64,000 bases of DNA from Siderastrea radians. Taxonomy: Eukaryota; Cnidaria; Anthozoa; Scleractinia; Rhizangiidae. A program made the translations under genes and the position numbers. Location: positions 66,576,367 to 66,640,366 of the forward strand of contig OZ024890.1 in NCBI GenBank assembly GCA_964017195.1, written 5' to 3'. The notes beneath the pieces were generated by a model that was not told where the DNA came from, ran no database searches, and was given only the letters and a program-made list of their open reading frames with translations. Of the stretch, positions 1 to 64,000 are shown one piece after another. Within the stretch, counting starts at the first letter, position 1; each line of letters begins with the position of its first letter.

Positions 1-402
1 TTACACATCTGGGTGGAGAGAGGCACTATGAGAGTAAAGTGTCTTGTCCAAGAACACAACTTATTATATGGCAGTGTCTCACAAGGACTGGGAACTACCG
101 AATTCACGAATTTGATTGGCTGAAATTGACATTGACCGTGGTCTAGATTTTCCCATTTAGACCGGCATTTAGACCGGTTACACTTTGCAGTGACAAAGGT
201 GTAAACTAAACTACAAAAATATTGACTATTTCCTTCTAAAAATACTAAAATGAAGCGCCAACAAGAGAAAAAAGGTAGAGGACGAGCAAACTTTGGCAGA
301 TTTAAGTTCAGCTCATCGACTTTTGCAAGCAAAATGTCAGCTAGTACGAACCATTTACATTAAGCGAATTAAAGTTTTCTTGTTTGGCCATATAATAAAC
401 AT

Positions 403-509
403 CTTATTAACCAAGCTTAGTCGGTCTGTATGGGAGAAGCTTGACCTCGGTCGTGTGTACAGACCTCGGTCAAGATTCTCCCATACAGACCTCCTGCTTG
501 GTTAATAAG
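403..509. repeat. Imperfect palindrome, MITE-like hairpin
   Basis: The left half (ending CTTATTAACCAAGC, then GGTCTGTATGGGAG) is matched in reverse complement by the right half (CTCCCATACAGACC, then GCTTGGTTAATAAG). The flanking 280-410 segment, with a 'ttattatatggcca' motif on the minus strand, resembles 23900-23960, so this is a dispersed family. No target duplication was identified. Confidence 0.6.
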
Positions 510-529
510 AGATAAACAATTACCCCAAT

Positions 530-607
530 TACCCTGGCCATGGTTTGAACCCGGACTGCTCAATTCAGAGTCCAGCGCACTAACCATTAGTCAACCATGC
601 CGCCCTC
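530..607 (-). repeat. tRNA-derived SINE head (tRNA-Gln-like)
   Basis: Read on the minus strand this stretch looks like the 5' part of a tRNA. It has an A-box-like TGGTTAGTGCGCTGG, an anticodon-arm-like GGACTCTGAA and a B-box GGTTCAAACC (plus 542-551). The acceptor stem does not close, so I call it a SINE promoter head and not a working tRNA. The CTCTGAA loop recalls tRNA-Gln. Confidence 0.55.
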
Positions 608-1103
608 AAATTATCAAGACACTATGGAAATATTATTATCGTTATGAAATGACATACATGTAGTGTTTCTTTCACAACGTTTTATTTATACAAATTCAGC
701 AACCTTCTTGGAGAAAAAAATACTGTCTCCAAAGTTATCCTCCAGACCCGTGCATTTTATATTCAGCTGCTGTTGCAGTGTAATATCCCTGAATAAAGAA
801 CAAAAAACAACTTGATTATAAACCAGTTCTGTAATAAGTGAAGCAGGAGTAATAAAGCGAAGTAAACTATCACGGTCTGTATACACACAACAGTAGCAGG
901 AGGAGGGCTTTCAGTGCGATTTTCACAAAAGTTAAAGTACAAGCTGTTTTGCAAATAACTGTGGTTGGTTCAAAATTACACCGGCTAGGTCAGACATAAA
1001 CATTGGTTGACAGCATGGTAGATAAATACCTTCAACAATTTTAAGCATCCAGCAATTATTTAAAATTATGAAAAAAGACTGCATTTGGCCTACACCATTG
1101 CAG

Positions 1104-1304
1104 CTTAGCAGCCCTGGAAGCTAGTCCATCACTGATTACCCCTTGCATTACATTAGGTTGCCCTAGTATAGCTGAGAGAGTCACTTGTGAGATTATAAGG
1201 GTCTTGCTCGATAACACAAAACACCCCCAGTCATCCTTCGAACCAGATCCAGAAGAGCTTATTATTTCCCTAATGGCAGCTGGTAATCAAGCCTACATTG
1301 CAAG
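1104..1304 (+). CDS. Possible internal exon of an unidentified gene
   Basis: This 201-nt open segment lies between an acceptor (ccattgcag) and a good donor (AG|gtatgt). It is read as one leftover base, 66 codons, then two bases, so it would be phase 2-2 and symmetric. The translation is balanced and helical in character and includes the stretches SIAERVTCEIIRVLLDNT and DPEELIISLMAAGNQAYIAR. I do not recognise the family. The composition suits an armadillo or HEAT-type helical protein, but that is a guess. No partner exons were found in this window, so the rest of the gene would lie to the left or far away. It could also be a chance open frame. Confidence 0.38.
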
Positions 1305-2734
1305 GTATGTAGCCAGATTAAAAGTGCTAATAAATAAAACTCAGCTGATAGATTTGCTGTTTAGACTACCACTGATTTACTTCAGCCCAGTAGACAAATA
1401 TTTTTAATTTGCCTCAGTGATATGTTTTTGGATCAAAATCAAACCCGAACAATGATATCAAACTAATTTACAAGAACACAGCATTTTTTTATAAATCTAA
1501 CCAAATAACTGTAAACTGAAATCGTAATTTGTTGCAGGAAGTATCTTTGTTGAACATTTGAAGTGTCGTAAAACCAGAACTTTCTTCGATGTTGCTAGAT
1601 ACTGTCATTATGAGAGAAAAAAATAAATAACTTTTGAAAGATATAATTCCTCGAGTACTTTGCGAAAACAAGAATTAGAAATTAGAAACAAAAGCTAAGC
1701 AATTACGAAGATTGCTAGCTTTAATGCTTAGTCTAAGTAATACAAAATAAATCAGGACACGTACCATAACATCAACATGTGAAAAATATGTTTCCCTTGT
1801 TTCAATTCAAGATACGATATACTTATTCGTAGTGGTTAATGAAGCTAAAGGGCAGCCCTCTTGCGAACATTACATCATTAAATTTAAGTTTACATCCTAC
1901 ATCGTGTTTAAATAAAGGTTTCTTATCTCAATATTTATGTTTACAATCATGATTCTTACCTCGGGCTCAGATGCATGCAAGTCCCGTCGAGGCGTCGCGA
2001 CACACAAAAACCAATATTTTAAACTCCACGCACTGAAGTCTGAGGAAATCTTTGACTCCTAAGATCGACAACATGTCAAACCTAGGATATCCATCGAAAA
2101 AATCACAAAAGCTGCAATATTTTGAACGGAAAGAAGTAATTTTGGCGTTCACAAGAGATCCTCACACGACGGCCGCCATGAGCAAATGATGCGAAACCGA
2201 AACAAATAGCAGCGTGCATTGCGGTCGTAGCACGCACGCCACCTGCTTTCCGCCTATTCCCGCCAAAAAAACAGGAAAAGCAAAAAGAGAAAGAAATGAA
2301 AAGAAAACGCGAGCGAGTGCGATAATCGCCTGGCGCGTGGAAATGTGACACGCGTAGACGAGCGGCTCACCGTGCGCGCAGGCGTATTCTTTTAGCTTGA
2401 CTAATTTAGATCCCGGGTTTAGATCAGTGGATGATAAGTGCATGATGCCCAGCGTAGTCAATCGAACATGATCGAAATCAGCGAAACATTGTGCCAATTG
2501 AACACAATCGAACGTTCGATAATCGAACTCTTCTTCAGTTCGCGATTGGTTCGATTAAAGTTCGGTAATCGAACTCACCGAAAAGTTCCAGTTCGATTAT
2601 GTTCGATTACCGAACAAGTTGCAAATCAATCGAACCGATAGCCGTAGCTATGGGGCTTTCCGCAGGTTTGAAGCGCTAGTATTTGCTACGCAGGAGTGAG
2701 GTGCGGGATTACGGAAAATTAATTCAGAGTTTAT
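1305..2734. other. No gene; AT-rich sequence with an ATCGAAC-motif cluster
   Basis: I see no supportable coding exon here. Positions 2458-2640 hold about ten copies of ATCGAAC or its complement GTTCGAT, spaced irregularly in both orientations. The rest is unremarkable low-complexity AT-rich DNA. Confidence 0.5.
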
Positions 2735-3130
2735 GGGGCTGTTTACATGGAGGGAGGAAGATCCTAGCGCTAGGAAGATCCAAGAAGGCGGATCATCCTA
2801 GCGCCATATGTTTTCTGTATTCAGTTTACATGCAAAATGTTGTACTTGGCCCTAGCGCTAGGATCTTTCTAGCACTAGGATCTTCCTAGCTAATGGATAG
2901 GAAGATCCTAGCACCATGTAAACTGCCTTCGCTCGGAAGATCCTAGTACTAGGGACAGAAAAACAAATATGGCGGCAGCCGGGCGTTCAGCTGCTTAAGA
3001 CCGACAGTTTTATTTGATTTCCAGCAACCACCCCGACCGAAATTTTTGCATGTAAACCAAACGAAAATTTGTTTCGCCTTGTAGGATCTTCCTAGTGCTA
3101 GGATCTTCCTCCCTCCATGTAAACAGCCCC
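2735..3130. mobile_element. 396-bp MITE with palindromic CCTAGCGCTAGG subrepeats
   Basis: The ends are inverted copies. The left begins GGGGCTGTTTACATGGAGGG and the right ends with its reverse complement at 3130. The match continues through AGGAAGATCCTAG. Inside, CCTAGCGCTAGG and variants (CCTAGCACTAGG, CCTAGTACTAGG) recur at least six times, some as perfect palindromes. There is no coding capacity. The flanks TTAT and TAAA do not give a clean target duplication, so the superfamily is unassigned. Confidence 0.75.
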
Positions 3131-3197
3131 TAAAAGAACGAGGCATATAACAAATGTGCTGTTTCGTTGTTCTTTTGTTATCCAACGAGATGTGCCG

Positions 3198-4580
3198 GGT
3201 CTTGGGTAACCTGCGATCAGGCTCTATTTTCGTTTCGCTCGGTGAAACATTCCGGCGGGAAGGGCGAAACGAAAAATAGAGCCTGATACAATTCTTCTAC
3301 GGAACGTCTGCCGCCCACTTTTTTGATTGATTGACATTCAACAAAACGGCCAATCAAAATTTGTTTTGCTTGCACGCTCCTCGGTATGCAAATTTCCCAT
3401 ATGTGTGTGTATGTAATGGCATTCGCAAAAAAGTCCTCAAATGTCGGCAAAAATAAGAAAATCACAGGCTACGATAAATCTTGGCACTAGCGTTCAAATT
3501 TACGACTTGAAGGTACGCGCTCCGGTATTGTACATAGTTGCTCTGTCTGAGCTAAAACTGAATGAAAATTCAGAACACGACGAGGTTGTCATGTACCAAA
3601 ATATGCTGCATGTTTGAATCCTTTCTCATTTCAGGTGGTATCCGGAAATATTCTCTACGCATTTGTCACCGATTTTCTGCGTAAAATACCTTGGGAAATT
3701 AAGAGAAATACCTTCAGTTTCACTCTTTAGAAAAAGAGATATCAATAAAACCGTTTATAAACAGACGAGTGTTTTGTAATTTAATTTAGTTCCAGAAGTG
3801 ATAAATATTTGAGATTACCAGAGAATTTCGTCTCTAAACAGCAGCGAATTTTAAAACGAAGAACATTTATTATAAACCTAGTCAGATCCTTTGATATCAA
3901 TGTCAGAGATCATTAAAACGACATTATTAACACTGAATGAATAAACTGAAAGTCTTTATTACTTAGGTAAAAATAAATACAGCATCTCGCTGAGTGCGAC
4001 TCTCACTAAACATCAGCTTATCGTCAAGTTTACGGAATTATCGGTTGACTTGTTGATCACTCTTGGCGAAAGATACTTGCTGTTCGTTTTGTTTCGTAAA
4101 ACGCAGAAACAACCACTACTCTGCTTATATTTTCAATACTACCTGAAAGCCTTCAAATGATAATTTGGAGACACGATGCGATAAAACGGGATACATACTT
4201 CACTGTTGCTGTACTTCTCTGCTCCGAGTGAGAGACAGCTTGCGTCAAACCGGACGCCATTCTCAGGAGAGAAAGGAATGATGACAATTCTCCTAGAACG
4301 ACGAGAATATCTTTGAGCGACACGTTTACCTCGGCAGACTTGTTCCTTGGCCATGGCGGTCGGATTGAAAATTGTGAGCAAGTCTCGTAGACAATTTACT
4401 TCCGTTGACAGCTCTATTGTTAAAGGGCCAATCAGATTGCGAGATTCCCGCGGCCAAAATTTGGCCGCCGACACGAACTCCTGTGAGAGATTGTATCAGG
4501 CCCTGTTTTAGCGAGCGACCCACGTAAGAGAATATGAGAGCGATGCTAAAATTCGGCCTGATCGCAGGTTAGGTCTTGGG
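3198..4580. mobile_element. Non-autonomous DNA transposon, 9-bp TSD, hairpin ends (Mutator-like candidate)
   Basis: The element itself spans 3207-4571 (1,365 bp). It starts TAACCTGCGATCAGGC and ends with the exact reverse complement of those 16 bases. It is flanked on both sides by GGTCTTGGG (3198-3206 and 4572-4580), a perfect 9-bp target duplication. Each terminus folds back on itself a second time: ATCAGGC recurs as GCCTGAT about 70 bp inward on both sides, and the left hairpin shares over 20 bp of stem. No transposase is visible. Nine-bp duplications fit Mutator-like elements, but the superfamily is an inference. Confidence 0.8.
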
Positions 4581-4927
4581 TGTCCATCCATGGACGCACT
4601 CTGTGCTCCAGTTCAGTGGTCAGTCACTGCAAATTAAACCCTAACATGTATTTGAATCATAACAAAATCTAAATAAGAAAGTAAAATCGACAATTTGATT
4701 TGGCTACATTTTCAAATTCAGTGTTTGTTAATTCAGAGATCTAACCACGTTGTATAAAGGTGAACAACGCTCGGTACCGTAGTTGAGAAGTGTGACCCCA
4801 AAGCAGACCCAACTGAGTTAAAAAAGAAGGAACACTCCAGTGTGACGGCAGCCATACTGAAAGATGAATCATCAGTATCGAGCTTGGTTAAATTAAGCAG
4901 CCGAGTAACAAATATACGGAACGTAAA

Positions 4928-6743
4928 TTACCACCATTTTCACTACTACGCGACTTTTCTTTTCAAAACACCTCTGAGCACTTCGCAATACGCTTCCGTC
5001 AATCATACCTCATATGGCCGGAAAGTGTGTGATGTTACCGCAATTGAATTGAGCTCGAAGGAATAAAGATAGCGCCAAATTATCCCGTAAATTTGCGCTG
5101 GCGAGTCATATGTTGACTAGTAAGAGGCTTCACGTTTGGCAGATATTTGTAAAGAAATTTCGACATTTCTTCAGAATTAAATACCCGCTCGGTGGATTAT
5201 CCTATGCGGTGGACGGTAAGCTTGCGTTTATTCTCGTGAATAAGCTAAACCGAAGTGTGACGTAAAAATTCTAGCTTTTCTGACTTGAAAATAGCATACG
5301 ACATGTTATTCACCACTAGTATAAATCTGGCAATATCCCGAAGTGTACGAGGGCGAAATTCAGGAGTGGATAGAGTATGTAACGGGAAAACGAATCATGA
5401 TCGGCGTGCGATCAACCGATTCGTGAAGAAAATGGGTTTGACAAGAAGAAAGCTGAAGAAACGTACGTAGGACTTGTTGGATTGTTTTTGCAAGAAACGA
5501 TGCCAATTCTAGTCTCCTATCACCCAAGGAATGGATCACCCGAGGAATGGAATGAAAAAGAAAGCATAAGCGCTTTAGAACGTTTATTGTTCTACGTGAA
5601 TGTTAACGCTGTGACATGATAGCAAGAAAAATCTGAAAAATCGTTATTTATAAAATTAAAGCGGGAACGGGGAAATATCAAGGAAAACATTTAAGCACAG
5701 TTTCATGTTAACTTCTTCGTTATAGCTCACTGTGATTACCAAGAAGAACGCGATAAGCGAAATAGGGCGATGTATCGTCGTGGGTCATCGCTAAATTTCA
5801 CCGAGAACAGTTGCTATATATAGATGAACCAGAACTTCTCAGATTCATCTATAAATAGCAACTGTTCTCGGTGAAATTCAGCGATCCTACGACAATACAT
5901 CGTCCTGTTTCCCTCATCACGTTCTTTGGCAATCGTCTTGAGTTATAACGAAGAAGTAAACTTGAAAGTAAGCTTAAATATTTTCCTCGATTCCCCGTTC
6001 CCGCTTGTAGAAATAACAATTTCCCTATCATGTCACAGCGTTATATGTTTACATTCTCGACACGTAGAACAACAAACATTACAAGCGCATTATAAGCTTA
6101 TGCTTTATTTTGCTTTTTCAATTCATTCCGGAGGTGATAGGTGATTAGAATTAGCAGTGTTCCTCCCAAAAAAATGCAGCTAGTCATACGTACCTTTCTT
6201 CTTGTCAAACCCATTTTCTTCACGAATCGGTTGATCGCACGCCGATCATGATTCGTTTTCCCGTTGCATACTCTATCCACTCCTGAATTTCGTCCTCGTA
6301 CAGTTCGGGATATTGCCAGATTTACACTCGTGGTGAATAACATGTCGTGTGCTATTTTCAGGTCAGAAAAGCTAGAATTATTACTTCACACTTTGGTTTA
6401 GCTTATTCGCGAGTTTAAACGCACGCTTACCATCCGCCGCATAGGATAATCCACCGAGCGGGTATTTAATTCTGAAGAAATGTCGAAATTTCTTTACAAA
6501 TATCTACCAAAGGTGAAGTATTCTTGCAACATCAACGACTCTAAAGCCTCTTCATAGTCAATATATGACTCGCCAGCGCAAATTTACGGGATAATTTGGC
6601 GCCATCCTTATTCCTTCGAGCTCAATTCAATTGCGGTAACATCACACACTTCCCATATAAGGTATGATTGACGGAAGCGTATTGCAAAGTGCTCAGAGGT
6701 GTTTTGAAAAGAAAAGCCGCGTTGTAGTGAAAAATGGTGGTAA
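4928..6743. mobile_element. 1.8-kb foldback (long inverted repeat, 15-bp loop)
   Basis: Two arms of about 900 bp (4928-5828 and 5844-6743) are near-perfect inverted copies separated by only about 15 bp. The outer ends begin TTACCACCATTTT. The centre reads TAGATGAA ... TTCATCTA. Both arms carry the same short open frames (for example one containing NGKTNHDRRAINRFVKKMG), but these are simply mirrored and I do not call them genes. No clear target duplication was seen. This is probably a foldback transposon or the product of an inverted duplication. Confidence 0.8.
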
Positions 6744-7113
6744 AATAAAGACGGGTCGCGTTTCCAATGTTCTTACCGCAGGCCTGTTCTTACCGTATGT
6801 TTATTTTTGAAAGAAGATACCCCTGTGGGAGTTTCTGTCACTGTGACGTCAGACATGAAAGAGTGATAAAAGTCTATTGTGGTCGTTAGAAAGGTGCAGC
6901 AGACACGCCAGCATCCATCTTTCGGTGTGTAGCTAGATAAAGCTGAAAGAGAGGAAAGGAATAGCACCAGGAGAATTAAATTTTTCAAAGACCCCGCCTG
7001 TGGCATGTACAAAAGCGACGCGCCACATCAGCCCATGATATTCGTCATCGAAGAAGCTTTTTTGAAATGATGTATACTTCTATTTCGTCGAGAGTAAGCT
7101 TTGCCTTCGAAGC

Positions 7114-8400
7114 ATGGTAAATCGGGTTTGTCAGACGAACGGAAAAGGACAGCTTCTCCGACTTTTTACGTTGATAGCTGTAATCGGCGTGCAACTGATT
7201 ATTTTAGCGAGCTTGTATATCCCGAAACGCGACGTTTCAGCAAAGAACTTCAGTCTCCGATACCATCAGTTTGTATACGGAAGAGGAACTTTTATAACCG
7301 ACGATAAATCTTGGAAGAATGAAGCAAATCGTACTTCTTGGGCCTACAGTGGGAAATCAAGAGATTTCAAGGACAAGTCGACTCAAGACCCTGTTTTGTT
7401 ACCAATAGTCAGGTCAAGTTGTTCGCAGCTCAATTTCTCGTTCGCCTCGCCGATTTTGGAACCGAGGTTTTCACACGAGGACAATGGTTTGTTTCTGCTT
7501 ATTCTTATTATATCTGGGGTTGGAAGATCGTCTTTTCTGAAGCAGAGAAACGCTATTCGCGACACGTGGTTAATGGATGTACCAAGCACACATTCGATGA
7601 AATGGAAACATGTCTTTTTACTTGGGTTGAGCAATGATCCAAAAATAGACTCTAAAGTCAGACGCGAGGCCGATCTTCACAACGACATTTTAGTGCTCAA
7701 TGCCACGGATAATTACAATAATTTAATAATAAAAGTTCTCTCTGGATTTCGATGGGCTTTTATGCAAGTTAAACCTCGTTTTATTCTTAAGGCAGATGAC
7801 GATGTGTACATTCGCTTACCGCATTTGATGACATGGTTGAATGAGTCTGCGAGTGACAGCTTTTATGGTGGACTTGCGTACGGTAGCGGCGCGCCCGTAC
7901 GACGAGACAACGGAACAGAGCTTCAAAACACCGTTTCTCTAGATTGTTACGCTGAAGAGCGTTTTCGCCCATATTGCGCTGGTCCGTTTTATGTAATATC
8001 TTCCAATATTGTACCATTTTTGTTTGAGAGTATGCGACAGTGGGCAGTCTTCCCTGTTGAAGATGCCTTCATGGGACTTCTAGCGAACGCAAGCAGCATA
8101 CAGCCCGTGAAAATACCTGGTTTTCATCTCGACGACAACATAACTTATCATACAAATTGTTTTTGGGCTTCATCAATTGCTCTTGGACACCATTTTGATA
8201 GTACCCATCTATATTACCTTCAAAGGAAAATGTACGAGACCGACGAACTACAACTGTCACGGAACTACTCTCTCTGTGCTTTGCATCAAATAGTTAGGTC
8301 TATATGTATGATTTTGTTACACTTGGCGCTGTTGGTAAGTTTCATTGTGGCTGTTGTGTACGCTGTTGTAATGTTTCGACCATATTTCCCGAAGATCTGA
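7114..8400 (+). CDS. Beta-1,3-galactosyltransferase-like, GT31, single exon
   Basis: This 428-residue type II membrane protein would work in the Golgi, transferring a hexose (probably Gal or GlcNAc) in beta-1,3 linkage to glycan chains. A signal-anchor helix lies at residues 14-35 behind a short Lys/Arg-containing N-terminus. GT31 hallmarks follow in order: RNAIRDTW (145-152), the metal-binding ADDDVY (227-232), the YCAGPFYVIS block (287-296) and EDAFMG (316-321). Nine potential N-glycosylation sequons are present (residues 45 to 384). The frame is uninterrupted, so the copy looks functional and intronless, as many animal B3GALT genes are. A second strongly hydrophobic segment (397-421) at the C-terminus is unusual for the family. 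The acceptor sugar cannot be told from sequence, and a B3GNT-type activity is equally possible. Confidence 0.9.
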   Translation: MVNRVCQTNGKGQLLRLFTLIAVIGVQLIILASLYIPKRDVSAKNFSLRYHQFVYGRGTFITDDKSWKNEANRTSWAYSGKSRDFKDKSTQDPVLLPIVRSSCSQLNFSFASPILEPRFSHEDNGLFLLILIISGVGRSSFLKQRNAIRDTWLMDVPSTHSMKWKHVFLLGLSNDPKIDSKVRREADLHNDILVLNATDNYNNLIIKVLSGFRWAFMQVKPRFILKADDDVYIRLPHLMTWLNESASDSFYGGLAYGSGAPVRRDNGTELQNTVSLDCYAEERFRPYCAGPFYVISSNIVPFLFESMRQWAVFPVEDAFMGLLANASSIQPVKIPGFHLDDNITYHTNCFWASSIALGHHFDSTHLYYLQRKMYETDELQLSRNYSLCALHQIVRSICMILLHLALLVSFIVAVVYAVVMFRPYFPKI

Positions 8401-8705
8401 GGCTTGGGTTGTTTCGTGTAATTCACAGGAAAGTAGCTTGCAAGCTTTCTATGCCTAAGTATATACAGTTGTTGGAAGAGGACGGTAAAATGTCCTTGCA
8501 TGACCAGCATGACAACTAATTACACAGTAATTTGGCTGATTTGTTATCTCTGTGAGGACATTTTCCCGTCTTCTTGCCTGAGGTTCCCTATACCTTTTTT
8601 CCTTATGCAGTTGCATCCTTTATTTTTCTGTGGCACATGACCTAGCCTTTTATTTATCATCAATTGATAATTCTCTATATCGTCGAGAACATGAATGAGG
8701 GGCTG

Positions 8706-8711
8706 AATAAA
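8706..8711 (+). terminator. Candidate polyadenylation signal for the GT31 gene
   Basis: AATAAA lies about 305 bases after the stop codon of the glycosyltransferase, a plausible 3' UTR length. Placement is inferred. Confidence 0.4.
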
Positions 8712-11249
8712 TCATTATTCCTCTTTAACTTCAGTTTTTGCGTAAATGCCTCCTATCTCCTTCCTCTTGCAAGAAATATTGGCTATTTCAATCTGTTTTG
8801 GTACTGCGCACGTGATCACCCACTTGAATATTGCAAGCTGTTTTGAGAATTCAAAATCAATGTTTATCGTGTTTGTGTGTGCCAGCTGTTGTACTGCACT
8901 CGGAGGGAGTATTGCAGCCTTGCAACTTACATGTTCTTGGCTCATCTATAGCTTTGGCAATACCTTAGCCTTGGTAAATACTTGACATGTACATCCATTC
9001 CCCGAGCCTGAGTTCTTTACGACCAGATGACATCACAATACTGAATCAATATCAATATCAAAAAAATGCCAAATATCGGTAAATATTGTACTCATATCGG
9101 ATCAATTTGAAAAAGTGCTATTGATTAATTAGTTCTTGTACTTCAAGATAGGCCAAAAAAAACACCACACTAAATCACGCCTTTTGATCTTTCAATAATT
9201 ATTGAAACCCCACTGAATTTATGCCACAATTATTATCTCAAGTATTTTGGATGATAGCCAATCAGACTTGAATCGAACAATGCCCACTGTCACTAGCAGC
9301 CAATAAGAACGTGGTCCCTGAATTCCTTAGAAACAGTAGGATGCTGGAACACAATTAGCAGGGCCATTACGCAGATGTCCCTTTTTGGTGTGAAGCAAAA
9401 GAAAATTAACACAATGTAGGAGAAATCTGCATGCAGTTTACTTTAATTTCTCAATTTATATTGTTGTCTCTCCCATTGTCCTTATCGTCAAGAAAGAACA
9501 ACTTTGTGGAGTGTCAAAATTAAATCCATCTTTACTAGGAAAATTTGAGTGTATTGTATTAAGTCTGATTTTGTCTTATTAATGTAAGAAAATGTTTCTT
9601 ACTTATGAAGTGTGAGTAGGCAAATTAAGTACGATTCAGTAATGCAAACTGGTATAGGGAACATATCTCTGGCTCAGCTGTCCTTTTGCATTAAGTAGTA
9701 GGAGAGGACGAAAAACAGGATGAAGCATTCCTCACAAGGGTGAAAAAGAATGTTGATTATTGCAGCATGCAATTTCCTTATCCAGCGTAGTATACTCTAC
9801 AATGAACAAACTCCCATATTTTCTGCTGCAATTATTATTACAATCACTTTAATTTACTTTTTTTTGCAACATTATTGCTAATTGGATAATCTGCCAGAAA
9901 CCTGATGGCACTGCCAAGTGAAACATTACCATTGTTTGTGTTTCTAGTTGGATGCAAACAAAAAAGCTACTTTAGTGCAAAAAAGAAAAAACAAGCAAAA
10001 TTGTCAAAGTGCAGTCAAGGTCTTCATAACATTTAAGGTTAAATTTTGTTTGTTTTTATTGTTCATTTCTACTTTTTTTCTGCAAGTCATAACAAATTGC
10101 ACGTCTTGTTAAGGGTTTGAAGTTTTCTGTTTTCAACTTGCACTTGCCTAAAGGTTTGTCCAATTATAATTAAAGTTTTAATTATCATTTGTTATGTAGA
10201 TCATTAATTAAAATGTATTTACGATTTAATTTGTGATTACCAAGGACATTTTTTAAGTGTAGTGTATTATTATTAACATGGGAAAATTTTGAGGCTACTG
10301 AGAATTGCTCAAAATGAAGTCATTGATGGCAAAAAGATTTATTTGAATCTGCACCATATTGAATTTGCACCAATATGGGTCCACCATATTGTTGTACAGT
10401 TTCTGTACAACAATGTGATGAGCAAAGGCAAAATAATGCTGAAAACATCCCTTTAAAAGAGTTTTCTTATTACCATGTTTGTTTAACTGACAACATTGTC
10501 TTTTAATTTCACTACATAGTGGAACCCTAACGGCTTGAACTGTCAGGGAAAAGGTGCCAATTCTACATTGTCAGATGTTTTTTAATAGAAGACAGATTCG
10601 AATTAAATGAAGAATTAATTTATATTTTGCTGTTAAATCCTATTTGAAATTGTGGTGGAAAATTATTTTAGTATTGACTATATTTATTGAAATTTGAAAT
10701 AAACTGCAAGCACGTCAAGTGAAAGACAGTCATCCATATTCAATATGACATGCAGACTGGGTTATATACAACTGGGTTGCTATGTAACTCTGACTCTGAA
10801 TCAAGAGGGGGGGAGGGGGTGGGCGCAGGTAGTGGTGTTTAAATTAAAATTTGCCCATTGATACCATAAATGCTTGTCCACTAGCTCTTAGGCTAGCTTT
10901 ATGTTACTAGCCCAGTATAGATAACATTGAGATTTTCAAATACCATATAACAGGAAGATAACAGAGAGATAAATACCATTTACCATACAGACAGACAGAC
11001 ATAATTCAACCTTGGTAAAATGCACTAGTGGTTTTATGAGATTGCCGAGTGGGAAACCGATAATTGAAATAGGCAGTTTATTTGCCTTTTAAATTGCCCT
11101 ATTGACTTTTGGCCCAAAGGTATTCTTTGGGTTAAGGTTTGCCCATGGTTATTTTTTGGCTATTAATTTATGGCTTATTAACCTATTATTTTGCATTTTC
11201 TGTCTACACTTCTAAGCCTAAGTACTTCCCACCCCCACCCCGCCCTTTG

Positions 11250-11646
11250 CTGGGATAACTGTATCACCATAGCTTTCTGCTGACAAGTTGTTAGACCATT
11301 CTGTCACTTAATGGAACCTAGATTGCATCAGCTTGTAAACAGTAAGCTATTTGCTCTCCCCCCATTCCCTAGATACTGACTTGTCCCCAGTCATAATGCA
11401 CATGGCATGGGAGTGTGAGGTGAGAGCAAGGGGTGATGGGATCCCACCTCGCACTCCCGTGTTGCATGCATTATATGAAGATGACTGGGTTCAAGTCAGT
11501 CCTACATACACTTCTTCCTCCTTGGTAATCATCTACCGTACCTCTGTAGTTTTCTGCTGATAAGTTATTGGGCCATTCAGTCACTTTGGAACAGATTGCA
11601 TTAACTTTCAATTAAAGCTCTTTGTTCTCCCCCTGTTTCCTAGATA
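11250..11646. repeat. Diverged tandem duplication flanking a hairpin
   Basis: The segment ending CCCATTCCCTAGATAC (11250-11375) recurs in diverged form at 11521-11646 (ending CTGTTTCCTAGATAC). Between them, 11375-11500 is an imperfect hairpin with ACTGACTTG...CCAGTCAT on the left and ATGACTGG...CAAGTCAGT on the right. This looks like two copies of a unit with a MITE between them. Confidence 0.5.
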
Positions 11647-12311
11647 CATCTCTTCCTCCTCAACAATAATTTAATTCATGCTGCTATCGCAACCACTAGG
11701 AAAACCAAGAAATCCCAAGCACACGTCACAGTATTAATATTTCTGCTGGTTGAATTTGACAACTTTTATTACCTTTTAAGCCCCAATGTCAACATGCATA
11801 TATTCTGTATGTTTTGTGACGTATCATTAATTGTAGGGAGAAATTACATAGTTGTCATTATTGGGGCTTAACCTTGGTTATTCTAGCATATGTGTTGTTA
11901 GGCAGATGGTTATCTGTGTGACCTGGGAACAAAATATTTAATACCTTTTTAGTCAACATTTTCAAGTTGTGTTGATTTTTTTTCGAATTTTTCTGCTGTA
12001 GCACGTGAAGGGTTAAGTTTTGAAAAGCTAAATGAGCCTAATTTTCTGCCTAAAACTTAAAATAGAACCTTTTATTTACCTTAGATGACTTAAGTGTATG
12101 GATTGGACTACACAAATTACTGCATTCATTCAGGTACTCATTTTAGTTTGTAAGGTTAAGCTTAAGTATATATTCCTCCATTGACTGAACATCACCCAGA
12201 TCAGCAGATTATTACTAGATCACTTGATTTGTTAATTTAACGTAATGTCTCTACATTTTCTTTCTTTTATTTTTCTGTAATTCTTACAATGTAATTCTTT
12301 CTTACTTATTT

Positions 12312-12338
12312 TTGTTGTTGTTGTTGTTGTTGTTGTTG
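12312..12338. repeat. (TTG)n microsatellite
   Basis: About nine uninterrupted TTG triplets. Confidence 0.9.
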
Positions 12339-14337
12339 GTTAAGCTTAAGTTTTTAAGGCTATTGGCTTGCTTTATTTTGCATCAGCTAAAGAGATAAAA
12401 GGGTCAGCGTAAGCTGTTAAGCTTCAACATGAATTTTGTACAATGAAGCTTACTCACCAAACGGATATTTCACTTTTGATACCTGATCGGTCCATTAGAT
12501 CTAGCCCAGACGTCTTGTTTTAATTGTCCGGATCTGTAAAACGATGAAATGACCCTAAGGCGAGGATGAGGTGGTATACCGAAGTAATCAATATGCTACG
12601 ATTGTTTGGGATTTTTGCCGGAAAATAATCAAATGCGCACGTGACCACCCGGCACGTCCACCTGAAGCTGTTTTTCGATTTATTTCTACTGAAACACTAT
12701 TCTTTTCGGTCCAGGACAGCAAATTTTTCTGTGGTGAAGTCGACAAAATCCAAAAAATGTTAATATGCCGTCTTGTTCTTTTAAATTTTTGATAAAACTG
12801 AAGCGGTGACGTCACAGCCAATCCTGTGATGACGTCATGGTATCGATATAGTATCGGCATCACATTTTAAAGTCCCAATCTCGTAACCGTATATCGTATC
12901 AAATCACTGGTGAGGACTTGGTAATTGGTGAGAAGTTGGTGCGCAGCGCACCGCAGAAAGTTTTGGTAATGGCATTGACACCGTTCTCAAAGTAGCGTCG
13001 TACGCAGAACACGAAGACGGTCTTTTGGCTCATCACGCAATCCTGCCCAATGAGGAGGATTGCGTTACGAGCTAAGAGAACGTCTGCGTGGGAGGCTACC
13101 TTTCTCCTCAAAGCCATCCATATCTTATCCAAACCCACCCATACTATAGCTTTCATTCACACAATGAATTATGAAAGGCAAATTGATGTTTACGGCTAGG
13201 AAAAGAAAGAGAAATAAAGACGAGAATTTATACATGGCCGTACATGCACTAGGGGCCTTTCACCCATGCACACGGCCAGGAGCCCTATTACCCGTGCATA
13301 ACCTTGGGCAACCATGGACAGCTGTTTTTCCCTTGTAAGGGCTCATCAGCATGGCATAGCAGAGTGGCGCTCTGAGAGCGGCTCATTAAACCTTGTCTCC
13401 TATAACTCAACATTTGTGGGAGTCATGGCTGGGCAAGTGTGCTAGTGCATGGATCTGTGATAAGACCTGGTAGTGCAAATCTATAATGAGTTTATACTCG
13501 TGCCATTGCGCAGATATGTCAAAACTGAGGGGAGGAGTGGATTTCACCAAGTTCGTTTCAGATTTTTTAAACGAGTTTACAAGAGTGCACGAATTCTGGC
13601 TTTTAACTCAAGTGGGCTAGGTATGGGAAATCCTGGAATGGATTTGAGAATATTTTTGAAAAAAATGATAGCAAAAATAAATATGGTTCAGTATTCCAGT
13701 AAGGATAGCACTTTTGAATTTGCTGTTGGATGTCGCCTTTGTCTGGGAACTGGCTAGCCCGTTTCAGGCTCCAAGATAGTAGGAAAAGTGAATCACGAGG
13801 AAACAACCGCGAAAAAGGCGTCATCCCGCGCGTCTTATTTTCGCGATCCCTTTCTAATTTTCGCCCTCCCTAGCTCTCAATTCCAGTTCAACCTGAGGGC
13901 CACAGGTCTACCAGTCACAATACTGTCATTTTGATTTCGTTTTTTTTTTGGGGGGGGGAGGGGGGGGTATTACAGAAACGTAGGCTTTGATACCACACAA
14001 TGCAGTGCTTTAAATTTATTACTTTTACACAATTGATTAAATCCGCTCAGGTGATTGATAGCAAAATTTACCATCTTACTGCGCCTTATATTAATGGGCG
14101 AAAACCAACCATTGGTTGCTCTTTACGCTGCTGTCAATCGTTAACGTCCTAAAGCCGTGGACTACCGGCGGTGTTATCTCGCAATCAGTTCTAACCGTGT
14201 AATTTGTCTAATTTGTGCATAATTTGGTCATCTCACGCTGTTGTTTTGCAGAGGAAGCTAACTGAAGAAAGTATTAAAATCTACATTACCCGCCCGTTGA
14301 AGACTAAAAGTAAAGCAGTCGAAACATCGCGATCAAC

Positions 14338-14434
14338 ACCTTAAATAGCCTGCTTGCAGACTTCTCTTATTTCCTTTGCTTCACGCGGAAAAGCAAAGGA
14401 AGTAGGAGACGTCTGCACGCAGGCTATACCTTAA
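14338..14434. mobile_element. 83-bp hairpin MITE with 7-bp TSD
   Basis: The element 14345-14427 begins ATAGCCTGC and ends GCAGGCTAT, with most of its length folding into one stem (TGCAGAC / GTCTGCA, then TTTCCTTTGCTT / AAGCAAAGGAA). It is flanked by ACCTTAA on both sides (14338-14344 and 14428-14434). Confidence 0.75.
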
Positions 14435-14482
14435 AGTGACTCCATCGTGAGACAAACTAATAACAAATAACCTATTTTTTAC

Positions 14483-14654
14483 ATAGCCTGTTCCAGGCGT
14501 TCAGATAGTGGAGCGCGTGCGAATAATTAAGCTAGCGAAAGAGTGGGAAAAGACGAGGGGGAGACTACCCCTCGTTTTTCCCGCTCTTTTGCTCGCTTTT
14601 TTTTTTTTTCTTTTTCGCTTGCACTCCACTATCTGAAAGTCCGGAACAGGCTAT
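14483..14654. mobile_element. 172-bp hairpin MITE, same terminal family as its neighbour
   Basis: The ends are ATAGCCTGTTCC and GGAACAGGCTAT. The inner stem pairs CAGATAGTGGAG with CTCCACTATCTG, and GAGTGGGAAAA... with the reverse complement near 14576-14590. The flanks TTTTTAC and TTTTAAC give an imperfect 7-bp duplication. Confidence 0.7.
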
Positions 14655-15222
14655 TTTTAACATAGCTGGCAAATCCGTGCATTTAAATTCACCGCACGTG
14701 AGAGTGCTTCACTGCCTTAGACATGAGCCTCAGCAATGAGCAAAACAATGACTCTGCCCGTGCTTTACTGATGGATTTCTTTGCCGTCCTCTGCAACGAA
14801 GTGAAATGACCAAACTAAAACGTTTTATGGAGAACAAGACCACATGAAAGTGATTTTTTTTTTTACTTAACTGAGACGCTTTCCCTACCAATCCAGTTCC
14901 TGATTAAATCGGTCACATTGTATAAGTTGAAAAAGTTTGAACAATCATGAAGTACCTCAGGTGATCATGAGGCACCAATTTACGTTTTGAGGTAACGTTT
15001 TGGTTGCGTCATCGTCAAGCTTACCCTTGAAAAACAAACAAATGAACTGGTTGAAAACCTTCCGACCATATGTAAGCCATCAACATGGCCTATTAAATCT
15101 GTTTATATAAACGCTTTTGGTTTCCTGAGTGTATTGCCTTTGATGTAGTTGACGGCAGAGTAAAGAACAAACGTCAGGTTCACTATTATATTTTTGAACT
15201 TCAGAAGAATTCGGCGTGCAAT

Positions 15223-15686
15223 TACAGTAAAAACCTGCGTATAAGAACCTAGATTTTTCTCAACTTAGCCTAAATAGGTTCTTATAGAAATGGTATTTAG
15301 TGGGATTTTAGGCTACTTACGGTTCTTAAATAGGTTCTTAATTTGATAGGGGCATAGTGATCAGCACAGATAACTACAGGGCATATGTGATATGGACTAT
15401 ATTGCTGTATTGAATAATTATCTAGAATACAGTTTAGATGATAACCATACAGTAAACTTATCTTTCCAAAGTACTAGCATGCATGCCCGGGCATGCATGT
15501 CTTTCATGCTGCAGTGTCCGTAAAATGCTGTGTTACATTTTGCGATGCCTTCATTTTTGTGAAATAAGAACCTATTGAAAATGTTAGACTAAATAGGTTC
15601 TTCATGATGAAAAGGGGGTTTAAAATGAAAATTTTAGCCTAACAGGTTCTTAAATTTTAGGTTCTTATACGCAGGTTTTTACTGTA
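15223..15686. mobile_element. 460-bp TA-flanked MITE, Tc1/mariner-type ends
   Basis: The element 15225-15684 starts CAGTAAAAACCTGCGTATAA and ends with its reverse complement. It is bounded by TA dinucleotides on both sides (15223-15224, 15685-15686). CAGT ends and a TA target are typical of Tc1/mariner elements. AATAGGTTCTTA and close variants recur inside in both orientations. There is no transposase. Confidence 0.8.
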
Positions 15687-18249
15687 GGAGGCGTAGTAAA
15701 ATTGCCTTTTGCTGATAGCTTGCATAGCAAATGCTTCCCTGTGTTTTCCACGTGTCTGAAGTGTTGTCGCTTTTTCATATGCGAAAGTAAGGATGCAAAC
15801 AAGAGTTTACTCTTTCTTGTCCAAACTTTTTGCCAAAAAAAAAAGCGAAAAACTTTTCAAGGGGTGGAAAAACCTACAGAAACATTTTTCACTCAGGCTA
15901 CATCTTACAAAACGAAACCGGTATAAGTTATCTACACTACAATTAATACACCCTTACATATATGACATTTTACCAAACATTTTATAGCTGTATATACTAA
16001 AACTGAAACACATCAAATGTTGTACTGATTGCATGCGGATTCTTGAGGCCGAATTCCGAGCTATTCGTTGCCAGAACAAATTTCGAGGATTTAAATTTTT
16101 CACGTTTTCCACAAATCCAGAGCAAGGTTCCCTACGAAACTATCTTCTGAATGAATCTCTTTTGACATCAAAGAAAAATCGGAAATATCAATTACCAATG
16201 AATAGCCTAGCAATAGAGTCTGTGTGGAAAACTAGTTTTCACTCGAAAAGAACGTCTCTTGCAATTGATACAGACTCGCAAGAAAGAAATCCCCAAGAAA
16301 CTTGACATTAAAATAATTTCTATAAATCGTAAGAATCAGAAACGGCAAAAACAAATGGGCACAAAAAATATCATCAGCATGACGCGCGTATGCCAGCTGT
16401 TCGGTCTCGATAAAGTTGGTGATACTATATGCAATCAATACTTCAATTTAACACAGTTGATCAAGTTAGATAACGCACTAGTATTAATAGATGTCTATCA
16501 TTGCTTCTCTCAACCCTGGGGCGGAGCACGGGCGCCATTCTTTTAAACAGATTGTTAGCGGTAACGAGACTGTTATTGATGGCTGCGACATCAAAGAAAA
16601 AAAAGCGTCAAAACGATTCCTTTTTTTCAGGAAATCTCATCGGCTTTAGCGATTAATTCTAGATGTACTCTTCTGTTACAAACGTTTAAAATCATCTCAA
16701 TATGCGAACTTTGCTTCGCCCCTCCACCGACTGCGCCACACCCATTCGGCTTTCTCCACACTCTTGTGATTAGGATAATTTAAGTTATCAAAATTCCAAT
16801 CTCGGCTATTAAAATTTCTAGCTTTCTCCTTGGTTTATTGCACGCAGGTTTAATATCAGCGAGTAACTCACTTTAGGCCTTAAAAAGAAAACTGAATGCA
16901 ATGTCAAGTGCTACAGCTTTCAAAAGTTTACACCGCGAACCAAAACACGTGATAAAGACGGCCAAAAAACAAACAATCAAACAAACCAAACAAACCATGT
17001 TTCGGCAACGCTTACCAAATTTGAAAATTTTATATTAAAAAAAAAATCTTCCACTCGCACTTGTTGCATGGTGACTGGTGACGCTGTTTCTCATCTCACA
17101 TCCAACGCAGGCTCGTGGAATAATTGTTAAAAGTCTTCGGTGGAAGCTTCTTAATTTGGACACTGACCAAAGAAGGAGCGAAAATCAAATTGATTAAATT
17201 CAAATCAAATTCAAATTGATAATACTAATCTAGCTTCTGAACTTAAGACTGATTTCTAATGAAATTTTTCAAAAAGAGGCACACTGGATATAACAAAAGT
17301 TATTAAAAATTAGCGTATCTGAGTATTATACGAATACCTTACTCAGTTTAGTACACACCGTATATGGGCGGAAGTAGTTCTTTTGTTGCTGTTACTTATT
17401 TCCCAGCCAAAAATTGTGTAAAATGCTGTCTAATTCCACTCACACAAGCCAGTTCTGTTATGGAGAAAGTCTATCCTAAAATACCTGGCAAATAATGGTT
17501 GATTATGTGCAAACTATCACACTCCATTCGATCGCAATTAATCACACACTTTGACTTCAATATCCTGCCTACAGCTTAGGAACGAAGACGGTATACTCCT
17601 GACAGTTCTCTTCGTACTGGACAGGTTGCCAGCTAGCTCGAGATTGATACCCTCACATCTTGATCTTCTTGCCATAAACGCGGCTCTGTCAGATAGTAGA
17701 ATACAATAAGAAACATTGATCGTTTTATACTTGAAACGCACTGGCCTATTTTGTTTGATTTGTTCCTCTCTGGTTATGCGTGTCAAGATACTCTGTAAAA
17801 GTCCGGCACAACACGAATGATACTGCAGCATCGATCAGCTTTAAGGCATCTTTCATGAACAGTAATAAAGAGCAAAAGAGCGTACCGTGCTCAACTGCAT
17901 TTAAAAGAGAGAAATTCAAAGTTTTAAACATGTGGAAAAAAGCTAAGACAACCCCCCAAAAAAGAACAAAAACAAAAACAAAACAAAACACACACACAAA
18001 TAACTTGTTATCCTTTGCATTGGGGAAAAATCTTCCATTGCACTGAAGCCAGCATCGCGGGGTTGACTTCTTCAAAGCAGGAGAAAGTTAACCTAGGACT
18101 AAGGTCAATTTCGAATTTCTGCAAATTATTTTCAGCCTGCAATTGCGTTTGGACTGCTTTCCGTGAAACTGCTACTTACATGGAAAACCAGCAGTTGGAG
18201 AAGTTTTACTCAAGGCACCAAAAACATTGGCTTACTTTTGAAAAATCAT
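15687..18249. other. No supported gene
   Basis: Several short open frames exist on both strands, including 17538-18075 (minus), but none shows a domain, splice support or plausible composition. Part of this stretch may be the 3' UTR of the minus-strand gene that ends at 18250. Confidence 0.45.
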
Positions 18250-18437
18250 TCAGGGTTTTCCCAGTTCTTGCCGTACACAGCGTATGTTTTCCAACTTATT
18301 TCTCGATTGATTTTTCTGGCTTAACCACCGCTTTGAATTAAATTGTTGTTTGGTGCCTACCTGCCAAAGATAAAAGACTGCTGAAATTCCCAGGAAGAGA
18401 ACAAGAACCGATCCAAATCCAAAGTTTGCAAAATACT
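18250..18437 (-). CDS. Exon 17: terminal transmembrane exon with cytoplasmic tail
   Basis: The acceptor is tttcccag. The TM unit is YFANFGFGSVLVLFLG then ISAVFYLWQ. The frame continues past the position where the other units have their donor into a Lys/Arg/Gln-rich tail of about 35 residues (KRWLSQKNQSRNKLE region) ending ELGKP and stop. A donor-like CAG|gtaggc remains at that position (18359-18360) but would leave phase 0, so reading through is preferred. This exon would provide the C-terminus. Confidence 0.68.
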
Positions 18438-21400
18438 CTGGGAAAAAATACACACAAGTATATTAGTTAACTGACGTCACCTTTTAACCCTATTTAGCCT
18501 GGAGGGTGGGCGCACATTGTGCCCGCGCTGACTTTAACGAATTATAACTTTTAAACGGGTAGAAGAATAATCACCAAATCCCGTGACTTTTCCTGAAATT
18601 TATCAGAGAAAATTATCCTCTGTCAATGACGTGTCTATGATGATTGACGCTTCCATAGCAACCGTCTACTCAGGAGGTGTTTTGACTATTTTCTGTCTTT
18701 TTTCAGTCTTTTTTTTTTCAGTTTTTTCCCCATCGTTTGTAAAAAGAAGATAATCCTTTACTTTTTTGTGCTTGGTTTGATTGAGTATGTTTCTTAGAAC
18801 AAATTCATATATTTTTCGATGACGTCATTGTCAACTGTATGACTGCATGTCGGGATTCAAGATGGCGGATCAAAATTCAAAATGGCTGCTTTGTGACGTC
18901 ATTGTGACGTCATCAAACGTCATAATCGCCACGTCATAAACCCAAACTGTTTAGCTGATGACGTACTATAAACGTGCCAAGTTTCATCACAAGAGCGTGA
19001 ACACTTTTCGAGATCTATAGGGGGCCCTTTGTGCCCCCCCTATAGATTGCGCTCATTCTACTCCAAAATATTACGTTTTGCTACCCGCTTCCAGCCCCCC
19101 CTTTAATTAATTTCTCATTACGCTGGCCTCCCAACTTTTGTTGCAACCTCTCCTAGTTATAACACTAATGTTGAAGATTTTAGTCTTGGGTAGAGAAATC
19201 TAAACACTCGACGTCGGATAAATGCAAAAAGCTATAATGGTCTAAAAATCTTTAAATGGTCTTACACCCGGGTATTTAATCACTCAATTTATCAATTTAT
19301 CATCAATTTTTTAACCCTTACTCCCAATATCCTTGCACCTTTGTTTTTACTTCTGTTTTGGTTGAACCATGAAAGGTTTCAGTCAAGATACCATGCAAAG
19401 GAATCATTTAAGGTTCAAAACTATACCAACAAAATCATTACATAATCACCTGCATGTCTTTTGTACCAAACTGCTGAAAATCCTAGAAGAATTCCAAGAA
19501 GGACTCCCAAAATTGCAAAGTTTCCTGCGAAAGAGGAATTAAAAAGAACAATGAGAATAACTAAGTCGTTATGAAATTTAAACTCGATATGGAGTCTACT
19601 TAAAAGTCTAAAAATGAATACAACTTATACTATAGCTTATATCTTTTTCGTCAAAACACTTCTTGTTACCTGTTCGCCAAAGATAGCCAACTGCCAGGAT
19701 TCCCAGGAATAACAAAACCAAAAATGAAACGTTCACAAAGAATCCTGAAAACCGAAGAAACATTTTTTACCATGAATATTGTCTTACATTTTTAACCCTC
19801 GGACCAGATGCCCCCTCCCCCCCTCCCCCAAGACCAGCAAAGTCATACCACATTGTTGTATAAAAAGACAGGTGGTACGGGGAGGATAAAAGCTCTCCCT
19901 GAGGGATTTTTGCTCTGTTAAGCCGATTTGGAAAGCTTATACACTTAATTAAGGGCGTTCGCGCTAATTGTTTCTGCGCATCCTTACTGCGCACGCAATT
20001 CACTTCGCGATCTCATGCCATGTCATGTATTGAGCGCGCGCGCTGTTGAAGAAATGCGGAGATATATAGCGCTAGTGGGCGCTTTAATATCTATGCACGG
20101 GTTTAACTCTCTTAAATGTTCGGTGACCCCATATTTTCTTTTGATAGATCACTTTCTTTGTCGATTATCTACGTTTTGTGAAAAAATGAAGGAAATCTGT
20201 ATTGTGGACGTTTGATTTTTTCAACTTTTCTGCCCTTGCATCATGGAATTCTGCAATTATTGAAGCTGCACGGTGTTCGCAAAAGTCCATCTTAGAGGTT
20301 GAGTTTAACTAGAAGGGTGACACTGGTTCAAATTATTTACTTGACAGACCCACTTAAATAAAATTTGACTAAGAAAGTGGGTCTACAGCGAATCATTTTT
20401 CATATTTTTCAACTTAGAAGCACTGAGGCCATGTCGAGTTACGAGGACCGATGTGTCAAAATTGGGGTAGTTTTCCACGCGCTTTATTTCGAAAAAGAAG
20501 TCGGTGACCCCCCCCCCCCCCATGTTTTGCATTTCCGGCATAGGTAACTCATTATCTGACTGTAGGCAAACTATGAAAAAAATCTGTGTTGTAGAAGTTT
20601 TTCGCGCGAACATCCTTAGAAGATAGCCTGTGATGTCCTGTAAAATAAGGCTAGTTTTACGAGTTATGGGGGCGTGTGACATCATACACGATGGTGGGTT
20701 TTGGCGATTCCTCATCAGTTTCTACAACAAAGATTCTCAGCTGCATAAAGAACAGAATTTGCAAACTTTGCACACCAGACAACAAGAACGAAGTTGAATA
20801 AACACTTTGCTGCGTTTTCTTAGTCTTTTACAATCTTTTACTATGAAAAAGCTTGATTTGTTTTGTAAAACAAGAGTTTTCTTTGCACACTCTGTCAAAG
20901 ATTGTTTGACCTCACATGTACAATGATTATAATATGTCGTGGGCACCTTTTGACCGATTCTCACAAAATTTCACGTAAGAATGTCTAAGGGATAGAAAAA
21001 AAGGCTACCTAAAACTACAATCGCTGAAAAAAAAATGTACCGGCAAAATTGAAAAAACAAACAAACAAACAAACAAACAAACAAGCAAGCAAACAAAACT
21101 AACAGCCGATTCGTCTGGCACCCACAACTCCTTGTCCCCGTATAAGTATATAACCTTTGAATGCAGAGGTCCACACGACGCGTAAATAAACCGCACTGGT
21201 TCGGGTTTGCCGGATCTCTGGTGTGGAGATGCTGGAGCCAGACGTCACTCGAAGTGTAATTGAACAAACTGAATGAAAGGCTGGCACTACGGCAAAGGGC
21301 TGATTTATTTAAGGCCAATATTTCGGCTAACAAAATTAGCCTTCCTCAAGGCCAGAGCTATACAGAAGGAAAATGCTATAACGGCTCCAAAAAATTTGAA

Positions 21401-23884
21401 TTTTGTAAGTACTTCTGAGGGCTAAAGTTCAGTTAGGTTGATTCAACAGAGAGGAAGAGTTTCTTTACTATGGCGTCATTGATTACCACCAACCGAATTC
21501 TTTTATTTGATTTTTTATTTTTTTCGTAAAGTTTGCACGAAAAACTAAAACTGATGCTAAAGGATTGGATTCTGGTCATAGCAGTCAAATGATGCCATCG
21601 TGTTAACCCTTTCCCGTCAGCGTCTTTTCCTTAAAAACGTTAAAGGGTTTTTTTAAGTGCTATGTTGCCAAATGCCACTACATCTTCCTACAAAAGCGTT
21701 TTCTTACAATTTAGCTAAATTTTGAGCCAACTTCTGTTGTAAATTGTACAATATTTTGTTTTGACACATGGACATAAGCCAAAATTCATTTCCAATTTTT
21801 TCTCGCTTCTTATGCTTTCCTTTTCTCTCCCTTTTTATTTTCTTTATCTTCTACCTTTTATCCCCTTTCTATCCACTGGAAAAGGTTTGGCCTCAGCCCT
21901 TCAAAAAACCTGCAAATGGAACATTGATCGACTAGGTGACTTGGCCTATTCCACCACCAATTTTGCACCCAAACTGGACATGTTTTTTCTGCAATAGCTC
22001 TGCCAGAATTTGGTCCATATTCAAAATGGACACACGAACGGATGGATCTGTCCTTGCTGTGTTAGCTGCTTATCAAAACAATCTGGTGTCGTCAGAAAAT
22101 GACGACGTCACAAGTGGTTCATCAACTACCGACTCCAACGTCGGGAAAATACGACTCTCTGCGGGAAAGAGTTAATGCCCTGTTAAAGTAGGGAAGGCAA
22201 GAGAAGAAACGTTGAAGTTTGAACATATTCCAAAAACCTTTTACAAGTAAATCTTGACAAGGAAAACTTGTTCGTTCGCAACCATGCTTAGTGTCGTAAA
22301 AATATTACCCTGAACTAAAACAGCCCATTTTACAGTTGTATGATTGGTAACCTAGCCTTTGAATGGAAGCGAGGCCACAGTTGACTTTGTTTTGATGCAA
22401 ACCGTCCTGCTCATTATCATTAATATTTCTTTAAGTACCTGTGGCCCAAAGACAACAAACTGCCAGAATTCCCATAAGAACTTCAGTTCCAACGTATGAC
22501 AAGTAAGCTGCAAAAGAAGAAAGGGATATTAGCCTAAAAGTGTTTTTTTTAATCTTCATCTGGTGACATATCTTAAAGATTTGTTTCCTGCGAGACAAAG
22601 CGACAGCAAGACTATAACTGGTTAAGAAAATGAATTAACCAAGTCTAAACTTTCAACGGTTTTTCAACGAAATTCGAGTTGTACATGAGGTCAGAGCCAA
22701 AGCATCACGACGAAATTGAGTGGAATGCATGAAGACAAGTCCTGGATTATACGAAATAACGTTGACTTTTCGAAATCGGATGACCAGTCTAGTGCTAAAT
22801 TCTGATAAATCAGAGAATTAACTCTGCAGTATATATTTGCAGGAAGGAAACCACTTCATTTCCTACTGAGCATTGCCCTATAGCAAGGAAATGTATTCCA
22901 CACGAGGTAAAGAAAAAAATTTTTGACCTCTGTGGGATTTGAACCTCAGTACGACTCCCAGATTTTGATCACCGATGTTCTACTGACTCAGCTACAAGGC
23001 AAGACAGGAGCAGGTTGTGGGTATTTTAGATAGTAATTTGGGGCAATGAACATGTGAAGAGTACATGATGAAATATCGTGCGGAGCAGTAAGGATTATAC
23101 AGCTCGAGAATCAGAGAATCAACTCTGCGTTGTAAATTTAGGTGCTGAAAGGAAACCGCGTATCAAGATAGTCAAAGGTCCAATATTCTTCTTCAACTAA
23201 TGCACGTGTTTTTGAAATAACACGGTATTTTTGTTCCATAGTTTGTATATATTTGAAATTTCTGCACGAATTTAGATTTTAGAGACACAGAATCACAAAC
23301 GCAATGAACTCCAAACCTTTGATACATCCGAGACAGGGAAGTAGACAACAAATGTCCTCTATTGTATTTTATTTTTCAAAAATTGAGTCGGTTGGCAGTG
23401 AATTTATTCATGCGCATAAAAGGCATAAAATGTTAATCATTATAACAAATTCTCTCTCCTATCTAAAGTGGAGCATTTTTTAGAAGACAAAAATTTTTTG
23501 CCAGATTTCATGGCAATTTTAAAAGTAAGAAAAAGAGACCAGAAATAAATTAAGAAAACAATATAACGCGCAGAATCTTACCTTTGAGCCCTTGGACTCT
23601 AGAGAGGACAACAGTTTCCCAAATGCTCCACACAGATCGCGGTAACCTTCTTTTCACATTTGTATACAGTTGCCCCACTTGAGATTGAACAACTCCGAAA
23701 CCATCGGCATCAACTAGAAACATGGTTTATGAATAAAAACAATTTAGTGAGTAAAACCTTGCCAGAACTACTCCTGAACTTCGCAAATATGATATATTCA
23801 CATGGCTCTCCTTCTCCAACAATACCATTACTTAACCTTTTCTGCTTTGCCGCTAACATTTAAGATGATATTGGCCAAGAAGAC

Positions 23885-23915
<31 letters not shown>

Positions 23916-26900
23916 AAGCTTGGTCAATAAAGGATTTATTATATGGCCAAAAAGAACACTAGAGAAACTGATTTTATTATTAGTTGCTCACGACACTCGT
24001 CAAACATCCTGGTTTTCATGGTTTTTATCTCTTTGAGGCTTCTAGCTGTTTTCTTTCTTTCAAATCCAATATTTTTCTCGCTCGGGCAATCCCGAGCAGG
24101 TAAGATGGCTCCATCTCGCCCGCTCGGGTAACCAATCAGAGCACAGGATTTGGTTCATCTTGCCTGCTCGCGCAGCCAGCCATAATAAGTATGACGTAAC
24201 AGCCGCTTAAGACTAAAACGGATTTACATTCTCATAATTTAAGCATATGGATTCATCGTCTCAAGCTTTTGACTACAGCGGTCTTTTCGTGCATATAAAC
24301 TAGTATTCAGTGTGAACCCAAGAACAAATAGTTCAAAACCCTTATCAAGTCACCCCCAAAACAAACAAGCAACAAACAAACAAAGATAAACACTAAAAGA
24401 AACAGGACCATAGCAAAGCAATGCTCCGTATCTTAATTTTGAACATTTGTCACACTTAAGAATGTTATCCACAAACACAACGTTTTGAACTCCAGGACTA
24501 AAATAATCAAGAGAATTTAATTCTTTCAATTCTAACTTCACTACTTATTTTTATCTTGTAGTATATGAATGGATCACCTTGTTACCTGTTCGCCAAATAT
24601 GCAGAGCTACTACAATTCCCAGGAGAATCAAAAACAGAGATCCAGATCCGATGAATCCTAAAAATAAAGCATGTCGACTAAGCAATTACTCCTGTAATCG
24701 ATTTTGCCGAGGGTAAGGGACGTTCAGTTGTTTGGGTCGGCCCATAAGAACCACCAGGCTAAGCGTTGTCCCTTGATGTTAACGAGATATCTGCACATAA
24801 CAGACGAGTTTACGTGAGATGACATCACCTCCATCATTCAGGCAATTCATCAGTTCACGTTTTCACATGCGTTCAAGATTGGAACAAACTTCGTGAGGGG
24901 TTACGACATTACTACAAAACAGGTAATTCTCAACATATGAAAATATGAATTTTTTTAATTCGCTCGATTTTGTGATTACATTGCAAATGAACCTTATAAC
25001 AAAAATCTGTACCTAGTTGTGACTGACGTGTCGATTAAAAAGTGCTGAATAATTCTGAGATCATAACCATTTCGTGCATTAACTGGCAGACGAAAAGCGT
25101 TAACTTTTTTCAAGGAATAAAAGCTGTCCTTAAAACGAGGAGTTAGTAAAGTGGAATTACACTCTTTTCCGCACAATTTCTGTTCTGATTATCATTTTAT
25201 TAATTTCACTGGGGAGTGAGCAATTTACTAAACATGAAATTAAATACAGTGTTATTACCTGAGGCCCACAGACACCAGAGTCCAAGGCTTCCAAGGAGAA
25301 ACAGAACCAAAACTCTATATCCAACATTCTCAAACAAATCTGAAAAAGAACATAAAAATTAAAATATCTTTGTTATGGCTTATTCTATAACTGGCCTCAA
25401 ACAGAATAGGTCTCGTCATCCTCAACATTCTTGTGTTCTCATTATCGTATTCTGGTATTTTTGGCGGGAAAATGACATCACGAATTTTGGTGCCAAATTG
25501 TGTTTCAGTAGTTGTTAAAATGTGTTGAGAAAAGGGTTTTGATACTACCTGTTTCGAAGAAAGAAGAGAGAGCCTCAATTTAATCAAAGATACAACATTT
25601 TAAAATTTGAATTCTTCGCCATTTTTAAATTAATAACTAAACTAGATCAAAATAGCAGGAAATAAAACATTTCAATGTGCTATTTCTTTTGATTAAATCT
25701 GGATAATGTAGTTGGATAGTATAAAGAATTAAGTTGTAAAATAAAGTGCACTTTAAATCGACCACATCGCGACAAATTCACAGTCTCGGTACGAAAAGTT
25801 ATGTAGAGTGGTATACAAGGTTAGGTTTCGAAACTAGAAATAATTGTTTTTGGTTCCAGATGGCCAGGATGGAAATGGATTGCATCTTGAAAATGTGGTT
25901 TTTTACTTACGTCTTGGAGAATTGCTTCATTCCGTGGTGACGGTCAATGACTTCAAACGCCAAGTTAGTCGACCAATGAGATTTAAACGTGTCTTGCTGA
26001 TTTTAAAGAGGCTAAATAAGAATTTCTAGGTTTTGGATAAAAATGAAACTGAAGAAATCTAGAGATGAAAAGTGATTTCCCCAAAGGCAGAGCAAATCAT
26101 AAACAGTTTTTATAATTTGCGAGAAATAAGGAAAATTCCAAATACAAGATTTATGTTAAAAGGTAAGTAACCCGTTTCGTCACCTGTTCGCCAGAGATGC
26201 CAAACTGCTAGAATTCCCAGCAAAAGCAAGAGCAGTGATCCAAATCCAACGTTTACAAAAAATCCTGGAAACAAAACAAACATTTATCATTAAACTACAA
26301 CAATAAATCAAAATCAACGAACCGATTTTAATAAAGATCAGACAGAACACCGGTACTTTGCATTAACCATCTGAACTCCTGACTTTAGAATAGCGTTAGT
26401 TTTGACAGTCATTGTTATTCAGTCCTGGGCTTAACAATATCTCGTTAGCGCAGGAGGTGTCATTTTCAAAAGAAGCTACAACGCACAATTTTAAAACTTA
26501 AAAGGAGAGTGGTTAAGTAAAAATTGATTTTTTCTTTTTTTTCTTTTTTATGCATCGAAAACCAGTAGAAGAGATGCAAGCGGTAAAAGAAAAAAAAAAA
26601 CTTCTCGGACGTTGAGTTTAACTGAAGTTGAAAGAAACAATGTTGTCTGATACTGAGGGAGAGAAAAAAAAAATTGTATTTCTTTCCGTCTTCTGTTTCA
26701 TTCCGTGTCACGACGCTAAGAATGAATCTAATAAACAATAAATAAAGTCATGACGTGTGTTCTAAGTATCCATCAATATAAGTAAAACTCTGATATCATC
26801 ACCTGCGACCCAGTGACAACAAACTGCAAGAATTCCCATGAGAAACAAATCCAGAAATTCAGATACAACATTTGCATAATTATCTGAAAAAGAATGAAGA

Positions 26901-29900
26901 AAAATTGACTTCTGTTACGTCTGTGTAACTTAGTACTTCAATTTTACAATGAGGCCCAAGTTATGCATATTACGCTAACCGCTCAAACTCCTTTTCTTAG
27001 CCACGTTTAGACGTAATCAACTGCATACCTTTGGTAACTTCACTTTTTATTTCGAGATTGAGGCTTTGGCTAGTCTGACAGAAAGATTGCGGATGATTCG
27101 TAAAAAAAAAATTCTATGTAAATAATTTTGAGGGGGTTAATTTTAATGCTGTGTGAACGTCCTCTTCGTCTCGTTGTCATAATTTGGCGGCCCCCTAACT
27201 CATTATAGGGCCTCAGCCTAGTGGTCAATGATTTAGTGCAGAAACGTCTCGTTCCCAGGACCCGATAGCATAAAACCTCAAGTTATTTTACAGTGCTGGG
27301 CTGTAAAACCGAAACACTCTGTTTAGTGAAAGTTTTCTCAAATAAAAAAAAAATTAAACTGAATAACGGTTTTAAGTTGTAACAGTCTCGTTGTATTCTA
27401 GTTTGCAGCATTTCAAGCAAACAAGAAAAAAACGTGTAGAATGTTACCTTTGAGCTTCTGGACTCTTGGGAGGATGTTCTCTGAGACATTAAGAACAAAC
27501 TGCGGTAATAGTCTCTTCACTTCTGTGTGCGCTTGTTCCATGTGACTTGCAATAACTTGGAAATCAACATTACCTGAAAAGAAGTTGTTTATTGGGAACT
27601 GCAATATAGTGCGATTAACCCCAGTTTGATGTGTGAAAAATAGACAGCTATCATAAGTTTTTTACAGTGATCGTAGGGACGGTACAGCTACGGTTGCTCA
27701 GAATTTTTGATTAAAAGCTACTAACGATCGGAAGGAAAGCTTACAAACCGAATTCTTTGTCAAGAGTGAAATATACTGCTTTTCTAAGCTGCGAATCCCA
27801 ATATTTAATGTGGAATGTGTGGACCGGTGTTGTGCTAATTGGTCTGTCATAACGTGCTTTTTCGTTATTATTGTCCATCATAAAAGGGATGGAGTTTTGA
27901 GTTAGCCGTGGACTGTAATTTTGTAACCAACACAACTAAGAATGACTCGGCGACTATCCTCCTATTCTCAAACCTCTCATTTATTACTTCAAGGGTTGCA
28001 GGATCAGCCTATAGTTACTGAATTTTGCATTACCTGTGTACCAAAAATGCCAAACTGTTACAGCTCCCAAGAAAAACGGAAATAGAGATCCAACTCCAAA
28101 GAGTCCTGGAAAAAAAAGCAAACACGTGGACTGATCAATAACGATTAAGCCTAGCCTTTGCTGATTACACACAATGATACTTGTTTTACCCCTCCCCCAT
28201 TAGTCGATTTCATGTGACATGTACTTGTGCATTTAATGGAATAAGAGAATATACACTACAGGTCCCAGTTGTTCAAAAGTTGGATAGCGCTATCCACCGG
28301 ATAAACCCCTATCCAGTGGATAACGCAATTGGTTTCCCTAACACTTATCCCCTGGATAGTGATTTATCGTGGATAGCGCTATCCAACTTTTGAACAACTG
28401 GGGCCAGAACTATAGTGAAACACAAAATATACCTTTTCAATTTCGTGAAATTTTCATTGTTTCAAGCCAACAATTGCCATGTTCGTAAAGTACTGTTAAA
28501 TTTTTTTATGAAATAAATGCTCGAACTTTTAGCATGGTTTCAAAACAATCCTCCTTAACCCTCTTTAGACAGATGGGGGAAAGGAGTAGCGGTGAAAAGC
28601 GGAATCCGCTCCTACGGACTCGAAACGCTGTTAACTTTTTTATATATCAAAACAAAAACCATCAAAATTTTCAATTGTCTATTTTCAAATACCTAAAATG
28701 CATCTGGAAACAATTTAATGCGATATGTCACTGATCACGGAATTTAATGTGTCAATAAATGGTAACCATATTTTGAAGGCATGTTTTCCTAAATCTAAAT
28801 TTTAATTTTCGCATCTTTCACTGAGAAGTTCTTCGCATAATTTTCACACAGAGTTTTTTTTTTATTGGTTATTGTCATTGGTTTTGATACATTTGGGGTG
28901 GGCAGACGGAATGTCTGAATGGGGTTTACCGGAGGGGTGTCCGTAAATCGGGATTTCGCTTTAATCCCTGCACCTTAATCATCCTGTTTTATGCTACCTG
29001 ATGCCCTTATGTCAAAATAATCAAAATAAGTGCTTTTTTAAGCATGTACCAACGTGAGGTAGAATGTATTACCTGAAGCCCAAAGACACCAGAGTGCAAG
29101 ACTTCCAAGTAGAAACAGAACCAAAAGTCCGAATCCAACACTTGCAAAGTTCTCTGAAAAATGACAAGGAAAGGAAGGTTAAAGTCAACCTTATTACTTC
29201 TTTTACGTTTGACAACATTGTATGCTTTATACATCACACTGAAAGTGGTGAGGAGTCTATGGAGAGTTTTCAACCAATCCCTAGAGATTCAAGATTCAAA
29301 TGACAATGGCTTGGCAGCCATAATGTACCATGACAAAAGGATCTAATGAGAAAACATTTGGTAACGGTATACCAACATGGGAGCGATGACTTCACGTGCA
29401 TACCGTAAGTAGAAAAGCAAAGACACTTGAAACAATAGACCCCTAGAAGTCTTCATTCTTCTTTATGTATCAGTATATTTAGTTTTGAGAAGTTCAAATC
29501 ACTGTAATTTTGTCCTAACTGTAAGCGATTGACTACTTTATAACTGAGACGAGAACTGAGAACGAATCATTAAACTCAATGAGTAAAATTCTTTCCATCG
29601 TCAGATAAACTACGTCAAAAATTGTGCCAAGTTCGGAACTAATATCGGTTTGATAGGACTTCTGGACACTAATTATGACACGCCATTCCACGTGAAGATC
29701 CATTTCGTTGTGCCCTACTCTTCCTGAAAGTGGCGAGTTTACATGAAAAGCAAGGACCAGGGCCCCGTTTCTCGAAATTCCCGGTAACTTTTCTGGCCCG
29801 GAAAGCCATTTTATGAGAGCAACGTTAACCTTAAAGATTCAAAATTTTGATGGCTTTAAAAACTAAGCATTAAAATTGAAGTCGACGAAACAAGTTGAAC

Positions 29901-32900
29901 TGGTTTGCGGGCTAAAAGCTACGCCACTACTCTATAGATTTTGATTTTAAAATATAACTTCGGGCCCGAAAAGTTCCCGGGATTTTCGAGCAACGGGCCA
30001 CAGGACCACCAAGGACTGGCTCCATCCCTTTCCTGAAGTACAAAGAGTCCTGGTAACTACAATGGCTCCCGGGCCGGAGTATAACAAAGTTAACGACGTT
30101 TGCAACACTCACTTTCCAACACCTGAACTCTTCTGCCGATGTCTGCTAAGGGCACCACAAAACGCTGTAACAGTCGAAGGATCTCCTCATATACGAACTT
30201 CGAATGCTTTCCAATGAAATCTCCTGCAAAGCATGGTTCATAATACATAAATTATAAAATTCAGTACGCTTAGAATTAGCCTGATAAATGGGAATTAATC
30301 GTGGATCGAAGAGTCTTGAACTCATGCTATTTTCAACTTCTGTACCCAGGATATTAAGTAATTTAATAAATCCTCGCATCCGCAATTGATTGATGTCGAA
30401 ACGTTTGCGATTTAATAAAATTATCTTCTGTGCTTGAGCACCTGCAAAAGGGTACCTTGTGTTCCAGGGATGACATAGATACAAAATTCCTAACAAAATA
30501 ACTACAAATAACGTACAAACTAAACCTACCCGACACATCAACTCGTTTGGCGTTATCTTCATTCTTTTCACCCTCGCCACACCTGTTTGTTGCGGTCACG
30601 ATGAATTCATACTTCTTGCCTCTTTCCACAGGGATAACATATTCACAAGTTGGGGGATCCAAATCATCTATGAACTGCCACGTGTCTTCACTCACGATTC
30701 TCTGGTACACCGTGTATCTTGTTATGTTTGCTCCGTTGTCGCTTGGTTTCCTCCACCTCAACATAATTTCGCTGCTGTTCACAAAACTGGGGATATCAGT
30801 CAGTTCCACTGGAGCGGGGATATCTGTGTAAAACAATGCACACGACTTATTGACGACAACAACAAGAGAGACAAACAATAGACAAACCTACTAACGGACA
30901 TTTGACTAACAAAAGACGGATCGAAACGCACCAATCACGTTTTACACAGTCTTCGCAGTCAATAACATCACGGCGTAATTGACACACGACCAATAACATC
31001 TCGATGATGACTTGCGCTCAAGTTGTAGAAACGTCATTATGTGTCACGAAAAAGAGTCCCACTCAGGACTACACTCACCCGGGCGATCATACTTCACCGA
31101 TTTATGGCAGACCATTCATCTTTTGCACGTTGAACATGCGTGAAAAAAAAAAACTTGTTTGGCAGTTCCATTGATGGAATTTCTTTACGACTCACCCCAA
31201 ATTAACAAGAGGATAGGTCTGAACCCATCGAGTCTCGAACAGTGGTGAAAAGGGGAGGATCGGTTCTCCGGGGTTAAATCATCAGAGTTTGTGACTTAAA
31301 TTTAAACTTGGGGAAACTTTGGGGAGGTTTTGGTTACTTAATTTGAACCATACTTTGACAGGAATTTTTTGTCCATTTATGAATGTCCTCGTTTTCTTTT
31401 TAATCCTTTTGAGCCTAATTGGTTTTATTGAATTCCTGAGTGTGGAATCACAGTTAAGCTTAGAGGGTTGATATACGTCCAAAATGTTCCCTTCGAGGTC
31501 CACAAAATGAAATGATGTCGTCACATGACATGAAAATTGCATCATGACTTCCAAATAGCCGTCTTCCTGGATCCGCCATCATGGATTACTCAGTTTTTTA
31601 AAGATGTCAGCCAACCATTAAAACTAAATCAAAAGTGGTCAAAAGTAATAAACTCAAATAAATAAATGTAAGAGTTAAAGTTACGAAGGAAAGCCTAAAA
31701 AAATCAAAATTAAAAAAATAATAACTATTCAAATAAGGCGTACCATGGAAACGTCAATTATATTCTAATTCGCTCCCCGCTCAACCGAATATAAAACATT
31801 TAACATGTAATAAGCAACCACTATTGGGGTGTGTCAACACGAGCCGTATGCGACCCTCTTTATTATGTCTTACAATCAACTTATACGGTAATAAAGTTTA
31901 CAAGCATAATACAAAGAAAGTATCAAGCACTGGAATTTCAATCTCAACGCAAGCTCGTATAACAATAGTATAGATACACAAATACTTATAATATTTTGTA
32001 AATATAAATACGGAAAACAAAATTCATAACCCTTAGTCATTGGGTTTTTAATTTTGAGGGCGAAGTGACGGACGTATGACTCGAATGAATATAAATGAAG
32101 GCAACGCACTATATATACCAACGCTCCCGCTAATGAACGTACCAATTGTAACATAATACCCCAGAGGGTTACGTAACCCATGATAAATACATATTCCTTG
32201 AGCAATGACATATCATATTGTTGCCAGATAATTATTTTTGGAAAAGTCACAAAATTTGGTAGCTTTTGAAGTGATGTTAAAAAGTCTTAATACGAATGTT
32301 TGAAGTCAGGGCTGGGTTTAAACATATCTACGCCCGAACTTGGAGGATTTTGGACGTTTCTCACTTTACCAAGCTTAGCTACTACTATTTCTGAAAGTTA
32401 TTTGGGAGCAATATGTTTAGGATTTTTTACCAGCCATATTTAGAAAGGTATTTTTTTCTTTTAGACAGGTGAATTTTCCTCTTATTTTTTCCTTTTAAAG
32501 AAGTTTATTTTGTTACGGTAACTTACATTTTAAGACCATATTAGAGTTCTTTGATGGTTTTTGTGAAAACAATTCAGAGTAACCAAAGATGGTAGCCGTC
32601 TCTTCATGTGGCATCACCCTTATGTTTTTGCAGAATTATGCTCACTTTTAGTCTCATTTCCATCGCTCGGATATTATCGGAGGCAGAATTGAACACTCCC
32701 AATCCCAGACGGCAAGGATTGACCAGTATTAGTATGATTAACAAGTCTTACCTTCTGGTACCTTTATTCTTTTAGCTTTTTCTTCATTCATCAAACTTTC
32801 ACCACATTTGTTTTTTGCAGTCACGATTAAATCAAACGTCTTCCCTCTTTCCAACGTGATAGAATATTTAGTCTCATCACAAATGCTAGCAGCTGGAACG

Positions 32901-34041
32901 AGCTCGACGAATTCCCATTTGGACACTCCACCATCGTTACTGACCGTTCTTCGATACACCAAGTAAACTAATATGGGTGCCCCATTGTTGTTCGGCTCCA
33001 CCCATGTTAAAGTAAATTCATTACTCTTTGCATCACTGGAAACGTAAGTTATCTCAACTGACATGGGCGTATCTGAAAAGAACAGAGATTAAAGGTGAAA
33101 AGGCATTTAGCAATTGAGAATTTGAAAAGGGTACAAAAACGGTACGAAATTCAAATTCTACCAGTTCACCGAGTTTGCACTTCAGATTAATTATTTATAA
33201 ATACATGGAGTGGTATTCATACCTTTCTGAACAAAAGTACTGTTTGAAAAAAAATTTAGGCTCTGTTTTACTGGGAAAATGTAGAATGAACGAACATGGC
33301 TATCTCTGAATTAGCGCAGACACTGGTCATCTAGATCAGATCTGAAATCTCTCTTATTTCAGGTTTTTGCTTATTGCATCCCAAGTTATAATCTCAAGTT
33401 ATTATAATCAGAGAAAGCATTTCAGGAAAAATAAATTGTTTCTGTTTGTTTTGTTCTCTGTTGAGCGCAATATCAAGTCTATACATTTAAAACGAACAGT
33501 ATAAATTACCTTTTGAAACCTTCACTCGCTTGCCTTCTGCTTTTAACCCCTCGCCATACTTGTTTGTGGCAGTCACAAGGAATTCATACTTCTTCCCTCT
33601 CTCCAAACCGTCCACTGTAAATTCAAATACTGAGCTGTCCTCGATTGTCTTCAGCACTTTCCACTCTGAAACTTTGTCAAACGAATCCACGGTTCTTCGA
33701 TAGATTGTATATTTGTCTATCGATTCTCCCTCTTCTTGCAGCTGGCTCCAATTCAAAGTTATGTGATTTTCATCTACCTTGGGAGGAAGCTCATTCAGCT
33801 GTACTGGCATAGGTACCTCTAGAAGTGAAAATTAAACGATATTTGTCACGAGGGCTTTTTTCACAGCATTAATCCTTTTGAGCCTGGGATGCTTTAAAGT
33901 TTTTGAGCCTTGGGTGGGGGCAGTTGTGAGCACGAACATAAAAGCCATGTCATTGACACTTTTCAGATACATAGTACGTCTATTTTAGACATTACTCCTT
34001 TAAGGTTCAAGAAATGAGACGATGACGCAACATGGTGTAAG

Positions 34042-34098
<57 letters not shown>

Positions 34099-35248
34099 CA
34101 TCCTTTATTAATCACGATAAAAAATTTAAAGCATAATGCTTGTATTACATCATGACCTCCATACAGCCATCATCATCGTCCCGTTAACGATTTCTCCAAA
34201 AGAAAATGAAAGTGTCACAGTTACGACGGCAAAGTGACAAATTTTCAATTTTCATCGCGAAGCCCCCCCCCCCCCCCCTTCCAAAGAAAAACATAATAAC
34301 AATAAATTAAATTGAATTAAATTTAAACCTCAAAACACGACTGTCGAAAAAATGGGGTTGCCATGGAACCAAATTTCCTGAACAAAATATGTCACGGCAA
34401 ACTGGCTAAAGGTAACATTTGCCAAACCCGTTAACTTGCTCCCTCATCGGCCTGTATACCAAAACAGTAAATCAGACAATCACACTAAACCTGCGAAACC
34501 TTTTTTTCTTTTTCCAAATCAATTTTTTTACTACTTGTGCAAGAGTTAAACGGTAGAAGTTATGCCATATCGTGCGAAACTTGCATTAGGAACCATTTGT
34601 TCTCTAAATCCTACCAGTAATTCGCAGTGCGCTCTCTGTAAAAAACTTTGGAAGAAGTTCCTTTCGATCTGGTGAATACCCAACCACACCAACCACAAAA
34701 GAGCGACCTTGATCATCCGTCCATACAACAGGTGATCCTAGAGCTTCATGATCATGCTTGGGAAGATCTTTGTTCTGCAAATAATGTCGTCCCTGTTCTT
34801 CTTGGTACAACCAGTGAACGGTTCGGCAATATTCTTTAGCGATGATAAATGAACGGCAACCGCTCTTTAATCCTTGTGAAAGCTTCTTCACAACGTCTTC
34901 ACTCTCACTCACCATGCAAAAACTGTTACTGCAACATTTCTTAACGGGTGTGAAGCTGAATATGTCATCTTCACGTAAGGTTGAGATGTCAAATGGTTCA
35001 TGCTCTGTATGAAACAACCTTTGTAGAAAATTCAACTGATTTTTACACGAGCAATGAGCGAAAATATTTTCATGTTGATTTTGAGTGTCAGTGCACGTTA
35101 ATAAAAATATTCGCTCTTTGTCATTCACAATTTTCTTCACTGCGCATGCAATTCCCGTGTTTTGAGGAAGGTACGGCGATCTATGCCCTTTAACGACGAA
35201 CAACCATTTGTTTGGATCCTCTTCCGCTACAAGTGCGTTTGCCTCCAT
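18250..35248 (-). CDS. Pseudoprotease-FN3-stalk-transmembrane protein with arrayed TM exons (17-exon gene)
   Basis: I assembled this gene by eye from 17 exons between 35248 (ATG) and 18250 (stop). They are, in order, a protease-fold exon, three FN3 exons, stalk 1, TM-A, TM-B, stalk 2, TM-A, TM-B, TM-A, TM-B, stalk 3, TM-A, TM-B, TM-C and a terminal TM exon with tail. The joined length is 2,802 nt, an exact multiple of three, giving 933 residues plus stop. Every internal exon is phase 1-1, so skipping any of them keeps the frame. FN3 domains imply an extracellular or lumenal adhesive or receptor-like surface anchored in a membrane. Whether all TM exons are joined (a multi-pass domain) or used as alternatives is unknown. 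A distant paralogue of the first exon starts at 62061. No signal peptide is evident in the first exon, so a 5' exon could be missing: an acceptor-like site (ctag) lies six bases before the ATG. Confidence 0.72.
18472..18912. repeat. Cluster of TGACGTCA palindromes in a repeat-like block (intron)
   Basis: TGACGTCA occurs at 18472-18479, 18820-18827, 18894-18901 and 18905-18912, with further single TGACGT/ACGTCA half-matches around 18930-18960. The block also holds AAGATGGCGG and, near 19019-19050, CTATAGGGGG...CCCCCTATAG. It resembles a dispersed repeat. CRE-type activity is possible but not shown. Confidence 0.4.
19450..19524 (-). CDS. Exon 16: transmembrane exon, type C
   Basis: 75 nt, phase 1-1, acceptor tttcgcag, donor TGCAG|gtgatt. 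It encodes NFAILGVLLGILLGFSAVW then YKRHA. The basic end (YKRHA) differs from the WRT/WAS endings of the other units and could mark a cytoplasmic boundary. Confidence 0.7.
19670..19744 (-). CDS. Exon 15: transmembrane exon, type B (B4)
   Basis: 75 nt, phase 1-1, acceptor tttcag, donor AACAG|gtaaca. It encodes FFVNVSFLVLLFLGILAV then GYLWRT. It is closest to B2. Confidence 0.8.
19745..22438 (-). other. 2.7-kb intron of the minus-strand gene
   Basis: This is the longest gap inside the TM-exon array. No further TM-like exon was found. It holds poly-C and (AAAC)n tracts and, at 21290-21360, the motif AAGGCTAATTTTGTTAGCCG on the minus strand, a mirrored stem found near the 3' ends of some retroelements. 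Confidence 0.5.
21054..21096. repeat. (AAAC)n microsatellite
   Basis: About ten AAAC units with a few AAGC interruptions, inside an intron. Confidence 0.9.
22439..22507 (-). CDS. Exon 14: transmembrane exon, type A (A4)
   Basis: 69 nt, phase 1-1, acceptor ttttgcag, donor CACAG|gtactt. It encodes YLSYVGTEVLMGILAVCC then LWAT. It is the shortest of the array, with a 12-nt deletion relative to A2, its closest match. Confidence 0.75.
22925..23010 (-). repeat. tRNA-derived SINE head in an intron
   Basis: On the minus strand TAGCTGAGTCAGTAG (A box) is followed about 45 bases later by GGTTCAAATCC (B box). The surrounding unit is bracketed by a direct repeat, AGAGAATTAACTCTGC near 22813 and AGAGAATCAACTCTGC near 23116. 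Confidence 0.5.
23582..23713 (-). CDS. Exon 13: helical stalk 3
   Basis: 132 nt, phase 1-1, acceptor tttctag, donor AAAG|gtaaga. It encodes QVGQLYTNVKRRLPRSVWS then IWETVVLSRVQGLKG. It is homologous to stalk 2. Confidence 0.8.
23860..24200. repeat. Dispersed repeat related to the 280-509 region
   Basis: AAGCTTGGTCAATAA then TTTATTATATGGCCAAA matches, in reverse complement, AAGCTTGGTTAATAAG and TTTATTATATGGCCAAA at 385-416 of the window. Confidence 0.5.
24586..24657 (-). CDS. Exon 12: transmembrane exon, type B (B3)
   Basis: 72 nt, phase 1-1, acceptor tttttag, donor AACAG|gtaaca. It encodes FIGSGSLFLILLGIVVALHI then WRT. It pairs with B1 in length and the GSGSLF / GVGSLF start. Confidence 0.78.
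25259..25339 (-). CDS. Exon 11: transmembrane exon, type A (A3)
   Basis: 81 nt, phase 1-1, acceptor ttttcag, donor CTCAG|gtaata. It encodes LFENVGYRVLVLFLLG then SLGLWCLWAS. It is nearly the same as A1 over its second half. Confidence 0.8.
26184..26264 (-). CDS. Exon 10: transmembrane exon, type B (B2)
   Basis: 81 nt, phase 1-1, acceptor ttccag, donor AACAG|gtgacg. It encodes FFVNVGFGSLLLLLLG then ILAVWHLWRT, the most typical TM unit of the array. It shares GFFVNV and LGILAV..LWRT with B4. Confidence 0.82.
26803..26883 (-). CDS. Exon 9: transmembrane exon, type A (A2)
   Basis: 81 nt, phase 1-1, acceptor ttttcag, donor CGCAG|gtgatg. It encodes NYANVVSEFLDLFLMG then ILAVCCHWVA. It contains acidic residues within the helix (EFLD), so it is a poorer membrane segment than the others. 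It is closest to A4 through MGILAVCC.W.A. Confidence 0.72.
27448..27573 (-). CDS. Exon 8: helical stalk 2
   Basis: 126 nt, phase 1-1, acceptor ttttcag, donor AAAG|gtaaca. It encodes QAHTEVKRLLPQFVLNVSE then NILPRVQKLK. It is clearly homologous to stalk 3 through VKR.LP, the 10-12 residue spacing and RVQ.LKG. Confidence 0.8.
28034..28105 (-). CDS. Exon 7: transmembrane exon, type B (B1)
   Basis: 72 nt, phase 1-1, acceptor tttccag, donor CACAG|gtaatg. It encodes LFGVGSLFPFFLGAVTVW then HFWYTG. It has the same length as B3 (24586-24657) and shares GSLF...LG. Confidence 0.75.
28261..28405. mobile_element. 145-bp palindromic MITE in an intron
   Basis: The left end CCAGTTGTTCAAAAGTTGG and TGGATAGCGCTATCCA are mirrored by the right end, closing CAACTTTTGAACAACTGG and ending GGGGCC at 28405. 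GGATAGCGCTATCC is itself a perfect palindrome and appears at both ends. No clean target duplication was seen. Confidence 0.7.
29073..29153 (-). CDS. Exon 6: transmembrane exon, type A (A1)
   Basis: 81 nt, phase 1-1, acceptor ttttcag, donor CTTCAG|gtaata. It encodes a single hydrophobic helix, NFASVGFGLLVLFLLG then SLALWCLWAS. It is closest to A3 (25259-25339), sharing VLFLLGSL.LWCLWAS. Confidence 0.8.
29762..29999. mobile_element. 238-bp MITE with GGCCC ends in an intron
   Basis: The left end begins GCCCCGTTTCTCGAAATTCC then CCGGTAACTTTTC. The right end closes with the reverse complement (GAAAAGTTCCCGGGATTTTC, ending AACGGGCC). The target duplication is unclear. Confidence 0.65.
30113..30223 (-). 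CDS. Exon 5: helical stalk 1
   Basis: 111 nt, phase 1-1, acceptor ctttgcag, donor GGAAA|gtgagt. It encodes an amphipathic segment with YEEILRLLQRFVVPLADIGR then RVQVLE. It shares the 'LP..V.....RVQ.L' pattern with stalks 2 and 3. It sits between the last FN3 domain and the first TM exon. Confidence 0.75.
30530..30823 (-). CDS. Exon 4: fibronectin type III domain C
   Basis: Phase 1-1 exon of 294 nt, acceptor tttacacag, donor GTCGG|gtaggt. FN3 cues are SEIMLRWRKPSDNGANI, RYTVYQRIV and VERGKKYEFIVTATNRCGEG. It reads in frame directly into stalk 1. Confidence 0.88.
30824..32751 (-). other. 1.9-kb intron between FN3 exons C and B
   Basis: No exon was recognised. An open frame at 31876-32250 (minus) is hydrophobic and AT-rich but has no supporting motif. 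Confidence 0.5.
32752..33072 (-). CDS. Exon 3: fibronectin type III domain B
   Basis: Phase 1-1 exon of 321 nt, acceptor cttttcag, donor AGAAG|gtaaga. FN3 cues are NEFTLTWVEPNNNGAPI, LVYLVYRRTV and LERGKTFDLIVTAKNKCGES. It is closely similar to domains A and C, consistent with exon duplication. Confidence 0.88.
33510..33818 (-). CDS. Exon 2: fibronectin type III domain A
   Basis: Phase 1-1 exon of 309 nt, acceptor cttctag, donor AAAAG|gtaatt. The FN3 signature is NHITLNWSQ (strand B Trp), KYTIYRRT (strand C Tyr) and LERGKKYEFLVTATNKYGEG (strands E-F with the conserved Tyr and Asn). A KRVKVSKG linker closes the domain. Confidence 0.88.
34042..34096. repeat. (ATC)n microsatellite in an intron
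   Basis: About eighteen perfect ATC triplets between FN3 exon A and exon 1. Confidence 0.95.
34615..35248 (-). CDS. Exon 1: trypsin-fold pseudoprotease domain
   Basis: This exon encodes 211 codons plus one base, donor TACTG|gtagg. The protease-fold cues are GIACAV (residues 32-37), IFLLTCTD (47-54), where an active trypsin would have its LTAAH histidine, and LGSPVVWTD followed by FVVGVVG (170-190), where GDSGGP would sit. By this alignment the catalytic His is Asp and the catalytic Ser is Leu, so I infer an inactive fold. Cysteines at 52, 66, 68, 105, 106, 111, 131 and 141 are notable. The exon at 62061-62655 is a clear paralogue with the same GIACAV, FLLTGTD and GSPVLWTD blocks. The family name is not recognised, and the protease link rests on short motifs only. 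Confidence 0.7.
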
Positions 35249-36041
35249 GTGTACCTAGGACAGAAATCAAAGAGACCGTATTCCGATATGATCGATATCA
35301 TGAACGTGTTGCTTATACGGCTACATCGTGCAGTACTATCCACACTTAACCCAAATTTATATGCCTCCTGGTGCCGGTTATTGTTCTGTTTGCAATATTC
35401 CCTACCGATTATACCATATCTTCCTAAGAAAACCACACTTTTTGGGCGCTCTACAAAGCCAATGGTTTTCTGTGACTTCAAAGACCTAAAAATTGACATA
35501 TTGGCCTTTTTTTTCTCCTAGAAGACCCAAAATTCATCTGAAACGCATTAATATTATGCATCGTCTTATGCCACTAGACAAACGAAAATGTCACGAGAAA
35601 GACTGAGCACAACCTCCACGTAGATATATAAATTGGCGGGAAAATCTTTGAAAGAAAACCAACTTAAGAAAACGGTGATCGTTTTCCCTGTTTTGAGCTT
35701 AATAACTAACCAGAGGAAAGACAGGAAATAGTTCCAAAAGAAAAAAAAAACAGCTTTCGCGAAATGAAAGTCTTGTCGTGAGGTTTGAGGTTTGTTTTAT
35801 GCATCTCGCGTTTATCCGTTGTGACGCATTATTCGTCTGAGCACAGGCAGCCCAAGCTCACGCCTCGAGAAAGCGAGGAATTTATAAATTATTTATGGTT
35901 CTCGAGCCGGGACGTGACCTTCGAGAGAGACCGGTATTGGGTTACAAGCGGCCGTTAACAACTTGAGACTTTGTATGGGGAATAAAATATCGTCGATTTC
36001 GAACGTGAAAAAAAACTCAATTTCAACACTTTTCTAGTGAA
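35249..36041. promoter_or_regulatory. Candidate shared upstream region of two divergent genes
   Basis: This 793-bp gap separates the minus-strand gene starting at 35248 from a possible plus-strand first exon at 36042. No TATA box or motif cluster stands out. The promoter role is inferred only from the head-to-head layout. Confidence 0.25.
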
Positions 36042-36246
36042 ATGAATAAAACTAACTTACCTCTGGCGTCTTTGTGCGTTTTTGGGATTATTTCATTGTT
36101 TTGGGCTTTCTTTGTCATGACTGTTACTACCTTCATAAGACGAAGTCAAGGCACCACACTGTTTTACGTCGGAGATTCGAACTTGTCGACTCGAAGGCGG
36201 TTTGCGACCCGAAAATCCATCCTATCGCAGTTTTTTTCGGCCAGAG
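36042..36246 (+). CDS. Possible first exon of a type II membrane protein
   Basis: The frame begins ATG at 36042. It encodes a short polar start with one Lys, a hydrophobic anchor (residues 8-31, including ASLCVFGIISLFWAFFVMTV) and a basic stretch with RR and TRRR. It ends at a donor-like CAGAG|gtaaag after 68 codons plus one base. Signal-anchor architecture of this kind is typical of Golgi enzymes, but no catalytic exon was found downstream. The next 11 kb is transposon, so if real the gene is either interrupted by very long introns or was cut short by the insertions. A chance frame is possible. Confidence 0.35.
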
Positions 36247-36386
36247 GTAAAGCTCTATGATCTCCGCACCTTGTAAAATGTAATTAAATATACAGATTCA
36301 AAAGACGACATCCGTTCAGCACAATACCTAGCTAGCACCATAGGAAAGATCTGCTCAAAAGCTTTAACTTCAATGATCATACTTCA

Positions 36387-36547
36387 GGATGTTATCCACA
36401 GACTCAAAACTTAGAACTATTTTTGTACAGCGTAATGAACAGCACCACATGAGATTTTGGGATTTCATCCACAGACGCAAAAGTTAAACCACCTTGAGCC
36501 ACACAGTAAACAGCACCACAGGAAAGTACTGGTCAATCAGCTTTCAT
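36387..36547 (+). repeat. Two degenerate copies of a ~70-100-bp unit
   Basis: Copies start at about 36387 and 36457 and share TCCACAGAC.CAAAA, TTA.A.C.ACC and CAGCACCACA. Related copies lie at 47825-47970, 48990-49060 and 49230-49290. Confidence 0.6.
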
Positions 36548-36629
36548 TTAAGAGCGAATGTTACGGTCAAACATTTGGTGGCAACATACTATGGGGTGCC
36601 ATTACCGCCAAAATTATTGTTTTGTTATT

Positions 36630-36895
36630 ATTAGGCACCAGTTTATTATTATTAGGCACAATGTTTTATTATTAGGCACCAGTTTATTATTATTAGGCAC
36701 AATGTTTTATTATTAGGCACCAGTTTATTATTATTAGGCACAATGTTTTATTATTAGGCACCAGTTTATTATTATTAGGCTTTATTTTCTATTATTAGGC
36801 ACAATCTCTTATTATTAGGCACTATTTTATTATTGTTTGGCATTATTTTCTATTATTATTTCATCTTTATTATTAGGCACTGTTTCGTATTATTT
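36630..36895. repeat. Left subterminal ATTAGGCAC array of the integrase transposon
   Basis: About ten copies of TTATTAGGCAC, alternating in 18-24-bp steps between 'GGCACCAG' and 'GGCACAATG' forms. The mirror-image array is at the right end. Confidence 0.9.
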
Positions 36896-37055
36896 TCGTA
36901 CCGTACTATCTCCAAGTAGTCAGCGGTTTTACACATGAGAACAGCATGGCAGACATTGCGAATGATCAAGGGATAGACATCTTGACTTTGTAGGCCCAGA
37001 AAAAGCAAATTGTAGCTGAGTATGTAGAAGCAATTTATCCTCGAAGTATAAAACG

Positions 37056-38444
37056 ATGGCAACTAACACTATTTCCGACTTAAGGCATGAAGTTACCTCC
37101 CGATTACAAGAGATTGTTGCTTGTGTTGGTGTGTCTCATGACAGTGACTTAGTGGAGGAACTTGAAGAAATTCAAAAGCATGTGAATCTCCTTGATTCAG
37201 TGACAAGAATACCTGAAGAGTTGTTTAATTTGTTGAGTAGCGCACGATCACTTTTACAGCAGAATGAGGAAAGAGCAAGTGTTGTTCGTAGTGGTACTCC
37301 TGGTAGGCCAGCTTATGACATCAGGAAGGAACAACTTGAGATGCTTCTAAGAGCTAGATTTAGTGTCCGATCTATTGCAGACCTTTTGCACGTCAGTTCA
37401 AGGACCATAGAACGACGAATTCAAGAACATGGCCTCTCAGTACGTGCTTTATACACCGAAATGCAGGATAGTCAGTTGGATGACATAGTGAGGGATATAA
37501 AAAGAGGGAACCCAAGCTGTGGGTCAAAAATGTTGGCTGGGTACTTTGGTGCAAGGGGTATATTTCTGCCTAGACGTCGGATAAGGGAGTCACTTTCTAG
37601 GGTGGACCCTCTTGCAGCTGCTGCAAGACGCTGCAAAGCAATAAAACGGCGCGTGTATAATGTGAGCAGGCCACTTGGTCTCTGGCACTTTGATGGAAAT
37701 CACAAACTTGTGAAGTGGCGTTTTGTTGTCCATGGCTGTGTGGATGGCTTCAGTCGAATCCCAGTTTTTTTATCATGCAGCACAAACAACAAAGCTGTTA
37801 CTGTGTACTCACTTTTTATCAAAGCGGTACAAGACTGGGGATTGCCCTCAAGAGTCAGATGTGATCAGGGATCTGAAAATGTGGATGTTGTCAAATATAT
37901 GTTGAGTACTCGAGGAACAGGGAGAGGCTCAGCTCTGGTTGGTAAAAGTGTGCACAATCAAAGAATTGAGCGAATGTGGCGGGACGTGTTTGAAGATGTT
38001 TTGGCAAATTTCTACGAGTTGTTTTCTCTGATGGAGGAACTGGGTATCTTTGACCCTTTATCTGAGTGTGATTTATGGTGCCTTCATTATGCATTCCTTC
38101 ATCACATAAACTATCGTTTACATGAATGGTCTGCTGCCTGGCTGAGACATCCCTTGTCTACAGTCAACAACAACACACCTCTTCAACTTTGGATCAAAGG
38201 TTCACTGAATTCTGCAGAAAACAATACAGACCCGGTTGATGTTACTGATGAATATGGCATTGATTGGAATGGTCCTGTTCCCCTTGATGAGGACACTGTG
38301 GAAATTCCACCTACTTCTCAAGCTCTGACAGATGAGCAAGTTGCTGACCTTGAGTCAAGAACTGAGTTACTTCGAGAGTCTTCAATAACAGATGATAAAA
38401 TTAAACTTTACAAACTTGCCAAGGAATTTCTTGAGCAGCATTAA
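37056..38444 (+). CDS. DDE integrase/transposase, single exon, 462 aa
   Basis: This would catalyse cut-and-paste movement of the surrounding 7-kb element. An N-terminal helical part (1-80) is followed by a helix-turn-helix-like segment (about 92-127, with [20 protein letters not shown]). An rve-type integrase core then has WHFD (Asp213), VDGFSR (229-234), [11 protein letters not shown] (Asp270) and HNQRIERMW (Glu305). The acidic triad has 34 residues between the second Asp and Glu, close to the usual D,D-35-E. The C-terminal part is acidic. The frame is intact, with no stop or frameshift, and begins 470 bp inside the left end. IS3-type and retroelement integrases share this core, but no reverse transcriptase accompanies it. 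Confidence 0.9.
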
Positions 38445-38721
38445 GTTGAAGTAACACTCCACTCTGGAATGGTTAAATGAGTGACTTATTACTAATACCT
38501 GAATGTGTGTCTCAAACCAATGGCAGACATACATGCAAGAGAGGAGCCTAGGGTACCCAGCTTCACCTTTGATGTTCAATCAGTAATGATTATTTTGATG
38601 GTCTGTTGTATGCCCATAAATTATAGTTACTATATGACTTCAGCTCCATTAGAAAAATCACACGTTTCTCCCACCCATTCATACATAATTTGTTCACACA
38701 TGGTTGTTTACTCAGTCCTTA

Positions 38722-39212
38722 AGGCTGCATTCATTAAAAAGCAGGAGGGGTGAAGGAACTGTATAGAGTACTGTATTTTTAACATCCCCCCTGAAAACGG
38801 TACAAAATTACGCATCCCCCCTTACCTGCTTGGAAAAAATTTGTATCCCCCCCTAACAGCTTCATGTCAGGAAACTTGAGTCCCAACTTAATGTTAAAGC
38901 ATGCTTTGTTCTTTCACTTTGTAATCAGTGGCATATCTAGGGTCCCTCGTGTGGGGAAAATCTTTGGGCCTCCACCTTAACCTAAGGCCCAAAGGCCCTT
39001 CCTTATAAGCGGATATGGATGCACTTTGCAAAAATCACACTTAAAAATATTACCATTATTCTGTATATATTTGATGTCTAAAAAAATAAACATCCCCCTG
39101 AAAATTGCTCTGAGAATTAACATCCCCCTTCTGGAGTACAGAAAAAGGCTAGACATATCCCCCCTCATTTTCCTCCCCCCCCCCCCCTCCTGGTTTTTAA
39201 TAAATGCAGCCT
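38722..39212. mobile_element. ~490-bp C-rich MITE nested inside the integrase transposon
   Basis: The ends are AGGCTGCATTCATTAAAAA then GCAGGAGGGG, mirrored by CCCCCTCCTGGTTTTTAATA then AATGCAGCCT. Inside, ACATCCCCCC-type runs recur. It lies between the integrase stop and the 3' end of the ligase gene. The duplication may be TTA/TAA but is not clean. Confidence 0.7.
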
Positions 39213-40000
39213 AAATTTTACATGGACGCTATAAAACAACAAGTATTTTAAATTGAAATTCTTTATTCACATAAATGTAACCCTCCAATAACAAAATGTT
39301 GAACTTGAACTTGTTTAACACAACCACTGAGTAATAATATTGAACTAATATAAGCACTATGAAACTAAGCTTACTTTTGTGTAGGATTCTCCTATAACGT
39401 TTCCTATTAATTTTGTCCATACAGCAAACCTATAAAGGTCTATAAAATTGGGCATGGTCGTATTATATCTGTTGTTTATAACTTGCATGCAAGGAAGAAC
39501 TGCATATATTTCAATTAATATGTAAAAACATAATTAAAGAGCCCAAAGCAAGAATGTACTCCCAAGCGAATCTTGCTTTTTTGCATCAATAAAAGTACTT
39601 TCTTGTCAATATTTTCGGGTTCAGGGATGTGCAGGGATGTGCCTGCAACTCCAATTCACCACCCAAACCCAGAATTCTGTAAACAAAATGGTCTTAAAAT
39701 TAAAGTCACTTAGGACATTTTTGCTCAGGGCTCTTCAATTTTCTGAAACAGTAATCAGTAATATTGATAAACAGTGTGAACTTTATGCTTAACTGTATCC
39801 ACTCTTACAGGTTTCCCAAGTAATAGTATGGCAACTTAAATGTAAAATGGGTGGCCCTCTCTTGAACATTACAGTATTCTACTGCTATCAAGATGTTTTC
39901 ATTTTGATATAATATTATAAAAGTCACAGGTTCCCAATTTTGTAATCTTCATACATGGCTATAAAATGTAAATGTCTGCACAGACAATATTCTGTTTTCC

Positions 40001-43000
40001 CTAAGCATAGCCAAACCCTTTGCTGTTCCTGACTGCAAACGTCATTGCATCTCTAAATGCGACATATGTTTTGTGAACAGTTGGAAGGTGCAACATAGGC
40101 ACACATGTATTGGCCTTGGGAAAGGGGGATAAATTACCATCTTTGTCAGGATCATGAAGGAACCCAAGAGTTAAATCCCAACCGACCCGTAGTGGTGGTA
40201 ATTGTTTACACCCGCAAGTAAAAAATAGCAGATCACTTAAGGTGATCGTTGTTTCCCCTTCTTCTACATCTTGTAAATAGTCGCACCAGTGAGAAATGAT
40301 TACATTTTCTAATGCTCTGTTGTTTGAGCCTTCTTCACTCTGAAGAACAGTAAACAAATTCTTGAATGAATCAGCATCTAATTCGACTGGAATGTAGCAA
40401 AAAGCTTCATGAAAAACATCAGGATTGTTTGTAATGGCCTTCAAGACACCCAAGTCTGATAAACCCTTTTTGAATTGTTCCAGGGCTGGCCACGCCCTCC
40501 CCAATGTGAGCCAGTGAGCTGTTCGTTTCACAATGTTGTCAATGTCCTTAATGGACTTAATTTGTTGAAGGGTACCCCCTAATTCCAAAACCGTTTCCAG
40601 ATTATTACGTGACATAACTTCATATCCTTCTTGAACTGACTGAGCCCTAGAAAGTTGTTGCAGAGAGGTCTTAAGTTCAGGTTCATATATATCCTCAACA
40701 GCTACCTGTACTTTATCTGGACCATTGATCAAAGCATCATACTGAACAGGAGATAAAAAGCAAAGCCCAGGGCCCCCATGGACAAGGGACAGAGCAGTTA
40801 TTTTCCCTGCATACAGGTATTCTGAGTTTGCTAAACATGAAGCATTGCATGACAGGAACAGTGCTTCCTTTGGACCACAGAACAACTGCGAATTGGCCAG
40901 CCGCTCTACAACAAGAGTTAAAAATTCACGTGTTGGCCCTCCCAAATCCACAGCACCCTCAGATGTCCCAGAATCGTCACTGAATCTCACGGATATCTTG
41001 TTACTGGGAGAAAACGATTTCCTTGTCAAACCCCTTTTTGTGCCCTCCCAGATATCCTTTCTACAGATATTAAATTTTGAAATTTTGTTTTCATTGACTG
41101 CTTCAGCTAACTCTGACAAAATGTCTTGTAACGACAAGACAGGAGTTACATTTATTACTTCCACATTTGCCACCTCAACTGAGGCTTGCTCATTATCAGA
41201 GTCCAATTCTATAGCAATTTCATCCTTAAATAAGGAGCCATAGAAAAAATCAGTGTTGCCTGTTTCTTCCAATGGCATTATGCTAGAGATACTTGATAAT
41301 GCTTCTCCCTGTTCACTCTGTTCCCTTGGTAATGGTTCCCCCGGTTCACTCTGTTCCCCCGGTTCACTCTGTTCCCTTGGTAAAGGTTCACTTGACTTAT
41401 TCTGTTGCCTCGGCATTGCTTTACTTGCCTTCTGCCTTTGCGAGGGGGTGCTGATTGTCTCACTGCATGCGACTTGGGAGTTTGCATCTTGATTTGAGAT
41501 GTAGGAGTTACCAATGTCACTGCGAGGAAAAAGAAAGGTAAAACTACTACTTTAGTGCAATTTTCAGTATCAGTTGTGACAAAAAAATGACTACAAAATG
41601 GTGAATGAAAATATCACAACTGATATTTTTCCATATGGTAGTCCACCTCTTACAATCACTTCTTTCAAAAATTGCATGTGGTGATACAGTGTACATGGCT
41701 AATTATATGTCAAATATTGTTGTTGACAGGTACCATAACTTTGTGATAGTGCCTAATTAGTGTCCAGTTTTTGGCTTTTAGTTATACATGGTTTTCTGGA
41801 TTGAATTAGTCAACTGATAAGCAACTGTTTTGAGGAATATTATAACATAAAAAACACGCTTACTTGGGTTGAATTGTAAAGAACAATTGATCACAAACAG
41901 GGCATTTTGAACTACTGCCATCTGAGGTGTTATGCCACTCCTCCAAGCAAGCACTATGAAATACATCACTGCAACATGCTGGGGTAACTCCTTCACCAAC
42001 AATGTCCTCTAAACAAATCTTGCAATTCTCTTTCCTACACTTCTCTTGCTTTTTAAGGCAGTTCTGGAAAAGATAAAACTTCAATTACAAATACAGAAAT
42101 ACTGAGGTAGAAAGATATGACCCCTGGGTATTCTACAATGTGAGGAGGGTGATGAGGGGGGAGGGTGTCTGGAATGGTTGTCAAGAATGACTAAAACATC
42201 TCCTCGGATTACATGTAGATCTTAATGAAATACAAGCGAGCCTGCAAACTAAATGTAATTAACTTTAAAGACTGCCTTTATTTTCTCTTTCCGTGACAAC
42301 GACCATCTGCATTAATTGATTGAAATCAAACCCTGGTTTTACATGTTTGTACTACACCCAAAATAAACATTTCGTTCGTGACTTAAATACTTGACAATCT
42401 GATAAGAATAAACTCAACAATGTCACACAACTTCGAACTAACGACAGTGGCGCTGCGATTTTTCAAAAATACAACAGGGGACATCACTTGGGCAGACGAT
42501 AAAATCCTGTGCATTTAGCACCGATTCAGTGAAATATAAGCTTAAAGCTTATATCTAAACAGCAAGTATATTTCAGTGACAGTTCTTACCTCCGTATGTT
42601 CCCTCAACTTATCCATTGCAACGAACTGTAAACATGAATTGCATATTTCTTCCAAAACTGAGGGATCTGTGTGTTCTTGAACTGTGTTAAGATCGATGTC
42701 ACACTGAATGGGTCGAACATAAACCCTTCCTTGACCTATAAACTGTGATATATACTGTACGGTGTTCCCTTGAGGCCCGGTAGGGATGATGTGCAATTCT
42801 CGTTTACCTGGTTCGGCGTACATCAGCTCCAAACCACCCACATCAGAGAGCTTCGGAAAGGAATCCACGAGAACAGAATATAGGCGAGCAAATGTGCCGT
42901 CTACGGGAAGGGCAATTTTCTTCTCTCCCAAACCACAGAGAAATAGTTCTCTCTTTTCTTGTACGGTAGGGACTTCGGCCTGACTTTTATCTGCCAGGCA

Positions 43001-43279
43001 TACAAACTTTCGTGTCACGGTTTTCTCCTTCTTCTTCGCCGAGCTGCCACGTCGCCTTTTGACAGTGGAGAAGTTTGTAGTTGATGGCCTCTTGCCGTAA
43101 ACGTTCGGGAAAAGCCGCTCCATTTCTGTTTTGAAACTAGTGCCAGCGCCCTGGTTCGTAGTGGAAGGAATTGATTTAGCTGTTGAGGCTTCTCCTTCAT
43201 CAGGGCTAGCAAGCCCTTCGATTACCTTAACGGCTTTTGAAAGCAGATCCTTTACCACGAAAACGTTCTTCTCCGCCAT
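40001..43279 (-). CDS. Transposon-borne RING plus HECT ubiquitin ligase (three exons, 802 aa)
   Basis: Exons are 42590-43279, 41864-42063 and 40001-41519, with introns gtaaga...ttttccag and gtaagc...cctcgcag. The joined 2,409 nt give 802 residues and stop. Exon 1 has a basic stretch (KRRRGSSAKKKEK) and an unrecognised globular part that could be ubiquitin-like. Exon 2 is a RING-type finger (CKICLEDI, FHSACLEEW, KCPVC). Exon 3 carries a Glu/Pro-rich low-complexity run (REQSEPGEQSEPGE) and a HECT domain. The HECT C-lobe ends KANTCVPMLHLPT with the catalytic-type Cys at about residue 769, then a typical GFG tail near the C-terminus. It presumably transfers ubiquitin to proteins. Its benefit to the transposon is unknown. 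It resembles G2E3-like proteins, from memory. Frames and splice sites are intact. Confidence 0.85.
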
Positions 43280-43374
43280 GTCATGTCAACCTATTTACTG
43301 TGCCGTGACTACTGGAGCTGCTGCCGAGCTGCTGCGATTTTCATTGGTCGAGACGAAAAAAGGCGGGAAAAGTG

Positions 43375-43600
43375 CTAATAATGAAAATCAATGCCTAATA
43401 ATGCAACAAGGTGACTAATAATAAAAAATAATTCCAAACAATAATAAACTGGTGCCTAATAATAAAACATTGTGCCTAATAATAAAACATTGTGCCTAAT
43501 AATAATAAACTGGTGCCTAATAATAAAACATTGTGCCTAATAATAATAAACTGGTGCCTAATAATAACACACTAGTGCCTAATAAGAATAAAACAATAAT
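43375..43600. repeat. Right subterminal GTGCCTAAT array of the integrase transposon
   Basis: About eight copies of GTGCCTAATAATAA in the orientation opposite to the left array. Together the two arrays extend the terminal inverted repeats to roughly 250-300 bp. They are likely transposase-binding sites, by analogy. Confidence 0.9.
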
Positions 43601-44915
43601 TTTGGCGGTAATGGCACCCCATAGCAACAGGTCAAAAATCAATTCCGCTCATATTCTTATGTTAGGTAGACCTTAATGTGAAACAAATTACTGCATAGTT
43701 CGTTTGGCTGAATATCGATTTATTTTCAAGAAAATCGATATTAACGGAATTCGCTCAAAATGCCGCATTTGAAGCTCAAAATTTAAAGCAAATCTCGACG
43801 CTTCGCGTGACAAAATGAAGCACTCCAGAGTAATAAAAATTAACCAGACTTGTAGAACGATGTTTAAATATATGTCAGAAGCAATTTCAGCAATTTCTGC
43901 TCATTTATTTACGAGCTCTAATTAAATTTATCCGACATACTTTTGACTAGATAAAAAGTATATCAAGTTTAACCCCTAAAAAAAGTATGTGGTACCGAAT
44001 ATTATTCGTCAAGAACCTGGATTTCAAGAGGAGAAGGGATGTTCTCTTGCCTCCTAAAAGGATTTTTTGGGGAAATTTATTGACGCGATGTTATAGAATT
44101 TTAAAGTTGGACAAAATGCGTCGATTCAAGCGATCAGAAAAGTCAGCCTAATTAACTCAGTGTACACATACACAAAGAACTTCACGTTTACCGCAGGTTT
44201 TGATCAGCAAACAACCAATTTTAACACAAAATCCTCTAACCTTCATGTTGCTGTATCACAGATGAGAGCTGTGGTCCTTGTTCATGATAAAATTCAAGCA
44301 AGCTGCAAGGAAACTTGACAGGATATCGCAACTTGCCATGCCGTTTCACCGAACATCCACCGTATTTGATGTGAGGATTCTCTTTTCCTAATTTCGTTGG
44401 AAAGCAGGCTTAAGGTGTTGTACATGAGATGTTTTTCCTTTGAAACTAGCTCTGAACTGAACAGCGAAAGAAGAAGTCGTTAATACAATAACATCTGTTA
44501 CGTGCATTGGGTGATGCTGCTAATTAATTTAGTCAGAACGAGTTTTAGTGAAATCGACTACTGCATGCATGTACCGCGGTAACGACACTTTGGGTGCATC
44601 CGGTGACTTTGGGGAATAAGGTTTAATTTTTTTCAAATAAGCTAATTCTGTCTTCCTACGTTTACTACTTTAATGACTGAGCGAAGATTCTCAGTAGATT
44701 GGGTTCGATGAGTGCTTTGAAGTCTGTGCAACTGAAAAAAACGCACCTTGGTTGCGTGACATATCCTAGACTGAGCTTTTACCTGATGAGCAGGGCAAAG
44801 GGGGTTTAAAAATATATTCTCTGTTAGTTTTCCAGGAAGTCGCACAGTTAATGAACGCTATATTATATACTATGGCTAGATTAAAATACAAAGTCAGGCA
44901 TAAAAATTTCCTGTT

Positions 44916-46469
44916 CGGTCTTAAAATTCTTTTCTCGTTTTGTTGGGGTGAGGGTGGGGAGGGGCTTGGGCTATAGGTTTCGGGGAAAGAAGTTTTAGAG
45001 AACACTGAATCGACTGATTGTATCGATTCCTGGCATTCAAAGACTTTCAAATAAGGCAGTGGTGATACGTTAAACCTCCTTTTTATTTTTACCTGGTTCT
45101 TGTTCGTATTTACGTGCTAGTGTACATTAAACGCACAAACACTTTACGGAGAATAGGCATTAATAAAAAATCAAAACTCGTACTGGTTCTCAGGGAATAA
45201 ATTTAATGATCTGCAAGATTGTTAAGAGCTTTGTCCTGTGGCAGAAAATACAACCCACTACGGGCTTAACTTGGATGACTTTTTATGAGTCTTGGGTTTT
45301 CCGCTTTCGATGCTCAACAGGCACCAACGAAAAACGACTCTGCTCGACTGACACTGTAGTGCGTGCAGTCTTTTTTTTAAAGCTTCCAACAGTGAAGAAA
45401 ACTACAAAACGGTTAACTGGGGATTTCAACGTTCCATTCAACACCGATCAACGCTGTTGAATTTTTAAAACAAATTTGGCCTTCCAGCTTAATGATGTTT
45501 CACAATTTTGCCGACTTTTCGTTTGTTCTCAGGTGTGCCACCCTGTGCAATGATGTTCTGTAATACTGATTCAACTTTTTCTATGTTCTCAGGTGTGATC
45601 AAAAGTATTGAATTCGTTTGCCCACCTTGTTCAACATCGCACAACAAAGTTGTGTTCAAGATTGCTGAATAATGTTGAAGGAGTTTGGCCGAGTCATAAA
45701 GTTTGCAAACGCCAAAAACGCAAAGAGCGTGAGCCAACAAAATAAGGGCGCAGCCGGGGTTGAAGGCTAAGAGAAGGGGGAAGTTTGAACCCTTAATCCC
45801 CCAACATGAAAAGCGGTTTCCCCTTAAGTAGGTTTCCAACCCCCCCCCCCCCCTCCGCTCCCCACCCTTTACCCCCATCCTCGCAAAAGTGGGTCGGTCG
45901 GTCGGTCGGTTGATCGGTTAAGCAAAAGGGAAAGATAATTCCAAGATAATAATTCCAAGCGAGCCGCAGCGACCCGCTATCACTCTTAAAGGTGTTCGAA
46001 GACCTTGATATGAGGGTGACTTACATGTCCAAGTCACCTCAAGATGCCTTTAAAGAATATTAAAACGTGCGAGGAAAGGGTGCAGGCACGGAGTAAGTAT
46101 TTCTACTCGGAGCCTTTTGGGTCTGTGAAATCAAGTTTTCAGAAAATCGAGAACCTGCAAATTCCTTTCCGATCCGCTTTTATAATTACTGAACAAAGCT
46201 TTATCACATACAGGTGGCTGGCTTGAATGTTGTGTGATGTTGTAAAGCAAAAGGTTTCACTTCTGCATAGTTGATACATTAATGGTGGGGTTAGGTGAGT
46301 TCTGAAACAACAGATGGAAAAGCTCCCCTTTATTTGAAAATGCCAAGAATCGTTTACTTATACTATTACTTTTACCCGGGCACTTACAATCAGTCGATTT
46401 AGTATTCTCTTGAACGTCTTCAAACACCTTTAGCCCAAACCCCGCCCCACCCTAAACAAAAAGAAAGAA
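44916..46469. other. Unique centre of the TTAA element, possible gene remnant
   Basis: No intact transposase was found. A minus-strand frame ending at 45489 (C-terminal part TPENIEKVESVLQNIIAQGG then TPENKRKVGKIVKHH) has protein-like composition, while its upstream half is low-complexity around a poly-C run. It may be a decayed gene or a captured fragment. It also holds a short (GGTC)n run near 45890-45910. Confidence 0.3.
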
Positions 46470-47813
46470 AACATTCTCAGACTGAAAAGGAGATTTTCAT
46501 GTCCAACTTTGTATTTTAATCCAGCCATAGTTCATTAACTGTGCTACCTCTTGGAAAACCAACAGAGAACATATTTTTAAATACCTTCGCCCTGCCCACC
46601 AGGAAAAAGCTCTAAGGTTAATGTCACGCAACCAACGCAAGTTTTTTTCAGTTTCACGCATTTTTAAGTGCTCATCTGAAACCAATCTACTGAGAACCTT
46701 CGCTCTGTCCTTAAATTAATAAACGTAGGATGACAAAAATAGCTTATTTGAAAAAACAATTTAACCTTATTCCCGAAAGTCACCCGATGCACCCAAAATT
46801 TCGTTACCGCGGTTATCATGCATGCAGTTGTCGATTTCACTAAAACTCGTTCTGACTAAATTAATTAGCGGCATCACCCAAAGCACGTAACAGATGTTTT
46901 TGTATTAACGACTTCTTCTTTCGCTGTTCAGTTCAGAGCTAGTTTCAAAGGAAAGGCATGTTTTGTACAACACCTTAAGCCTGTTTTCTAACGAAAATAG
47001 GAAAAGAGAATCCGCACATCAAAAACGGCGGATGTTCGGTGAAACGGCGGCATGGCAAGTTGCGATATCCTGTCAAGTTTCCTTGCAGCTTGCTTGAATT
47101 TTATCATGAACAAGGACCACAGCTCTCACCTGTGATACAGCAACATGAAGGTTAGAGGATTTTGTGTTAAAATTGGTTGTTTGCTGATCAAAACCTGCGG
47201 TAAGCGTGAAGTTGTTTGTGTATGTGTACACTGAGTTAATTAGGCTGACCTTTCTGATCGCTTGAATCGACGCATTTTGTCCAACTTTAAAATTCTATAA
47301 CATCGCGTCAATAAATTTCCCCAAAAAATCCTTTTAGGAGGCAAGAGAACATCCCTTCTCCTCTTGAAATCCAGATTCTTGACGAATAATATTCGGTACC
47401 ACATACTTTTTTTAGGGGTTAAAGTTGATATACTTTTTATCTTGTCAAAAGTATGTCGGATAAATTTAATTAGAGCTCGTAAATAAATGAGCAGAAATTG
47501 CTGAAATTGCTTTTGACATATATTTAAACATCGTTCTACAAGTCTGGTTAATTTTTATTGCTCTGGAATGCTTTATTTTGTCACGTGAAGCTTCCAGATC
47601 TGGCTTAAATTTTGAGCTTCAAAAGCGGTCTTTTGAGCGAATTCCGTTAATATCGATTTTCTTGAAAACAAATCGATATTCAGCCAAACGAACTATGCAG
47701 TGATTTGTTTCACATTAAGGTCTACCTAACATAAGAATATGAGCGGAATTGATTTTTGAGCTGTTGCCACAATATTTTGAAAATGTTTGATTTTTGCCAA
47801 CATTGGCTCTTAA

Positions 47814-50599
47814 ATAGTTACAGTTTGGGATTTCGTCCACAGACTCAGTAGTTAAAACTGCCTTACATAATATTTTTTTTAAATAATAGACTTTATTGCA
47901 AACAAAATACACACAATACAATACAGTGGAGTTAAAGTATTAGTAGTAAAACAATACCACAGGAAAGTTTTTCTCAGAATTTTGCATTCTTTAGCATTCA
48001 GCGTTTCTACAGTAACTGAACATATAAGGTGTCATAACACATAACGTGCCATAACGTGTCTCGCAATTGTTTGATGTAGTCCAACTAGCATACATGTTGT
48101 GCGAATATGCAGTAACTTGGATAACTAACAGGACAAGATATACAAAATGACAACAATTAAAAAAGAAAAGATAAGGGAAACTCTACTGCCCTCACCTTAG
48201 CAGCCAGCTCACTGTTTGGGAACATCCGTCATAACTGGTGCTTAAATCATCATTTATATACAAAGGTGTTACCAATACCAGATGTTGAAACGCTAAAGAA
48301 GTTAAAACACAACAAATTACTAACCAGTAAGGAGAAGGAAAAAAAACTGAAGAACTAAAGAAGGAAAGAAATGCATAAAAGACAAGACAGGACTATAAAG
48401 GGAAATTTGTTACCTTATGACGACAGAGCTACAGCCAGAGATTCTGGAAAAACGTGTTTTGAAGCGTCTTCTTCGAACTGAGGGGAGCAGGAAATGACAC
48501 TCCTTTTAAAGGGTTACTGTTTAAAAAATGAAGACACATATTAAATGGGTACACCTATGCCAAGAATGTTACGGTTGTTAACCACAACGAGCACGGTTCA
48601 CTTGGGAAAACAGGTCACAAATGAAAAAACTTAGAAGTTCCGGTGAAACTTGAAAACTTGGAACTTTTAAAACTTAAATTGAGTCTGTGGATAAAATCTT
48701 AAGGTGTGAACATTGAAGTGCAAGCTTAAGACCAGTGAATTTCTTGGGCCTTTTTGTTTGAAATTTGGCATTTTTAGTTTAAAAAAAAAACAGTTGGTTT
48801 TAGCGTTCAACTAGAGCGAAAAATTAATCTACTATATTCTGGATTTCATCAACAAACAAAGTTCCTCTTTAAACTGCTTTACAAAAACAAGTTCCGCTCT
48901 TTACCTTTTTTGTTCAATGGGCCCACTTCAGGCTTGCACTCACTCTCTAAAAAATTAGAACCACCTTGTACAGCAGGAAAACACCGTTCAACGAGAATTT
49001 CATCCTCAGACTCAAAAGTTAGAACCACCTTGGAAAGCTTAATAAACAGCACCACAAGAAAGTACTACTCGGCATGTTTTCGTTTGAAGTAACACACTTT
49101 AAAATTTCGCTCACAGGTCAGACTCAAACGTTATAGCCACTTTGTTTAACATAAATAAAAAAAATCACAATTTATAGCTTTCAATTTCTTTCAATAGCGC
49201 TAAATAGAATTCTTTTATTGAGACCAAGAATTTCATCCCTAGACTCAAACGTTGGAACCACTTTGTAAAGCAAAATAATCAGGTCCACTCAGTGAGAGGG
49301 AGCTGGATTAAGTTTTCATTAAAATGGTTATGCAGAATGTTATTTTCCCTTGCAGCCACATAAAAGGTAACCACTCGTACTTTGGCTGTCTTAAATTTTG
49401 AATGAAGGTCACCTTCTTTTATGCAGCTCAAAATACATAAGTCCGTCATTTTGACCCTTTCAATAATTTTGATTGTTTGCATAAAATAGCGAGATTCTGT
49501 AGTCTTTATTTTTTGATTAAATCGCCGTTGTTTCTTTTATTAAATTGTACTTTTACTTCACCCAGACGGTTGCTGCACTCCAGGATTTCACTGTATATCC
49601 ATGAAGACTGCAACAAGCAACAATTTCTTTTGCGATAAATTGAATTTTTAAATGGCTTGTCACATGTTTAAAAAACTGAGACTGGATTATTTTAAACTGC
49701 AATGATGATAAGCTTTTGAAGGCGGGAAATAATGGGCAGGTGAACATGCCTCTTTTTGCGTCCTGGTCGGCCACTAGCGCAATTAATAAACTTGTTCGGT
49801 TTGTTTTTGTAAACAGCAGTAAGAAATGTATATCGTGCCTTTCTAACATCGCCCTGCAGCAGTACTTGTACCTATGACCTCTATTTGTAAACACACGAAG
49901 TAGAGTTCCGTTGAAAGTTAAAAGCTTGGCAGCACGTTGTCTCCTTTTAATGGAACTTCCGTTGTTATGTTTAACTAAAACTTCCTTTACTGCTACAACG
50001 TTTCAATACAATTTTTTTTCTCTTCAGGATCAGCATTTATAATAAATTTTAATTCTTGTTTCTTGCCTCTTTCTCTCTCTAACATCAATAGCCGAGCTGT
50101 TGTTATTCGGGACAAAGTCCACATGAAAGCGTTGTTTTGAAGTTGATTTGTGGGTTGCCTTGATTTTCAGTGCCAATATAACTTAATGACAGTGAAATAA
50201 CCATAATTGCAGGTATAATGAGGTGCTCAAGGCAAAATTAATCATGTTGTTTCGGCTCAGACAGTGACGTCGACTATCTTGTTTACGGCATCGAAAACAA
50301 GAAATAAATGTACTTTTAGTTGCAGGAAAAAAATCGATGGCGATCACTGGGTGGAAAACAAGCCACTTAACATACCTTTCTCGTGGTTTACATTTTAGTG
50401 CTTTAAACCACAGAGGTAAGGTATTGCGTCTAGAACAATACTTTCGTGCACGTGCCCCTTTACAGGTGTAAACTGAGTTCCACAAGCAAGGTGGGGAGGT
50501 GGGAGAACCCTATAAATTAAACCATATCCGCATTAGTTTTCTAAGCCAAGAAAACCTTTCCAACCTACTGGCAAATTTAACATCGTAGTTGTGAAGTTT
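47814..50599. repeat. Degenerate repeat region right of the TTAA element
   Basis: Scattered copies of the TCCACAGACTCAAAAGTTAG-type unit seen at 36387-36547 occur at 47825-47970 (split by an AT-rich insertion), 48990-49060 and 49230-49290. No gene is supported. Open frames at 49553-49894 and 50183-50485 (minus) lack motifs. Confidence 0.5.
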
Positions 50600-53340
50600 A
50601 GGAAATTGACCAAATGAAGGAACCATCCTATCGTCATTGTATGCGGATGAAGATATATTTAACAATTTCACGAGAACTTTCATCAATGGTGATTGCTTTG
50701 CTTAGAGATAAATTTCTAAACACAACAATGTTTACGGGGTTTGCGTTTATCAGAGTGTTGCATGTCAGTGTCCTAGCTTTACTCCCAATTATACCTACCC
50801 ATGCTCTTTCACGCGTGATCTTATTAAAGTGCAATCTACTTGCTAATGACACACTTCATAATCTCACTGTTTTGCATGACATGTCTCCAAAACAAGTTTT
50901 GCTTGGTTTATCGGACGCGACAAATAACATATTACTGATTCGGATTTCCTGCGTTTCACAAGTGCAAAAGCTCTCTAAGCGTTGAGTCTTACTGCACCAT
51001 AGTTAATTCCACGGACCCATATGTTAAATATTGTTCCTCTTTTAATGTTCTCCGAACTTAAAATACAAAACATTTTGTGGCAACCTGACAGCGTCACTAT
51101 ACAATGACTATAGTCACTTGGAAATGTATTTAACGAGTTTCTGTTTCTCAAAAATATTTACGTTTCTGTGGTTTTCAGAGCGTAGCTTGTCGGCGTCTTT
51201 TACTGCCAATTATCCACTCATGCTCTTTCTCGGTTGAGTTAGTGGGTAATGGGCCTCGAATCAAGTAACCATGAAAACGAAACAACCGAACAAAGCAGCA
51301 ACTAGATTTACATTGGCTGTACTTCGCCAGATTTTTTGGAGCTTTACAAATATACCAAACTTTAAACGAGATGCAACTTTCTCTTGATCTGAGTGCGTAG
51401 ATATGATTATTAACAGTTACTGGTGAATAACTCTCTGATTTGTGCCGCAGAGGAATAAAAGTAGAAACAATTAGAAACTCACGATGTAAACAGTTCAAAG
51501 TCCTGTTATCAACAGTTGAAAGGAAGAACTAGAGTACTCAAACGCGAGCCAGTAAAATGTACTCTTTCTAAGGTTCCAGTGTCTTCATAAATATAAAAGG
51601 TATCATTAAATTGCATTGAAAACGTATAGACGAACTTTTAACGTAATGAGTTTACGGAATTTTACGCTGTAATTTTATACACAACTCCACAAGGACACGG
51701 GTGATGTTATCACTCACAATGGTTGTCTTGCAACAGAAAGAAACTTTTGTCGCTTAAGCTGGAAAAATGTCACCTTTTGGTAGAAAAGATGCGTATAGAG
51801 ACAAAAGCGTTTACTTATAGCAGACAAATAAACATACTTTTTTTGTAATAACAGGAACTTATTTTGCTAATGAAGGCTTCATTTTAAAGTTGAGTCGGAT
51901 GTGACGCTGCTGTTTGGTTTAATTCAAGAATGTTTTCAAATAATTGTTTCTATTCTGTTTATTGTTGTGAGGGTCATAAATTTCTTAATAACTAAACTAA
52001 ATATGGCATAACTGTAGGGAAATATTGGTTTTCTCTTTTGTTTCGCTAATGAACCCTCCGGGTGTAAATAAAACATGAAACTTTTCCTCTTAGTTCACCT
52101 CTCATTCGGCAGTTGCTTTTTTCAGTTGCTTCATTCGGCTTTTCAAATACACATTTTGAAGTAGAAGCAGCTGTTACCAACACAGTATTGTTAGATGGAC
52201 TATTCCATAATTCGATAGTTAGGGGAATCGACTGAAGACAGATCTGACATACTGAATGGATTTCCTGTGTTTCATGAATGTATTAGCTCTGGAATGGCAC
52301 TGAAATTATCGTACTTGTCAAGCTCAGAAAATTGACCCTATGAAAGAACCATCCTGTCTTCATTGTATGGGGATGAAGATATATTGACAAATTCAAAAAA
52401 ATATTTCATTAATGGTGCTTGTTTTGTTCAGATATGTATTTCTAAAGGCAACAATGTTTACGGTCAAAAAACATCCTTTCTTGGTTTATCCAATATTAAT
52501 AAAGACAAACAATATTCTGACTTGGTCTTCCTGCGTTTCAGAAATGCAACAGCTCTCTTAACCTTAAGTCTCATTCGGACCCACACGTTATTGTTCCGCT
52601 TTGATTGTTTTTTGAACATAATTACAAAACATTATGTGACCAACACAGCGTCACTGTAGTCAGTTGAAGTTGTAACAAAGCGTTGAACGAGATGCAACAC
52701 TCTCTTGATCCAAGTGTGTTGGAAAATAAAAGTGATTCAATTTGACACTGATTTCTGTGAAACACAGCAAAAAAAGTAGAAGCAGTTAGAAAATCACGTG
52801 ATAAGTAAACAGTTCAAAGTCCTGAAAGGAAGTACTAAAGTAAAATACTAGAGCCAGTAAAACCGGTACTCTTTGTAAGGTGTATCTTTTCATAATTACG
52901 AATAGAAGGTATCGTTGAATGTATTGAAAACGTATGCATAGACGAACGTATGGCGTTATTAGTTTACGGAATTTTATAGGCTTATTAAACAGGGACACGG
53001 ACATGTTTCTTTTTGCAATAACAGGAACTTATTTTTCTAATGAAGGCTTCATCTTAAACATGCTTAAAGTTGAGCGGATGCGCATGATGTTGGTGCTTGC
53101 TTTAACACTTAACACAAGAATGTTCTCAAATAATTGTCCCTGTTCTATTAATTGGTGACAGGAACATAAAATTTCACGATTAAATAAAATGCGGTTTAAT
53201 GGTAAGGAAAGTTGGTTGTCTCTTGTTTTGTTAATGGCCATCCGAATAATTGTCATTCCTGAAGCCGCCGCATGATGCAACACGAAAGAACCTATTACAA
53301 CCTCTCCGGGCAACGTCCTCCACGCATGAATGTTAGCAAT
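50600..53340. repeat. Diverged tandem duplication, units of ~1.2-1.7 kb
   Basis: Segments recur in the same order. GGAACCATCCTATCGTCATT near 50620 matches 52345. TAAACAGTTCAAAGTCCTG near 51486 matches 52806. GAACTTATTT...TGAAGGCTTCAT near 51855 matches 53027, and AAGAATGTT.TCAAATAATTG near 51926 matches 53115. The offsets shrink from about 1,720 to 1,170 bases, so one copy has deletions. A weaker third copy may begin near 53420. No gene is supported. Confidence 0.6.
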
Positions 53341-54259
53341 TCATCAGAGCAGTTTTCTGTTGCAAAAAAATGAATCGGCTTGGCTGAGTGACTCAATTTG
53401 TTCACACTTAAAAGTAGTAGAACATGTTTAATGTCGTAGAAATGTTTGTTAACTATTTGTTAGCACGGGACGATAATTCCAGTATCATTGTTCATCACAA
53501 CATAAAATCAGTAAACAATAAAACCCAGGAGTTTTTCGCCCTTTTTGGATTTGTCCGGCATCTACTGAAGACAAGCAATACGCTGATCGAACTCCCTGTG
53601 TTTCAGAAATGTAACAATTCTCGTTAGCATCAGTCTAATTTTACTGGCGCACATGTTGTTTTTGTCATTCATTGTTCTTTCAACCGTTGCTGAAAACGTA
53701 TGCTAAGTTCTTGTTGAGTTGTTTACATTAAAGTAGTAACAGGTGTTTACCAGCGCACCCAAATGTTATACCATTGTCGTTACCCATATAAATTGGTAGT
53801 GAAGTCGAGCTGCGTCAATTCCTTCATACTAAATTTTGTTTGTTTTTCTTTTTCTAATAAGAAGGTCATTAAGAATTGTTCACCGAGGTTGCGGTATATC
53901 CACCTCTGTTTACCGACAACTGAGGGAAATAATCGGTTTTATTGTATATCAAACAAGTGATTAACCAACCCTGAAAAGATATTTTTCTGATAAACGGGCA
54001 AACTCTCGCGCGAAGCAAAACCACTGCTTTGCTCGACTAACAAAAATATCACAATGCACAGAAAGTTACAGCTTCGGAGCCAATATCACAGACATGCTGT
54101 CACCTCTGATAACGTATGCAACCAATAGTCTTTGACAAAGACAATCAGACCAAAACACTGTCGTTATTTGCAACACACTCAAATCGGTGCAACTTTTAAA
54201 GAACAGAGTTTGTTTATTGCTTTTGGCTTAAAAGTTTCTTCAAACGAGTTGACATTGAG

Positions 54260-56000
54260 ATGAACTGGAAATGGTTTATCGGACTCAATCTTTCACTGCT
54301 TGTGCTAGTCGACAAGACGTCATCAATGGCGCCTTTGGAAGTGATCAATAAGACGAGCAACCAAGTGGCGGAAATGGTAGACAACTGTCTTAAATTTGAC
54401 TATCAAATTCACGACGCGTTAATTTCAACGAAACCACCATTCGACAATTATTTTAATATCTCCCGAGCCATTTTTCCCTCAGAGGACATATCTTCTAAAC
54501 TCATTAACATCTGGGTGCACTTCACAATCTCTTCAATTAACTTCACTGAAGTTGATCAACGACAGTATATTTGGAGCCGGTCATGTTTGTATGTAAGTGA
54601 TCGTTACTTAAGTCTCCGAGCCATGAGCATCTATTCCTTGGGTGCCATCTGGCCTGACAGAAGACAACAAGAACTGCACATTACCCTTGTAAAATTTTGT
54701 AACCCAAAGGAAACAGAGACTAAATTAGTCGAGTTCTTATCGACGGTAAGTATCTGTGATAGTTGTAATTTAACGTCTAATTGTATGACTTGTATGGTAC
54801 TACATCTAATACCTAATCAGGCAAACTGCAAGCAGCTACATTTGACTTGCACGCAGTGACTGATGAGAGAGCATCATTCGCACGACTATTAAGCCAAAAC
54901 TAGTACATAGTTTTTCCGGCATTTAGCTCGAAATAACTTGTTTTCAATAACTTACACAGTAATAAAATGAAAGAGGATTATGATTTTAAGCAACTTGAAT
55001 TGTGTTTTATGGCTCTATCAGTAGCTCACAAATTGTTGGAAATAAAAAGCAGCTTACTGCTAGTTAAGACCATAAACAAAACGTACGTGGCCAATGAATA
55101 CATCTCTTCTCATTAACTTTTTTTTTCTCTTTGCAGCTTGAGGATATCGCCATAAGCCCACAAAACTTTAATCCGTCCCTGAACAATGTCGAATGCGTTG
55201 TGGAAGAAGGTTCTAAAGATAAGTTTGAAAGTGTGAAAAAGGCATTTCCTCAAATGTGCTGGATATTTTGGCTTTTCTCTCTGATTGGAAGTTATTTTAT
55301 AAACATGATATGTATTCAGCTCTTCAATGAAACATACAATAATAACAGTGATGTCGTTGTAAAGGCAACACTATTTTTCTTAATTGTCGTGTTTTGCCTG
55401 GGAGTTATTTCTGCAATAACTGCCTTAAGTTACAGCGCACAAGGCAGCCAAGTTGTTTATCCTTTAGTTTACGTATTTTCTATTGTACTTGTATTTTTGC
55501 GCGGATTCATGTACTGCAGAATTAACCTCAAAACCGACGCTCTGGTCAACCCTAGAACACTGCAGAACATTTCTCCATATGCCGTGGATCCAGGTTGCTT
55601 CATAGTGGTTCATTACGTGTTGTGGATGATGATTGGTATGATCACTGAACCCTTCTGGGCTTTACCTGTGGTTACATCTTGTGCAGTAGTAATATTCCTA
55701 TTCTACGTTTCGGCTTTCTTCTACCTCTCTGCAGATAGACATTGGGATACAAGAGACAAAGTTAATTTGGCCGTGCTGGTCTTCGCTGTATTGTCAACGA
55801 TATCTGTGCAGTTTTCGTTTTTCTTAGTAGGTAGCCACTTCTTTAATGAAGGCCTTGTGTCAAGCATCATTCCCAGTGTGTTAGTTGTAATATTGAGCGT
55901 TTGGTGCAAATTTTTTAAAGATTATGATAATGCTGAACCTTCTGCGGCAAAACCGGAACATATGACTTCGGAAGATGAAACGATGTTACCGCGACGATAA
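54260..56000 (+). CDS. Orphan seven-helix membrane protein with N-terminal ectodomain (two exons, 450 aa)
   Basis: Exon 1 is 54260-54745 and exon 2 is 55137-56000. The 391-bp intron begins gtaagt and ends tctttgcag, phase 0. A signal peptide (residues 1-22, LNLSLLVLV core) leads into an ectodomain of about 165 residues with three N-glycosylation sequons (NKT, NIS, NFT) and four cysteines. Exon 2 adds about seven hydrophobic helices, starting at CWIFWLFSLIGSYFINMICI. Later ones include ATLFFLIVVFCLGVI, FIVVHYVLWMMIGMI and LVSSIIPSVLVVILSVW. A short acidic C-tail follows (SEDETMLPRR). The topology would fit a receptor or channel-like protein at the cell surface. I recognise no GPCR motif such as DRY or NPxxY and no known family. 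The start is chosen for the signal peptide. Confidence 0.8.
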
Positions 56001-56085
56001 AGACCTGACAGGGCCCATTTAAGCAAAGCAGGTTCAAGCTAGTCCTTTCTGAATCTTCGTCAACTTTGAATGGAGTTTTATAGTT

Positions 56086-56091
56086 AATAAA
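56086..56091 (+). terminator. Polyadenylation signal of the seven-helix gene
   Basis: AATAAA 86 bases after the stop codon, well placed for a short 3' UTR. Confidence 0.6.
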
Positions 56092-56632
56092 TTTATATTC
56101 TAGCAAATAATTTTGTCTCCCAATTTTGCCATGTCTCCTATCTAAATTATATCTTGAACCCGGCATTGAAAACGTCTGTTCAATACTGGAGATAGTAGCG
56201 TTTAGTTTCATAGTGAGTAACGTTTTATTTCATGAATAGGGAGGGATTAAGTGAACCTAACTTTTGACATTTCTGACTTTTCATGCAAGCAAGCACCTCC
56301 TATATAAAACATGTGTAGAGTAGTAGCGCCAACACAATGACTAGATGCTACAACCAACCACCTTTCTAACAAGTCAACATACTGAGTTAATATTCAACAT
56401 ATGCAAAGGGGGTCTGAGTTTGCTTGAGGTTATGGCTTAACAGAAGTGGAGCGTTTTAGCTTAAACAACTTTACATAATCTTCTTACATCAGATGTAACC
56501 ACAAGTCACATTTAACTTCTAAATTTGGATAAAAGAAATGCTAAATATTGATGTTTTCAAGTGATCCAGTCGTGATAACATTCCATTTACGTCCCACAGT
56601 GTGAAACTCACTTATTTGTTGGTATTGTAAGC

Positions 56633-57054
56633 CCCCCGGGGGGGGACTCCCATATGAAAGTGACGGGGATGCCCGTCGGAAAATTAGAATTAACACCCTA
56701 AAGGAGACCAATCTGGGCGTGGTTCCGGCTTTATTTAACCCCTAAGGGAGACGATGTAAAAACAGACAACTAAATAAGAGCTATACAGATGTTAATTGCG
56801 CTAAAGATGTTGCAATCGAATGCTGTCTTCTATGAGTAAATTTTAACAACGGCGATTTGTGTGCTGCTCTAGACCACTAACACAGTATAATATAGATATT
56901 TCTTGACACACAACCCTAAGCGATACCTGTGTGGGTAAAAATATTGGCTTTCCGTCCTCAACACTCTAAGTGAGACCAACATCTGCAATTTATAACCCCA
57001 AGCGAGACGACAAGCATCCCCGTCACTTTCATATAGGAGTCCCCCCCCCGGGGT
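56633..57054. mobile_element. ~420-bp MITE with CCCCGGGG ends
   Basis: The left end GGGGGGGGACTCCCATATGA then AAGTGACGGGGATG is mirrored at the right by CATCCCCGTCACTTTCATAT then AGGAGTCCCCCCCCC. Inside, AACCCCTAAGGGAGAC and ACCCCAAGCGAGAC suggest further internal repeats. No target duplication was determined. Confidence 0.7.
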
Positions 57055-59173
57055 GTAAACTGAACTCAATCTCAAAATTGAAATAAATCTCAAAATTGCT
57101 CAAAAAAACTGATTAATATGGCTTATTATCGTCGTCCTTAGGTGTAACGAAATTTCAGTTTCAATATGCTTGATGAACTATCTTGCCGGAAGGCAAATTC
57201 TACAATACGTTCCTACTGAGACGCGATTTCGTTTTCTTCTTTGTTCTACTCCTTGAATATCCAAGCTTAGTTTGATCATTTACCTTGCTACCCAGCCACA
57301 TAAATCATACATTTTAGTGAAAACAGAAGCAAGTTTCTGTTGCTAGATGCATACTATGCTTCCAGTCATGCGAATCCATTTAACCTTTGAAACCACTTAT
57401 ATCTTTTGGCTAACTATCATTTCAAAGCAAACATGTAGATTTCGTAAAGCAAATTGAAAACTTGTCATCATCGAGGCGTTTGAGCGCAGGCTTAATGCAT
57501 GCTTATTGCACGTGAGATTCTCTTTTCATCAGATAAGCCCTTGTTAAACGGAGTTGCAAGTTGAAAACTTAAGAGAGCCATTTTTGGCTATGCATGGCTT
57601 GCGTATACTTGTTATGGTTTGCGATGACTTTCGTGCACCTTGATCAATCTCAAATTTGCACGCAAGTAAAGACGAGTTTTTAACCGTCTGGTCATCCAAC
57701 GCAACTTGAAGTAGGTTTTGTGCAGTATTGTTTTCCAATACACGAGCACACGCAAAGCTGCACTGAAATGGTCTTTTTTGCAAGTTGCCTTCCCTTGCAA
57801 GTCCGTTTGTTCTCTGGCCCATCTCAATTCTGAATTCTGTCAACGCAAGTTCACCTTTCCAAACTTGCGTTGACTTTGGCCGGGACCTTGCGGTGAAAAA
57901 TTATTCCACAACATCGAGTCATTTATGAGATCAAAGCTGACAAGGTGATCATGAGCAGCGCAGAGTTGATTGGGAATGCATGTATAAAGAGATTGGTTGT
58001 ATTAATTCTTTTCTCAGATAACTATGGATTTCGATAAACACTATAAACGTAATAAAATGTTTACTTTTGCCATCTAGTTTGAGCGAATTATTTTATCGCA
58101 GAAAATGAATATGAGTTGATAGCGTATTCAATAAGTAGCTTACTTAATGATAAGTGCTAGTATCAATGGGTTTGATTGACAAGGTCACAAGACGACTAGC
58201 TCAAGAAGGCGTGTATTTGACGTTTACTTTCTAATCAACTTAAAGATATCGATCAATGTTAAACTATAGGACCCAGTGAATGATCTCATTTGTTCAAACC
58301 ACTTCTCGTTTGATGGGATGCTCTCCGTAGGAATCGTGCAGTTTGACAGTACTTAAAACTCAGAGCAAAAAACACTCCGTGAGCCTTGGCTAATATTATC
58401 GCAGTTTGTGAGGTATGTAATGCGCTCATTTTCTCTTATTGTTTCCCTCGCTCTATCCACTGACTCTTCTGACTAAAAATGCTGCAGATTCAATATCACT
58501 AAAGTCGTCGAGACACTTCATAGCACAAAGATAGTGAACCCCGTGCTTTTTACGGACGGACTCAAACTCAATTTTTAAAGAGGTTTAATTGTCCGTAGTG
58601 TGCATAGTATAAGTAGACGCGGGTGGTTTATATTTCAGATTTAACTACAATTAAACTGGAATTAACTTTCTTTAAACTGAGGAATCAGTCGTGGTTGATT
58701 TGCTCCATTAGCAAACAACAACCTTTACATAAATTCCAATGAAATCAGTTGTCGGAACAGATTCCATCTACGTCGACAAATTAACTGCATAGTAGTGTGG
58801 TCCAACGTCTCTGTTGACTGAAATGACAAAATTGATAAACATGGTTGTTCCAAGATGTTTGAAGCATAAACGGAGCAAAACAAAGGCAGGCTTTGGCATG
58901 CGGTTAACAATTTTATTCAAAATGGCGACTTAAGAGAGAAAACCTAATTAAGGTTATTTGCATATAAAGCCTAAATTTTAGACCTCCATTCCAGTTCAAA
59001 GAACACTATCATAAACCAATTATTAGGTTGCAAAAAACAACCGCCAGGTTCCTTAATCATTAAAGCAACTTTCCTTAACGTAGCACCTTTATTTAATGTG
59101 TGTATGAAACACTTAATCCACAATCCCTTGAGTCCCTCTGACCAAAGGTTAACGCCGCTCGCAACGTTAGCTT
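57055..59173. other. No supported gene
   Basis: AT-rich sequence. An open frame at 57544-57843 (minus) contains repeated TTGCAAG/CTTGCAA words and flanking AACTTGCGTTGAC-like motifs, suggesting a repeat and not a gene. Confidence 0.4.
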
Positions 59174-60780
59174 TTAAGGTGTTTCGATACAGTTTTTTGG
59201 GGACCATACCTAACTTTTTGAATCGGCTCTTAGACAGTCTTCTCCTTGTCAGATCAACGTGAAATTTGCAATACTTGTTGGTTTTCGATTGAACTTTAGC
59301 GTGGATTACATTTTGTAAAAATCGATGACAACGATAAACAAAAATCCTCGAAAACAGTGAAATTGAAATTTTGCACGATCCAGCTTTCGCTTCGAAAAGC
59401 AAACACCAGCAACTTAAACTGTGGTGTATGGCAAACAAAATATACATCAACAAAAAAATTCTGTATGTTTGTTTTGAAGTAAATCGCAAAAACATTTTCA
59501 ACCTTAGTTTGGCCCGAGTAATAGTAAATGCACCGAAAAATAATCAACGCTTTGATGAAATGGCTAGTAAATACTGTTAAAATGTGTCTTTAACTTACTA
59601 TTTTACGCCTAGAAAGTTTTGTTGAAACTGGTGTTCGCGATCTCGAGAACGACTTGTTTTTCTAAGATCATTCGCATAATAATTTTGTGGTAATTTTTTA
59701 ATTTGAGCGCTTTTGCGAAAATCTTAAGAACGGCTCGATAGATTTTTTTATAACATTAAACACGCGTGCTTGACCATGTGACCAATTTTAGTTTTGAGTC
59801 TTATTAACATTGATTCACTGGAACACTTTTAGATTTGACGTTAAAGAGGATGTATGAACCGACGGAAAGGCTTGCGTTACATACAAACAGTTGGCAAGTA
59901 AATGCTAATATATTCAAAGTAATGCGCAATGCATTCCTCCGTGATTTTTATTTTTCGTTGTAATCTACAGTGCAACAAAGAACAAAGAAACCGGATGAAA
60001 ATCACGAAGCAATGAATAACGCATTACTTTGAATATATTAGCATGCACTTGCCAACTGTGAATTTGTAACGCAACCTTCTCCGTCGGTTCATACATCCTC
60101 TTTAACGTTACATCTAAGAGTGTTCCAGTGAATCAATGTTAATAAGACTCAAAACTAAAATTGGTCACGTCGTCAAGCACGCATGTTTAATGTTTTAAAA
60201 AAATCTATCGAGCCGTTCTTAAGATTTTCGCAAAAGCGCTCAAATTAAAAAATTACCACAAAATTATTACGCCAATGATCTTAGAAAAACAAGTCGTTCT
60301 CGAGATCGCGAACACCAGTTTCAACAAAACTTTCTAGGCGTAAAATAGTAAATAAAAGACACATTTTAACAGTATTTAATAGCCATTTCATCAAAGCGTT
60401 GATTATTTTTCGAAGCATTTACTATTACTAGGCAAAAACTAAGGTTGAAAATGTTTTTGCGATTTACTTCGAAACAAACATACAGAATTTTTTTGTTCTT
60501 GTATATTTTGTTTGCCATACACCACAGTTTAAAATGCTAGTATTTGCTTTTCGAAGCGAAAGCTGGATAGTGCAAAATTTCAATTTTACTGTTTTCGAGG
60601 ATTTTTGTTTATCGTTGTCATGGAAATATCGATTTTTACAAAATGTAAACCACGCTAAAGTTCAATCCAAAACAAGCAAGTATTGCAAATTTCACGTTGA
60701 TCTGACAAGGAGAAGACTGTCTAAGAGCCAATTCAAAAAGTTAGGTATGGTCCCAAAAAAACTGTATCGAAACACCTTAA
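59174..60780. mobile_element. 1.6-kb foldback element flanked by TTAA
   Basis: TTAA (59174-59177) precedes GGTGTTTCGATACAGTTTTT, and the exact mirror ends at 60776 before TTAA (60777-60780). Arms of about 780 bp (59174-59953 and 59995-60780) pair with few mismatches around a loop of roughly 40 bp. Open frames in the arms (containing RRRLSKS.FKKLGMVPKKLY) are mirrored in both and not called as genes. Confidence 0.8.
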
Positions 60781-62031
60781 TTCTCTTTACAGTGGCAAGT
60801 TCGCCTTCACCTCCTCCACCGATGCAGCGTTGATACTTCTTTTGTCATTTGAAAAGAACATTAATTGTGCCTATGAGGGACAGATCCAGGCGAACGTAGA
60901 TTCTGCATCGCAGTTTCTTGCAGCCGTCAAACTGCACTCCTCTTTGTTCTGAGAGAAAATGTAGGAATGTTGGCCAACTGAATACAAATGGCATAGCCAC
61001 CCAAGATCTTCGTGACCGTTCAGTTTGGCATTCCAATCATGTTCTTCTTTTGTGCCCACTCCATATCACCTTCTTATGGCACAATTAGCTCAGCTAAGAA
61101 AATGGACTTTAGCCTAATAGCCTATGTATCTGATGCAAAAATTGTTTTGATATGTTCTATCCCTGTGGACAGGAATCGAGAGAAAACTAAGTGAAAACTA
61201 AGATTTGCCCAGTTAAGATCCCCTTCGTCCTTGTTTGTTGCTGTCGTTGACGTTGTTGTTGTTTTCATTTACATAAGTGATACTTTTAACCATACCTCTG
61301 TCACTATATATGGAAAAGGCACCCAAACAAAGTTATTTTATTTCCGTTGTCAGACGATTTTTCATTTTGCTTTTGCCGATTTCAGTAGCTGTGGGCATAT
61401 CCGTTAGCTATACAATTTGACACAAGTTTGGTGAGAATCAGTCGCTTTGGTTACGAGATATGAGGACATAAGTAGCAGGTGGTTAAGCCATTTTTGAAAC
61501 AAATACGTAATTTCACCCTTTTAAGGTAACCAAAGCACAAAATGTTGACAAAAAAGCAAAGTGTTGAATTATGTCATATTCTACATGTCTAGCAAAAAAA
61601 TATGAATTTCCGCCATTTTTGATATGTTCTAATTTTGGGTTTCAATCCAAGATGGCGGCATCTTAGATGACGAAAAAGGCCCCCAGTAGCGCCACAACCG
61701 ATACTATATAACTCATCTTATAGAGCACCTCCCCACTCCCCTCTTGTATCACGTTGGGTGTGTGACTTTGCTTGTACGTTCAATAGTTAAACCTTTACTT
61801 TTCCAGGGACGTCTGCTAGGCCATTTAATTCACTTTGGCACTCATCTTAATACAACTAACAAAATTCATTTCGCTTTTTTTTTCTAAATTATGTTTTAAA
61901 CCTGGTGATATTTATATAGTGATTGTCTTAATTTGCAACAGAAAGTAACAAACTGAAGCATTCTGGTACATGGTTGAAGTCAAATGATGTCATCGTAAAA
62001 ATGACCATGATATGAACTTCTTTTCTTTTCA
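60781..62031. other. Upstream region of the right-edge gene; no exon called
   Basis: No coding exon is supported. It includes AAGATGGCGGC near 61650. The 5' exon and promoter of the gene starting at 62061 probably lie here or further left, because an acceptor immediately precedes its coding exon. Confidence 0.4.
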
Positions 62032-64000
62032 GATTCTGGAGTTCACATTGAGAAAATAGAATGGGAATCTTCAAAAGAGCCTTTGCGCATAGACCAGATG
62101 ATTCCGAGAAAAGTTTCTTTTTTGTAAAAGTGAAAAAGGATGAGCAAATAAAGGGCAAAGGTATTGCATGTGCTGTTGAGAAGGAGGTGAGAGGACAGAA
62201 AAAGTTCTTTCTGTTAACGGGTACCGATGTGAAGACTGACCAGGGGAAAGTATTCGCTGAAGGCTACCATCGTCCGTGGTGGAGACCTAAGAGAAAAAAG
62301 GTGGAGATCGGCAAATGTTATGAAGATTCAAACTTCAGCTTCATCCCTCTTGACTGCAAACCTGGAAATAGTCTCAAATTGGTAGCTGAAGAGAAAAAGG
62401 ACATAAAAAAGTGCCACTCGTTTGTCATCACTGAAGCGACTTTTAAAACAGTTAATTGGACTTACGACAATGTGATAAAAAGATACCGGCTTTCGGAGAA
62501 TAATGACATTGAGCTTCAAGAGCCAAGCGCAGCAGGGTCGCCTGTTTTATGGACAGACAACGCAAATGGAAGTTGTGTAGTTGGTGTGATTAAACTCTCG
62601 TCCGATGGAAAGTTCTTACCAGAAATGTTCACCGCATGCTCTTTAGAACTTCCAGGTATAAATACTACTCGTATGTTGTTTTCGTTTTTTCGGCAATTCC
62701 TTTTAGACTTGTACGCACAGTTATAGCCAGTGAGTATGTAAGCCACAAAGGGCACGTATAATACATAAGATGTAATGTGCTACAAGCATTTTGTTTGGAG
62801 ATTAGTTTAGGTCGATTCACCTAACTATTTCAGTACAAACAAAATCTGTATGAAATAAATGTGGTTAAATATGTTTGGTCCTAGAAAATCGATGATCAAG
62901 TTAGAATATCGAGTTATAGGTGTTAAAAATTCTATAGGGTGACACAATTACTGTTAATCCTGTAGTTTACCGTTTTAACCCTAAATAAGGATTACGAACG
63001 ATTATTTCAAATAGACATGGAAAAGTCAAGAATCCCAAAATCGGAGAGTAGTTGAACTCGGGACTACCGAGAAAAAACGTCATCTAGAAGTCGGAACCCC
63101 CAGAGTTCAAATTAAAATAAACTAGAATGGAAACGATCTGTGCATATCTGAGGAACAATTGTTCTAGTTGAGGCGTTTTTTAGAACATCCAAGAATCTTC
63201 GTTTATTATAGAGGCAGCTCCTGGATATGAGCAGGCGTGTCCTCTAACAGATTGGCTCCATTTTAAGAGACGTTTAGATCATATCTTGTGAGTAGAAAAA
63301 ACTGGGGATCTGGAGCCAACAGATCACACATGTAATCATTTCACGTGTTCAGTTTATTTTGGCTGAGGGGGTGGGCGCTTATTAAAGCATGGGCGCTATT
63401 CCAGGAAACAAGGTATGTGTTTTTTATTTCAAAAGTCCTTGGCCCCTTTTCCTCAAAGTATATTTTTGCTTGTTTGTTTTTTATTTCAATCCCTTTCTCG
63501 CTTGAAGCAGGCATATTTTCCCTTTCCCATAATCGACCACCTTTTCCTGTTATTTGTCATATGCAGCCAGGTATTGATCTTGACATCGTTATTTATCCAT
63601 CACTAATTTCACTGATTTATTGTTGCAGCCGGTGCAGATCATGTAGAACTTACACAAACCTGTTCGAGACCATCAGCAGTTCCTGCTCAACCAGGTCCTA
63701 ATTCAAAAGATCCTGCTCAAGCGGGTCCGAATTCAAAGGAGCCTACTCAGAGGGCTCCAACTCCACAAGAACCTGCTCAGACGGACTACAATCCACAGAA
63801 ACCTGCTCAAGAGACTCTAACTCCACAGGAACCTGCTCAGACGGGCAACAATCCGCAAGAACCTGCTCAAGAGGCTTCAAATCCACAGGAACCTGCTCAG
63901 ACGGGCAACAATCCACAGAAACCTGCCCAGGAGGCTCCAAATCCACAGGAACCTGCTCAGACGGGCAACAATCCACAGAAACCAGATCGAAAGGCTCCAA
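62032..64000 (+). CDS. Second pseudoprotease-domain gene, 5' part, running off the window
   Basis: The first coding exon is 62032-62655, starting ATG at 62061, with an in-frame stop just upstream, acceptor cttttcag and donor TCCAG|gtataa. Its 198 codons carry GIACAV (34-39), FLLTGTD (50-56) and AGSPVLWTD (158-166) with CVVGVI behind, the same landmarks as exon 1 of the minus-strand gene at 34615-35248. The positions of the catalytic His and Ser are again Asp and Ala, so it is probably inactive. The next exon begins at 63629 (acceptor tgttgcag, phase 1) and encodes a Pro/Gln/Glu-rich linker still open at the window end. Sequence similarity and the shared phase-1 donor make the two genes paralogues. 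What follows the linker cannot be seen. Confidence 0.75.
63690..64000 (+). repeat. 60-bp coding minisatellite (20-residue repeat)
   Basis: At least five 60-bp units occur in perfect register with the reading frame. Each gives two ten-residue halves of the form GNNPQEPAQE and ASNPQEPAQT. Units near the end are nearly identical at DNA level, while those at the start (PAQPGPNSKD, PTQRAPTPQE) are more diverged. The array continues past the window edge. Confidence 0.92.

What the first reader, a model, noticed from the sequence alone, without database searches (positions are those of the whole stretch)
18250..30223. Array of ten transmembrane-encoding exons interleaved with three stalk exons in one gene
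Ten short exons (69-81 nt for the nine internal ones) on the minus strand each encode one hydrophobic helix. All internal ones are phase 1-1 with good splice sites. Three related 37-44-codon helical exons are mixed in. Joining everything gives an exact open frame ending in a basic tail. Tandem duplication of TM exons on this scale is rare. It could produce alternative membrane anchors (a Dscam-like logic applied to the TM segment) or a multi-pass domain made of short helical hairpins.
Basis: partly seen in the sequence, partly recalled or inferred. Interest (0 to 1): 0.92.

Follow-up and report, generated by a model that had tools for sequence, protein, structure and literature searches.

The report
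Gene with ten duplicated membrane-helix exons
One animal gene carries ten small, related exons that each encode one membrane-crossing helix; they look like repeated two-helix hairpins built by exon duplication rather than a menu of alternative anchors, though no RNA data were available to prove how they are spliced.

Summary
Seventeen exons on the minus strand (35248-18250) join into an open 933-codon frame: an N-terminal domain with no Pfam match, three Fn3 exons, then ten TM exons interleaved with three helical 'stalk' exons. All 15 exons between first and last are phase 1-1. A scan with thresholds fitted to TM1-TM9 finds exactly those nine in both strands of 64 kb and none in 100 shuffles. 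Exon likeness reaches at most 25 bases into introns. A TM4 query of the 805-Mb genome gave 7 matches, all TM exons of this gene; it missed three. Order and trees suggest two classes alternating A-B from TM1 to TM8 and a copied block A-B-stalk-A-B. A|B borders carry no charge (4 of 4); borders expected on the other side carry K/R (6 of 7); TM9/TM10 breaks the pattern. I favour serial inclusion as tight hairpins with N-terminal domains, stalks and tail in the cytosol (0.6). Dscam-like anchor choice is disfavoured (0.1); variable skipping stays open (0.25; TM donors lack +5G in 9 of 9). No transcript was seen: splicing and topology are inferred.

The parts
34615..35248 (-). First coding exon: N-terminal domain of 211 codons, ATG start, no signal-peptide-like stretch
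   Evidence: no Pfam match; paralogs at window 62061-62651 (+) and C4:67145923-67146480
33510..33818 (-). Fn3 exon a, phase 1-1
   Evidence: Pfam fn3 E 3.3e-10; splice sites
32752..33072 (-). Fn3 exon b, phase 1-1
   Evidence: Pfam fn3 E 4.8e-5, 23.9 bits, just under the curated cut-off of 25
30530..30823 (-). Fn3 exon c, phase 1-1
   Evidence: Pfam fn3 E 2.1e-7
30113..30223 (-). Stalk exon S0, 37 codons, amphipathic helix-like
   Evidence: moment 0.79, 5 of 2000 shuffles as high
29073..29153 (-). TM1, class A
28034..28105 (-). TM2, class B
27448..27573 (-). Stalk exon S1, 42 codons
26803..26883 (-). TM3, class A
26184..26264 (-). TM4, class B
25259..25339 (-). TM5, class A, likely block copy of TM1
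   Evidence: 19 of 26 residues identical to TM1
24586..24657 (-). TM6, class B, likely block copy of TM2 (shares its three-codon gap)
   Evidence: 11 of 23 residues identical to TM2, but 14 of 23 to TM4; alignment
23582..23713 (-). Stalk exon S2, 44 codons, likely block copy of S1
   Evidence: 19 of 41 residues identical to S1
22439..22507 (-). TM7, class A, likely block copy of TM3
   Evidence: 12 of 22 residues identical to TM3
19670..19744 (-). TM8, class B, likely block copy of TM4
   Evidence: 19 of 24 residues identical to TM4; the tree does not group them firmly
19450..19524 (-). TM9, ends KRHA; weakest member of the set
   Evidence: leave-one-out E 0.79
18250..18437 (-). TM10 plus basic tail and stop; last exon as joined
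   Evidence: tail 9 K/R against 2 D/E

Best explanation
A single gene encodes a cytosolic N-terminal part (a domain without Pfam match plus three Fn3 domains) fixed to a membrane by a C-terminal multi-pass region. That region is a string of two-helix hairpins: four encoded by an A exon plus a B exon (48-54 codons), and a last pair TM9/TM10, with stalk helices between some hairpins. It grew by duplication of phase 1-1 exons: A and B arose from one ancestral TM exon, and a five-exon block A-B-stalk-A-B was later copied in order to give TM1-TM4 with S1 and TM5-TM8 with S2. If all exons are joined serially there are 2, 4 and 4 helices after the three stalks, so the N-terminal domains, stalks and basic tail all lie on one side. 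Shown: exon anatomy, open frame, homology of most exons, lower change at non-synonymous sites. Inferred: one transcript, block copying, serial splicing, topology, hairpins, cytosolic side. The cellular role (a membrane scaffold or receptor that presents the Fn3 and N-terminal domains in clusters) is a guess.
For: Open frame and splice sites. Two exon classes: TM1/3/5/7 split from TM2/4/6/8/9/10 (ultrafast bootstrap 88; FastTree 0.93), alternating without exception from TM1 to TM8; the in-order pairing TM1-5, 2-6, 3-7, 4-8 is the best of 24 pairings, with a narrow lead over the second (3.04 against 2.94). Of 17 blastn matches between the two blocks, the 12 with E <= 0.065 all lie on exons and reach at most 25 bases into introns; five with E 0.23-0.79 lie in introns. 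Fewer changes at non-synonymous than synonymous sites, pooled over five exon pairs (0.25 against 0.39, Fisher p 0.007; TM pairs alone p 0.04). Charges: 4 of 4 A|B borders of TM1-TM8 have no K, R, D or E within six residues; 6 of 7 borders expected on the other side have K/R; tail 9 K/R against 2 D/E. The frame begins with ATG without a signal-like stretch, and both paralogous domains also have an ATG near the start of their open frame.
Against: No RNA. TM9|TM10 border holds K and R on the side that should be uncharged, and TM9 and TM10 are both outside class A, so the last pair may be arranged otherwise. TM2, TM3 and TM7 are weak helices on a crude scale. When each helix is taken as its best 19 residues, the A and B cores of TM1-TM8 are 0-2 residues apart (one pair overlaps by a residue), so the turn must use part of each exon. 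The trees do not firmly group TM4 with TM8 or TM2 with TM6. The pair TM2/TM6 alone shows more non-synonymous than synonymous change (0.34 against 0.26). All nine TM donors lack G at +5, against 5 of 7 other donors with it (p 0.005, chosen after looking, related exons), which would suit regulated skipping. The exons are not independent, so charge and order counts overstate the evidence. An upstream coding exon joined in phase 0 cannot be excluded for this gene.
Confidence: 0.6

Rival explanations
1. Cassette splicing: whole A-B hairpins (or single TM exons) are included or skipped, so isoforms differ in number of helices, and an odd number would flip the side of everything downstream.
For: Every internal exon of the array is phase 1-1 and a multiple of three, so any subset keeps the frame. 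TM donors lack +5G in 9 of 9.
Against: Symmetric phase is also needed for exon duplication itself. All nine TM donors have CAG at -3 to -1 and the acceptors of TM1-TM10 have pyrimidine fractions of 0.71-0.94. No RNA.
Confidence: 0.25
2. Mutually exclusive TM exons giving alternative membrane anchors (Dscam-like logic).
For: Tandem homologous exons; Drosophila Dscam uses one of two alternative TM exons (exon 17; PMC3364881, passages seen).
Against: Two alternating exon classes and interleaved stalks; the only stop in the joined exons is in the TM10 exon, so a single choice would be added to TM10; 11 of 12 array introns are 460 nt or longer (TM8-TM9 145 nt), so steric exclusion is unlikely. Eleven inverted-repeat pairs were found at 16500-30600, some joining different array introns, but no arm recurs in several pairs as a docking site would; not tested against shuffles.
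Confidence: 0.1
3. Part of the array is decaying: some TM exons (TM9, or the weaker helices) are no longer used.
For: TM9 is not separable from background in leave-one-out; weak helices TM2, TM3, TM7; TM2/TM6 without excess of synonymous change.
Against: Splice sites and open frames in 13 of 13 array exons; exon similarity outlasts intron similarity.
Confidence: 0.05

Closest known systems
Tandem exon duplications with mutually exclusive use (Dscam exon 17; papers on such exons: PMC9741552, passages seen, and PMC9013439, abstract seen)
   Same: Adjacent homologous exons; the two Dscam exon 17 alternatives encode the TM segment (PMC3364881 passages).
   Different: Ten TM exons against two; two alternating classes; other exons interleaved; probably all joined.
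Reticulon/REEP hairpin proteins (reticulon homology domain)
   Same: Works-like comparison only: consecutive TM hairpins with amphipathic helices (PMC10162974 passages).
   Different: RHD hairpins are 30-35 residues by that paper, here 48-54 codons per A-B pair; four A-B pairs plus TM9/TM10 instead of two hairpins; no reticulon model among the Pfam matches of the array.
Own-genome Fn3 gene family (C4:67.15-67.16 Mb and C9:14.06-16.36 Mb)
   Same: Related Fn3 exons; the C4:67.146 Mb gene also has the N-terminal domain exon.
   Different: No TM or stalk exons of this kind were detected there by the answered queries; of the C4 gene only 4 kb were read, of the C9 loci none.

Membership tests
Tandem exon duplication | Adjacent exons homologous in sequence | tested here: met
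   weak for TM6, not shown for TM9
Tandem exon duplication | Same intron phase on both sides | tested here: met
   All 12 internal array exons phase 1-1
Mutually exclusive exon cluster (Dscam-like) | One and only one exon of the cluster per transcript | not testable with these tools
   No RNA data
Mutually exclusive exon cluster (Dscam-like) | Uninterrupted cluster of one interchangeable exon class | tested here: not met
   A and B classes alternate and stalks interrupt
Reticulon homology domain | Sequence match to the family | tested here: not met
   Pfam scan of the joined array at E <= 1: only IFNGR1_transm E 0.046 and DUF4014 E 0.83, both under cut-off
Reticulon homology domain | Two hairpins of 30-35 residues | tested here: not met
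   Four A-B pairs of 48-54 codons plus TM9/TM10
Fibronectin type III | Pfam PF00041 at the curated cut-off | tested here: met
   Exons a (40.5) and c (31.5 bits) above 25; exon b 23.9, just under
Trypsin-like fold for the N-terminal exon | Family or fold match | tested here: inconclusive
   No Pfam match; solved-structure matches only at E >= 0.59; model pLDDT 37, no fold search run. The likeness of its GSPVxWTD and FLLT motifs to trypsin is recalled only

The most novel reading that the evidence does not exclude
Splicing of phase-symmetric A and B exons tunes the number of membrane hairpins, and odd inclusions flip the side of the stalks and tail, so one gene makes membrane proteins of different topology.
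Probability: 0.15. Interest if true: 0.85.

Novelty: new variant of a known kind. Interest (0 to 1): 0.57.

Why it matters
It would be a clear case of a multi-pass membrane region assembled helix by helix through duplication of one-helix exons, with the ancestral steps (helix, hairpin, block) still readable in exon order. That makes the evolution of membrane-protein repeats, and whether splicing can tune helix number, directly testable in one gene.

Tried and rejected
An eleventh TM-like stretch at about 30505-30458 (minus), inside the FN3c-S0 intron: it is the top non-array match in 10 of 10 leave-one-out profile searches of 334 kb (E 0.08-0.4), but a reversed-sequence control reaches 12.0 bits against its 12.7 (the 12.7 was scored in the 64-kb window, the control in 334 kb), the DNA profile misses it, and I saw no usable acceptor. 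Left as unresolved.

An alternative last exon at about 17894-17746 (minus; acceptor with pyrimidine fraction 0.76, 48 codons, phase 1): one of several such open stretches in that list, not counted as part.

Poly(A) signals: no AATAAA or ATTAAA between the stop and 16854, so the 3' end is unsettled. TM10 also has a donor-like CAG|GTAGGC, in phase 0.

Fold of the N-terminal domain: a two-row alignment gave pLDDT 37, so no fold search was run. The homologue search could not be made (database switched off), so there is no evidence from other species. The host animal was not identified.

Literature: no title or abstract start on such a TM-exon array in the listings of seven searches (11 of 11 papers listed; 36: 15 of 15; 37: 8 of 8; 57: 10 of 542; 62: 12 of 45; 63: 5 of 5; 125: 6 of 6). 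One search was about coral assemblies, an unverified guess at the host, and about reticulons. PMC3364881, PMC9741552 and PMC10162974: passages seen. PMC9013439: abstract and outline seen.
Full report
Observation. All 17 exons were found on the minus strand with AG and GT borders. The joined frame runs 933 codons from ATG at 35248 to TGA at 18250. It holds a 211-codon exon without Pfam match, three Fn3 exons, and an array in the order S0, TM1, TM2, S1, TM3, TM4, TM5, TM6, S2, TM7, TM8, TM9, TM10 plus a basic tail. All 15 exons between the first and last are in phase 1 at both ends.

Is it chance? With thresholds set at the weakest TM exon for pyrimidine tract, donor score and hydropathy, the scan of both strands of 64 kb gives exactly TM1-TM9 after merging overlapping candidates; 100 first-order Markov shuffles of one strand of the 12.1-kb region give none. 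The thresholds were fitted to the exons, so this shows specificity, not an independent discovery. A DNA profile finds the ten and nothing else below E 0.42 in 334 kb. Leave-one-out is the fairer test: 8 of 10 are recovered at E <= 0.003, counting TM3, found by a 13-residue partial match; TM6 (0.096) and TM9 (0.79) are not firmly recovered.

History. Pairwise identities pair TM1 with TM5 (19/26), TM4 with TM8 (19/24), TM3 with TM7 (12/22), S1 with S2 (19/41); TM2 and TM6 share a three-codon gap and 11/23 residues, though each is closer to TM4 (12/23 and 14/23). The tree splits TM1/3/5/7 from TM2/4/6/8/9/10 (ultrafast bootstrap 88; FastTree 0.93) and groups TM1 with TM5 and TM3 with TM7; within the other class TM4-TM8 and TM2-TM6 are not firmly grouped. 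The in-order pairing is the best of 24, with a small margin. So a block A-B-stalk-A-B was probably copied once. Of 17 blastn matches between the blocks, the 12 best lie on exons and reach at most 25 bases into introns; five at E 0.23-0.79 are intronic. Non-synonymous change is below synonymous in the pool of five pairs (0.25 against 0.39, p 0.007) and in four of the five pairs, not in TM2/TM6. This supports use of the exons in protein, but exons were chosen for likeness and sites are few.

Topology. On the joined chain the A|B borders TM1|2, TM3|4, TM5|6 and TM7|8 have no charged residue within six residues on either side. Of the seven borders expected on the other side six have K or R (the exception is TM2|S1). 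TM9|TM10 has two K/R against expectation. The tail has 9 K/R against 2 D/E. After the three stalks lie 2, 4 and 4 helices. The frame has no signal-like stretch near its start, and both paralogous domains also have an ATG near the start of their open frame; hence the cytosolic placement, which is an inference. S0 is clearly amphipathic (5 of 2000 shuffles as high), S2 somewhat (80), S1 not clearly (247).

Splicing. Symmetric phases allow any subset of exons. All nine TM donors lack +5G while five of seven others have it (p 0.005, post hoc, related exons). This is the main hint for regulated skipping. Long introns (11 of 12 at 460 nt or more) argue against steric exclusion. No RNA was available.

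Uniqueness. In the 805-Mb assembly the joined array gives 13 matches at E <= 1, all within this gene (one of them is a 44% match with stops). TM4 alone gives 7 matches at E <= 10, all TM exons of this gene, down to 52% identity. S1 finds itself and S2; S0 only itself. A class-A TM query did not complete. These searches score only first-look candidates (46, 7, 2 and 1), so more distant copies may be missed; the TM4 search itself missed TM3, TM7 and TM9. The N-terminal domain has three matches: this gene, window 62061-62651 (+) and C4:67145923. The last is followed by an Fn3 exon, and Fn3 matches at C4:67148278, 67152017, 67152884 and again at 67160885, 67162750, 67163537 suggest one or two sister genes. 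Of 66 Fn3 matches at E <= 0.01, 42 lie on C9 between 14.06 and 16.36 Mb. I could not read the 3' ends of those genes.

Conclusion. The array is real and looks used. It works most plausibly as a series of hairpins, not as a choice of anchors. It is a new variant of a known kind, tandem exon duplication, unusual for number, for the two-class alternation and for the membrane helix as the repeated unit. Rarity across animals was not measured.

Noticed in passing
36621-43593: Probable DNA transposon: inverted TTATTATTAGGCAC repeat arrays at both ends, an integrase-core ORF at 37020-38444 (+) and a HECT-domain ORF at 40001-41551 (-). A likeness to IS3EU elements is recalled, not tested.
   Followed up: partly
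62061-64000 and L009:1-640: Second exon with the same N-terminal domain (36% identity), followed on the same strand by proline- and glutamine-rich tandem repeats; that they form one gene is inferred. No related Fn3, TM or stalk exon was found in the 334 kb other than those of the gene reported here.
   Followed up: partly
C9:14.06-16.36 Mb of the assembly (G000): 42 of 66 genome matches to a related Fn3 exon lie here, on both strands and often two close together: probably an expanded gene family.
   Followed up: no
30505-30458 (minus): TM-like stretch in the FN3c-S0 intron, best non-array match to all ten leave-one-out TM profiles in 334 kb but without a visible acceptor and near the background.
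   Followed up: partly
17894-17746 (minus): Possible alternative last exon with a good acceptor in phase 1.
   Followed up: no
7066-8400 (+): Long single-exon ORF with a galactosyltransferase domain (Pfam E 2.9e-41).
   Followed up: no
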